A stretch of 64,000 bases of DNA from Salvelinus alpinus. Taxonomy: Eukaryota; Chordata; Actinopteri; Salmoniformes; Salmonidae. The DNA lies in contig NC_092092.1 of assembly GCF_045679555.1 (NCBI RefSeq), positions 15,868,735 through 15,932,734 on the forward strand. Direction: 5' to 3'. A model generated the notes under the pieces. That model was not told the DNA's origin. It saw only the letters and a list, made by a program, of their open reading frames with translations, and did not search any database. Shown here piece after piece: positions 1-64,000 of this stretch (its first letter is position 1; each line of letters opens with the position of its first letter). A program made the translations under genes and the position numbers.

Positions 1-3000
1 CACTAACAGTCAGACCTGTCCTGTAATCTGTAACCCCACTAACAGTCAGACCTGTCCTGTAATCTGTAACTCCACTCTAACAGTCAGACCTGCCCTGTAA
101 TCTGTAACCCCCCTAACAGTCAGACCTGTCCTGTAATCTGTAACTCCACTCTAATAGTCAGACCTGTCCTGTAATCTGTAACCCCCCTAACAGTCAGACC
201 TGTCCTGTAATCTGTAACTCCACTCTAACAGTCAGACCTGCCCTGTAATCTGTAACTCCACTAACAGTCAGACCTGTCCTGTAATCTTTAACTCGAATCT
301 AACAGTCAGAACTGCCCTGTAATCTGTAACTCCACTAACAGTCAGACCTGTCCTGTAATCTTTAACTCCAATCTAACAGTCAGACCTGCCCTGTAATCTG
401 TAACCCCACTAACAGTCAGGCCTGCCCTGTAATCTGTAACTCCACTAACAGTCAGACCTGTCCTGTAATCTTTAACTCCAATCTAACAGTCAGGCCTGCC
501 CTGTAATCTGTAACTCCACTAACAGTCAGACCTGTCCTGTAATCTTTAACTCCAATCTAACAGTCAGACCTGCCCTGTAATCTGTAACCCCACTAACAGT
601 CAGGCCTGCCCTGTAATCTGTAACCCCACTAACAGTCAGACCTGCCCTGTAATCTGTAACTCCACTCTAACAGTCAGACCTGCCCTGTAATCTTTAACTC
701 CAATCTAACAGTCAGACCTGCCCTGTAATCTGTAACCCCACTAACAGTCAGACCTGCCCTGTAATCTGTAACTCCACTAACAGTCAGACCTGTCCTGTAA
801 TCTGTAACTCCACTCTAACAGTCAGGCCTGTCCTGTAATCTTTAACTCCAATCTAACAGTCAGACCTGCCCTGTAATCTGTAACCCCACTAACAGTCAGA
901 TCTGCCCTGTAATCTGTAACCCCACTAACAGTCAGGCCTGCCCTGTAATCTGTAACTCCACTAACAGTCAGACCTGCCCTGTAATCTGTAACCCCACTAA
1001 CAGTCAGACCTGCCCTGTAATCTGTAACCCCACTAACAGTCAGGCCTGCCCTGTAATCTGTAACTCCACTAACAGTCAGACCTGCCCTGTAATCTGTAAC
1101 TCCACTAACAGTCAGACCTGTCCTGTAATCTGTAACCCCACTAACAGTCAGGCCTGCCCTGTAATCTGTAACCCCACTAACAGTCAGACCTGCCCTGTAA
1201 TCTGTAACCCCACTAACAGTCAGACCTGCCCTGTAATCTGTAACCCCTCTAACAGTCAGACCTGCCCTGTAATCTTTAACTACAATCTAACAGTCAGACT
1301 TGCCCTGTAATCTGTAACTCCACTAACAGTCAGACCTGCCCTGTAATCTGTAACCCCACTAACAGTCAGACCTGCCCTGTAATCTGTAACCCCACTCTAA
1401 CAGTCAGACCTGTCCTGTAATCTGTAACCCCACTAACAGTCAGACCTGCCCTGTAATCTGTAACCCCACTAACAGTCAGACCTGCCCTGTAATCTGTAAC
1501 TCCACTAACAGTCAGACCTGCCCTGTAATCTGTAACCCCTCTAACAGTCAGACCTGCCCTGTAATCTTTAACTACAATCTAACAGTCAGACCTGCCCTGT
1601 AATCTGTAACTCCAATCTAACAGTCAGACCTGCCCTGTAATCTGTAACCCCACTCTAACAGTCAGACCTGCCCTGTAATCTGTAACTCCAATCTAACAGT
1701 CAGACCTGCCCTGTAATCTGTAACTCCAATCTAACAGTCAGACCTGCCCTGTAATCTGTAACCCTACTAACAGTCAGACCTGTCCTGTAATCTGTAACCC
1801 CACTCTAACAGTTAGACCTGCCCTGTAATCTGTAACCCCACTAACAGTCAGACCTGCCCTGTAATCTGTAACTCCAATCTAACAGTCAGACCTGCCCTGC
1901 AATCTGTAACTACAATCTAACAGTCAGACCTGCCCTGTAATCTGTAACTCCACTCTAACAGTCAGACCTGCCCTGTAATCTGTAACTCCAATCTAACAGT
2001 CAGACCTGCCCTGTAATCTGTAACCCCACTAACAGTCAGACCTGTCCTGTAATCTGTAACTCCACTAACAGTCAGACCTGCCCTGTAATCTGTAACTCCA
2101 CTCTAACAGTCAGACCTGCCCTGTAATCTGTAACCCCACTAACAGTCAGGCCTGTCCTGTAATCTGTAACCCCACTAACAGTCAGACCTGTCCTGTAATC
2201 TGTAACTCCACTCTAACAGTCAGGCCTGCCCTGTAATCTGTAACTCCACTCTAACAGTCAGACCTGCCCTGTAATCTGTAACCCCACTAACAGTCAGACC
2301 TGCCCTGTAATCTGTAACCCCACTCTAACAGTCAGACCTGTCCTGTAATCTGTAACCCCACTAACAGTCAGACCTGTCCTGTAATCTGTAACTCCACTAA
2401 CAGTCAGACCTGCCCTGTAATCTGTAACTCCACTCTAACAGTCAGACCTGTCCTGTAATCTGTAACCCCACTAACAGTCAGGCCTGACCTGTAATCTGTA
2501 ACTCCACTCTAACAGTCAGACCTGCCCTGTAATCTGTAACCCCACTAACAGTCAGACCTGCCCTGTAATCTGTAACCCCACTCTAACAGTCAGACCTGTC
2601 CTGTAATCTGTAACCCCACTAACAGTCAGACCTGCCCTGTAATCTGTAACCCCACTAACAGTCAGACCTGCCCTGTAATCTGTAACTCCACTAACAGTCA
2701 GACCTGCCCTGTAATCTGTAACCCCTCTAACAGTCAGACCTGCCCTGTAATCTTTAACTACAATCTAACAGTCAGACCTGCCCTGTAATCTGTAACTCCA
2801 ATCTAACAGTCAGACCTGCCCTGTAATCTGTAACCCCACTCTAACAGTCAGACCTGCCCTGTAATCTGTAACTCCAATCTAACAGTCAGACCTGCCCTGT
2901 AATCTGTAACTCCAATCTAACAGTCAGACCTGCCCTGTAATCTGTAACCCTACTAACAGTCAGACCTGTCCTGTAATCTGTAACCCCACTCTAACAGTTA

Positions 3001-4275
3001 GACCTGCCCTGTAATCTGTAACCCCACTAACAGTCAGACCTGCCCTGTAATCTGTAACTCCAATCTAACAGTCAGACCTGCCCTGCAATCTGTAACTACA
3101 ATCTAACAGTCAGACCTGCCCTGTAATCTGTAACTCCACTCTAACAGTCAGACCTGCCCTGTAATCTGTAACTCCAATCTAACAGTCAGACCTGCCCTGT
3201 AATCTGTAACCCCACTAACAGTCAGACCTGTCCTGTAATCTGTAACTCCACTAACAGTCAGACCTGCCCTGTAATCTGTAACTCCACTCTAACAGTCAGA
3301 CCTGCCCTGTAATCTGTAACCCCACTAACAGTCAGGCCTGTCCTGTAATCTGTAACCCCACTAACAGTCAGACCTGCCCTGTAATCTGTAACTCCAATCT
3401 AACAGTCAGACCTGCCCTGTAATCTGTAACCCCACTAACAGTCAGACCTGTCCTGTAATCTGTAACTCCACTCTAACAGTCAGACCTGCCCTGTAATCTG
3501 TAACTCCAATCTAACAGTCAGACCTGCCCTGTAATCTGTAACCCCACTAACAGTCAGACCTGTCCTGTAATCTGTAACTCCACTAACAGTCAGACCTGCC
3601 CTGTAATCTGTAACTCCACTCTAACAGTCAGACCTGTCCTGTAATCTGTAACCCCACTAACAGTCAGGCCTGCCCTGTAATCTGTAACTCCACTCTAACA
3701 GTCAGACCTTCCCTGTAATCTGTAACTCCACTAACAGTCAGACCTGTCCTGTAATCTGTAACTCCACTCTAACAGTCAGACCTATCCTGTAATCTGTAAC
3801 TCCACTCTAACAGTCAGACCTGCCCTGTAATCTGTAACTCCACTAACAGTCAGACCTGTCCTGTAATCTGTAACCCCACTAACAGTCAGACCTGCCCTGT
3901 AATCTGTAACTCCCCTCTAACAGTCAGGCCTGCCCTGTAATCTGTAACTCCACTCTAACAGTCAGACCTGCCCTGTAATCTGTAACCCCACTAACAGTCA
4001 GACCTGTCCTGTAATCTGTAACCCCACTAACAGTCAGACCTGCCCTGTAATCTGTAACTCCACTAACAGTCAGGCCTGCCCTGTAATCTGTAACTCCACT
4101 AACAGTCAGACCTGCCCTGTAATCTGTAACCCCACTAACAGTCAGACCTGTCCTGTAATCTGTAACTCCACTCTAACAGTCAGACCTGTCCTGTAATCTG
4201 TAACCCCACTAACAGTCAGACCTGTCCTGTAATCTGTAACTCCACTAACAGTCAGACCTGTCCTGTAATCTGTAA
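1..4275. repeat. minisatellite, 36/38-bp unit, about 115 copies
   Basis: This tandem array fills the left edge and runs off the window. The unit core is ctaacagtcagacctg followed by a cctgtaatctgtaac block. Units come in a 36-bp form and a 38-bp form with an extra dinucleotide (actctaac or atctaac). Variants with tttaac or tacaatc recur in a fixed order, which shows larger block duplication inside the array. I see no gene in it. Confidence 0.97.
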
Positions 4276-4420
4276 AGGTCCTTAAGTGCTACCTGTCCTT
4301 TGTCAGACCTGTCCTGTTTAATGTACTGCTAGCCCACCCAGCTGGAGGGGTTTCTGAGGTGATAGACAATAGCCGATACTGCAGTAAGATCATATTGTAT
4401 GTAGGAGTGTCTTTCCACAG
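4276..4420. other. unique spacer between arrays
   Basis: Short non-repetitive sequence between two arrays. It ends in a pyrimidine-rich ctttccacag on the plus strand, which looks like a 3' splice site directly before the next array. I cannot assign any gene to it. Confidence 0.4.
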
Positions 4421-4780
4421 GTGTCAACAGCACCTACAGAGGTCCACTACAGGTGTGTCAACAGCACCTACAGAGGTCCACTACAGGTGTGTCAACAGCA
4501 CCTACAGAGGTTCTCTACAGGTGTGTCAACAGCACCTACAGAGGTCCACTACAGGTGTGTCAACAGCACCTACAGAGGTTCTCTACAGGTGTGTCAACAG
4601 CACCTACAGAGGTCCTCTACAGGTGTGTCAACAGCACCTACAGAGGTCCTCTACAGGTGTGTCAACAGCACCTACAGAGGTCCACTACAGGTGTGTCAAC
4701 AGCACCTACAGAGGTTCTCTACAGGTGTGTCAACAGCACCTACAGAGGTCCTCTACAGGTGTGTCAACAGCACCTACAGA
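4421..4780. repeat. minisatellite, 34-bp unit, about 10 copies
   Basis: The unit contains gtgtgtcaacagcacctaca and ends in ctctacag or ccactacag. On the plus strand each unit therefore carries an acceptor-like CTACAG/GTGTG. Several frames stay open across it, but the translations are only the repeated unit and I do not call a gene. Confidence 0.95.
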
Positions 4781-4915
4781 AGCGGTGAAAAACTCCATCC
4801 ATTTCTATGGCCTCACCTCTATTACCTCTGAGAGAAGTGAAGGAAGAAACGATATAACACTGTATATGTGTAACCATGGTTACGGCCTGACTAGGGCCTG
4901 CCAAGTTAAACAGAG
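4759..4915 (+). other. possible unassigned exon at the end of the array
   Basis: Sequence from the last ctctacag acceptor-like site to a cagag/gtaaac donor-like site is open in one frame for about 52 residues. The peptide includes HFYGLTSITSERSEG and NHGYGLTRACQVKQ. I do not recognise the protein. The splice-like edges and the resemblance to the memo1 acceptor arrays are the only support, so chance remains likely. Confidence 0.15.
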
Positions 4916-7152
4916 GTAAACTCCATATCACTCCCCGGGTGGGTCGATCACACACACCTCCAACCCACTGGGTTGGGTCACACCCTAAACTCCATATCAC
5001 TCCCCGGGTGGGTCGATCACACACACCTCCAACCCACTGGGTTGGGTCACACCCTAAACTCCATATCACTCCCCGGGTGGGTCGATCACACACACCTCCA
5101 ACCCACTGGGTTGGGTCACACCCTAAACTCCATATCACTCCCCGGGTGGGTCGATCACACACACCTCCAACCCACTGGGTCACACCCTAAACTCCATATC
5201 ACTCCCCGGTGGGTCGATCACACACACCTCCAACCCACTGGGTCACACCCTAAACTCCATATCACTCCCCGGTGGGTCGATCACACACACCTCCAACCCA
5301 CTGGGTCACACCCTAAACTCCATATCACTCCCCGGTGGGTCGATCACACACACCTCCAACCCACTGGGTCACACCCTAAACTCCATATCACTCCCCGGTG
5401 GGTCGATCACACACACCTCCAACCCACTGGGTCACACCCTAAACTCCATATCACTCCCCGGTGGGTCGATCACACACACCTCCAACCCACTGGGTCACAC
5501 CCTAAACTCCATATCACTCCCCGGTGGGTCGATCACACACACCTCCAACCCACTGGGTCACACCCTAAACTCCATATCACTCCCCGGTGGGTCGATCACA
5601 CACACCTCCAACCCACTGGGTCACACCCTAAACTCCATATCACTCCCCGGTGGGTCGATCACACACACCTCCAACCCACTGGGTCACACCCTAAACTCCA
5701 TATCACTCCCCGGTGGGTCGATCACACACACCTCCAACCCACTGGGTCACACCCTAAACTCCATATCACTCCCCGGTGGGTCGATCACACACACCTCCAA
5801 CCCACTGGGTCACACCCTAAACTCCATATCACTCCCCGGTGGGTCGATCACACACACCTCCAACCCACTGGGTCACACCCTAAACTCCATATCACTCCCC
5901 GGTGGGTCGATCACACACACCTCCAACCCACTGGGTCACACCCTAAACTCCATATCACTCCCCGGTGGGTCGATCACACACACCTCCAACCCACTGGGTC
6001 ACACCCTAAACTCCATATCACTCCCCGGTGGGTCGATCACACACACCTCCAACCCACTGGGTCACACCCTAAACTCCATATCACTCCCCGGTGGGTCGAT
6101 CACACACACCTCCAACCCACTGGGTCACACCCTAAACTCCATATCACTCCCCGGGTGGGTCGATCACACACACCTCCAACCCACTGGGTCACACCCTAAA
6201 CTCCATATCACTCCCCGGTGGGTCGATCACACACACCTCCAACCCACTGGGTCACACCCTAAACTCCATATCACTCCCCGGTGGGTCGATCACACACACC
6301 TCCAACCCACTGGGTCACACCCTAAACTCCATATCACTCCCCGGTGGGTCGATCACACACACCTCCAACCCACTGGGTCACACCCTAAACTCCATATCAC
6401 TCCCCGGGTGGGTCGATCACACACACCTCCAACCCACTGGGTCACACCCTAAACTCCATATCACTCCCCGGGTGGGTCGATCACACACACCTCCAACCCA
6501 CTGGGTTGGGTCACACCCTAAACTCCATATCACTCCCCGGGTGGGTCGATCACACACACCTCTAACCCACTGGGTCACACCCTAAACTCCATATCACTCC
6601 CCGGTGGGTCGATCACACACACCTCCAACCCACTGGGTCACACCCTAAACTCCATATCACTCCCCGGTGGGTCGATCACACACACCTCCAACCCACTGGG
6701 TCACACCCTAAACTCCATATCACTCCCCGGTGGGTCGATCACACACACCTCCAACCCACTGGGTCACACCCTAAACTCCATATCACTCCCCGGTGGGTCG
6801 ATCACACACACCTCCAACCCACTGGGTCACACCCTAAACTCCATATCACTCCCCGGTGGGTCGATCACACACACCTCCAACCCACTGGGTCACACCCTAA
6901 ACTCCATATCACTCCCCGGTGGGTCGATCACACACACCTCCAACCCACTGGGTCACACCCTAAACTCCATATCACTCCCCGGTGGGTCGATCACACACAC
7001 CTCCAACCCACTGGGTCACACCCTAAACTCCATATCACTCCCCGGTGGGTCGATCACACACACCTCCAACCCACTGGGTCACACCCTAAACTCCATATCA
7101 CTCCCCGGGTGGGTCGATCACACACACCTCCAACCCACTGGGTCACACCCTA
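4916..7152. repeat. minisatellite, 63-bp unit, about 35 copies
   Basis: Very homogeneous array. The unit contains aaactccatatcactccccg, then gtgggtcgatcacacacacc and caacccactgggtcacaccc. A few units at the left end and near 6500 carry an extra gttgg or an extra g. Since 63 is divisible by three, a frame of about 400 codons stays open, but it is only the repeated unit. Confidence 0.97.
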
Positions 7153-7227
7153 GTTGTAGCAACAGAGGCACCATGTCCCAACGAGTCCTGTTTTTATTCT
7201 GTCTCCTCCCACACTGGCTTTCTCCTA

Positions 7228-7312
7228 CCTTAGAGTCCCAAATGGCTCCCTATTCCCAATGGGCCCTGGTCAAACGTAGTGCACTAGATAGGGAATAGGG
7301 TGCCTATTGGGG
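7228..7312. repeat. dispersed salmonid-type repeat fragment
   Basis: Contains cccaaatggctccctattcc and agtgcactagatagggaata. The same family recurs at 17108-17232, 17345-17405, 43358-43450 and 44840-44880. The family is common in salmonid DNA in my experience; I cannot name it with certainty. Confidence 0.6.
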
Positions 7313-7369
7313 ACACACCCCTAGAAGGCAGAGACCGTCTCCATGACATGATGACACACATTCTAGATG

Positions 7370-7789
7370 TCCGTCTCCATGACAACTGAATTCCCACACT
7401 GTCTGCATTTAGGACCGTCTCCATGACAACTGAATTCCCCCACTGTCTGCATTTAGGACCGTCTCCATGACAACTGAATTCCCACACTGTCTGCATTTAG
7501 GACCGTCTCCATGACAACTGAATTCCCCCACTGTCTGCATTTAGGACCGTCTCCATGACAACTGAATTCCCCCACTATCTGCATTTAGGACCGTCTCCAT
7601 GACAACTGAATTCCCACACTGTCTGCATTTAGGACCGTTTCCATGACAACTGAATTCCCACACTGTCTGCATTTAGGACCGTCTCCATGACAACTGAATT
7701 CCCACACTGTCTGCATTTAGGACCGTCTCCATGACAACTGAATTCCCACACTGTCTGCATTTAGGACCGTCTCCATGACAACTGAATTG
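7370..7789. repeat. minisatellite, 44-bp unit, about 9-10 copies
   Basis: The unit contains gaccgtctccatgacaactg followed by aattcccacactgtctgcat. The array ends in a perfect hairpin where the unit end meets its own inverse (CTCCATGACAA at 7771-7781 and TTGTCATGGAG at 7787-7797, 5-nt loop). No gene is visible. Confidence 0.95.
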
Positions 7790-7863
7790 TCATGGAGGGA
7801 GGGAGGGGGACTGATTCCAGTGCTGATTGACTGACTGTTGATCAGATCAAACTTGATAACATT

Positions 7864-8264
7864 GATTGAATGGTAGGAGTGGTATTGTTATGTGGTTTTA
7901 TGATGATGAGGTGATTGAATGGTAGGAGTGGTATTGTTATGTGGTTTTATGATGATGAGGTGATTGAATGGTAGGAGTGGTATTGTTATGTGGTTTTATG
8001 ATGATGAGGTGATTGAATGGTAGGAGTGGTATTGTTATGTGGTTTTATGATGATGAGGTGATTGAATGGTAGGAGTGGTATTGTTATGTGGTTTTATGAT
8101 GGTGAGGTGATTGAATGGTAGGAGTGGTATTGTTATGTGGTTTTATGATGGAGGTGATTGAATGGTAGGAGTGGTATTGTTATGTGGTTTTATGATGATG
8201 AGGTGATTGAATGGTAGGAGTGGTATTGTTATGTGGTTTTATGATGATGAGGTGATTGAATGGT
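7864..8264. repeat. minisatellite, about 49-bp unit, 8 copies
   Basis: The unit is gattgaatggtaggagtgg followed by tattgttatgtggttttatg and a gatgatgaggt tail. One unit lacks a trinucleotide of the tail. Confidence 0.95.
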
Positions 8265-8990
8265 ATTATGATGACTAAAACAGACAGACCTTGACAGTTC
8301 CAGCTCTTAGCAAGCAGATCGACATCATTGTGCTCTTAAATAATCTACTTTGCACGCAGTATTGCCAAGGATAAATAGATAGATATGTATCGGGTCTTGG
8401 TCCTATGTGCAGATGTGGATAAAGGTTGTGACTGTATGGTTTTATAGTTATATGTTTTAGTAATACAGTTTATAGTTATATAGTTGTGCAATGGTTTAGT
8501 CTATGTAGTGAGTCTATGTAGTGTGGATAAAGGTTATGACTGTATGGTTTTATAGTTATATATTTGTATAATGGTTTAGTCTATTTAGACCTGTGGTGCT
8601 GTAATGAAGGTAATTCACTGGTTTGGATCAGGCTTGAAGGACTAAAGATTCAGCTCGAGGACACAAAGATCTGGTTTGAATCCCCAAAGATCTGGTTTGA
8701 ATCCCCAAAGATCTGGTTTGAATCCCCAAATATCCATCTTGAAATGTGCACAGATGGCTAGATGCAACTTTCGCTTTGATCTCAAAACAATCTACTCACG
8801 ACCGCTAATGCTGTAAACACAGTCCAGTTCAACGTGAACGGCACAGATCCATATATGGCAATGGTCTATTTGCATATAGGCCTACTGCAGCTCTGATTGG
8901 TTATGCCACACCGGTCTGTGTAGAGTACGGGCTGCGTAGTGTGTGTCTATACACTGGCATCCTACTCCAATGCATTCGGCCTACAACAAA
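8265..8990. other. gene-free sequence with short repeats
   Basis: No gene is visible. It includes a partly repeated ataaaggtt(g/a)tgactgtatgg segment (about 8418 and 8526) and three direct copies of a 21-bp motif containing gatctggtttgaatccccaa around 8670-8730. Confidence 0.5.
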
Positions 8991-10758
8991 ATCTGAACAG
9001 AGAAAGTGAAATATTCCTTGATATTAAAATTGACCCAAGCCACTAATAACAATAACCCAAGCCTATTGATACACTGTCCTACTCATTCATTACTGCTGCA
9101 GTGCTTGTTGTAGCGTTTTATGGCTTAATCTCTACAGAATTTGTGTCCCTAAATCGGGACAGTTGTTGCTCAATATGGGATAATGTGATTAACATGAAGT
9201 CAATGTCCCTTTCCGGGACATTGACATGTCTTATATGGGCAGAAAGCTTAAATTATTGTTCATCTAAATGTAGTGTCCAATTTACAGCAGCTTTTAGAGC
9301 AAAAGAAATACCATGCTATTGTTTGAGGATAGTGCACAACAACAAAACACTTTTATCACGGCAACTGGTTTGATACATGCACCTCTGAAGGTAAATAATG
9401 TACTTACATTCAGTAATCTGGCTCTGATTCGTCATCCTGAGGGTCCCAGAGATAAAATGTAGTGTAGTTTTATTCGATAAAATAAACTTTTATATTCAAA
9501 TGTAGGAACTGGGTTCTACAGTTTGACCCCACTGCTGTCTCTGGCTCCACACCCACCCTGCACAGGTGGGAAGCTAATGATCCATCATGTATGACATTCC
9601 TAGGAGTGTGTACATTTAAAAATATTACCATAGCATTTTTGTATGTTCTCTATAGCTATGTACTTGAAAAATGTATCAATTGACCAATTCAGCACATTTG
9701 GGCGAACTCGTATCGGACACCTGGCAGACCTGATACAAAATATTGTTTTGTGATGTAATTCTTCAATGGATCAGTCTGAAACTTTGATGCCATCTTGTGG
9801 ACAACATCTGAATTACACATCACTGTCTGGCCTTTCCTCATTCAAAGATGATGCAACAAAAATAAAACGCATGTTTTTTTGTTTGTATTATCTTTTACCA
9901 CATCTAATGTGTTATATTCTCCTACATTCATTTTAGATTTCCAGACAATTCTAAATGTTTCCTTTCAAATGGTACCAATAATATGCATATCCTTGCTTCA
10001 GGGCCGGAGCTACAGGCAGTTAGATTTGGGTTTGTCATTTTAGGCGGACATTTAAAAAAAAGGGTCCTATCCTTAAGAGGTTTTTAATACAAAGTCTTGA
10101 CAGTGCTAAATAAGTAACTTTAACATGAAGTCACTCATAAAAACAGCACCTCTTTGCCTTATTCGTTGACAGTCTCTCTCTAGTCGTGGTTTTAAACCTA
10201 TTGAAATCTCACAGTATCAACTTTTCTGAAGCTTTCTTTTATGCTTGCTACATTACTGCAGACACGGTCATCTGAGCCATCCGATTGGCTAGCGGTAAAC
10301 CTATAGTGCACTTGATTTGCTCTCTGGGCCATCAGGAAGGTAGAGTTTTTACCTTCAGACACATTAAATGGTTAAAAACGGCAACAGTTTGCCTACCCGG
10401 TGCGCAGGGCAGCGAATCGGGTGCACCTACTGTCAACAGCTCGGGACGAATAAAGAAAATTAAAAAAGAAACACAAGGCTTTATCGTTGTGTTTTTCACA
10501 TAAATGTTTAGAGATCGACTAGGAATGCCTCGTGGTCAACTGGTTGGTGACCACTGCTTTAGAAAGTTGAGTGAAGTTCAATCTCATGCTTCTCTCTGTG
10601 GGCTGATATTTATTCTGTGGGGCAGTCCTGGGGGAGCTGCATCAGTCTCGGGCTACTGCGCGCCCCGCGCCCAACTTAGAGGGAACATTTGTCAGATGTT
10701 AAAAGGCTGCTGGTGAAAGGGTGAGGTACATAGAAATGTAATTCTTAATGGGTACACT
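8991..10758. other. AT-rich sequence, probably old transposon remnants
   Basis: I see no convincing gene. The segment around 9420-9540 (ctgagggtcccagagataaa and aggaactgggttctacagtt) resembles sequence repeated many times in salmonid genomes, so a decayed DNA element is likely. The segment 10280-10700 also looks like an interspersed repeat. Short open frames here have no family signature. Confidence 0.35.
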
Positions 10759-10774
10759 CAATATGGCCGCCGGT

Positions 10775-11490
10775 TGTCGTGGAAAATCATTTCAAATACA
10801 ACGCTTATCAGAACTTGTAAATTCAAACATGCTCTTTATTACAACTGTACAGCCAACTGGCATGTCCCCGCGGGACACACCCCGCGGAACACACACCGCT
10901 TCCCAACCCCGGTTCCAACATTTATACATAAATAGCATATGGGTCCACCCCATATGCAAATAAGCATACTTCCCCTAATTCTTCCTGCCATCCTTATCTT
11001 TTTAGTTCAGGCTTCCTGCTTGTTCACGCCTACTAACGCCCATTATCTGCTTTCAGTTAAATTATAATAGTGGCCAGACCCATGCTTGTCTTAAAAATAA
11101 TATATGTCCCTCTATACCCTAGGCCTATGACTCAACCCTGTATTTAATTCAATGCCCCAGCATGTTCTCTGGTATGTCCTTATTGGAATTGGCAGACTCT
11201 ATGTCTCTTCTTATCATTAGTGTCCAGTTGCCTTAGGCATATTTCTCTGGTATGTGTGCTTTTAGTGGAATGTGTAGACTATAAGTCTAGTGTGTCCAAT
11301 TGTTTTAGGTGCCCATGTGTCTGGTCAGTCTGTCAGCACAATGGAGAAAATAAGAGGGCCAGAACGTCCCTTAGTATATCTCCATTACCACAGTCTCATG
11401 ATCAACGTGAACATGTGGTTCGTTACTTTAATGTTCAGCTGTCTTATGTCTTTATATGTTATCCATGTGTCTTATGTTACTACTACAATG
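10775..11490 (-). mobile_element. solo-LTR-like insertion
   Basis: The segment begins with ttgtcgtgg and ends with ctactacaa, giving TTGT...ACAA ends. It separates two pieces of a local 43-bp repeat (actcaatatggccgccggt on the left at about 10753, intact units on the right at 11492-11601). On the minus strand an AATAAAG lies near the end, as in an LTR. No clear 4-6 bp target duplication is seen, so a non-LTR or DNA element is also possible. Confidence 0.4.
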
Positions 11491-11491
11491 T

Positions 11492-11601
11492 CCACCCATC
11501 ACAGACCCATTGGTACACTCAATATGGCCGCCGGTCCACCCATCACAGACCCATTGGTACACTCAATATGGCCGCCGGTCCACCCATCACAGACCCATTG
11601 A
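11492..11601. repeat. 43-bp direct repeat, about 2.5 copies
   Basis: The unit contains tccacccatcacagacccat and actcaatatggccgccggt. A diverged partial unit lies on the other side of the LTR-like insertion at about 10748-10775. Confidence 0.85.
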
Positions 11602-11784
11602 CTTGAACGAGAACCCTCGTTCTATGGAATAGCCCAAAACACATGACATTGGCCTGTCTTTCATGCAGACGGGTTTGGCAGGATGAAGTTCTCTCTTGGG
11701 CTGTCCTCTCACGAAGGGTTAGAGATAGGGGTCGGAAACAAATCTAATTATATTTGTCACACGCTTCGTAAACATCAGGTGTAG

Positions 11785-11960
11785 ACTAACAGTTTACTTA
11801 CGGGCCCTTCACAACAATGCAGAGAGAAACAAAGAAAGAATAGAAAAATAAAAACCCAAGGAATAAATACACAACAAGTAATGATAACTTGGCTATATAC
11901 ACAGGGTACCAGTACTGAGTCCATGTGCAGGGGTGTGAGGTAATTGAGGTAGATATATAC
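11785..11960. repeat. dispersed repeat fragment
   Basis: Contains cttacgggcccttcacaaca, gataacttggctatatacac and ggtgtgaggtaattgaggta, strings I know as parts of an abundant salmonid repeat. No intact coding frame is present. Family assignment is from memory and not certain. Confidence 0.5.
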
Positions 11961-11964
11961 AGTG

Positions 11965-12080
11965 CAGAGGCCCTCTGTAGAGATGGGAGAACCTTCCAGA
12001 AGGACAACCATCTCTGCAGCACTCCACCAATCAGGCCTTCATGGTAGAGAGGCCAGACGGAAGTCACTCCTCAGAAATTG
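11965..12080 (+). pseudogene. Tc1-like transposase fragment
   Basis: A short plus-strand frame reads MGEPSRRTTISAALHQSGLH and then GREARRKSLL. The run xSGLxGRxARRKPLL is typical of the second helix-turn-helix region of fish Tc1 transposases. The catalytic part is missing, so this is a dead fragment. Confidence 0.7.
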
Positions 12081-12250
12081 TGCAATAAATAGGGAGCCAT
12101 TTCAGATGTTCACCAAGATCAATATAATCTCAGAAACCGGAAATCTGGCTCGGTTTCTGTAAATAGTGTCTGGACTGGTTTACAGGAGACTGATCTGCAG
12201 TCACTCCCTACATTTGAGGGTCCTGTAAACCTGTCATGACTGGTTTACAG

Positions 12251-12530
12251 GACTGTTAAAGTATGAAGCTCTCTTGGTCTGTCATCACAGACAAAGTATG
12301 ATGGTCTCTTGGTCTGTCATCACACTGTTAAAGTATGATGGTCTCTTGGTCTGTCATCACAGACTGTTAAAGTATGATGGTCTCTTGGTCTGTCATCACA
12401 GACTGTTAAAGTATGACGCTCTCTTGGTCTGTCATCACAGACAAAGTATGAAGCTCTCTTGGTCTGTCATCACAGACAAAGTAGGAAGCTCTCTTGGTCT
12501 GTCATCACAGACAAAGTAGGAAGCAGCTGC
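12251..12530. repeat. minisatellite, about 32-38-bp units, 8 copies
   Basis: Units contain ctcttggtctgtcatcacag followed by either a short (acaaagta) or a longer (actgttaaagta) linker. The two unit lengths are interleaved. Confidence 0.9.
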
Positions 12531-13821
12531 GTCAACAAAGCATGGACTTTCCTCAATAAGAAAATTGCAACAGTGTACAATAGCTCGTTATCATGCATGA
12601 ATTCAGATTCTGTTAGTCTGATTTACATAACCTTGGTAAACAATAAAAGGATAGCCAAACCGGAAGGATTAAAACACCAGGAGGGAGAAAACTTTGTCCT
12701 CACACGGTAAAAATATTTTCTTGGATTCAATAGGATTTGAGTCGACCCATTTTCTGTCTCACACACTGTGATCCAGTTGAGACACTACTTCCTGGATCAG
12801 ACTATCAGATCCCTCCCAGCTACAGTGACTGACCCAGGACCGGCTTCCTCTAGCCTGGATCCTAACCCCATTAGCTCAGTTTCACGTCACTATTTCAGTT
12901 GGGATCCAGGCTAGTTAGGCTCCCTTATTTGTAGCCAACTTTCCAGGTATTAAATCACACTGTATCATCATTCTGAGGCAAGAGGCCATAAATTAATCCT
13001 TCTCAAAGATAATCCATGTCAACCTCACATGTTCTTGTCTATATTAATGTTCTAATCTCCAACACAAAAAGTGATCCTGTCCTGGGAGCTTCGTGTCAGG
13101 TGTTCCATTCGTGTCAGCCATTCTTCAGTTGCCTTGGAGACATCCTCATTGAAGTCTGTGGTTCAACTTCCATCACAAGACTCCCTCAGGTGGCAACATA
13201 TAGAAGTTCAAGTATTTACAATATAAAAACACATGCCTGGACTCCACACTGATCATGTTTGAGCTGAAACAATGGTGAGGGCAGACTACAGTCCGGTTTA
13301 ACCAGGCTACAAAAAACACATGTCTAACATACTGTACTCATGACATTGTTGAGAGTCTTTTGCTTGGATTCAATCCAACAGAGGAAGATTATTAGCGCTC
13401 TTGACATTTAAAGGTAATTTCCGATTGAGCCGACATATGCTGCATTAACCGAGAACGCAGTCTCTGCCCGACGCCGAAACATTGCCTTTAAAAGGGTGCG
13501 TATCTGACAAAGCACCCTGGGATTGAGGTTCAGTACTGTAGCATTACTCAATTAAATATATAATACAGCTGACTATAAAACAAGTATGATTCATCCTTTA
13601 AGAAAAAGACTACAGAAGACTTGCTTCAGTCAAATATACTTTCTTTTTTTAAAGAACATCTTGTCTTAGAGATGCTTCAATCAGTGCAACTTGAGATTTA
13701 TAAAAAAGGTCCTTGGGAGTTAAGCCTCTCTTCATAAACATAGTGGAGTATAATGTGACTCGGAGGGGGAACTTTCATTCTCTCTGTGCAACAGAATAAC
13801 AATAAAACCTAAACAAAAAGA
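12531..13821. other. mostly unique gene-free sequence
   Basis: No gene or RNA is recognised. It contains a 13-bp perfect inverted repeat, CTAGCCTGGATCC at 12850-12862 and its complement at 12902-12914, with a 39-nt spacer, probably a piece of an old DNA element. Confidence 0.5.
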
Positions 13822-15243
13822 TGAATCCTCCTGAACAGAGACAGTAGGTTGAGGATCCTCCTGAACAGAGGCAGTAGGTTGAGGATCCTCCTGAACAGGG
13901 ACAGTAGGTTGAGGATCCTCCTGAACAGGGACAGTAGGTTGAGGATCCTCCTGAACAGGGGCAGTAGGTTGAGGATCCTCCTGAACAGGGGCAGTAGGTT
14001 GAGGATCCTCCTGAACAGAGACAGTAGGTTGAGGATCCTCCTGAACAGGGACAGTAGGTTGAGGATCCTCCTGAACAGGGACAGTAGTAGGTTGAGGATC
14101 CTCCTGAACAGGGACAGTAGTAGGTTGAGGATCCTCCTGAACAGGGACAGTAGTAGGTTGAGGATCCTCCTGAACAGGGACAGTAGTAGGTTGAGGATCC
14201 TCCTGAACAGGGACAGTAGTAGGTTGAGGATCCTCCTGAACAGGGACAGTAGGTTGAGGATCCTCCTGAACAGGGACAGTAGTAGGTTGAGGATCCTCCT
14301 GAACAGGGACAGTAGTAGGTTGAGGATCCTCCTGAACAGGGACAGTAGTAGGTTGAGGATCCTCCTGAACAGGGACAGTAGTAGGTTGAGGATCCTCCTG
14401 AACAGAGACAGTAGGTCGAGGATCCTCCTGAACAGAGACAGTAGGTCGAGGATCCTCCTGAACAGGGACAGTAGGTTGAGGATCCTCCTGAACAGAGACA
14501 GTAGGTTGAGGATCCTCCTGAACAGAGACAGTAGGTTGAGGATCCTCCTGAACAGGGACAATAGGTTGAGGATCCTCCTGAACAGAGGCAGTAGGTTGAG
14601 GATCCTCCTGAACAGGGACAGTAGGTTGAGGATCCTCCTGAACAGGGACAGTAGGTTGAGGATCCTCCTGAACAGGGACAGTAGGTTGAGGATCCTCCTG
14701 AACAGAGACAGTAGGTTGAGGATCCTCCTGAACAGGGACAGTAGTAGGTTGAGGATCCTCCTGAACAGGGACAGTAGTAGGTTGAGGATCCTCCTGAACA
14801 GAGACAGTAGGTTGAGGATCCTCCTGAACAGAGACAGTAGGTTGAGGATCCTCCTGAACAGGGGCAGTAGGTCGAGGATCCTCCTGAACAGGGACAGTAG
14901 GTTGAGGATCCTCCTGAACAGGGACAGTAGGTTGAGGATCCTCCTGAACAGGGACAGTAGGTTGAGGATCCTCCTGAACAGGGACAGTAGGTTGAGGATC
15001 CTCCTGAACAGAGACAATAGGTTGAGGATCCTCCTGAACAGAGACAATAGGTTGAGGATCCTCCTGAACAGAGACAGTAGGTTGAGGATCCTCCTGAACA
15101 GGGACAGTAGTAGGTTGAGGATCCTCCTGAACAGGGACAGTAGTAGGTTGAGGATCCTCCTGAACAGAGACAGTAGGTTGAGGATCCTCCTGAACAGAGA
15201 CAGTAGGTTGAGGATCCTCCTGAACAGGGACAGTAGGTTGAGG
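13822..15243. repeat. minisatellite, 27/30-bp unit, about 50 copies
   Basis: The unit is ggttgaggatcctcctgaac followed by agggacagta. A 30-bp form has one extra gta. Every unit holds the 10-bp palindrome GAGGATCCTC. Both unit lengths are divisible by three, so frames of over 400 codons are open on both strands; these are artefacts. Confidence 0.97.
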
Positions 15244-15550
15244 GCTAGTCCAAATTAGCTCCCTAACCCTTCCCTTTAGCCCTATCCATTGCAGATCTGC
15301 AAGGTGTTAGCCGTGTTAGCCAAGGGGAAGGGGAGTGCATTGGTACCGACTGATTGAATACACTTCTCCCCTGCCGAAGTAAGGAGATACCATCTCAGAC
15401 AAAGGTAGAGGGGTACAACGGGAGATACCATCTCAGACAAATTTGGGGGACCAACAGATCAGAATAGATCAAATACTTTAACATGACATATCCCCGCCAG
15501 TCCACTGTAAACATCCTGCACGTCTAATGTAACGTTAAACATCCTGCATG
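15244..15550. other. gene-free spacer
   Basis: A non-array stretch with a short duplicated gagataccatctcagacaaa motif (about 15384 and 15422). No gene is seen. It probably includes dispersed repeat remnants. Confidence 0.4.
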
Positions 15551-16420
15551 TGGCTTTAAGAAGTTAAAAACGGTGGTAGCTAGTCGCTAGCTAGGATGCT
15601 ATTCTCAGAGGCTTTAAGAAGTTAACAACGGTGGTAGCTAGCAGCTAGCTAGGATGCTATTCTCAGAGGCTTTAAGAAGTTAAAAACGGTGGTAGCTAGT
15701 CGCTACCTAGGATGCTATTCTCAGTGGCTTTATGAAGTTAACAACGGTGGTAGCTAGCAGCTAGCTAGGATGCTATTCTCAGTGGCTTTATGAAGTTAAC
15801 AACGGTGGTAGCTAGTCGCTACCTAGGATGCTATTCTCAGTGGCTTTATGAAGTTAACAACGGTGGTAGCTAGCAGCTAGCTAGGATGCTATTCTCAGTG
15901 GCTTTATGAAGTTAACAACGGTGGTAGCTAGCAGCTAGCTAGGATGCTATTCTCAGTGGCTTTAAGAAGTTAAAAACGGTGGTAGCTAGTCGCTACCTAG
16001 GATGCTATTCTCAGTGGCTTTATGAAGTTAACAACGGTGGTAGCTAGCAGCTAGCTAGGATGCTATTCTCAGTGGCTTTATGAAGTTAACAACGGTGGTA
16101 GCTAGCAGCTAGCTAGGATGCTATTCTCAGTGGCTTTATGAAGTTAACAACGGTGGTAGCTAGCAGCTAGCTAGGATGCTATTCTCAGTGGCTTTATGAA
16201 GTTAACAACGGTGGTAGCTAGCAGCTAGCTAGGATGCTATTCTCAGTGGCTTTATGAAGTTAACAACGGTGGTAGCTAGCAGCTAGCTAGGATGCTATTC
16301 TCAGTGGCTTTATGAAATTAACAACGATGGTAGCTAGCAGCTAGCTAGGATGCTATTCTCAGTGGCTTTATGAAGTTAACAACGGTGGTAGCTAGCAACT
16401 AGCTAGGATGCTATTCTCAG
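15551..16420. repeat. minisatellite, 58-bp unit, about 15 copies
   Basis: The unit contains ggctttatgaagttaacaac, ggtggtagctagcagctagc and taggatgctattctcagt. Two sub-types differ at agcagctagc versus agtcgctacc. It lies downstream of the probable memo1 poly(A) site. Confidence 0.96.
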
Positions 16421-16573
16421 AGGCCCAAAAGGCACCCTCCGGGCTCGGGTCCAAAGTAGAGCCATTTGGGCCGGGGTTTTACTACCAGGACATTATCATA
16501 GATTGTAAAGCAGTCAGTCAAAACTCATTTCATTGTCATCATTTCAGTAAAATAACCATTTACACCTGCAGGT

Positions 16574-16579
16574 TTTATT
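16574..16579 (-). terminator. memo1: candidate memo1 polyadenylation signal AATAAA
   Basis: Minus-strand AATAAA about 840 nt downstream of the memo1 stop codon. It is the clearest canonical signal I found before the 58-bp array. Assignment is by position only. Confidence 0.4.
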
Positions 16580-17420
16580 ATTCCTTTAGTGAGATCACAT
16601 GAGGTCTGCAAACAGTGCACATGTAAAGATAACTTAATGCTTATACCTTATTTGAAAGTTTAATAATCATTTTAAATGTCTTGTTCAGGAAAACAACAGG
16701 GTCATAAGGAACAAGTCGAGTCCCTAAACGAACCCCAAATACTCCCCCATTACCATCCTCCACCCCGGGTGACAATAACCAAAACACCCCTTCCCCTCCG
16801 ACACAAAAATCACCCCCAAAATGCAACTGCACTTCAAGCAAAAGGTTTCAACCAAAAAAATGTCTCCGACACTTAAAACTGAGGAGGAGGAGGGTGAGGA
16901 GAGGGGGAGCGGTGGGGAAAAGATAGGACAATCATTTCAGGAGGGTGAGGAGAGGGGGAGCGGTGGGGAAAAGAGAAAGGTAAGAGACTCGTTTCTAAAG
17001 CGTTGTTGGATATAATCTCTCTTCTCATTGGCTGGCGGAGTCAGGGTGTATGCAGGTCGTCGTTATGGCAATAGAGGGTCAGGGGTTCGGAGGTACAGTG
17101 GCCCTGGGAAGGTGTGTGTCCTAAAAGGCACCCTATTCCCTATATAGTGCACTACTTTTGACCAGAGCCCTATGGAACCCTAGTCCCTATATAGTGCACT
17201 ACTTTTGACCAGAGCCCTATGGACCCTGCGATAGACAAGTGTCCTGTCCAAGGGCTTTACTTGCACATCAAACTCTCTCTCTCACACTACACCAACAGGA
17301 GATTGGGCCCATAGGGCAGGAGGAGCCTTGTCTGGCTTGGACACGACTACTATCGACCCTGGTCAAAAAGTACTATATAGTGAAGAGGGTGCCATTTGGG
17401 AATGTCCGAGGTGGACCACA
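16580..17420 (-). other. memo1: probable memo1 3' untranslated region with repeat fragments
   Basis: Sequence after the memo1 stop. It includes two direct copies of a purine-rich block with gaggagagggggagcggtgg (around 16890 and 16943). It also has dispersed-repeat fragments at 17108-17232 (agtgcactacttttgaccag twice) and 17345-17405 (gtgccatttggga), the last only about 15 nt from the stop codon. Confidence 0.5.
17108..17232. repeat. dispersed repeat with internal 56-bp duplication
   Basis: Contains aaaggcaccctattccctat and then two copies of tatagtgcactacttttgac plus cagagccctatgga. It is the same family as at 7228 and 43358. Confidence 0.65.
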
Positions 17421-17552
17421 TCAATGTACAATGAGGGCCCCGGCTGCGTAGCTAACAGAGCTGTCCTGCCAGTTCCTGCACTGGGACGACTGGGCATAGT
17501 TCAGGAAGGAGAACTTCATCTCTGTTCCACTCGTCCTCAGCTCAGACACGGC
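17421..17552 (-). CDS. memo1: memo1 coding exon 9 with stop
   Basis: Acceptor TGTTGTCCAG, 43 codons plus TGA at 17423-17421. It encodes [20 protein letters not shown] and ends [10 protein letters not shown], the conserved C-terminus of MEMO1. Confidence 0.96.
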   Translation of the reverse strand, partial: AVSELRTSGTEMKFSFLNYAQSSQCRNWQDSSVSYAAGALIVH

Positions 17553-20500
17553 CTGGACAACACAGCAGGAAGAAAGAAAGCAACAGTCAGATGTATACTA
17601 CCGTTCAAAAGTTTACGGTCAGTTTGAAATGTCCTTGTTTTTTGAAAGAAAAGCCCTTTTTTTTTTGTCCATTAAAATAACATCGTACAGAGGCCCATTA
17701 TCAGCAACCATTACTCCTGTGTTCCAATGGGGCCTCCCACTCCTCGTTCTATTCTGGTTAGAGCCAGTTTGTGCTGTTCTGTGAAGGGAGTAGTACACAG
17801 CGTTGTACGAGATCTTCAGTTTCTTGGCAATTTCTCTCATGGAATAGCCTTCATTTCTCAGAACAACAATAGACTGACGAGTTTCAGAAGAAAGTTCTTT
17901 GTTTCTGGCCATTTTGAGCCTGTAATCGAACCCACAAATGCTGATGCTCCAGATGCTCAACTAGTCTAAAGGACAGTTTTATTGCTTCTTTAATCAGAAC
18001 AACAGTTTTCAGCTGTGCTAACATAATTGCAAAAGGGTTTTCTAATGATCAATTAGCCTTTTAAAATGATAAACTTGGATTTGCTAACACAACGTGCCAT
18101 TGGAACACAGCCGTTTCCAGCTACAATAGTCATTTATAACATTAACAATGTCTACACTGTATTTCTGATCAATTTGATGTTATTTTAAAATGGACAAAAG
18201 TGCTTCTCTTTCAAAAACAAGGAACTGTTTAAGCAAACTTTTGAACGGTAGTGTACATCACATGACACAGGAACAGTCAGATATACAACACATGACACAG
18301 GAACAGTCAGATATACATCACATGACACAGGAACAGTCAGATATACATCACATGACACAGGAACAGTCAGATATACATCACATGACACAGGAACAGTCAG
18401 ATATACATCACATGATACAGGAACAGTCAGATATACATCAGGACACAGGAACAGTCAGATATACATCACATGACACAGGAACAGTCAGATATACATCACA
18501 TGACACAGGAACAGTCAGATATACAACACATGACACAGGAACAGTCAGATATACATCACATGACACAGCAACAGTCAGATATACATCACATGACACAGGA
18601 ACAGTCAGATATACATCACATGACACAGGAACAGTCAGATATACACATCACATGACACAGGAACAGTCAGATATACACATCACATGACACAGGAACAGTC
18701 AGATATACACATCACATGACACAGGAACAGTCAGATATACACATCACATGACACAGGAACAGTCAGATATACACATCACATGACACAGGAACAGTCAGAT
18801 ATACACATCACATGACACAGGAACAGTCAGATATACATCACATGATACAGGAACAGTCAGATATACATCACATGACACAGGAACAGTCAGATATACATCA
18901 CATGACACAGGAACAGTCAGATATACATCACGACACATGCCTGTGTGCAAGAGGATCTGTATAACTAACAAAGGTGTTCTGTAGATGTCAGATGATAATG
19001 TGGTTGTTGTCGTTATGACTCACGTTTAGCAGCACTCCAATAGGATGACGTCCACAGATGGTGTTGTGGTATTTCTTCAAGTAGTTGGTGAAGGACATAG
19101 GGTCCAGTGTTTCTATAATGCCCATACCCTGGAGAGACAAGAGAGAGGGGTTTAGAACCCAGTCTGATACCCCTAACAGTTAACTATATAACCCTAACCC
19201 TGGAGAGACAAGAGAGAGGGGTTTAGAACCCAGTCTGATACCCCTAACAGTTAACTATATAACCCTAACCCTGGAGAGACAAGAGAGAGGGGTTTAGAAC
19301 CCAGTCTGATACCCCTAACAGTTAACTATATAACCCTAACCCTGGAGAGACAGAGAGAGAGGGGTTTAGAACCCAGTCTGATACCCCTAACAGTTAACTA
19401 TATAACCCTAACCCTGGAGAGACAAGAGAGAGGGGTTTAGAACCCAGTCTGATACCCCTAACAGTTAACTATATAACCCTAACCCTGGAGAGACGAGAGA
19501 GAGAGGGGTTTAGAACCCAGTCTGATACCCCTAACAGTTAACTATATAACCCTAACCCTGGAGAGACAAGAGAGAGGGGTTTAGAACCCAGTCTGATACC
19601 CCTAACAGTTAACTATATAACCCTAACCCTGGAGAGACAAGAGAGAGGGGTTTAGAACCCAGTCTGATACCCCTAACAGTTAACTATATAACCCTAACCC
19701 TGGAGAGACAAGAGAGAGGGGTTTAGAACCCAGTCTGATACCCCTAACAGTTAACTATATAACCCTAACCCTGGAGAGACAAGAGAGAGGGGTTTAGAAC
19801 CCAGTCTGATACCCCTAACAGTTAACTATATAACCCTAACCCTGGAGAGACGAGAGAGAGAGGGGTTTAGAACCCAGTCTGATACCCCTAACAGTTAACT
19901 ATATAACCCTAACCCTGGAGAGACAAGAGAGAGGGGTTTAGAACCCAGTCTGATACCCCTAACAGTTAACTATATAACCCTAACCCTGGAGAGACAAGAG
20001 AGAGGGGTTTAGAACCCAGTCTGATACCCCTAACAGTTAACTATATAACCCTAACCCTGGAGAGACAAGAGAGAGGGGTTTAGAACCCAGTCTGATACCC
20101 CTAACAGTTAACTATATAACCCTAACCCTGGAGAGACAAGAGAGAGGGGTTTAGAACCCAGTCTGATACCCCTAACAGTTAACTATATAACCCTAACCCT
20201 GGAGAGACAGAGAGAGAGCGGTTTAGAACCCAGTCTGATACCCCTAACAGTTAACTATATAACCCTAACCCTGGAGAGACAAGAGAGAGGGGTTTAGAAC
20301 CCAGTCTGATACCCCTAACAGTTAACTATATAACCCTAACCCTGGAGAGACAAGAGAGAGGGGTTTAGAACCCAGTCTGATACCCCTAACAGTTAACTAT
20401 ATAACCCTAACCCTGGAGAGACAAGAGAGAGGGGTTTAGAACCCAGTCTGATACCCCTAACAGTTAACTATATAACCCTAACCCTGGAGAGACAAGAGAG

Positions 20501-23500
20501 AGGGGTTTAGAACCCAGTCTGATACCCCTAACAGTTAACTATATAACCCTAATCCTGGAGAGACGCGAGAGAGGGGTTTAGAACCCAGTCTGATACCCCT
20601 AACAGTTAGCTATATAACCCTAACCCTGGAGAGACAAGAGAGAGGGGTTTAGAACCCAGTCTGATACCCCTAACAGTTAGCTACAGTACCGGTCAAAAGT
20701 TGACACACCTATTCATTATAGGATTTTTCTTGATTTTTACTATTTTCTACATTATAGAATAGTAGTGAAGACATCACAACTACGAAATAACACAAATGGA
20801 TCATGAAGTAACCAAGAAAGTGTTTTCTTCAAAGTAGCCACCCTTTCTTTGCCTTGATGACAGCTTTGCACACTCTTGGCATTCTCTCAACCAGCTTCAT
20901 GAGGTAGTCACCTGGAATGCATTTCAATTAAAAGGTGTGCCTTGCTAAAAGTGAATTTGTGGAATTTATTTCCTTCTTTAATGCGTTTGAGCCAATCAGT
21001 TGTGTTGTGACAAGGTAGGGATGGTATACAGAAGATAGCCCTATTTAGTAAAAGACCAAGTCCATATTATGGTAAGAACAGCTAAAATAAGCAAAGAGAA
21101 ACGACAGTCCATCATTACTTTAAGACATGAAGGTCAGTCAAAACGTAAACTTCAAGAACTTTGAACGTTTTTTCAAGTGCAGTCGCAAAAACCATCAAGC
21201 GTTGTGATGAAACTGGCTCTCATGAGGACCGCCGCAGGAAAGGAAGACACAGAGTTACCTCTGCTGCAGAGGATAAGGTCATTAGAGTTACCAGCCTCAG
21301 AAATTGCAGCCCACATAAATGCTTCACAGAGTTCAAGTAACAGACACATCTCAACATTAACTGTTCAGAGGAGACTGTGTGAATCAGGCCTTCATGGTCG
21401 AATTGCTGCAAAGAAACCACTACTAAAGGACACCAATAAGAAGAGACTTGTTGGGCCAAGAAACACGAGCAATGGACATTAGACCGGTGGAAATCTGTCA
21501 TTTGGTCTGATGAGTGCAAATGTGAGATTTTTGGTTCCAACCACTGTGTCTTTGTGAGACGCAGAACGGATGATCTCCGCATGTGTATTTCCCACCGTGA
21601 AGCATGGAGGAGGAGGTGTGACTGTCTGTGAGTTATTTAGAATTCAAAGCACACTTAACCAGCATGGCTACCACAGCATTCTGCAGCGATACGCCATCAC
21701 ATCTGGTTTGCGCTTAGTGGGACTATCATTTGTTTTTCAACTGGACAATGACCCAACACACCTTCAGGCTGTGTAAGGCCTATTTGACCAAGAAGGAGAG
21801 TGATGGAGTGCTGCATCAGATGACCTGGCCTCCGCAATCACCCGACCTCAACCCAATTGAGCTGGTTTGGGATGAGTTGGACCGCAGAGTGAAAGAAAAG
21901 CAGCCAACAAGGAAAAGCATTCCAGGTGAAGCTGGTTGAGAGAATGTCAAGAGTGTGCAACGCTGTCATCAAGGAGGCAAAGGGTGGCTACTTGGAAGAA
22001 TCTCAAATATGAAGTGGAAACGTCTTGGAGCAATGATGGCTCAGCCGCGAAGTGGTCGGCCACACAAGCTCACAGAACAGGACCGCTGAGGGCTGAAGCG
22101 CATAAAAATCGTCTGTCCTCAGTTGCAACCCTCACTACCGAGTTCCAAACTGGCTCTGGAAGCAACGTCAGCACAATAACTGTTGGTCGGGAGCTTCATG
22201 AAATGGGTTTCCGTGGCCAAGCAGCCGCACACAAGCCTAAGATCACCATGCGCAATGCCAAGCGTTGGCTAGAGTGGTGTAAAGCTCGCCGCCATTGGAC
22301 TCTGGAAACATCTTCTCTGGAGTGATGAATCACGCATCACCATCTGGCAGTCCAACGGACTAATCTGGGTTTGGATACCAGGCGAACACCACCTGCCCGA
22401 AAGCATAGTGCCAAGTGTAAAGTTTGGTGGAGGAGGGTTAATGGTCTGGGGCTGTTTTTCATGGTTCAGGCCCCTTAGTTCCAGTGAAGGAATCTTAATA
22501 CTACAGCATACAATGTAATTATAGATGATTCTGTGGTGGCAACAGTTTGGGGAAGGCCCTTTCCAGTTTCAGCATGACGATGCCCCGGTGCACAAAGCGA
22601 GGTCCATACAGAAACAGTTTGTTGAGATCGGTGTGGAAGAACTTGACTGGCCTGCACAGAGCCCTGACCTCAACCCCATCGAACACCTTTGGGATGAATT
22701 GGAAAGCCAACTGCCAGCCAGGTCTTATCGCCCAACATCAGTGCCTGACCTCACTAATGCTCTTATGGCTGAATGGAAGCAAGTCCCCACAGCAATGTTC
22801 CAACATCTAGTGGAAAGACTTCCCAGAAGAGTGGAGGCTGATACAGCAGCAAAGGAGGGACCAACTTCATATTAATGCCCATGATTTTGGAATGAGATGT
22901 TTGACGAGCAGGTGTCCACATACTTTTGGTCAAGTAGTGTATTTTACATATGTTATTGCAGGTGTAGCGAAACGTTTATGTTCCTAGCTTCAACAGTGCA
23001 GTAAATACTTAACAATATAAGCAAATCCCAAAAAACAGAAGAGAACGGAATTAAGAAATATAGAAATATTAGAACAAGCAATGTCAGAGTCCGGGAATAT
23101 ATAAAAACAGATATGATGGTGTGTATAGACATCTTTCATGTTACTGCCTAGAAAGACCTGAATATCACAATGTGTTTACCATTTTATCAAGGTGTTCAAT
23201 CGATCTGTGGATCTCTCCTTGAGCCTCGTCATAGTACGTGTAACGGAACCGTTGACCTGTGGGAAGGAGGTAAACATATTAACCGTTGGCCTGTGGGAAA
23301 GAGGTAAACATATTAACCTTTGACCTGTGGGAAGGAGGTAGACATATTAACCTTTGACCTGTGGGAAGGAGGTAAACATATTAACCTTTGACCTGTGGGA
23401 AGGAGGTAAACATATTAACCGTTGACCTGTGGGAAGGAGGTAAACATATTAACCGTTGACCTGTGGGAAGGAGGTAGACATATTAACCTTTGACCTGTGG

Positions 23501-26500
23501 GAAAGAGGTAAACATATTAACCCTTGACCTGTGGGAAAGAGGTAAACATATTAACCTTTGACCTGTGGGAAAGAGGTAAACATATTAACCTTTGACCTGT
23601 GGGAAGGAGGTAGACATATTAACCTTTGACCTGTGGGAAGGAGGTAAACATATTAACCTTTGACCTGTGGGAAGGAGGTAGACATATTAACCGTTGGCCT
23701 GTGGGAAGGAGGTAAACAAATTAACCTTTGACCTGTGGGAAGGAGGTAGACATATTAACCGTTGGCCTGTGGGAAGGAGGTAAACATATTAACCTTTGAC
23801 CTGTGGGAAGGAGGTAGACATATTAACCGTTGGCCTGTGGGAAGGAGGTAAACATATTAACCTTTGACCTGTGGGAAGGAGGTAGACATATTAACCGTTG
23901 GCCTGTGGGAAGGAGGTAGACATATTAACCGTTGACCTGTGGGAAAGAGGTAAACATATTAACCGTTGACCTGTGGGAAGGAGGTAGACATATTAACCTT
24001 TGACCTGTGGGAAGGAGGTAAACATATTAACCGTTGACCTGTGGGAAAGAGGTAAACATATTAACCGTTGACCTGTGGGAAGGAGGTAAACATATTAACC
24101 GTTGACCTGTGGGAAGGAGGTAAACATATTAACCTTTGACCTGTGGGAAGGAGGTAGACATATTAACCTTTGACCTGTGGGAAGGAGGTAAACATATTAA
24201 CCTTTGACCTGTGGGAAGGAGGTAAACATATTAACCTTTGACCTGTGGGAAAGAGGTAGACATATTAACCGTTGGCCTGTGGGAAGGAGGTAAACATATT
24301 AACCTTTGACCTGTGGGAAGGAGGTAAACATATTAACCGTTGGCCTGTGGGAAGGAGGTAAACAAATTAACCTTTGACCTGTGGGAAAGAGGTAAACATA
24401 TTAACCGTTGACCTGTGGGAAGGAGGTAGACATATTAACCTTTGACCTGTGGGAAAGAGGTAAACATATTAACCTTTGGCCTGTGGGAAGGAGGTAGACA
24501 TATTAACCTTTGACCTGTGGGAAGGAGGTAGACATATTAACCTTTGACCTGTGGGAAGGAGGTAAACATATTAACCTTTGACCTGTGGGAAAGAGGTAAA
24601 CATATTAACCCTTGACCTGTGGGAAGGAGGTAAACATATTAACCCTTGACCTGTGGGAAAGAGGTAAACATATTAACCGTTGGCCTGTGGGAAGGAGGTA
24701 AACATATTAACCTTTGACCTGTGGGAAAGAGGTAAACATATTAACCCTTGACCTGTGGGAAAGAGGTAAACATATTAACCCTTGACCTGTGGGAAGGAGG
24801 TAAACATATTAACCCTTGACCTGTGGGAAAGAGGTAAACATATTAACCGTTGGCCTGTGGGAAGGAGGTAAACATATTAACCTTTGACCTGTGGGAAGGA
24901 GGTAAACATATTAACCCTTGACCTGTGGGAAAGAGGTAAACATATTAACCCTTGACCTGTGGGAAGGAGGTAGACAAATTAACCTTTGACCTGTGGGAAG
25001 GAGGTAGACAAATTAACCGTTGGCCTGTGGGAAGGAGGTAAACATATTAACCTTTGACCTGTGGGAAGGAGGTAGACAAATTAACCGTTGACCTGTGGGA
25101 AGGAGGTAAACATATTAACCTTTGACCTGTGGGAAAGAGGTAAACATATTAACCTTTGACCTGTGGGAAGGAGGTAAACATATTAACCCTTAAATCATAC
25201 ATTTTCATCACTAATTGTGTATAAAATGGGAAATTACAAGGTTGACAAATGTTGACGTCTAAAATAGCATTTTAGAATGATGAATTTACTAATGTTTAAA
25301 ACTTTTAGGAACACTTGAAAAATATGCAGGTGGTTGAGTTGCCCATTAAAGGAATGATATTTAGTCAAAGGTGGCTATTATGGACAACGGAGGACTATAG
25401 TTATGGGATTGGTTAGTCTGTCATATCCATATTAGTATTTACTGTCTGTTATCTTCAAAATCTTTCACAATATTATTCAGTACATTTTACTTGTACTAAG
25501 CATTTAAAACTGTAATTAATTTACATATACAGTGAGCTCCAAAAGTGAAGTAGTGACATGTGTAGTTTTGTCCCTGTCCTCCAGCACTTTAGATTGGAAA
25601 TGATACAATGACGGCGAGGTTACAGTGCAGACTGTCAGCTTTAATCAGAGGGTATTTTCATCCACATCGGGTGAAGCATTTACAATTTACAGGACTTATT
25701 GTACATGGGTACACCCCCATTTTAAGGGACCAACAGTATTATGACTACCTTTTGGATGCTTTTGCTGGTTGTTTTGGTTGTTTTCAGATTATGTTGTGCC
25801 CAATAGAAATGAATGGTAAATAATGTATTATTTACCCCAGGAAGAGTAGCTGCCGCCTTGGCAGGAACTAATGGGGATCCATAATAAATACAAATATAAA
25901 TAAGAATAGAATACATTTATAAACACTTCTACATTAATGTGGATGCTACCATGATTACAGATAATCCTGAATCAGTCGTGAATAATAAAATGGGTGAGAA
26001 AGTTAGACGCACAAATATCACAGAGCAAAACAATGCTAACCTCTGTTGTTATTGTGAGAGGTTAGCAAAACAATGCTAACCTCTGTTGTTATTGTGAGAG
26101 GTTAGCAAAACAATGCTAACCTCTCTTGTTATTGTGAGAGGTTAGCAAAACAATGCTAACCTCTGTTGTTATTGTGAGAGTTTAGCAAAACAATGCTAAC
26201 CTCTGTTGTTATTGTGAGAGGTTAGCAAAACAATGCTAACCTCTGTTATTATTGTGAGAGGTTAGCAAAACAATGCTAACCTCTGTTGTTATTGTGAGAG
26301 GTTAGCAAAACAATGCTAACCTCTGTTGTTATTGTGAGAGGTTAGCAAAACAATGCTAACCTCTGTTGTTATTGTGAGAGGTTAGCAAAACAATGCTAAC
26401 CTCTGTTGTTATTGTGAGAGGTTAGCAAAACAATGCTAACCTCTGTTGTTATTGTGAGAGGTTAGCAAAACAATGCTAACCTCTGTTGTTATTGTGAGAG

Positions 26501-29500
26501 GTTAGCAAAACAATGCTAACCTCTGTTGTTATTGTGAGAGTTTAGCAAAACAATGCTAACCTCTGTTGTTATTGTGAGAGGTTAGCAAAACAATGCTAAC
26601 CTCTGTTGTTATTGTGAGAGGTTAGCAAAACAATGCTAACCTCTGTTGTTATTGTGAGAGTTTAGCAAAACAATGCTAACCTCTGTTGTTATTGTGAGAG
26701 GTTAGCATATCTTGGAAGTATGATATGTTTGTCATTTTCTCACCCATCATTTAACTAGGCCAATCTTCCATCATAAGCAACTGAAGCACAAATTATATGA
26801 AATTTGCAACACGAAATGAGTTTACCCTAAATTGGGCAACTCAACCGGCTGGTCATTTTAAGTCATACAAATAACAATTATTTATGCCCTATACTGAGGC
26901 TAAATACAAGTATTCAAAAACTAAATCTGATATTTTTTGGGGTGAGTGACAGTTAAGACAGAATCATTGTTTCCTTATAGAACCCCTTTCACACGTTTGT
27001 CCTGAACCAAACTAACCTGGCTTTTCTTTCCCTCATCCTGAACCAAACTAACCTGGCTTTTCTTTCCCCTCATCCTGAACCAAACTAACCTGGCTTTTCT
27101 TTCCCTCATCCTGAACCAAACTAACCTGGCTTTTCTTTCCCTCATCCTGAACCAAACTAACCTGGCTTTTCTTTCCCTCATCCTGAACCAAACTAACCTG
27201 GCTTTTCTTTTCCCTCATCCTGAACCAAACTAACCTGGCTTTACTTTCCCCTCATCCTGAACCAAACTAACCTGGCTTTTCTTTCCCTCATCCTGAACCA
27301 AATTAACCTGGCTTTTCTTTCCCTCATCCTGAACCAAACTAACCTGGCTTTTCTTTCCCTCATCCTGAACCAAACTAACCTGGCTTTTCTTTCCCCTCAT
27401 CCTGAACCAAACTAACCTGGCTTTTCTTTCCCCTCATCCTGAACCAAACTAACCTGGCTTTTCTTTCCCTCATCCTGAACCAAACTAACCTGGCTTTTCT
27501 TTCCCCTCATCCTGAACCAAACTAACCTGGCTTTTCTTTCCCTCATCCTGAACCAAACTAACCTGGCTTTTCTTTCCCTCATCCTGAACCAAACTAACCT
27601 GGCTTTTCTTTCCCTCATCCTGAACCAAACTAACCTGGCTTTTCTTTTCCCTCATCCTGAACCAAACTAACCTGGCTTTACTTTCCCCTCATCCTGAACC
27701 AAACTAACCTGGCTTTTCTTTCCCTCATCCTGAACCAAATTAACCTGGCTTTTCTTTCCCTCATCCTGAACCAAACTAACCTGGCTTTTCTTTCCCTCAT
27801 CCTGAACCAAACTAACCTGGCTTTTCTTTTCCCTCATCCTGAACCAAACTAACCTGGCTTTTCTTTCCACTTGTCCTGAACCAAACTAACCTGGCTTTTC
27901 TTTCCCTCATCCTGAACCAAACTAACCTGGCTTTTCTTTCCCTCATCCTGAACCAAACTAACCTGGCTTTTCTTTCCCTCATCCTGAACCAAACTAACCT
28001 GGCTTTTCTTTTCCCTCATCCTGAACCAAACTAACCTGGCTTTTCTTTCCCTCATCCTGAACCAAACTAACCTGGCTTTTCTTTCCCTCATCCTGAACCA
28101 AACTAACCTGGCTTTTCTTTCCCCTCATCCTGAACCAAACTAACCTGGCTTTTCTTTCCCTCATCCTGAACCAAACTAACCTGGCTTTTCTTTCCCTCAT
28201 CCTGAACCAAACTAACCTGGCTTTACTTTCCCCTCATCCTGAACCAAACTAACCTGGCTTTTCTTTCCCTCATCCTGAACCAAAGTAACCTGGCTTTACT
28301 TTCCCCTCATCCTGAACCAAACTAACCTGGCTTTTCTTTTCCCTTCATCCTGAACCAAACTAACCTGGCTTTTCTTTCCCTCATCCTGAACCAAACTAAC
28401 CTGGCTTTTCTTTCCCTCATCCTGAACCAAAGTAACCTGGCTTTACTTTCCCCTCATCCTGAACCAAACTAACCTGGCTTTTCTTTTCCCTTCATCCTGA
28501 ACCAAACTAACCTGGCTTTTCTTTCCCTCATCCTGAACCAAACTAACCTGGCTTTTCTTTCCCCTCATCCTGAACCAAACTAACCTGGCTTTTCTTTCCC
28601 TCATCCTGAACCAAACTAACCTGGCTTTTCTTTCCCTCATCCTGAACCAAACTAACCTGGCTTTTCTTTCCCTCATCCTGAACCAAACTAACCTGGCTTT
28701 TCTTTCCCTCATCCTGAACCAAAGTAACCTGGCTTTTCTTTCCCTCATCCTGAACCAAAGTAACCTGGCTTTTCTTTCCCTCATCCTGAACCAAACTAAC
28801 CTGGCTTTTCTTTCCCTCATCCTGAACCAAACTAACCTGGCTTTTCTTTCCCTCATCCTGAACCAAACTAACCTGGCTTTACTTTACCCTCATCCTGAAC
28901 CAAACTAACCTGGCTTTTCTTTTCCCTTCATCCTGAACCAAACTAACCTGGCTTTTCTTTCCCTCATCCTGAACCAAACTAACCTGGCATTTCTTTCCCT
29001 CATCCTGAACCAAACTAACCTGGCTTTTCTTTCCCTCATCCTGAACCAAAGTAACCTGGCTTTTCTTTCCCTCATCCTGAACCAAACTAACCTGGCTTTT
29101 CTTTCCCTCATCCTGAACCAAACTAACCTGGCTTTTCTTTCCAGCAACTACAGTGGAAGGATGTATAACCAGACTAGCTCAACTCAGTAGTGTGAACAGG
29201 GTATAATATATTGATCTTTACCAGTCCTGTTCTGTACGTACCCCAGTGGCAGAAGTCCGAGGAGATGATGAACAAGTTAGAGGGATCAGCCAGATACCTG
29301 CTGAGCAGTTTCCCATAATCCTGTTCTTTAGACTCACTGAGGGCTCCCACCAGCACCGGGACAATGCTGAGCTCATCTTTATGACTGCAGTAGGAAAGGG
29401 AGACAACACATTACAAGTCTGTACGGGTGTGGTGCACTGGGGACAGTTACCTGACCGAGATGGTAGAAGCCTTTACAGAGACTGAACACGTGTAACCCAA

Positions 29501-32500
29501 CCCGATTAAAAAGAAGGTGCGGGTGTTAACCCAACCCGATCAAAAAGAAGGTGCGGGTGTTAACCCAACCCGATCAAAAAGAAGGTGCGGGTGTTAACCC
29601 AACCCGATCAAAAAGAAGGTGCGGGTGTTAACCCAACCCGATCAAAAAGAAGGTGCGGGTGTTAACCCAACCCGATCAAAAAGAAGGTGCGGGTGTTAAC
29701 CCAACCCGATCAAAAAGAAGGTGCGGGTGTTAACCCAACCCGATCAAAAGGTGCGGGTGTTAACCCAACCCGATCAAAAGGTGCGGGTGTTAACCCAACC
29801 CGATCAAAAGGTGCGGGTGTTAACCCAACCCGATCAAAAGGTGCGGGTGTTAACCCAACCCGATCAAAAGGTGCGGGTGTTAACCCAACCCGATCAAAAG
29901 GTGCGGGTGTTAACCCAACCCGATCAAAAGGTGCGGGTGTTAACCCAACCCGATCAAAAGGTGCGGGTGTTAACCCAACCCGATCAAAAGGTGCGGGTGT
30001 TAACCCAACCCGATCAAAAGGTGCGGGTGTTAACCCAACCCGATCAAAAGGTGCGGGTGTTAACCCAACCCGATCAAAAGGTGCGGGTGTTAACCCAACC
30101 CGATCAAAAGGTGCGGGTGTTAACCCAACCCGATCAAAAGGTGCGGGTGTTAACCCAACCCGATCAAAAGGTGCGGGTGTTAACCCAACCCGATCAAAAG
30201 GTGCGGGTGTTAACCCAACCCGATCAAAAGGTGCGGGTGTTAACCCAACCCGATCAAAAGGTGCGGGTGTTAACCCAACCCGATCAAAAGGTGCGGGTGT
30301 TAACCCAACCCGATCAAAAGGTGCGGGTGTTAACCCAACCCGATCAAAAGGTGCGGGTGTTAACCCAACCCGATCAAAAGGTGCGGGTGTTAACCCAACC
30401 CGATTAAAAGGTGCGGGTGTTAACCCAACCCGATTAAAAGGTGCGGGTGTTAACCCAACCCGATTAAAAGGTGCGGGTGTTAACCCAACCCGATTAAAAG
30501 GTGCGGGTGTTAACCCAACCCGATTAAAAGGTGCGGGTGTTAACCCAACCCGATTAAAAGGTGCGGGTGTTAACCCAACCCGATCAAAAGGTGCGGGTGT
30601 TAACCCAACCCGATCAAAAGGTGCGGGTGTTAACCCAACTCGATTAAAAGGTGCGGGTGTTAACCCAACCCGATTAAAAGGTGCGGGTGTTAACCCAACC
30701 TGATTAAAAGGTACGGGTGTTAACCCAACCCGATTAAAAGGTGTGGGTGTTAACCCAACCTGATTAAAAGGTGCGGGTATTAACCCAACCTGATTAAAAG
30801 GTGCGGGTGTTAACCCAACCTGATTAAAAGGTGCGGGTGTTAACCCAACCTGATTAAAAGGTGTGGGTGTTTATTGAGAGGGTCCATTAATTGAGCATGC
30901 AGGCTTTACTTAGATTAGATTCTTGATTCATAATGAATCTCCATTAGTGACAGCTAGTTTTAGTGGGGTCCGACATAGTAAACAACCAATCATTAGTAAA
31001 CAATCATAAACCATAGTAATGATGCAAACCATCCTGGGGCTGAGGGAGACAGAACTACACAAAATGTCAAGGCAAACCCACAGATCTACTCCATTTGTCA
31101 TGAGGTCCTGCTGGCTCCCACAACAGGCCAGGTCTGTATAGTGCCTCTCTTACTGTACTCTCCACTGATGGATGGCTTGTGACGAACCAAGCAGACAACC
31201 CTGACAGACATGTACTCTGTCTTACCTCTCCATGGCTTTAGCTGTGTAAGGCAGGTGCATTTCAATGCTGTGCTCATCCTCGTCTGTCTGAAGACTCATC
31301 CTCTCAAACATCCCAGTCTTCCAGAGCTCAGCATAGACTACAGAGGGAGAGAGGGGTGAGGATTCAATATACAGAGGTCAACATAGACTAGAGAGGGAGA
31401 GAGGGGTGAGGATTCAATATACAGAGGTCAACATAGACTACAGAGGGAGGTGAGGATTCAATATACAGAGGTCAACATAGACTAGAGAGGGAGGTGAGGA
31501 TTCAATATACAGAGGTCAACATAGACTACAGAGGGAGGTGAGGATTCAATATACAGAGGTCAACATAGACTACAGAGGGAGAGAGGGGTGAGGATTCAAT
31601 ATACAGAGGTCAACATAGACTACAGAGGGAGGTGAGGATTTAATATACAGAGGTCAACATAGACTAGAGGGGGGGAGAGGGGTGAGGATTCAATATACAG
31701 AGGTCAACATAGACTACAGAGGGAGGTGAGGATTCAATATACAGAGGTCAACATAGACTAGAGGGGGAGGTGAGGATTCAATATACAGAGGTCAACATAG
31801 ACTAGAGAGGGAGAGAGGATTCAATATACAGAGGTCAACATAGACTAGAGAGGGGTGAGGATTCAATATACAGAGGTCAACATAGACTACAGAGGGAGGT
31901 GAGGATTCAATATACAGAGGTCAACATAGACTAGAGAGGGGTGAGGATTCAATATACAGAGGTCAACATAGACTAGAGGGAGGTGAGGATTCAATATACA
32001 GAGGTCAACATAGACTACAGAGGGAGAGAGGGGTGAGGATTCAATATACAGAGGTCAACATAGACTACAGAGGGAGTTGAGGATTCAATATACAGAGGTC
32101 AACATAGACTACAGAGGGAGGTGAGGATTCAATATACAGAGGTCAACATAGACTACAGAGGGAGGTGAGGATTCAATATACAGAGGTCAACATAGACTAC
32201 AGAGGGAGGTGAGGATTTAATATACAGAGGTCAACATAGACTAGAGAGGGAGGTGAGGATTCAATATACAGAGGTCAACATAGACTAGAGAGGGAGGTGA
32301 GGATTCAATATACAGAGGTCAACATAGACTAGAGAGGGAGGTGAGGATTCAATATACAGAGGTCAACATAGACTAGAGGGGGGGAGAGGATTCAATATAC
32401 AGAGGTCAACATAGACTAGAGAGAGGGGTGAGGATTCAATATACAGAGGTCAACATAGACTACAGAGGGAGGTGAGGATTTAATATACAGAGGTCAACAT

Positions 32501-35500
32501 AGACTACAGAGGGAGGTGAGGATTCAATATACAGAGGTCAACATAGACTAGAGAGAGGGGTGAGGATTCAATATACAGAGGTCAACATAGACTAGAGAGG
32601 GAGGTGAGGATTCAATATACAGAGGTCAACATAGACTAGAGAGGGAGGTGAGGATTCAATATACAGAGGTCAACATAGACTAGAGAGGGAGGTAGGGATT
32701 CAATATACAGAGGTCAACATAGACTACAGAGGGAGGTGAGGATTCAATATACAGAGGTCAACATAGACTAGAGGGAGGTGAGGATTCAATATACAGAGGT
32801 CAACATAGACTACAGAGGGAGTTGAGGATTCAATATACAGAGGTCAACATAGACTACAGAGGGAGGTGAGGATTCAATATACAGAGGTCAACATAGACTA
32901 CAGAGGGAGGTGAGGATTCAATATACAGAGGTCAACATAGACTACAGAGGGAGATGAGGATTCAATATACAGAGGTCAACATAGACTAGAGGGAGGTGAG
33001 GATTCAATATACAGAGGTCAACATAGACTAGAGGGAGGGGTGAGGATTCAATATACAGAGGTCAACATAGACTAGAGAGGGAAGTGAGGATTTAATATAC
33101 AGAGGTCAACATAGACTAGAGAGGGAGGTGAGGATTCAATATACAGAGGTCAACATAGACTAGAGAGGGAGGTGAGGATTCAATATACAGAGGTCAACAT
33201 AGACTAGAGAGGGAGGTGAGGATTTAATATACAGAGGTCAACATAGACTAGAGAGGGAGGTGAGGATTTAATATACAGAGGTCAACATAGACTAGAGAGG
33301 GAGGTGAGGATTCAATATACAGAGGTCAACATAGACTAGAGAGAGGGGTGAGGATTCAATATACAGAGGTCAACATAGACTAGAGAGGGAGGTGAGGATT
33401 TAATATACAGAGGTCAACATAGACTAGAGAGGGAGGTGAGGATTTAATATACAGAGGTCAACATAGACTAGAGAGGGAGGTGAGGATTTAATATACAGAG
33501 GTCAACATAGACTAGAGAGGGAGGTGAGGATTTAATATACAGAGGTCAACATAGACTAGAGAGGGAGGTGAGGATTTAATATACAGAGGTCAACATAGAC
33601 TAGAGAGGGAGGTGAGGATTTAATATACAGAGGTCAACATAGACTAGAGAGGGAGGTGAGGATTCAATATACAGAGGTCAACATAGACTAGAGAGGGAGG
33701 TGAGGATTCAATATACAGAGGTCAACATAGACTAGAGAGGGAGGTGAGGATTCAATATACAGAGGTCAACATAGACTAGAGAGGGAGGTGAGGATTCAAT
33801 ATACAGAGGTCAACATAGACTAGAGAGGGAGGTGAGGATTCAATATACAGAGGTCAACATAGACTAGAGAGGGAGGTGAGGATTCAATATACAGAGGTCA
33901 ACATAGACTAGAGAGGGAGGTGAGGATTCAATATACAGAGGTCAACATAGACTAGAGAGAGAGGTGAGGATTCAATATACAGAGGTCAACATAGACTAGA
34001 GAGGGAGGTGAGGATTCAATATACAGAGGTCAACATAGACTAGAGAGGGAGGTGAGGATTCAATATACAGAGGTCAACATAGACTACAGAGGGAGGTGAG
34101 GATTCAATATACAGAGGTCAACATAGACTAGAGAGGGAGGTGAGGATTCAATATACAGAGGTCAACATAGACTAGAGGGAGGGGTGAGGATTCAATATAC
34201 AGAGGTCAACATAGACTAGAGAGGGAGGTGAGGATTTAATATACAGAGGTCAACATAGACTAGAGAGGGAGGTGAGGATTCAATATACAGAGGTCAACAT
34301 AGACTAGAGAGGGGGTGAGGATTCAATATACAGAGGTCAACATAGACTAGAGAGGGAGGTGAGGATTCAATATACAGAGGTCAACATAGACTAGAGAGGG
34401 AGGTGAGGATTTAATATACAGAGGTCAACATAGACTAGAGAGGGAGGTGAGGATTCAATATACAGAGGTCAACATAGACTAGAGAGGGAGGTGAGGATTC
34501 AATATACAAGAGGGAGGTGAGGATTTAATATACAGAGGTCAACATAGACTAGAGAGGGAGGTGAGGATTTAATATACAGAGGTCAACATAGACTAGAGAG
34601 GGGTGAGGATTCAATATACAGAGGTCAACATAGACTAGAGAGAGGGGTGAGGATTCAATATACAGAGGTCAACATAGACTAGAGAGGGAGGTGAGGATTT
34701 AATATACAGAGGTCAACATAGACTAGAGAGGGAGGTGAGGATTTAATATACAGAGGTCAACATAGACTAGAGAGGGAGGTGAGGATTTAATATACAGAGG
34801 TCAACATAGACTAGAGAGGGAGGTGAGGATTTAATATACAGAGGTCAACATAGACTAGAGAGGGAGGTGAGGATTCAATATACAGAGGTCAACATAGACT
34901 AGAGAGGGAGGTGAGGATTTAATATACAGAGGTCAACATAGACTAGAGAGAGGGGTGAGGATTCAATATACAGAGGTCAACATAGACTAGAGAGGGAGGT
35001 GAGGATTTAATATACAGAGGTCAACATAGACTAGAGAGGGAGGTGAGGATTCAATATACAGAGGTCAACATAGACTAGAGAGGGAGGTGAGGATTTAATA
35101 TACAGAGGTCAACATAGACTAGAGAGGGAGGTGAGGATTTAATATACAGAGGTCAACATAGACTAGAGAGGGAGGTGAGGATTTAATATACAGAGGTCAA
35201 CATAGACTAGAGAGGGAGGTGAGGATTCAATATACAGAGGTCAACATAGACTAGAGAGGGAGGTGAGGATTTAATATACAGAGGTCAACATAGACTAGAG
35301 AGGGAGGTGAGGATTTAATATACAGAGGTCAACATAGACTAGAGAGGGAGGTGAGGATTCAATATACAGAGGTCAACATAGACTAGAGAGGGAGGTGAGG
35401 ATTTAATATACAGAGGTCAACATAGACTAGAGAGGGAGGTTTAGAGGTGATGATTATATGAGTACAGAGGTCAACATAGACTAGAGAGGGAGGTGAGGAT

Positions 35501-38500
35501 TTAATATACAGAGGTCAACATAGACTAGAGAGGAAGGGAGGTTTAATATACAGAGGTCGATAGACTAGAGATGGGAGGTGAGGATTTAATATACAGAGGT
35601 CAACATAGACTAGAGAGGGAGGTGAGGATTCAATATACAGAGGTCAACATAGACTAGAGAGGGAGGTGAGGATTTAATATACAGAGGTCAACATAGACTA
35701 GAGAGAGGGGTGAGGATTCAATATACAGAGGTCAACATAGACTAGAGAGGGAGGTGAGGATTCAATATACAGAGGTCAACATAGACTAGAGAGGGAGGTG
35801 AGGATTTAATATACAGAGGTCAACATAGACTAGAGAGGGAGGTGAGGATTTAATATACAGAGGTCAACATAGACTAGAGAGGGAGGTGAGGATTCAATAT
35901 ACAGAGGTCAACATAGACTAGAGAGGGAGGTGAGGATTTAATATACAGAGGTCAACATAGACTAGAGAGAGGGGTGAGGATTCAATATACAGAGGTCAAC
36001 ATAGACTAGAGAGGGAGGTGAGGATTCAATATACAGAGGTCAACATAGACTAGAGAGGGAGGTGAGGATTTAATATACAGAGGTCAACATAGACTAGAGA
36101 GGGAGGTGAGGATTCAATATACAGAGGTCAACATAGACTAGAGAGGGAGGTGAGGATTTAATATACAGAGGTCAACATAGACTAGAGAGGGAGGTGAGGA
36201 TTTAATATACAGAGGTCAACATAGACTAGAGAGGGAGGTGAGGATTTAATATACAGAGGTCAACATAGACTAGAGAGGGAGGTGAGGATTCAATATACAG
36301 AGGTCAACATAGACTAGAGAGGGAGGTGAGGATTTAATATACAGAGGTCAACATAGACTAGAGAGAGGGGTGAGGATTCAATATACAGAGGTCAACATAG
36401 ACTAGAGAGGGAGGTGAGGATTCAATATACAGAGGTCAACATAGACTACAGAGGGAGGTGAGGATTCAATATACAGAGGTCAACATAGACTAGAGAGGGA
36501 GGTGAGGATTCAATATACAGAGGTCAACATAGACTAGAGAGGGAGGTGAGGATTTAATATACAGAGGTCAACATAGACTACAGAGGGAGGTGAGGATTCA
36601 ATATACAGAGGTCAACATAGACTAGAGAGGGAGGTGAGGATTCAATATACAGAGGTCAACATAGACTAGAGAGAGGGGTGAGGATTTAATATACAGAGGT
36701 CAACATAGACTAGAGAGGGAGGTGAGGATTTAATATACAGAGGTCAACATAGACTAGAGAGGGAGGTGAGGATTCAATATACAGAGGTCAACATAGACTA
36801 CAGAGGGAGGTGAGGATTCAATATACAGAGGTCAACATAGACTAGAGAGGGAGGTGAGGATTCAATATACAGAGGTCAACATAGACTAGAGAGGGAGGTG
36901 AGGATTCAATATACAGAGGTCAACATAGACTACAGAGGGAGGTGAGGATTCAATATACAGAGGTCAACATAGACTAGAGAGGGAGGTGAGGATTCAATAT
37001 ACAGAGGTCAACATAGACTAGAGAGGGAGGTGAGGATTTAATATACAGAGGTCAACATAGACTAGAGAGGGAGGTGAGGATTTAATATACAGAGGTCAAC
37101 ATAGACTAGAGAGGGAGGTGAGGATTCAATATACAGAGGTCAACATAGACTACAGAGGGAGGTGAGGATTCAATATACAGAGGTCAACATAGACTAGAGA
37201 GGGAGGTGAGGATTTAATATACAGAGGTCAACATAGACTAGAGAGGGAGGTGAGGATTCAATATACAGAGGTCAACATAGACTACAGAGGGAGGGGTGAG
37301 GATTTAATATACAGAGGTCAACATAGACTAGAGAGGGAGGTGAGGATTTAATATACAGAGGTCAACATAGACTAGAGAGGGAGGTGAGGATTCAATATAC
37401 AGAGGTCAACATAGACTAGAGGGGGGGAGAGGATTCAATATACAGAGGTCAACATAGACTAGAGAGAGGGGTGAGGATTTAATATACAGAGGTCAACATA
37501 GACTAGAGAGGGAGGTGAGGATTCAATATACAGAGGTCAACATAGACTACAGAGGGAGGTGAGGTATCAACATGCACATTATTACTGGTGAAGTGAGGCT
37601 CGTATTAGCATTTGACTGCGAGTCATTCGTTCAGTCGCACCGATACGTGTTTGGCAGCGTCAGTGAGAACGTCTCTTTTCCAGTATCAGTCAGATGATTG
37701 GTCCTCTGAGGACAACTCGTGTTGTTTTTGTGTCAAGCAATCAAGACTGGATTAGGGCTGTGACGGTCATGGGATTTCAGATGACGGTAATTGGCCAGCC
37801 AAATGACCATGGTCTCGGTAATAACTTGAAGAATAATCATTAGGAACATTTTCTCCTGTCCTTCGCTCCGGCCTGCATGTGCTGCCATATGAAGAGAATA
37901 GAAGGGGCGACCCCATTCAAGTCAATGGTAGTGCAATGGTTGGACTGGAGGCCCTTGTGACTGTACCAATAGGAGCAAAACAGGAAGTGTACCCATCAAT
38001 ATGTGCTGTGATTTGTTGATTCAGCTCAATTTCCTCAATTCTTCACTACGAGATTCGGTTCCAACTTATTGGGAGAGGGAGTACTCCCCCTCTAGATTTT
38101 GCGAGTTTTCAGTCTTGGTATGTGTGTTTGCTTATGTAGGATGTGTTTGCTTGTGTAGCCAGTGCTTCCTTGCTCATGTAGGATGTGTTTGCTTGTGTAG
38201 CCAGTGCTTCCTTGCTCATGTAGGATGTGTTTGCTTGTGTAGCCAGTGCTTCCTTGCTTGAGTAAGATGGCCAGCGGTAAGAATAAGTTGAAAAAGTCTA
38301 ACCACCAGTCTGAACCTCCGACCGTGCCCTAGTTGGTTTTACAATGACAACGAAAGATACGAGGGCTGTCCTGTTGCCTAGGGTGGAAACCGGCTCCGGT
38401 GGCCTTGGCCCAGACCAGTTATGGAGAGGCCTTGGCCCAGACCAGTTATGAAGAGGCCTTGGCCCAGACCAGTTATGAAGAGGCCTTGGCCCAGACCAGT

Positions 38501-41500
38501 TATGAAGAGGCCTTGGCCCAGACCAGTTATGAAGAGGCCTTGGCCCAGACCAGTTATGAAGAGGCCTTGGCCCAGACCAGTTATGAAGAGGCCTTGGCCC
38601 AGACCAGTTATGAAGAGGCCTTGGCCCAGACCAGTTATGAAGAGGCCTTGGCCCAGACCAGTTATGGAGAGGCCTTGGCCCAGACCAGTTATGAAGAGGC
38701 CTTGGCCCAGACCAGTTATGGAGAGGCCTTGGCCCAGACCAGTTATGAAGAGGCCTTGGCCCAGACCAGTTATGAAGAGGCCTTGGCCCAGACCAGTTAT
38801 GAAGAGGCCTTGGCCCAGACCAGTTATGAAGAGGCCTTGGCCCAGACCAGTTATGGAGAGGCCTTGGCCCAGACCAAGGCCCCTCCTCCTGCTCTCCCTC
38901 TCAAGGCCCCTCCTCCGCCTGCTCTCCCTCTCAAGGCCCCTCCTCCGCCTGCTCTGACCTCTCAAGGCCCCTCCTCCTCCTGCTCTCCCTCTCAAGGCCC
39001 CTCCTCCTCCTGCTCTCCCTCTCAAGGCCCCTCCTCCGCCTGCTCTTCCTCTCAAGGCCCCTCCTCCGCCTGCTCTGACCTCTCAAGGCCCCTCCTCCGC
39101 CTGCTCTCCCTCTCAAGGCCCCTCCTCCGCCTGCTCTGACCTCTCAAGGCCCCTCCTCCGCCTGCTCTTCCTCCTCAAGGCCCCTCTGCCTGCTCTCCCT
39201 CTCAAGGCCCCTCCTCCGCCTGCTCTCCCTCACAAGGCCCCTCCACCTCCTGCTCTCCCTCTCAAGGCCCCTCCTGCTCTCCCTCTCAAGGCCCCTCCTC
39301 CTCCTGCTCTCCCTCTCAAGGCCCCTCCTCCGCCTGCTCTCCCTCTCAAGGCCACACCTCCGCCTGCTCTTCCTCCTCAAGGCCCCTCCTCCGCCTACTC
39401 TCCCTCTCAAGGCCCCTCCTCCGCCTACTCTCCCTCTCAAGGCCCCCCCTCCTCCTCCTGCTCTCCCTCTCAAGGCCCCTCCTCCGCCTGCTCTGACCTC
39501 TCAAGGCCCCTCCTCCGCCTGCTCTGACCTCTCAAGGCCCCTCCTCCTCCTGCTCTCCCTCTCAAGGCCCCTCCTCCTGCTGCTCTCCCTCTCAAGGCCC
39601 CTCCTCCGCCTGCTCTGACCTCTCAAGGCCCCTCCTCCGCCTGCTCTGACCTCAAGGCCCCTCCTCCTCTTCCTCCTCAAGGCCCCTCCTCCGCCTGCTC
39701 TCCCTCTCAAGGCCCCTCCTCCGCCTGCTCTCCCTCTCAAGGCCCCTCCTCCGCCTGCTCTCCCTCTCAAGGCCCCTCCTCCGCCTGCTCTCCCTCTCAA
39801 GGCCCCTCCTCCTGCTCTCCCTCTCAAGGCCCCTCCTCCACCTGCTCTGACCTCTCAAGGCCCCTCCTCCGCTTGCTCTGACCTCTCAAGGCCCCCCCTC
39901 CTCCTGCTCTGACCTCTCAAGGCCCCTCCTCCGCCTGCTCTGACCTCTCAAGGCCCCTCCTCCGCCTGCTCTGACCTCAAGGCCCCTCCTCCTCTTCCTC
40001 CTCAAGGCCCCTCCTCCGCCTGCTCTCCCTCTCAAGGCCCCTCCTCCGCCTGCTCTCCCTCTCAAGGCCCCTCCTCCGCTTGCTCTGACCTCTCAAGGCC
40101 CCTCCTCCGCCTGCTCTGACCTCTCAAGGCCCCTCCTCCGCCTGCTCTGACCTCTCAAGGCCCCTCCTCCGCCTGCTCTGACCTCTCAAGGCCCCTCCTC
40201 CGCCTGCTCTGACCTCTCAAGGCCCCTCCTCCGCCTGCTCTGACCTCTCAAGGCCCCTCCTCCGCCTGCTCTGACCTCTCAAGGCCCCTCCTCCGCCTGC
40301 TCTGACCTCTCAAGGCCCCCCCTCCTCCTGCTCTGACCTCTCAAGGCCCCTCCTCCGCCTGCTCTGACCTCTCAAGGCCCCTCCTCCGCCTGCTCTTCCT
40401 CCTCAAGGCCCCTCCTCCGCCTGCTCTTCCTCCTCAAGGCCCCTCCTCCGCCTGCTCTTCCTCCTCAAGGCCCCTCCTCCGCCTGCTCTCCCTCTCAAGG
40501 CCCCTCCTCCGCCTGCTCTCCCTCTCAAGGCCCCTCCTCCGCCTGCTCTCCCTCTCAAGGCCCCTCCTCCGCCTGCTCTCCCTCTCAAGGCCCCTCCTCC
40601 GCCTGCTCTCCCTCTCAAGGCCCCTCCTCCTCCTGCTCTCCCTCTCAAGGCCCCTCCTCCTCCTGCTCTCCCTCTCAAGGCCCCTCCTCCGCCTGCTCTC
40701 CCTCTCAAGGCCCCTCCTCCGCCTGCTCTCCCTCTCAAGACCCCTCCTCCTCCTGCTCTCCCTCTCAAGGCCCCTCCTCCGCCTGCTCTCCCTCTCAAGG
40801 CCCCTCCTCCGCCTGCTCTCCCTCACAAAGCCCCTCCTCCGCCTGCTCTGACCTCTCAAGGCCCCTCCTCCTCCTGCTCTCCCTCTCAAGGCCCCTCCTC
40901 CGCCTGCTCTCCCTCTCAAGGCCCCTCCTCCGCCTGCTCTCCCTCTCAAGGCCCCTCCTCCGCCTGCTCTCCCTCTCAAGGCCCCTCCTCCGCCTACTCT
41001 CCCTCCAGCTGTATCAGCTCTAGTTAATAAAGTTACTTCCATATGGACTTGTCTGCTGCTTCCCTAACGCTGATCTGACCACGTCAACACGGAACTGGTC
41101 GTCATCAGATCCGTTTGGAAAGAGTCTCTACATTGAAAAATGTATGTATGCGTATTTGTTCGGGTGGGAAAGCCCCAGGTCCATTTCAGAATGGGTCCAA
41201 CTTCTTAGACCTCTACTTGAGGCCCAAAAACAGACAACGCCAGGAACATTGTAAACACAGAAACTGGACTTGGGCCTGGAATAACGTGTTTTTTTTGGGC
41301 AAATAAACATAAATGAACTACAGTGTCTAAAGTTCATTTCTCCTCTGTACCGTAACCCCAAAACCACAACACGTACCGAAACATGGGTTTGGTGAACTGT
41401 TACACCCCTAGTTATGAATATAACTGCCGTTGCCTGAAGGAGGGAACGAGTTACAACATATTTTGGACCAAACCACCAGCAGAGTTTGGGCTCACTGAAG

Positions 41501-41627
41501 AGTGGTACTGAATTGAGGAAATGGATGCAAGCCCCGCTATTATAGCAGGGAGGCGGGGACAACTAGAAATGATCCATACCCTTCTGGTCAATCCTGAGGT
41601 GTTTTATAAACCTCAGCAGAGGACAGG

Positions 41628-41714
<87 letters not shown>

Positions 41715-44700
41715 CTACCCTTCTGGTCAATCCTGAGGTCGTAGAGAGGTGTTTTATAAACCTCAGCAGAGGACAGGGCACAGCGGGACAGAGGAACATG
41801 GTGAGACGGACCCAAGATGAACACCCTGCGACTACAGGGGAAAGAGAGGACTCAAGTCAGCTCACTGTCCTCAGTAGGACTCAGATCAGCATTGCAGCTC
41901 AGTGGACCAGTCATCATGGACCAGTCATCGTGGACCAGTCATCAGGCCACCAGTAAGGTCGGCCCGACCAGGCTTCGCTCACGCTGTTCCAAGGTGAGGC
42001 TGTGACAGAGGCTACTCCAATAGTGCTAACTACTGTCTGTGTGAGGTAACTACAGGCTGATAGTTCCTGCATGGTGAAACAGGGCAGGCTAAGGGTTTGA
42101 TAAGGAGGGAAAATGTAGAAAAATGATGATTTGATGATACTTAAAAAGTGTCCATGAAAATGTATTTTGTTACTGAGAGAATATGTTAAATTTAGAAACC
42201 TGACTGAACATATGTAACAGACGTAATGACTTACGTAACAGAAGGGTCTATTTGTTTGTAGGCGTGTGCAGCACAGGCACCGCAGTAGGAATACCCAGCA
42301 TGCCTGAAAACACATTACAACACACCATTACAACCTGCCTGGCTGACAACACATTACAACCTGCCTGGCTGACAACACATTACAACCTGCCTGGCTGACA
42401 ACACATTACAACCTGCCTGGCTGACAACACATTACAACCTGCCTGGCTGACAACACATTACAACCTGCCTGGCTGCCAACACATTACAACCTGCCTGGCT
42501 GACAACACATTACAACCTGCCTGGCTGACAACACATTACAACCTGCCTGGCTGACAACACATTACAACCTGCCTGGCTGACAACACATTACAACCTGCCT
42601 GGTTAAAAACACATTACAACCTGCCTGGCTGACAACACATTACAACCTGCCTGGCTGCCAACACATTACAACCTGCCTGGCTGACAACACATTACAACCT
42701 GCCTGGCTGACAACACATTACAAGACACCATTACAACCTGCCTGGCTGACAACACACCATTACAACCTGCCTGGCTGAAAACACATTACAACACACCATT
42801 ACAACCTGCCTGGCTGACAACACACCATTACAACCTGCCTGGCTGAAAACACATTACAACACACCATTACAACCAATAGAAAACATGACCCCCATTGCCC
42901 CAATCACAACAATCACATTTCAGTCATTCATATGCTGTTATCCAATAATACTCAGAATGAGTTGATGACAAGACGAGGCCTTTTCCTCGACTAGTAGTGG
43001 TGCTTACGGTGCTATGATGGCTCTAGCAGGGCTGACAGTGGAAGGTGCTTCAGACAGCCAACCCTCTAGTTGTGTATTCAGCTGGGAGCCTGCAGAGAGG
43101 GAAGAAAAACACTTCATTAATCCACACCAAACAGGAAGGACTCTTCTGCTGTACCCCAATGCCTCTTACACACAGGGGGAACAGAAATGACTCTTCTGCT
43201 GTACAATTATACCCTATAATACCCTTTACCCTTCAGTCCTGATTGGAAGTGATTCTAAAATACCCTATGTGGAAAATGATTGGTGGAAAAACAATTGGAA
43301 CCATTTCCCTGTTTGACCACTAGGTTTTATGGGGTATTATGACACCTCCACTGTGGGGCTCTTTAGTGCACTATATAGGGAATAGGGTCCAATAGGGCTC
43401 TGGTCTAAAGTAGTGCACTATATAGGGAATAGGGTGCCATTTGGGATGCCCCCTGAATGATGTCACCTAATCCCACACCAGCAAAGCTCCAGGCACTCTG
43501 ACCTTTCTGGACCACTCTGCTGATCCCTGACATTTAAGGCTACGTCCCAAATGGTGCCTTGCTCAAGGGCACAATGGAGGATTAATGTCCCTTTAATCAA
43601 TGTGACCCCCGACATCACTGTCTGACTGTATCTTGTTGGCTGGCTTCATCAGCCAGCACCTTCTTATGTGTGACTGACTGGGCTGGAGCAGAGAGATAAC
43701 AGAGAGACCTTGTTATGTGTGACTGGGCTGGAGCAGAGAGATAGCAGGGAGACCTTGTTATGTGTGACTGGGCTGGGCTGGAGCAGAGAGATAGCAGGGA
43801 GACCTTGTTATGTGTGACTGACTGGGCTGGAGCAGAGAGATAACAGGGAGACCTTGTTATGTGTGACTGACTGGGCTGGAGCAGAGAGATAACAGAGAGA
43901 CCTTGTTATGTGTGACTGACTGGGCTGGAGCAGAGAGATAACAGGGAGACCTTGTTATGTGTGACTGACTGGGCTGGAGCAGAGAGATAACAGGGAGACC
44001 TTGTTATGTGTGACTGACTGGGCTGGAGCAGAGAGATAACAGGGAGACCTTGTTATGTGTGAGCAGAGAGATAACAGGGAGACCTTGTTATGTGTGACTG
44101 ACTGGGCTGGAGCAGAGAGATAACAGAGAGACCTTGTTATGTGTGACTGACTGGGCTGGAGCAGAGAGATAACAGGGAGACCTTGTTATGTGTGACTGAC
44201 TGGGCTGAAGCAGAGAGATAACAGGGAGACCTTGTTATGTGTGACTGACTGGGCTGGAGCAGAGAGATAACAGGGAGACCTTGTTATGTGTGACTGGGCT
44301 GGAGCAGAGAGATAACAGGGAGACCTTGTTATGTGTGACTGACTGGGCTGGAGCAGAGAGATAACAGGGAGACCTTGTTATGTGTGACTGACTGGGCTGG
44401 AGCAGAGAGATATCAGGGAGACCTTGTTATGTGTGACTGACTGGGCTGGAGCAGAGAGATAACAGGGAGACCTTGTTATGTGTGACTGACTGGGCTGGAG
44501 AAGAGAGATAACAGGGAGACCTTGTTATGTGTGACTGACTGGGCTGGAGCAGAGAGATAACAGGGAGACCTTGTTATGTGTGACTGACTGGGCTGGAGCA
44601 GAGAGATAACAGGGAGACCTTGTATGTGTGACTGACTGGGCTGGAGCAGAGAGATAACAGAGAGACCTTGTTATGTGTGACTGACTGGGCTGGAGCAGAG

Positions 44701-47700
44701 AGATATCAGGGAGACCTTGTTATGTGTGACTGACTGGGCTGGAGCAGAGAGATAACAGGGAGACCTTGTTATGTGTGACTGACTGGGCTGGAGCAGAGAG
44801 CTAACAGGGAGATACAGATCTTTTCAACAATGTGTGTTTACGTCCCAAGTGGCACCTTATTCCCTTTATAGGGCACTATTTGACCAGGGACCATAGAATA
44901 GGGCACTAATTTGACCAGGGACCATAGAATAGAGCACTAATTTGACCAGGGACCATAGAATAGGGCACTAATTTGACCAGGGACCATAGAATAGGGCACT
45001 CATTTGACCAGGGACCATAGAATAGGGCACTCATTTAACCAGGGACCATAAAATAGGGCAGTCATTTAACCAGGGACCATAGAATAGGGCACTAATTTGA
45101 CCAGGGACCATAGAATAGGGCACTAATTTAACCAGGGACCATAGAATAGGGCACTAATTTGACCAGGGACCATAGAATAGGGCACTAATTGACCAGGGAC
45201 CATAGAATAGAGCACTAATTTAACCAGGGACCATAAGGCCAGAGAATAGGGTGCAATTGGGGACAAAGCCTGTGTATATTGACCAAAAACTTCTGTTGTC
45301 CTCCTCACTATTACTGTATGCAAAGCAAACTGCCAAGCATCGAGCTGAGGTTACTAATAAAGCCTGTGATTCACTAAGGATAATGTCATTTAGTGGAGCT
45401 AAAATAACTCGCTACATCCTCACCGTAAAGATATTTTGAACGCAGTAATATCCTAACTCACAGATTCCTTCACATTTATATTGCAATGTGAGAGAAAAAT
45501 GTATGGAACGTGATTATACACTAAACCCCTTGGATTATAGTTAGTTTAAATGTAACGTGATATACACTAAACCCCTTGGATTAGAGTTAGTTTAAATGTA
45601 ACGTGATATACACTAAACCCCTTGGATTATAGTTAGTTTAAATGTAACGTGATATACACTAAACCCCTTGGATTATAGTTAGTTTAAATGTAACGTGATA
45701 TACACTAGGCCCCTTGGATTAGAGTTAGTTTAAATGTAACGTGATATACACTAGGCCCCTTGGATTAGAGTTAGTTTAAATGTAACGTGATATACACTAG
45801 GCCCCTTGGATTAGAGTTAGTTTAAATGTAACGTGATATACACTAGGCCCCTTGATTAGGGTTAGTTTAAATGTAACGTGATATACACTAGGCCCCTTGA
45901 TTAGAGTTAGTTTAAATGTAACGTGATATACACTAGGCCCCTTGATTAGGGTTAGTTTAAATGTAACGTGATATACACTAGGCCCCTTGATTAGGGTTAG
46001 TTTAAATGTAACGTGATATACACTAGGCCCCTTGATTAGGGTTAGTTTAAATGTAACGTGATATACACTAGGCCCCTTGATTAGGGTTAGTTTAAATGTA
46101 ACGTGATATACACTAGGCCCCTTGATTAGGGTTAGTTTAAATGTAACGTGATATACACTAGGCCCCTTGGATTAGAGTTAGTTTAAATGTAACGTGATAT
46201 ACACTAGGTCCCTTGGATTAGGGTTAGTTTAAATGTAACGTGATATACACTAGGCCCCTTGGATTAGAGTTAGTTTAAATGTAACGTGATATACACTAGG
46301 CCCCTTGGATTAGAGTTAGTTTAAATGTAACGTGATATACACTAGGCCCCTTGGATTAGAGTTAGTTTAAATGTAACGTGATATACACTAGGCCCCTTGG
46401 ATTAGGGTTAGTTTAAATGTAACGTGATATACACTAGGCCCCTTGGATTAGAGTTAGTTTAAATGTAACGTGATATACACTAGGTCCCTTGGATTAGAGT
46501 TAGTTTAAATGTAACGTGATATACACTAAACCCCTTGGATTAGGGTTAGTTTAAATGTAACGTGATATACACTAGGCCCCTTGGATTAGAGTTAGTTTAA
46601 ATGTAACGTGATATACACTAGGTCCCTTGGATTAGAGTTAGTTTAAATGTAACGTGATATACACTAGGCCCCTTGGATTAGGGTTAATTTAAATGTAACG
46701 TGATATACACTAGGCCCCTTGGATTAGGGTTAGTTTAAATGTAACGTGATATACACTAGGTCCCTTGGATTAGGGTTAGTTTAAATGTAACGTGATATAC
46801 ACTAGGCCCCTTGGATTAGGGTTAGTTTAAATGTAACGTGATATACACTAGGCCCCTTGGATTAGGGTTAGTTTAAATGTAACGTGATATACACTAGGCC
46901 CCTTGGATTAGAGTTAGTTTAAATGTAACGTGATATACACTAGGCCCCTTGGATTAGAGTTAGTTTAAATGTAACGTGATATACACTAGGTCCCTTGGAT
47001 TAGGGTTAGTTTAAATGTAACGTGATATACACTAGGTCCCTTGGATTAGGGTTAGTTTAAATGTAACGTGATATACAGTAAACCCCTTGGATTAGAGTTA
47101 GTTTAAATGTAACGTGATATACACTAGGTCCCTTGGATTAGGGTTAGTTTAAATGTAACGTGATATACACTAGGTCCCTTGGATTAGGGTTAGTTTAAAT
47201 GTAACGTGATATACACTAAACCCCTTGGATTAGGGTTAGTTTAAATGTAACGTGATATACACTAGGCCCCTTGGATTAGAGTTAGTTTAAATGTAACGTG
47301 ATATACACTAGGCCCCTTGATTAGGGTTAGTTTAAATGTAACGTGATATACACTAGGCCCCTTGGATTAGAGTTAGTTTAAATGTAACGTGATATACACT
47401 AAACCCCTTGGATTAGAGTTAGTTTAAATGTAACGTGATATACACTAAACCCCTTGGATTAGAGTTAGTTTAAATGTAACGTGATATACACTAGGCCCCT
47501 TGGATTAGAGTTAGTTTAAATGTAACGTGATATACACTAGGCCCCTTGATTAGAGTTAGTTTAAATGCCCCCCAAAAACTTGATTTGATGAAAGCCGTAT
47601 GCGTTCTAGCCACAACCCTAGACTAGTAGCTACAGTTGTCTAATAAGGGACATAGTAGCAAGCTTGCTAAACTAAATAAAAAGTAGTGTGTGAGATGAGG

Positions 47701-50700
47701 GATAAACTAGCTAGCTGGTCCCAATGCAATATGAGCACTCAATTTGCTGCCAAACCTACCCAGGGAGGTGGTGCTTTGTTCCAGGTGAGAGGAATTTATA
47801 TGTGGACCAAACAACCAGGGAGGGCCAGTCAGCTAGCCAGATCACTGACAACTCGCTGCAGAAGTACTTTGGTGGAGTAGGGTAGGCTATAATGATAGAT
47901 GGATAGGGGAATCTTTGCTATATTGGTTAACTGACCGTTCACTGAGATGGTTGTCAGTGTTTTGACATAATTAGCTAATGCTGTTGACAAGGGTTGCTAC
48001 CTGTAACTACCTAGTTGGCTAGCCATTTCTTCCAATGATCAGGTCATATAGCCCACCATTTAATCGGCAAACCATTTCCACTGAACGGCCATGGATAAAA
48101 GTTCTGAGTAAACAAGACATGCGTGGACCAAATATGTGTATGTGTTAGCTAGTTTCTAACGCTAGCTTGTAAATTACAAAAAAAAAAATCGGCCTATTCC
48201 CCTATAAAGAAGTGACAGCTGATGCAAGCTAAGTAGCAGACTGTTGTTCTGGGCCAGCTGACAGAGAACGGCCTGTTGTTTATCCTCACCTCTCTCCTAC
48301 TCAATTAGCCAGCTATCTAACGTTAACTACTTTACCGGACAACAACAGCCCAGGAGACCTGTCTGTAGCTAGCTATCTAACGTTAACTACTTTACCGGAC
48401 AACAACAGCCCAGGAGAGACCTGTCTGTAGCTAGCTATCTAACGTTAACTATTACTTTACCGGACAACAACAGCCCAGGAGAGACCTGTCTGTAGCTAGC
48501 TATCTAACGTTAACTATTACTTTACCGGACAACAACAGCCCAGGAGAGACCTGTCTGTAGCTAGCTATCTAACGTTAACTATTACTTTACCGGACAACAA
48601 CAGCCCAGGAGAGACCTGTCTGTAGCTAGCTATCTAACGTTAACGAGTTACTTTACCGGACAACAACAGCCCAGGAGAGACCTGTCTGTAGCTAGCTAGC
48701 TAACGTTAACCAGTTACTTTACCGGACAACAACAGCCCAGGAGAGACCTGTCTGTAGCTAGCTATCTAACGTTAACTACTTTACCGGACAACAACAGCCC
48801 AGGAGAGACCTGTCTGTAGCTAGCTAGCTAACGTTAACCAGTTACTTTACCGGACAACAACAGCCCAGGAGAGACCTGTCTGTAGCTAGCTATCTAACGT
48901 TAAACTATTTTACCGGACAACAACAGCCCAGGAGAGACCTGTCTGTAGCTAGCTATCTAACGTTAACTACTTTACCGGACAACAACAGCCCAGGAGAGAC
49001 CTGTCTGTAGCTAGCTATCTAACGTTAACTACTTTACCGGACAACAACAGCCCAGGAGAGACCTGTCTGTAGCTAGCTAGCTAACGTTAACCAGTTACTT
49101 TACCGGACAACAACAGCCCAGGAGAGACCTGTCTGTAGCTAGCTATCTAACGTTAACTACTTTACCGGACAACAACAGCCCAGGAGAGACCTGTCTGTAG
49201 CTAGCTATCTAACATTAACTACTTTACCGGACAACAACAGCCCAGGAGAGACCTGTCTGTAGCTAGCTATCTAACGTTAACTACTTTACCGGACAACAAC
49301 AGCCCAGGAGAGACCTGTCTGTAGCTAGCTATCTAACGTTAACGAGTTACTTTACCGGACAACAACAGCCCAGGAGAGACCTGTCTGTAGCTAGCTATCT
49401 AACGTTAACGAGTTACTTTACCGGACAACAACAGCCCAGGAGAGACCTGTCTGTAGCTAGCTATCTAACGTTAACTACTTTACCGGACAACAACAGCCCA
49501 GGAGAGACCTGTCTGTAGCTAGCTATCTAACGTTAACGAGTTACTTTACCGGACAACAACAGCCCAGGAGAGACCTGTCTGTAGCTAGCTAGCTAACGTT
49601 AACCAGTTACTTTACCGGACAACAACAGCCCAGGAGAGACCTGTCTGTAGCTAGCTATCTAACGTTAACTACTTTACCGGACAACAACAGCCCAGGAGAG
49701 ACCTGTCTGTAGCTAGCTAGCTAACGTTAACCAGTTACTTTACCGGACAACAACAGCCCAGGAGAGACCTGTCTGTAGCTAGCTATCTAACGTTAAACTA
49801 TTTTACCGGACAACAACAGCCCAGGAGAGACCTGTCTGTAGCTAGCTATCTAACGTTACCTACTTTACCGGACAACAACAGCCCAGGAGAGACCTGTCTG
49901 TAGCTAGCTATCTAACGTTAACTACTTTACCGGACAACAACAGCCCAGGAGAGACCTGTCTGTAGCTAGCTAGCTAACGTTAACCAGTTACTTTACCGGA
50001 CAACAACAGCCCAGGAGAGACCTGTCTGTAGCTAGCTATCTAACGTTAACTACTTTACCGGACAACAACAGCCCAGGAGAGACCTGTCTGTAGCTAGCTA
50101 TCTAACGTTAACTACTTTACCGGACAACAACAGCCCAGGAGAGACCTGTCTGTAGCTAGCTATCTAACGTTAACGAGTTACTTTACCGGACAACAACAGC
50201 CCAGGAGAGACCTGTCTGTAGCTAGCTATCTAACGTTAACGAGTTACTTTACCGGACAACAACAGCCCAGGAGAGACCTGTCTGTAGCTAGCTATCTAAC
50301 GTTAACTACTTTACCGGACAACAACAGCCCAGGAGAGACCTGTCTGTAGCTAGCTAGCTAACGTTAACCAGTTACTTTACCGGACAACAACAGCCCAGGA
50401 GAGACCTGTCTGTAGCTAGCTATCTAACGTTAAACTATTTTACCGGACAACAACAGCCCAGGAGAGACCTGTCTGTAGCTAGCTATCTAACGTTAACTAC
50501 TTTACCGGACAACAACAGCCCAGGAGAGACCTGTCTGTAGCTAGCTATCTAACGTTAACTACTTTACCGGACAACAACAGCCCAGGAGAGACCTGTCTGT
50601 AGCTAGCTATCTAACGTTAACTACTTTACCGGACAACAACAGCCCAGGAGAGACCAGTCTGCAGCTAACTAGCTAACGTTACCCCGGACAACAGTCCAAA

Positions 50701-51382
50701 AGATAGTTCTGTAGCTAGTTAGCAAGGTTATGCAACCCGGGGCCTGTTGCACAAAAGTAGAATTAAGACATCCGGGATAAATGACTCAGCTGAGCTCAAT
50801 GAAGCCAAAACATGTGCGTCCAGGCTTAATTGGTTGCACAAAGACCAAGCCAGGATGAGCAGACACGGATTCATTAAGCCAGGTGAAACCAATCCTGGAT
50901 AGGTGCGCGCTCACGGCTCACTCAAATAGACCCCGCCACAGATCACAGATTAACTGATTTACCATGGCAACTAGAGCCGCGTACTTTTCCCCGTCGGAAG
51001 CACAAATCCTCATGGAGGCATACGAGGAGGTAAAAGATATAATTAAGAAGAAAGGCAACACCGCCACAGTGATAAAGCAAAGAGAAAAAGCGTGGCAAAG
51101 TATTGCAGACCGCCTGAATGCGTAAGTAGTGCACAATTACACACTCACCGCTCCGCTGAAACATCACAATTACAATTCAAATATTTAATTCACATCTCCA
51201 AAAATGCAGTTGTACTGTAATTATGAAACGGTTACATTTTTAATTGAAATGCACTGCAGATATGAGTGAAATTGTGTAAAGTAACTCCATCACACTGTAT
51301 AAAGCTATGATACATTTTTTGATATTTTTACTGAAAACAAGACAAAAATACCAAGTAATTTTTTGCAGTGTGACTCCATTAA

Positions 51383-51422
<40 letters not shown>

Positions 51423-54400
51423 TAAACATGAACGGGCCAAAACGGACATGGCAGCAGGTCAAAATCAAATACAAGAACATTCTGCAGAATGGTATGGTCC
51501 CTGACTAATATTTAACAAAGCACAAGCATATATTGTACCCAGAAGGTGCCTGCTCACACATTGTCTGTACTGTTTTAGCAGTGAAAAAGAATACCCACAG
51601 ACAAGGCACGGGTGGTGGGTCACCAAAGGCTGACCTTACCCCAGCAGAGGACATGGCCTTGGAGCTAAATAAAGGCAGGCCCGTCTTAGAGGGGATCCCT
51701 GGGGGGAAAGAGACGAGCATAGGTTCCTCCCAAGATGCCACCCGCTTCATTCAAGGTATGTCCTTCCATCTCTACATGGGATACAACCACATTCATATTG
51801 AATCAATTTGGACTGTCTGACTTTGGTTTACCTATTGCCTTGCAGTGTCTGGCAGCACAGTGTTCCTGTTAGAGCCACCAGCACAAGCACCAGACGATGC
51901 TGATCCAGTGAGTACTCCATCAAAGGCATACTGTAGGCCTGGCATGTCTTGTCTACTAGCTTCAATATGAATCCGATTAAATGTGATAGGGTGAAGGCCC
52001 CAGTGCAGCAGCAACAGCACATGATGGAGACGATGATGAGGAGGAGACCATCTCTCTGGATTCCAGAAGGCATGAGGTATCATGTTAAGACTGTGAAAGT
52101 ACTATTTACTCTACAATGGTGAGGAGTCCTCATCAAAATCAAAAAATCTAATTTCTTTTACAGGACCCAGATGCTATACAGTGGGAAAACCAGCCTGGCA
52201 ACATAGTGCGTATTAATAAAAGGACACCATATCCTGCCAAATTCCAGCTGCGCTAATTGTATTGTGTTCACAGAGCTCACAAGCTATCAGAAAGTTGTAT
52301 GGCAACCACCTCCGGCGCCAAATAGAACTGGCAGACATAGACATTCAGTACAAGAAGAAAAAGATGGAAAATCTTGCACTGGAGTCCGAAATAAAAAAGA
52401 GGACAATTAGGAAACTGGACCTTGAAATAAAAAAACTTGAGAGGGAGGTGAGATATGCCTTCAATGTACACTGTATGCTAACTGTAACACAAATGTATTA
52501 ATCATTATTTTTCTTTCCTCCCCCAGCTCCAAGAAGATGACACAGCTCAAAATAAAAATTAGGTATATTCTCGTAAAGTCAAGTGAGCCATGACATATGA
52601 GCTCTTATTGTGAGCACACAGGACGGTGGCATCTTTCTAAGTTTTTTTTAATTTTCCCAGCAATCAGTACAACCAAGTCATCGTTATAAGGCATCGCCCT
52701 CTTTTGCCCACCCCCCCAGCACCAGGTGTGGCCACTAGCCTATATGAAGGCCCAAAATTGTGTGTTCCTTTCTGCTCTGACAATGGCATGCCCATTCGTG
52801 CGAGATGTGGTGGATGAAGAAGCACTTGTGCTGAGGAGAGCCTTCAGGCGAGAAAGGGTCTTCAGGGACCGGTTGGACCCACTGGCCTTCCCTGATGACC
52901 ATCTATATGAAAGATACAGGTTTTCTGCAGATGGCATCAGGTATCTATGCAGACTACTGGGTCCCAGGATTAAGCACCGCACTGCACGGAGCCATGCACT
53001 GAGTGTGGAGCAAATGGTTTGTGTGGCCTTGCGCTTTTTTGCTAGTGGAGCCTTCCTGTACTCAGTGGGGGATGCAGAACAGCTGAACAAGGCCACAATT
53101 TGCCGCACAATAAGGAGTGTGTGTCTGGCTATCAAAGCATTAGCAGATGTCTTCATCTCCTTCCCTGGCCACAGAAGACTCTGTGACATCAAAGAGGAGT
53201 TCTATAGGATTGCAGGTAAGAGGATCTACAAATTACAGGACAACTGTTAACACATAGTAGGATACTCATTACTTTGTGTGACAGGTTTCCCCAATGTCAT
53301 TGGTGCAGTGGACTGCACACACATAAGGATAAAAGCCCCCTCAGGTGCCCATGAGGCCGATTTTGTGAATAGGAAATCCTTTCACAGCATTAATGTTCAG
53401 GTGAACATAACTTTTTGATATTGTCCATTGACGAACACTCTGCATTGCCAGTGATGTGCATTGATTGGTGTAATATTCCTCATCTTATGATTTCAGATGG
53501 TCTGCAATGCTGACTGTGTGATCAGCAATGTTGTGGCAAAATGGCCTGGCTCAGTCCATGACTCCAGAATCTTTCGGGCCTCTGAAATCTATCAGTGCCT
53601 ATCACAAGGTAAGCCACACAACCCCTATTTATAACCATCATGGCTGTGTCAAGAATATCACTGTGTTTATGAGGTAGTAATGATGAGATTTTGTGTTGAC
53701 AGGTGAATTCTCTGGTGTGTTGCTGGGAGACAGGGGGTATGGCTGCCAGCCTTTTCTCCTGACACCTTTCACAGACCCCCAGGAAGCACAGCAGGCCTAC
53801 AACCATGCCCATGCCAGGACCAGGGCCAGAGTTGAAATGACCTTTGGCCTCCTGAAGGCACGCTTTCACTGCCTTCACAAATTAAGGGTCAGCCCTGTTA
53901 GGGCATGTGATATTACTGTGGCTTGTGCTGTCCTCCACAATGTGGCCTGCCTGAGGAAGGAGAGGGCCCCCAGAGTGCCACCAGCCATGGACTGGGACAA
54001 TCCGGCAATCTTCCCTGATGACGACAGTGGTCGGCTGCTGAGGGACCAATATGTGTTGAATTATTTTAGTTAGTATGTGTGCTTTCAATTTTGGTTAAAT
54101 ATGTCCTGCGGTGGCAGAGGAATTTGGGTTTTTTTGGGTTCGTTTTTTGACGAATTTGGCCTCTTATGATGTTTGTGCGGTATACTGTGTGTAATACAAG
54201 GCTGCAGGGAGGCTACTGCATCCATTCATTTGTCTGTTCAGTTGATGTGTATGGATTTGTCCTGCATTTATTTTAGTGTGCAGACATGCAGGGTGTGTTA
54301 TATACAGACCTTTGAATGTGTATGTATCATTTTGTATAATATGCTTGGATTCTGTGCTTTCCATCTTGTAGAGTCACTGTGACTTCAGTTTCGAAAGGAG

Positions 54401-55389
54401 CTGATGGTTTACCTGCTTTGTTTTGTCCTTATTCAATAAAGGAACATAATGTTACACATTGTGTTTTTATATTCATATGGAATGTGTATTTGTTTATATG
54501 ACAGAGTACTAGGGCCACACTGAAGAAAAAGGATAAAGTCATAAATTTATGAGGCTGGTTCTTTCTGCAGAAAAGCTACATATTGTTTTTACAGTTTTGA
54601 TACTTATGACAATGTGATACTTAATATTCTGGCACATCAGCATGTCTTTGTTTATGAAACCATACTGAAGTACAATTTCACGAAATGCCCCACATCTGTC
54701 ATTTTAACAACTGTCCTCCTTTAAAACAACTGGTTACAATATTATGACTTGTGTTTTTTTCCCCTCTGTGGCCCTAATATTCTATCATTTTATATATAGC
54801 CTTATAGTCTATGGGAAACTGTAAATTATCTAATGATAGCAACATCATCTAAAAATCATTTTTTATCCAAAATCATTGAAATTAATGATCACAAACGTTT
54901 AAATAATAACAGTGGGTCTAGTTATATGTGATAACAATGTATAGTGAGCAGTGAAATAACTATTGGTTTCCATTTGTGGTGACTGCTGACTGACATTAGG
55001 GATGAGATTAAATAGATCCTGGAATTTAGCCTGGTCTGGAGCAGGCTAGCTCCACAGAATAAATCTCCATGGTAATTTATACCATAACATATCCTCCTGC
55101 CCCCTATCCATCTTTAGTGCAACCGGATTACGGATCAATTGAGCCAGGATCACCAAGATATCCTGGCTTAATCCCTTATCCTAGTTTTGTGCAACAGGCC
55201 CCCGGTTAGCTACTTACCCGGACAACAACCCAAACATTACAGAGGCCCGTATGCAGCTAGTTATCTTGACCCTATTAGCTAACTAGTTAACCCTGGTCTC
55301 TAGCCCAAGCCCCGGTTCAGTTCTATACCTGAGGCAGTGTACCAACTGCCGGCGTGACTTGCTTCTCTGCAAACGGTTCGGTTCGACAT
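17421..55389 (-). CDS. memo1: memo1, nine-exon gene, 297-aa protein
   Basis: Mediator of ErbB2-driven cell motility 1, a conserved cytosolic protein with a LigB-type dioxygenase fold; human MEMO1 is linked to ErbB2 signalling, redox and iron/copper binding. Coding exons on the minus strand, in order: 55329-55389, 43008-43089, 42235-42303, 41719-41831, 31226-31337, 29242-29384, 23180-23256, 19024-19128, 17421-17552. They sum to 894 nt with every phase consistent and GT-AG at each junction, giving 297 residues, equal to human. The human metal-site residues fall at the same numbers: H49 (exon 3), H81 (exon 4), D189 and H192 (exon 6), C244 (exon 8). No frameshift or stop is seen. The start ATG has A at -3 and opens [20 protein letters not shown]. 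Introns are almost wholly minisatellites and transposons. Identification rests on remembered family sequence. Confidence 0.97.
17596..18253 (-). mobile_element. internally deleted Tc1-like transposon in memo1 intron 8
   Basis: The ends are inverted copies of CTACCGTTCAAAAGTTT (17598 onward; complement ending about 18251), flanked by TA at 17594-17595 and 18254-18255, the Tc1 target site. The 658-bp length is well below a full Tc1 of about 1.6 kb. It sits inside the edge of the 30-bp array, whose unit continues on both sides. Confidence 0.85.
17619..17912 (-). pseudogene. Tc1-like transposase N-terminus, truncated
   Basis: From the ATG at 17912 the frame reads [40 protein letters not shown], then a TRSGRP motif. 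This is the paired-type helix-turn-helix DNA-binding half and GRPR-like linker of fish Tc1 transposases. The frame then passes through the deletion junction into non-homologous residues. The DDE catalytic domain is absent, so the element cannot move itself. Confidence 0.85.
18256..18932. repeat. minisatellite in memo1 intron 8, 30/32-bp unit, about 22 copies
   Basis: The unit contains catgacacaggaacagtcag followed by atatacatca; a sub-type has an extra ca. In transcript sense it contains TATATCTGACTGTT, close to TACATCTGACTGTT located about 30 nt upstream of the exon 9 acceptor. The array is thus built on the intron's own pre-acceptor region. Confidence 0.95.
19024..19128 (-). CDS. memo1: memo1 coding exon 8
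   Basis: Acceptor TTGTCTCTCCAG, donor GTGAGT, 105 nt, phase 0 on both sides. It encodes [20 protein letters not shown] and ends [10 protein letters not shown], with metal-site C244. The 71-bp array abuts the acceptor. Confidence 0.96.
19129..20681. repeat. acceptor-bearing minisatellite in memo1 intron 7, 71-bp unit, about 22 copies
   Basis: The unit contains ccctggagagacaagagaga, ggggtttagaacccagtctg, then tacccctaacagttaactat. In transcript sense each unit carries CTCTCTTGTCTCTCCAGGG, the pyrimidine tract and AG of the exon 8 acceptor. Units are nearly identical; a few have cgagagag or cagagag indels. Confidence 0.97.
21177..21955 (+). pseudogene. Tc1-like transposase remnant, first family
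   Basis: Fragments in several frames: an N-terminal part with [19 protein letters not shown] (21366-21430), then a DDE part with [10 protein letters not shown] (about 21738) and [20 protein letters not shown] (about 21829). The LDNDP aspartate and the PIE glutamate are the last two catalytic positions of a DD34E transposase. Frameshifts separate the parts, so it is dead. Confidence 0.85.
22018..22875 (+). pseudogene. Tc1-like transposase remnant, second family
   Basis: An N-terminal part reads [15 protein letters not shown] through [14 protein letters not shown] (22060-22250). A separate C-terminal frame ending at 22875 holds [14 protein letters not shown] and [20 protein letters not shown], with the catalytic D and E. 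A frameshift near 22320 and a deletion near 22480-22530 break the gene. Confidence 0.85.
22955..23130. repeat. dispersed repeat fragment
   Basis: Contains gcaggtgtagcgaaacgttt, ttcctagcttcaacagtgca and aacaagcaatgtcagagtcc. This resembles a very abundant salmonid interspersed repeat. It has no intact coding frame and lies in memo1 intron 7. Confidence 0.55.
23180..23256 (-). CDS. memo1: memo1 coding exon 7
   Basis: Acceptor CTTCCCACAG, donor GTAAAC, 77 nt. It encodes [20 protein letters not shown] and HLDKM. The first bases of this exon are copied in every unit of the adjacent 34-bp array. Confidence 0.96.
23257..25194. repeat. acceptor-bearing minisatellite in memo1 intron 6, 34-bp unit, about 57 copies
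   Basis: The unit is gacctgtgggaaggaggtaa followed by acatattaacctt(t/g). In transcript sense each unit contains TTTACCTCCTTCCCACAGGT, a complete 3' splice site, followed by the first bases of exon 7 (GTCAACGG or GTCAAAGG). Mosaic single-base variants (g/a, t/g/c) are shuffled along the array. Confidence 0.97.
25195..25529. other. AT-rich intronic sequence, no gene seen
   Basis: Non-repetitive within the window. The phrase gttgagttgcccattaaagg here and gggcaactcaaccggctggt near 26835 are partly inverted versions of each other, so the 25195-26960 segment may be one transposon split by the other insertions. Confidence 0.35.
25530..25745 (+). mobile_element. truncated Tc1/mariner-type non-autonomous element
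   Basis: It starts after a TA with CAGTGAGCTCCAAAAGT and continues with cctccagcactttagattgg and cagactgtcagctttaatca, matching the left part of a common salmonid Tc1-like element. It stops near gggaccaacagtattatgac, short of the right end. Confidence 0.65.
25834..25900 (+). mobile_element. LINE 3' tail, RSg-1 type
   Basis: Contains ccccaggaagagtagctgcc, ggcaggaactaatggggatc and cataataaatacaaa, the 3' end of the salmonid RSg-1 LINE family as I remember it. The element is 5'-truncated, as usual for LINEs. Confidence 0.7.
26022..26707. repeat. palindromic minisatellite in memo1 intron 6, 40-bp unit, 17 copies
   Basis: The unit contains ttagcaaaacaatgctaacc and tctgttgttattgtgagagg. GAGGTTAGCA and TGCTAACCTC are perfect complements separated by 6 nt, and again by 14 nt on the other side, so every unit can form a stem with either neighbour. 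Units are nearly identical (rare gttt or gttatt variants). Confidence 0.97.
26708..27000. other. intronic sequence between arrays, no gene seen
   Basis: AT-rich, with no coding or RNA signature. Possibly the other half of the transposon noted at 25195-25529. Confidence 0.35.
27001..29142. repeat. minisatellite in memo1 intron 6, 36/37-bp unit, about 59 copies
   Basis: The unit contains cctgaaccaaactaacctgg and cttttctttccctcat. In transcript sense each unit contains AGCCAGGTTAGTTT, a donor-like CAG/GTTAGT. Length varies by c or t insertions in the pyrimidine run. Confidence 0.97.
29242..29384 (-). CDS. memo1: memo1 coding exon 6
   Basis: Acceptor CCTACTGCAG, donor GTACGT, 143 nt. It encodes [20 protein letters not shown] through SSDFCHW. 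It holds D189 and H192, both part of the metal/active site region in MEMO1. Confidence 0.96.
29491..30872. repeat. minisatellite in memo1 intron 5, 35- then 30-bp unit, about 45 copies
   Basis: The unit is gtgcgggtgttaacccaacc followed by cgatcaaaag. The first 7 units carry an extra aagaa (35 bp) and the rest are 30 bp. More than 20 consecutive units (29740-30400) are identical; toward the right end units change to cgattaaaag and then decay. The frame of about 338 codons is an array artefact. Confidence 0.97.
30873..31225. other. memo1 intron 5, unique sequence next to the exon 5 donor
   Basis: About 350 nt of ordinary intronic sequence without repeats or coding potential that I can see. Confidence 0.5.
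31226..31337 (-). CDS. memo1: memo1 coding exon 5
   Basis: Acceptor CCCTCTGTAG, donor GTAAGA, 112 nt. It encodes [20 protein letters not shown] and ends [10 protein letters not shown], nearly identical to the vertebrate protein. The 6.2-kb 44-bp array starts at this acceptor. Confidence 0.96.
31338..37564. repeat. acceptor-bearing minisatellite in memo1 intron 4, about 44-bp unit, about 140 copies
   Basis: The longest array in the window, 6.2 kb. The unit contains gtcaacatagactagagagg, gaggtgaggattcaatatac and agag. In transcript sense it carries CTCCCTCTGTAGTCTATG or CTCTCTAGTCTATG, the pyrimidine tract, AG and first bases of exon 5 (TCTATGCTGAG). Sub-types (actacagag, actagagag, gagagaggggtg, ttcaat or tttaat) are mixed. 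A scrambled patch lies at 35440-35580. Confidence 0.97.
37565..37752. other. unique intronic sequence
   Basis: Nothing recognised; memo1 intron 4 sequence between the 44-bp array and a hAT-like end. Confidence 0.4.
37753..38000. mobile_element. hAT-like element fragment (left end)
   Basis: Starts with TAGGGCTGTGACGGTCATGG, resembling the TAGGGxTGTAACGGT termini of fish hAT-family elements. Also contains gaagggg and aagtcaatggtagtgcaatg. No transposase frame. No 8-bp target duplication is shared with the candidate right end at 41410. Confidence 0.4.
38139..38262. repeat. 42-bp direct repeat, 3 copies
   Basis: The unit contains ggatgtgtttgcttgtgtag and ccagtgcttccttgctcatg. Confidence 0.9.
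38398..38877. repeat. minisatellite in memo1 intron 4, 27-bp unit, 18 copies
   Basis: The unit is ggccttggcccagaccagtt followed by atgaaga, with a g/a variant in the tail. Length divisible by three keeps all frames open; no gene is called. Confidence 0.96.
38878..41006. repeat. GC-skewed minisatellite in memo1 intron 4, 30-bp unit, about 70 copies
   Basis: The unit is ggcccctcctccgcctgctc followed by tccctctcaa; a sub-type has tgacctctcaa. The plus strand is almost pure pyrimidine apart from aagg. In transcript sense each unit reads GAGGAGGGGCC with further GG runs. Open frames of 100-250 codons on both strands are artefacts of the unit length. Confidence 0.97.
41262..41410. mobile_element. 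hAT-like element fragment (right end)
   Basis: Ends with gtgaactgttacaccccta, whose complement TAGGGGTGTAACAGTTCAC is a hAT-like terminus. No transposase is present. Probably a different element from the one at 37753. Confidence 0.4.
41577..41630 (-). pseudogene. partial duplicate of memo1 exon 4
   Basis: Repeats the 3' half of exon 4 (cttctggtcaatcctgaggt, then gttttataaacctcagcaga and ggacagggca). It lacks 11 nt present in the real exon after ctgaggt, which would shift the frame, and has GTATGG instead of GTAGGT at the donor position. It lies downstream of the real exon, separated by the (GT)n tract. Confidence 0.9.
41631..41712. repeat. (GT)n microsatellite, about 41 repeats
   Basis: A pure dinucleotide run placed exactly between the partial exon 4 copy and the donor of the real exon 4. 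In transcript sense it is (AC)n starting within about 6 nt of the exon 4 splice donor. Confidence 0.98.
41719..41831 (-). CDS. memo1: memo1 coding exon 4
   Basis: Acceptor CCCCTGTAG, donor GTAGGT, 113 nt. It encodes [20 protein letters not shown] and ends LYDLRIDQK, with H81 in the first part. A damaged partial copy of this exon lies just downstream across a (GT)n tract. Confidence 0.95.
42235..42303 (-). CDS. memo1: memo1 coding exon 3
   Basis: Acceptor TTTTCAG, donor GTAAGT, 69 nt. It encodes [20 protein letters not shown] and carries metal-site residue H49 as its first full codon. A 26-bp minisatellite abuts the acceptor. Confidence 0.95.
42306..42873. repeat. acceptor-bearing minisatellite in memo1 intron 2, 26-bp unit, about 20 copies
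   Basis: The unit is ctgcctggctgacaacacat followed by tacaac. Some units read ctgaaaacacattacaac, identical to the intron side of the exon 3 acceptor (TTTTCAG in transcript sense). Others read ctgacaac (TTGTCAG). Longer composite units with an extra acaccattacaa lie at both ends. Confidence 0.95.
43008..43089 (-). CDS. memo1: memo1 coding exon 2
   Basis: Acceptor CTCTGCAG, donor GTAAGC, 82 nt. It encodes [17 protein letters not shown] followed by a stretch ending ARAIIAP, matching the N-terminal helix and first strand of MEMO1. No array touches this acceptor. Confidence 0.95.
43358..43450. repeat. dispersed repeat copy
   Basis: Contains gtgcactatatagggaatag twice, with gggtccaatagggctctggt between and gtgccatttggga at the end. 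Same family as at 7228 and 17108. Confidence 0.65.
43664..44811. repeat. minisatellite in memo1 intron 1, 49-bp unit, about 24 copies
   Basis: The unit contains gactgactgggctggagcag, agagataacagggagacctt and gttatgtgt. Some units lack gact or most of the first block. Confidence 0.96.
44868..45237. repeat. minisatellite grown from a dispersed repeat, 31-bp unit, 12 copies
   Basis: The unit is gaccagggaccatagaatag followed by ggcactaattt. It is preceded by ggcaccttattccctttata, part of the dispersed family seen at 43358, so the array arose by amplification inside that element. Confidence 0.93.
45506..47566. repeat. minisatellite in memo1 intron 1, 45/46-bp unit, about 45 copies
   Basis: The unit contains cactaggccccttggattag, agttagtttaaatgtaacgt and gatata. 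Variants: aaacccctt, ggtcccttg, and a block of units lacking one g (ccttgatt) at 45850-46150. Confidence 0.97.
47567..48308. other. memo1 intron 1 sequence, no gene seen
   Basis: About 740 nt without array structure. Short open frames lack any family signature. It includes many agct/ctag tetramers common in teleost intergenic DNA. Confidence 0.4.
48309..50672. repeat. minisatellite in memo1 intron 1, 61-66-bp unit, about 37 copies, with higher-order order
   Basis: The unit contains actttaccggacaacaacag, cccaggagagacctgtctgt and agctagctatctaacgttaa. Linker sub-types (ctact, ctattact, cgagtt, ccagtt, actatttt) recur in a repeated order. Degenerate units lie beyond it on both sides of the Harbinger insertion. 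Confidence 0.97.
50964..52562 (+). CDS. Harbinger Myb/SANT-like DNA-binding protein, 268 aa
   Basis: In Harbinger elements this partner protein binds the transposon ends and helps import the transposase into the nucleus. Exons: 50964-51121, 51421-51491, 51579-51755, 51846-51907, 51990-52076, 52164-52205, 52274-52447, 52527-52562. All junctions are GT-AG and phases agree, giving 807 nt including stop. The start is in ACCATGG and reads [20 protein letters not shown]; residues 1-76 form the Myb/SANT-like three-helix region, with W at [16 protein letters not shown] and [13 protein letters not shown]. An acidic stretch (HDGDDDEEE) follows. The seventh exon is a charged coiled coil ([17 protein letters not shown]). 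No stop or frameshift seen. The shortest exons are less certain than the first and seventh. Confidence 0.82.
52726..54073 (+). CDS. Harbinger DDE transposase (HARBI1-like), 362 aa
   Basis: Exons 52726-53215, 53285-53400, 53497-53608, 53703-54073, all GT-AG, total 1089 nt including stop. Residues counted from the first ATG: D173 in [13 protein letters not shown]224 in [15 protein letters not shown]284 in [15 protein letters not shown], the DDE triad of the Harbinger nuclease; LLGDRGY (D249) is also conserved. An alternative start at 52783 ([17 protein letters not shown]) has better context and gives 343 residues, close to the 349 of human HARBI1. The frame is intact, so the element could still be active. 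It ends [20 protein letters not shown]. Confidence 0.93.
54435..54440 (+). terminator. polyadenylation signal AATAAA of the Harbinger transposase
   Basis: Canonical AATAAA about 360 nt after the transposase stop, followed by a GT-rich stretch (cattgtgtttttat). Confidence 0.6.
54441..55180. other. Harbinger 3' non-coding region
   Basis: AT-rich sequence between the transposase gene and the right terminus. It has subterminal gatcctggaat, gagccaggat and atcctggctt motifs, with no coding frame. Confidence 0.6.
55329..55389 (-). CDS. memo1: memo1 coding exon 1
   Basis: Start codon at 55389-55387; 20 codons plus one base. It encodes [20 protein letters not shown] and ends before a GTATAG donor. 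The Harbinger element lies only about 127 nt further into intron 1. Confidence 0.95.
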
Positions 55390-56100
55390 CTTAGCTCCCT
55401 ATCTTGGTAAGAAGGAACCTTGTCCGGTAGAAATAAAATAAAAACTCGGGGGAAAAACAACTACCTAAACAGAAACCACCAATAAAAGTTGTCTAGACAA
55501 AGGAGGAATACAAAAATAGCTAGCCAGAGAGTAGCCAAGTTATCCAGATGGCGAAGTTGGAAATGCTGAGAAAAGTGTGCGTTTGATAGCAGGCTAAGGT
55601 TACTTCAAAATAAGATCTTAAAACGAGGGTGTTTATTTACGGATGAACAAAACCTCAATGTAGTTTGTCTGTTGGTTGCCAAAATAGCACTATTGACTTG
55701 ACTAAAACTGGTTTGTCATAAATCGGGCTATATGGTAGCAACTGTACATCATAATCGACCAAAACTAATATGGCTGATAGGAATCCTATTGGTCAGTGGA
55801 TGAGGAATGTTTATCGCTTCACCAAGCAGACCGTCGACTAATTCACGTTGTCATGCTGCGTCACCCGGTTGCTGAGATAATCGTCACGCAATTACTTCTT
55901 AAATTGAGGTTATAAATCGAGCAGTCGAGTAAATTAATCGAGCAAATTATTATTATTATTTTTTTTATTAATAAATCAATGCAAAAAGTACATGGGAAGC
56001 ACAAGTATACATCAAGAATATACAAAGGACATTTGGGCTATTGGGTACAATATCACATTAAACAAGGACCTGAAGGGGCATACACACATTTATAATTCTA
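55390..56100 (-). promoter_or_regulatory. memo1: memo1 5' flank: 5' UTR and probable promoter
   Basis: Sequence upstream of the memo1 start. No TATA box at a convincing place; scattered CpG dinucleotides (55790-55930) are denser than in the intronic arrays. The transcription start cannot be fixed from sequence alone. Confidence 0.3.
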
Positions 56101-56217
56101 ACAGCTTTTTTGTTCGCAGAGTATTTAATTATCTTAAAATATAAATTCAATTTCAATATTTTCAATTTCAATCTCTGCATACAGTCACCGAAAGTCAAAG
56201 CTGCTGCGTTGTGACAC

Positions 56218-56292
56218 GCTGGTCGGAACGAGGAAACTCGGGAATTTTCGTTAGCCTGTCGGAAATGTCCGAGTTTCCTCGTTCCGACCAGC
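56218..56292. repeat. perfect 24-bp inverted repeat (hairpin)
   Basis: GCTGGTCGGAACGAGGAAAC plus TCGG (56218-56241) is exactly complementary to 56269-56292, with a 27-nt spacer. It probably marks a small MITE or the fused ends of a DNA element. Confidence 0.9.
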
Positions 56293-56570
56293 AAGTATGA
56301 AACGATTCCTTGATTCCCGAATGGTCGTAAACATTATCTTAAAATGACGTAGGTCTGCGTGGATTGGCTGATCGAGAAGGATACAGAGAAATGATTCGTT
56401 AAAATGTTTTGTAGGCGTGTAGAAAGAGTGGGTATGCCATAGATGTCTATGTGTATGCTCGAATTGGCTCGATTCACGCATATATTATATATTTCTTTGA
56501 TTTCCCCCATGAAAAACTGGAATAGATATGATTACAAAGCATAGTTGTTACGTTTAGAACTAATTTAGTT

Positions 56571-56576
56571 AAAAAA
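56571..56576 (-). terminator. RNA polymerase III terminator for tRNA-His
   Basis: TTTTTT on the minus strand downstream of the tRNA gene. The closer TTGCGATACACAATG segment has no T4 run on that strand. Confidence 0.6.
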
Positions 56577-56608
56577 TAACCCTTTTGCCGTGACATTGTG
56601 TATCGCAA

Positions 56609-56680
56609 TGCCGTGACCCGGATTCGAACCGGGGTTGCTGCGGCCACAACGCAGAGTACTAACCACTATACGATCACGGC
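56609..56680 (-). tRNA. tRNA-His (GTG)
   Basis: The minus strand gives a full cloverleaf. The acceptor stem GCCGTGA pairs with TCACGGC. The A box is TAGTGGTTAGTACTC, the anticodon loop TTGTGGC has GTG, and the B box is GGTTCGAATCC. The T stem carries CCCCGG paired with CCGGGG. It is nearly identical to the vertebrate tRNA-His gene, without an encoded CCA or intron. A T6 terminator lies about 33 nt downstream (56571-56576). Confidence 0.97.
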
Positions 56681-57124
56681 GAGCTACCAGGGCTTAAACT
56701 CATTTGGGAGATATTTCCCCAATAGAACTCGTCTGAACCGAATTTCGATGAAGACAATAACATCATATATCATGCTGATATTAAATCATGGTACAAGGAT
56801 GATTTTGCCCAATGCAAACCGTACGTGCACTTTGGGGACTTCTTCTAAACGAAACCAGGCCACATGGAATAATCCACAGAATGTATTTAGGATTTGTAAT
56901 TTCTGTTACTATGGCTGCAGCGGCAGTTTATGTAAAGTTACCATAGTTAGCAACACTAACAACATGAAACCGACAGGTATTCACACCACTGTCAACTACG
57001 TACTTAAAAAAATATATGCATACTGTACAACGGAAATAAAACCATGTATTTGGTGTATCATAGGCATCATAGCACTTGATGTGATTGTATTTTCTCACTA
57101 GCAATAGATTTAGCCGATAGTTGC

Positions 57125-57130
57125 TTTATT
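57125..57130 (-). terminator. dpy30: candidate polyadenylation signal for the DPY30-like exon
   Basis: Minus-strand AATAAA (CTTCAATAAAGCAACT) about 275 nt after the stop codon at 57404. Confidence 0.4.
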
Positions 57131-57403
57131 GAAGTTTTCATTACAATGATTGTGATACGTGGTTGTCTTAAGAATACAGAATGTCGCTCAAAAATATCAG
57201 ACTTTTGATATAAGGCATGTGTTTATATGGCGGAGGAAACGCTCCAGAACATGTAGTCAATTACAGAAACAAACAAAAAAGTTTGTTCAACAAAAATGTA
57301 TCATATAAAATAAAAGGGAATCAGTACACACCAGCTGATACACCTACACTATATATAGATATATATATATTATAAATCCACCAGTGTCGTTTCTTCAGAG
57401 GTG

Positions 57404-57476
57404 TTAGATGCAGTCCTCATATTGAGACTTGTTCTGGAGGAGATGTGCAGCTAGAAATGCAATGGGAGCATGAGGC
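57404..57476 (-). CDS. dpy30: terminal exon of a DPY30-like gene
   Basis: After a TTCTCTTCCAG acceptor the minus strand reads PHAPIAFLAAHLLQNKSQYE, then DCI and TAA. This matches the C-terminal Dpy-30 dimerisation motif (P-I-x-F-L-A-x-x-L-L-x-N-K-x-Q-x-E-D) of DPY30, a core subunit of SET1/MLL H3K4 methyltransferase complexes. In human, DPY30 is next to MEMO1 on the same strand, as here. I find no other DPY30 exon before striatin; the upstream space is arrays. The tail (HAP and CI) differs from the usual protein, so it may be a diverged duplicate or an orphan exon. Confidence 0.7.
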
Positions 57477-57606
57477 CTGGAAGAGAAGGAAAACTAGGAT
57501 TAATACAAACCAGTCATCAAATAAAAGGTTTATGGCATAAATTATCATAAATTATCATATTTATTGGAGCACGAAACAGAGACAACTGAAATGTGTTGTT
57601 TTATTT

Positions 57607-57690
57607 GTCAAAAATAAAATAAGAATGTGTTCTTAACTGACTTGCCTAGTTAAATAAAGGTAAAATAAAATAAATACATTTGTCCCAGCG
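57607..57690 (+). mobile_element. retroelement 3' tail fragment
   Basis: Contains tgttcttaactgacttgcct and agttaaataaaggtaaaata with an (aaat)n end, a tail seen very often in teleost interspersed repeats. Confidence 0.55.
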
Positions 57691-57754
57691 ACCAAATAAA
57701 ACAATTTGTGATTTCATCAATGTGCGAATAACTAGTATTAATATAACTGGTATT

Positions 57755-59207
57755 AGGACATGGTATTAATATAGAAACATAGCCTTATGGGGACATGGTG
57801 TTAATATAGAAACATGGGGACATGGTATTAATATAGAAACATAGCATTATGGGACATGGTGTTCATATAGAAACATAGCCTTATGGGACATGGTGTTAAT
57901 ATAGAAACATAGCATTATGGGACATGGTGTTTATATAGAAACATAGCCTTATGGGACATGGTGTTTATATAGAAACATAGCATTATGGGACATGGTGTTT
58001 ATATAGAAACATAGCCTTATGGGACATGGTGTTAATATAGAAACATAGCATTATGGGACATGGTGTTTATATAGAAACATAGCCTTATGGGACATGGTGT
58101 TAATATAGAAACATAGCATTATGGGACATGGTGTTAATATAGAAACATAGCATTATGGGACATGGTGTTTATATAGAAACATAGCCTCATGGGACATGGT
58201 GTTAATATAGAAACATAGCATTATGGGACATGGTGTTAATATAGAAACATAGCATTATGGGACATGGTGTTTATATAGAAACATAGCCTTATGGGACATG
58301 GTGTTAATATAGAAACATAGCATTATGGGACATGGTGTTAATATAGAAACATAGCATTATGGGACATGGTGTTAATATAGAAACATAGCCTTATGGGACA
58401 TGGTGTTAATATAGAAACATAGCATTATGGGACATGGTGTTAATATAGAAACATAGCATTATGGGACATGGTGTTAATATAGAAACATAGCATTATGGGA
58501 CATGGTGTTTATATAGAAACATAGCCTTATGGGACATGGTGTTTATATAGAAACATAGCCTTATGGGACATGGTGTTAATATAGAAACATAGCCTTATGG
58601 GACATGGTGTTAATATAGAAACATAGCCTTATGGGACATGGTGTTAATATAGAAACATAGCATTATGGGACATGGTGTTAATATAGAAACATAGCCTTAT
58701 GGGACATGGTGTTAATATAGAAACATAGCCTTATGGGACATGGTGTTAATATAGAAACATAGCATTACTGCGGACATGGTGTTAATATAGAAACATAGCA
58801 TTATGGGACATGGCTGTTAATATAGTAAACATAGCCTTATGGGACATGGTGTTAATATAGAAACATGAGCCTTATGTGGACAGTGGCTGTTAATATAGTA
58901 AACATAGCATTATGGGACATGGTGTTAATATAGAAACATAGCATGTATGGGACATGGCTGTTTATATAGAAACATAGCATTATGGGACATGGTGTTTATA
59001 TAGAAACATAGCATGTATGGGACATGGCTGTTAATATAGTAAACATAGCATTATGGGACATGGTGTTAATATAGAAACATAGCATGTATGGGACATGGTG
59101 TTTATATAGAAACATAGCATTATGGGACATGGTGTTAATATAGAAACATAGCCTTATGGGACATGGTGTTAATATAGAAACATAGCATTATGGGACATGG
59201 TGTTAAT
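57755..59207. repeat. minisatellite, 34-bp unit, about 43 copies
   Basis: The unit is gggacatggtgttaatatag followed by aaacatagcattat, with (c/a)ttat and ttta variants. A patch at 58765-59080 has scattered one-base insertions in the unit. Confidence 0.96.
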
Positions 59208-61123
59208 AGTGGCTGTATTGTAAACACAGACCTGTTACTGCAGACTGGACCTCATGTTGTAGTGGCTGTATTGTAAACACGGACCTGTTACTGCAGACTG
59301 AACCTCATGTTGTAGTGGCTGTATTGTAAACACGGACCTGTTACTGCAGACTGAACCTCGTGTTGTAGTGGCTGTATTGTAAACACAGACCTGTTACTGC
59401 AGACTGAACCTCATGTTGTAGTGGCTGTATTGTAAACACAGACCTGTTACTGCAGACTGAACCTCGTGTTGTAGTGGCTGTATTGTAAACACAGACCTGT
59501 TACTGCAGACTGGACCTCATGTTGTAGTGGCTGTATTGTAAACACAGACCTGTTACTGCAGACTGAACCTCATGTTGTAGTGGCTGTATTGTAAACACAG
59601 ACCAACATCTGTTACTGCAGACTGAACCTCATGTTGTAGTGGCTGTATTGTAAACACGGACCTGTTACTGCAGACTGAACCTCATGTTGTAGTGGCTGTA
59701 TTGTAAACACAGACCTGTTACTGCAGACTGAACCTCATGTTGTAGTGGCTGTATTGTAAACACGGACCTGTTACTGCAGACTGAACCTCGTGTTGTAGTG
59801 GCTGTATTGTAAACACAGACCTGTTACTGCAGACTGAACCTCGTGTTGTAGTGGCTGTATTGTAAACACAGACCTGTTACTGCAGACTGAACCTCATGTT
59901 GTAGTGGCTGTATTGTAAACACGGACCTGTTACTGCAGACTGAACCTCGTGTTGTAGTGGCTGTATTGTAAACACAGACCTGTTACTGCAGACTGAACCT
60001 CATGTTGTAGTGGCTGTATTGTAAACACGGACCTGTTACTGCAGACTGAACCTCATGTTGTAGTGGCTGTATTGTAAACACGGACCTGTTACTGCAGACT
60101 GAACCTCATGTTGTAGTGGCTGTATTGTAAACACGGACCTGTTACTGCAGACTGAACCTCGTGTTGTAGTGGCTGTATTGTAAACACAGACCTGTTACTG
60201 CAGACTGAACCTCATGTTGTAGTGGCTGTATTGTAAACACGGACCTGTTACTGCAGACTGAACCTCGTGTTGTAGTGGCTGTATTGTAAACACGGACCTG
60301 TTACTGCAGACTGAACCTCGTGTTGTAGTGGCTGTATTGTAAACACAGACCTGTTACTGCAGACTGAACCTCGTGTTGTAGTGGCTGTATTGTAAACACA
60401 GACCTGTTACTGCAGACTGAACCTCGTGTTGTAGTGGCTTTATTGTAAACACAGACCTGTTACTGCAGACTGAACCTCGTGTTGTAGTGGCTGTATTGTA
60501 AACACAGACCTGTTACTGCAGACTGAACCTCATGTTGTAGTGGTTGTATTGTAAACACGGACCTGTTACTGCAGACTGAACCTCGTGTTGTAGTGGCTGT
60601 ATTGTAAACACAGACCTGTTACTGCAGACTGAACCTCGTGTTGTAGTGGCTGTATTGTAAACACAGACCTGTTACTGCAGACTGAACCTCGTGTTGTAGT
60701 GGCTGTATTGTAAACACAGACCTGTTACTGCAGACTGAACCTCGTGTTGTAGTGGCTGTATTGTAAACACGGACCTGTTACTGCAGACTGAACCTCATGT
60801 TGTAGTGGCTGTATTGTAAACACAGACCTGTTACTGCAGACTGAACCTCATGTTGTAGTGGCTGTATTGTAAACACAGACCTGTTACTGCAGACTGAACC
60901 TCATGTTGTAGTGGCTGTATTGTAAACACGGACCTGTTACTGCAGACTGAACCTCATGTTGTAGTGGCTGTATTGTAAACACAGACCTGTTACTGCAGAC
61001 TGAACCTCATGTTGTAGTGGCTGTATTGTAAACACGGACCTGTTACTGCAGACTGAACCTCATGTTGTAGTGGCTGTATTGTAAACACAGACCTGTTACT
61101 GCAGACTGAACCTCATGTTGTAG
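59208..61123. repeat. minisatellite, 53-bp unit, about 36 copies
   Basis: The unit contains gtagtggctgtattgtaaac, acagacctgttactgcagac and tgaacctcatgtt. It directly follows the 34-bp array without a spacer. Main variants are cag/cgg and cat/cgt. Confidence 0.97.
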
Positions 61124-61414
61124 AACCAGATTTACTTTGGAAACATGACTGTCATGTACATTTTTTGCAGTGTACAATTATAACTAGGAATTCTTCAAAC
61201 GGGAACCATGTACTTGGTCTGTTTCACTCTGCCAGTTTGCCTTTGAAGAACTGATGTCCTTCTAGCCTGGTCCCTGTTTATGCTGCTTTAACAACTCCTA
61301 TATAGTCAATAGCAAAACAGCACAAAGATCTGGGACAAGGCTAACTTCCACTCATGCTATTTATCAAAAAATAACACTCAAACAGCAACACAGTAAGTTA
61401 AGACTTAATATATA

Positions 61415-61420
61415 TTTATT
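61415..61420 (-). terminator. strn: candidate strn polyadenylation signal AATAAA
   Basis: Minus-strand ATAATAAATATA about 1.28 kb downstream of the striatin stop codon. Assigned by position only. Confidence 0.4.
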
Positions 61421-62695
61421 ATAGGTATTTGCAATTTTACACCCAATGTTTTTGTAAAAACGGACACCATTGTGAAAACCTTTCCGCATGAACTCCACCT
61501 CCCTCAAAAAAACTGTTCTGTAAAATAACTTCTGTTTCAAGACCTTTTTAAAGCAAAGGCACATTTGTCAATAAGTGTTCTTAAAAGGAAAGCAGAGAGA
61601 GAGAAAGGCTGGCTGGAGGCAGGCAGAGTAGACAGAGTCAGTCTTAGAAACGGCAAGGAATAGTGAGATGCCACAGCCAGCCAGTCAGCCTTCAGTAAGT
61701 ACCCCACATCTCCATCACAACACAACTCTGAACCTGACTTGGAGGAGAGGAGGGACCAGGGAGCAGACAGGGGTCTAAATGGGATACGCCTGGGGTTCTG
61801 GGGAAATGAGAGGCCTGGGGTTCTGGGGAAATGAGAAGCCTGGGGTTCTGGGGAAAATGAGAGGCCTGGGGTTCTGGGGAAATGAGAGGACTGGGGTTCT
61901 GGGGAAATGAGAGGCCTGGGGAAATGAGAGGCCTGGGGTTCTGGGGAAATGAAATGAGAGGCCTGGGATTCTGGGGAAATGAGAGACCTGGGGTTCTGGG
62001 GAAATGAGAGGCCTGGGGTTCTGGGGAAATGAGAGGCCTGGGGTTCTGGGGAAATGAGAGGCCTGGGGTTCTGGGGAAATGAGAGGCCTGGGGTTCTGGG
62101 GAAATGAGAGGCCTGGGTTTCTGGGGAAATGAGAGGCCTGGGGTTCTGGGGAAATGAGAGGCCTGGGGTTCTGGGGAAATGAGAGGCCTGGGGTTCTGGT
62201 TAATGGGCTTGGTGACATGGGGAGGGGGTAGGGTTAGGGGGTTAGGGCATGGTGCTCCACCTCTCCAGTGAGTCTACACTATAAAACACCTGTCAGTCTG
62301 TCTTCAACCCCTCGCTAGCTGTGAAGACAGAGCATAAGACTAGTCTGAACCATAGAGTCAGTCTGTGTGGGTGTTCATTGGATGCAGGTTGAGGAGGAGG
62401 GTCTCTGTGGCCGGTCACACCCAGGGGCCTGCCTGGATTATAGAGGGAGGAGGAAGTCTTGTGCCCAATAGCAGTTCTCCTAACAGACCTCCCAGTCAAC
62501 CACAGCCCCTCTGGAGGAGGGCCTATTCTGGGGCTTAGTAGAGGCTATTGGCTGCACCATCCACCAGTCAAAACAGGGAACCAGTAGCGTGAGAGGGGAT
62601 ATGTGTGAGGTGAAGTCTGCGTAGCACCCCACACGCCCACATCTATTGGTCCCTGGAGCTGGGAAGCTGTGTCAGTGGACTGTGATTGGTCCTCG
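61421..62695 (-). other. strn: probable strn 3' untranslated region
   Basis: Non-coding sequence after the striatin stop, interrupted by the 25-bp array at 61788-62200. No coding frame is convincing. Confidence 0.45.
61788..62200. repeat. minisatellite, about 25-bp unit, about 16 copies
   Basis: The unit is cctggggttctggggaaatg followed by agagg. It would lie in the striatin 3' UTR if the poly(A) site near 61415 is right. The 147-codon minus-strand frame over it is an artefact. Confidence 0.95.
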
Positions 62696-62865
62696 TCATA
62701 CGAACACCTTGGCGAGGGCGTCTGCCCCAGCGGAGGCGATGTAGGCCTTAGAAGGGTGGAAGGCCACGTCATGGATAGACTCATCATTCTTCTTCCTGTG
62801 AGCTGTAAACTCCTGGATACACGTCTTAGTTTCCAGGTTCCACAGACGAATAGAGCAGTCATGAC
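62696..62865 (-). CDS. strn: strn last coding exon
   Basis: 170 nt; two bases complete the split serine codon, then 55 codons and TGA. It ends GADALAKVFV, diagnostic of striatins. Confidence 0.93.
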
Positions 62866-63922
62866 CTGAGGGAGGAGAGGAGAGAGGGATTAGGGAGGGG
62901 AAAATTATCAAAAAGGAGAGCAGGAAGAAGGGAGAGGAAAGTGAACAGTAGGTGGGCGACAAGGCAGTTCACATAAAGTATACAGCTCTGGTGTCCCCCA
63001 GGGCTCAGGTCTAGGCCCTCTCCTGTTTCATAACGTGTACAGCTCTGGTGTCCCCCAGGGCTCAGTTCTGGGCCCTCTCCTGTTCTGGTGTCCCCCAGGG
63101 CTCAGTTCTGGGCCCTCTCCTGTTTAATAAAGTGTACAGCTCTGGTGTCCCCCAGGGCTCAGTTCTGGGCCCTTCCTGTTCTGGTGTCCCCCGGGCTCAG
63201 TTCTGGGCCCTCTCCTGTTCTGGTGTCCCCCAGGGCTCAGTTCTGGGCCCTCTCCTGTTTTATAAAGGGTACAGCTCTGGTGTCCCCCAGGGCTCAGTTC
63301 TGGGCCCTCTCCTGTTCTGGTGTCCCCCAGGGCTCAGTTCTGGGCCCTCTCCTGTTTTATAAAGTGTACAGCTCTGGTGTCCCCCAGGGCTCAGTTCTGG
63401 GCCCTCTCCTGTTCTGGTGTCCCCCTGGGCTCAGTTCCAGGCCCTCTCCTGTTCTGGTGTCCCCCAGGGCTCAGTTCTGGGCCCTCTCCTGTTTTATAAA
63501 GGGTACAGCTCTGGTGTCCCCCAGGGCTCAGTTCTGGGCCCTCTCCTGTTCTGATGTCCCCCAGGGCTCAGTTCTGGGCCCTCTCCTGTTTTATAAAGTG
63601 TACAGCTCTGGTGTCCCCCAGGGCTCAGTTCTGGGCCCTCTCCTGTTCTGGTGTCCCCCAGGGCTCAGTTCTGGGCCCTCTCCTGTTTTATAAAGTGTAC
63701 AGCTCTGGTGTCCCCCAGGGCTCAGTTCTAGGCCCTCTCCTGTTTTATAAAGTCTGTCATATCATCACGTGCAGAATGACAAGGTATATATCTAGCTGAG
63801 TATGTTAGAAATCATTGTTATGGAGAGTTACTTACTGCCAGACATCAGATAGAGCCCGTTGGGGTCGACAGCTAGACTGGTAACAGCATCCAGGTGGGCC
63901 ACCATTGAGTGGATCAGCTTCC
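62696..63922 (-). CDS. strn: striatin C-terminal part (last two coding exons)
   Basis: Striatin is a WD40 scaffold and regulatory B''' subunit of PP2A in STRIPAK complexes. Exons seen: 63836-63922 (acceptor CTCTTCAG, donor GTAAGT) and 62696-62865 (acceptor CCCTCAG, stop TGA). Joined in phase they encode KLIHSMVAHLDAVTSLAVDP, then LYLMSGSHDCSIRLWNLETK and so on to the family terminus ASAGADALAKVFV. These are the last WD40 blades. IQEFTAHRKK and ESIHDVAFHPSK favour STRN over STRN3 or STRN4, from memory. The rest of the gene lies beyond the right edge. Confidence 0.92.
62977..63751 (+). repeat. minisatellite derived from a LINE reverse-transcriptase motif
   Basis: Composite units (short about 40 bp, long about 58 bp) contain ctctggtgtcccccagggct, cagttctgggccctctcctg and often ttttataaagtgtacagct. 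On the plus strand each unit translates to SGVPQGSVLGPLLF, the conserved reverse-transcriptase motif of L2/CR1/Rex-type LINEs. It lies in the last striatin intron, antisense to the gene. Confidence 0.92.
63836..63922 (-). CDS. strn: strn penultimate coding exon
   Basis: 87 nt with canonical splice sites, encoding a WD40 blade segment VAHLDAVTSLAVDPNGLYLM. Confidence 0.93.
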
Positions 63923-64000
63923 CTGAAGAGTTCAATTGGACAACATTTGTTCATTTAATGTTTCTGCTTTCCGTGTGAAGGTTAAGCTTTCTTTGAGTGC

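Follow-up and report, generated by a model that had tools for sequence, protein, structure and literature searches.

Minisatellites carrying copies of their own splice acceptors in four introns of memo1 in Salvelinus alpinus

The window analyzed here is a stretch of 64,000 nucleotides from Salvelinus alpinus (C7:15868735-15932734, in an assembly that totals 2.37 Gb over 928 contigs), and the gene of interest within it is memo1, which is encoded on the minus strand. Its exons were located with a human MEMO1 sequence as the query. Nine coding exons were recovered, all eight introns run from GT to AG, and the joined exons form an intact reading frame of 297 codons with 0 stops. In the order of transcription, and all on the minus strand, these are the coding part of exon 1 (55329-55389), exon 2 (43008-43089), exon 3 (42235-42303, with its acceptor directly above 42303), exon 4 (41719-41831), exon 5 (31226-31337), exon 6 (29242-29384), exon 7 (23180-23256), exon 8 (19024-19128) and exon 9, including the stop codon (17421-17552). 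The Pfam Memo domain matches exons 4 and 6, both in this gene and in a second memo1 copy located on contig C3. Tandem arrays make up 60% of the window, 35% of the 50 kb analyzed on C3, and 6.3% of the flanks of the kinesin exons that served as our survey sample.

Four exons of memo1 are preceded by a tandem array that lies at the acceptor itself. The exon 3 array (42304-42874, minus strand) has a 26-bp unit; TRF describes it in several overlapping rows that extend over 42326-42874, a degenerate last copy reaches 42304, and wraparound alignment recovers 22 full units. The exon 5 array (31322-37564, minus strand) is the largest, with 141 copies of a 44-bp unit (TRF 31347-37564, 141.3 copies). 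The exon 7 array (23247-25188, minus strand) holds 57 copies of a 34-bp unit (TRF over the same interval, 57.1 copies), and the exon 8 array (19113-20683, minus strand) holds 22 copies of a 71-bp unit (TRF 19126-20683, 21.9 copies). Measured from the end of the TRF array to the first exon base, the distances are 22 bp at exon 3, 9 bp at exon 5, -10 at exon 7 and -3 at exon 8, against 568, 494, 129 and 701 bp at exons 2, 4, 6 and 9, so that exon 6, for example, has no array at its acceptor. The copies are arranged head to tail and the units fall within 10-100 bp, as is typical of minisatellites. An earlier note on this DNA had reported arrays at these four acceptors, and both TRF and alignment confirm them, with approximate dimensions of 22 x 26, 141 x 44, 57 x 34 and 22 x 71 bp.

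The same note held that each unit repeats the pyrimidine tract, the AG and in most cases a few exon bases. The tract and the AG are indeed present in all four units, and exon bases are present at exons 5 and 7 and probably at exon 8; at exon 3 they were not demonstrable in the alignment. Aligned to its own junction (with matches counted by eye), the exon 5 unit consists of the end of the intron, TAG and the first 16 exon nucleotides, 14 of the 16 being identical. The exon 7 unit consists of the end of the intron, CAG and the first 10 exon nucleotides, of which one varies between units (by eye). The exon 8 unit continues from the end of the intron and CAG into GGT and some 13 diverged exon-like nucleotides, with 11 of 16 positions matching overall (by eye), and probably carries 16 diverged bases of exon 8. 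Finally, the exon 3 unit matches 17 of the final 18 intron bases (alignment, counted by eye). The AG is intact in approximately 99% of exon 5 units and in all full units of exons 7 and 8. A tandem duplication across the intron-exon boundary is thus seen at exons 5 and 7, and at exon 8 through a diverged match. As judged from these alignments, the exon 5 and exon 7 arrays derive from their own junctions, the exon 8 array probably does, and the exon 3 array derives at least from its own acceptor. Breakpoint microhomology was also considered at exons 5 and 7, and the approximately 2 bp found by eye are too little to count as evidence.

The donor side of the gene offers a related case. At 41574-41831 (minus strand), exon 4 and its donor are followed by a GT/CA microsatellite (41631-41712) and then by an incomplete repeat of the exon tail, 51 nt long (41580-41630), behind which stands a GT. 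This donor-spanning duplication is old and present in both the C7 and C3 copies of memo1. Furthermore, two arrays among the kinesin exons described below span donors (L055 and L084) and represent mirror images of the acceptor arrays; the 52-bp unit of L055 includes the tail of the exon together with the donor and the start of the intron. The same kind of event therefore occurs at both ends of exons and is not confined to acceptors.

The duplicate memo1 on C3 provides a relative chronology for the arrays. Its reading frame is equally intact, and its coding dS relative to the C7 copy is 0.135. Genome searches with the exon 7 and exon 3 units matched only their own arrays, the exon 5 unit matched its own array and a single copy at the duplicate's own exon 5 junction (C3:4164118-4164164), and the exon 8 unit matched only the two memo1 copies, although these searches skip very common words and score the best candidates alone, so that dispersed copies could be missed. 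An origin of the units from a dispersed element was consequently rejected, given that the searches place units only at memo1; nor did they find the same sequence inserted in many genes, as introners or transposons would be. On C3, no array lies within 500 bp of the acceptors of exons 3, 5 and 7, and the exon 5 and exon 7 junctions are present in unamplified form. Three of the arrays must therefore postdate the split of the two copies or have been lost on C3. The restriction of the units to memo1, together with the absence of the exon 3, 5 and 7 arrays from the duplicate, also indicates that the amplifications were local and separate, as the earlier note had argued from the differing units.

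The exon 8 array is common to both duplicates, with the same 71-bp unit, and by this comparison is older than the others. Its commonest unit is identical to the letter in the two copies, where it makes up 18 of the 22 units on C7 and 4 of the 9 on C3. Elsewhere, wherever the two regions can be aligned, identity is 68-93%, and this applies to the exons too. The simplest reading of this identity is exchange between the duplicates, and constraint is a possible one. On C3 an array lies 7 bp from the exon 8 donor and an array stops 24 bp before exon 9; on C7 a 657-bp Tc1-like insertion lies between a related array (18254-18931) and exon 9, with a short unit-like piece left on the exon 9 side of the insertion (by eye).

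The pre-mRNA of memo1 is predicted to carry many decoy acceptors, in agreement with the earlier note. We scored AGs with a matrix built from 91 kinesin acceptors and set the cut-off at the 5th percentile of the training set; by this measure 240 AGs in the four arrays score like acceptors, 24 at exon 3, 139 at exon 5, 56 at exon 7 and 21 at exon 8. Their density is 23.4 per kb in the arrays and 4.84 per kb in the remainder of memo1. In the exon 3 array, at least 16 of the 24 scoring AGs are the second AG of the unit, and just 5 of the 24 score to within one bit of the true one. The reading frame is intact despite these approximately 240 acceptor-like AGs upstream of four exons. Most likely, the decoys are passed over through exon definition, in which the acceptor nearest to the exon body would be paired with the donor of that exon, and three of the four units lack a donor-like site: the best GT scores 1.4 bits in the exon 3 unit, -0.3 in the exon 5 unit and 2.1 in the exon 8 unit, compared with a 5th percentile of 5.2 bits among 72 kinesin donors. 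Note, however, that in the exon 7 unit a donor-like site does reach 6.2 bits and that the real donor of exon 2 scores just 2.2, so the argument from absent donors is not absolute. None of the unit lengths (26, 44, 34 and 71 bp) is divisible by three, so that splicing to a decoy would in most cases disrupt the frame. One memo1 transcript carries about 240 acceptor-like decoys, upstream of four exons, and can be set beside the C3 duplicate, which lacks three of the four arrays; the pair amounts to a natural experiment in how splice sites are chosen. We also suggest that gene models predicted in such regions may have their exon starts in the wrong place.

We evaluated how often arrays would meet junctions by chance. 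When the arrays of the window are modeled as randomly placed seeds, the probability that a junction lies inside a seed is 0.048; the values obtained for memo1 under this model, p = 0.005 for three of eight acceptors, p = 0.0003 for four of eight and p = 0.04 for 3 of 16 junctions, are uncorrected and refer to a gene chosen because it is striking. For comparison, we surveyed exons taken from one family search, sampling 100 of its 148 kinesin-motor matches; left out were 6 long intronless matches, 4 neighbors of sampled exons and 38 others. Two of the sampled stretches (L116 and L123) are without most of their upstream flank. Splice sites were called by a simple rule, which kept 92 acceptors and 72 donors. 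Arrays span the junction at three of the 92 acceptors (L077, L089 and L111), and the corresponding comparison with memo1 (3/8 versus 3/92) gives p = 0.006, with memo1 lying in far more array-rich DNA. Array density varies by region: fifteen hand-chosen 10-kb stretches (3-20 Mb, nine contigs) consisted of arrays over 42% of their length, and among 20 places drawn at random over 29 contigs, with weighting by length, 2 had arrays. The latter result indicates that the 42% background is regional and an unfair null for the kinesin exons. A null based on it, in which an array spans 3.5% of random anchors and the kinesin counts at acceptors and donors represent no excess, was therefore dropped and replaced by the density of array edges in the same kinesin flanks.

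The earlier note had proposed a shared mechanism, replication slippage at pyrimidine tracts or a process linked to splicing or R-loops. The tract and AG in all four units are consistent with such an amplification of acceptors in particular, as is the distribution of near (within 25 bp) or spanning arrays in the two memo1 copies, 6 of 16 acceptors versus 1 of 16 donors (p = 0.08), where the six count the exon 8 array in both copies and so correspond to five independent acceptors. The kinesins give no such asymmetry, however, either for spanning arrays (3/92 acceptors versus 2/72 donors, p = 1.0) or for near and spanning arrays together (9/92 versus 5/72, p = 0.58), and near-identical copies of the junction 24-mer were found at 2 of 91 acceptors, 2 of 72 donors and none of 93 exon middles. 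Together with the mirror arrays at donors and the duplication at the exon 4 donor, these counts speak against a mechanism aimed at acceptors or their tracts, which we regard as quite improbable. An apparent depletion of junction 24-mers relative to intronic ones (2/91 and 2/72 versus 21/253 and 12/206) was set aside and not relied on, because points sampled in introns fall preferentially in expanded DNA. The proposal that selection maintains the arrays to regulate splicing, with decoys that lower or tune exon inclusion, appears more improbable still. It would accommodate the exon 8 array shared by the duplicates, with its letter-identical commonest unit, and the AG retained in nearly all units of exons 5, 7 and 8, but the AG is no better conserved than the remainder of the homogenized unit, homogenization or exchange between duplicates explains the identity, and the C3 copy, whose frame is equally intact, lacks the arrays at exons 3, 5 and 7.

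A weaker form of the shared mechanism survives in part, with an excess on both sides of exons rather than at acceptors only. Across the 164 kinesin junctions, array edges occur at 2.2e-3 per bp within 25 bp of exons and at 2.8e-4 per bp at 25-180 bp, and inside the first 40 exon bases at 7.6e-4 per bp. In this exploratory comparison, edges are approximately eightfold denser in the near zone on both exon sides, with 9 edges versus 7 at 25-180 bp (p = 9e-5, or 4e-4 once low-complexity arrays are removed). The spanning zone, with 5 edges, shows no clear enrichment (p = 0.08, or 0.036 after the same removal). The zones were set after the data were seen, and some of the exons are probably related to each other (L057/L080 and L068/L072, by eye). 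The near-zone excess raises the possibility that exon edges, acceptor and donor alike, are birthplaces of minisatellites in salmonids through some property of transcribed exon-intron borders, candidates being a composition step, R-loops, pausing and break repair. The memo1 arrays that end 22 bp before exon 3 on C7 and 24 bp before exon 9 on C3, and the one 7 bp from the exon 8 donor on C3, point in the same direction. Yet the numbers are small, the cut-offs were chosen post hoc, the probable relatedness of some exons applies here as well, most arrays in the near zone end before they reach the splice site rather than copy it, and diverged arrays could appear to end at the pyrimidine tract if selection acts on it. 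We consider this explanation unlikely; if it were true, introns in array-rich regions would grow from their ends, filling with many copies of their own splice sites that the spliceosome must ignore.

The explanation that we favor, with a probability of roughly 0.7, is that duplications spanned junctions by chance in array-rich DNA and were tolerated since the copy on the exon side stays intact. The process would start with a short tandem duplication that has one end in the intron and the other just inside the exon, and unequal exchange or slippage would then multiply the copies on the intron side. Upstream copies would become intron, and the duplication would be harmless to the protein because the exon-adjacent copy retains the whole acceptor and the whole exon. 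The same logic, reversed, would apply to a duplication that crosses a donor, and expansion would proceed with no need for selection. The presence of several arrays in memo1 would be explained by a region that is very rich in minisatellites. In favor of this account are the restriction of the units to memo1 in the genome searches, the unamplified exon 5 and exon 7 junctions on C3, the differing ages of the arrays, the mirror cases at donors and the intact frame. Several observations count against such chance placement. Three or four of eight acceptors exceed the expectation of the seed model, and memo1 exceeds the kinesins. That kinesin array edges cluster so close to exons (within 25 bp) is not expected from chance placement, arrays are almost lacking at the donors of memo1 (1/16), and the identity of the exon 8 unit despite a dS of 0.135 suggests inter-locus exchange or constraint. 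On present evidence, the memo1 arrays reveal no new mechanism; they do show a simple route by which introns may lengthen without damage to the protein.

Arrays of this kind have precedents, although we found no survey of splice-junction minisatellites among open-licence papers. A tandem array in intron 4 of rainbow trout irak3 was reported in passing in 2019 (PMC6763605). The units in Table 2 of that report start with the start of the exon and end in CTAG, from which we infer that they span the acceptor; alternative acceptors are also reported in irak3 transcripts, with no tie to the array stated in the passages concerned. In the genome studied here, the irak3 motif has one exact match, and C11:11468800-11469900 holds 3.7 copies of a 39-bp unit, each carrying the same exon start, the assignment of this site to irak3 being by motif alone. 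The trout array has 4-5 copies (PMC6763605), and those of memo1 have up to 141. In potato, a single tandem duplication that crossed a junction is described as having made a new intron (PMC4974935). The memo1 arrays resemble that case in that a boundary-crossing tandem duplication copies the branch site, tract and acceptor, and differ from it in that many copies pile up inside the old intron, with neither a new exon nor a new intron apparent. Tandem repeats are described as unusually dense in Atlantic cod (PMC5241972), and the memo1 arrays share with such intronic minisatellites of fish their short tandem units and dense arrays; unlike the ordinary ones, the memo1 unit includes the splice junction. 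Junction-spanning arrays are thus already known in kind, and memo1 represents an extreme new case.

Several arrays can be matched between the two memo1 copies, the one in the window (C7) and its duplicate on C3. Four further arrays of the window (12251-12512, 13825-15243, 18254-18931 and 29514-30871) align to arrays of the C3 duplicate with approximately 72-87% identity and in matching order, and they therefore seem, on the basis of this alignment, to be older than the divergence of the two copies. The exon 8 array (19126-20683 on C7 and C3:4169835-4170462) has a 71-bp unit whose commonest form is letter-identical between the copies despite the diverged surrounding DNA, a pattern that hints at exchange between the duplicate loci or at constraint.

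Duplication at a splice junction also involves a donor. The tail of exon 4 and the GT that follows it are present twice in both memo1 copies, the second time behind a microsatellite: GT/CA on C7 (51 nt of tail; the whole stretch is 41574-41719) and ATAC downstream of exon 4 in the C3 duplicate (about 62 nt of tail). This repeat is an old donor-spanning duplication, and the GT behind the duplicated tail is a possible decoy donor.

Probable mobile elements also occur in memo1. A 657-bp Tc1-like element (17597-18253), classed by eye from its inverted ends and open frame, has inserted so as to separate exon 9 from its array. Two open frames in memo1 introns, 52690-54073 (+) and 21149-22875 (+), look by eye like putative Harbinger-type and Tc1-type transposase remains, respectively.

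Minisatellite density varies by region (samples L010-L024, L126-L144 and C3:4164166): minisatellites made up 42% of 150 kb sampled at 3-20 Mb of nine contigs and occurred at 2 of the 20 places of a length-weighted draw. In L111, a kinesin-motor exon stretch (C23:12463088), some 34 first exon bases and the acceptor recur upstream in 2.9 copies of an 84-bp unit, the longest exon head in a junction-copying array among those seen in this analysis.
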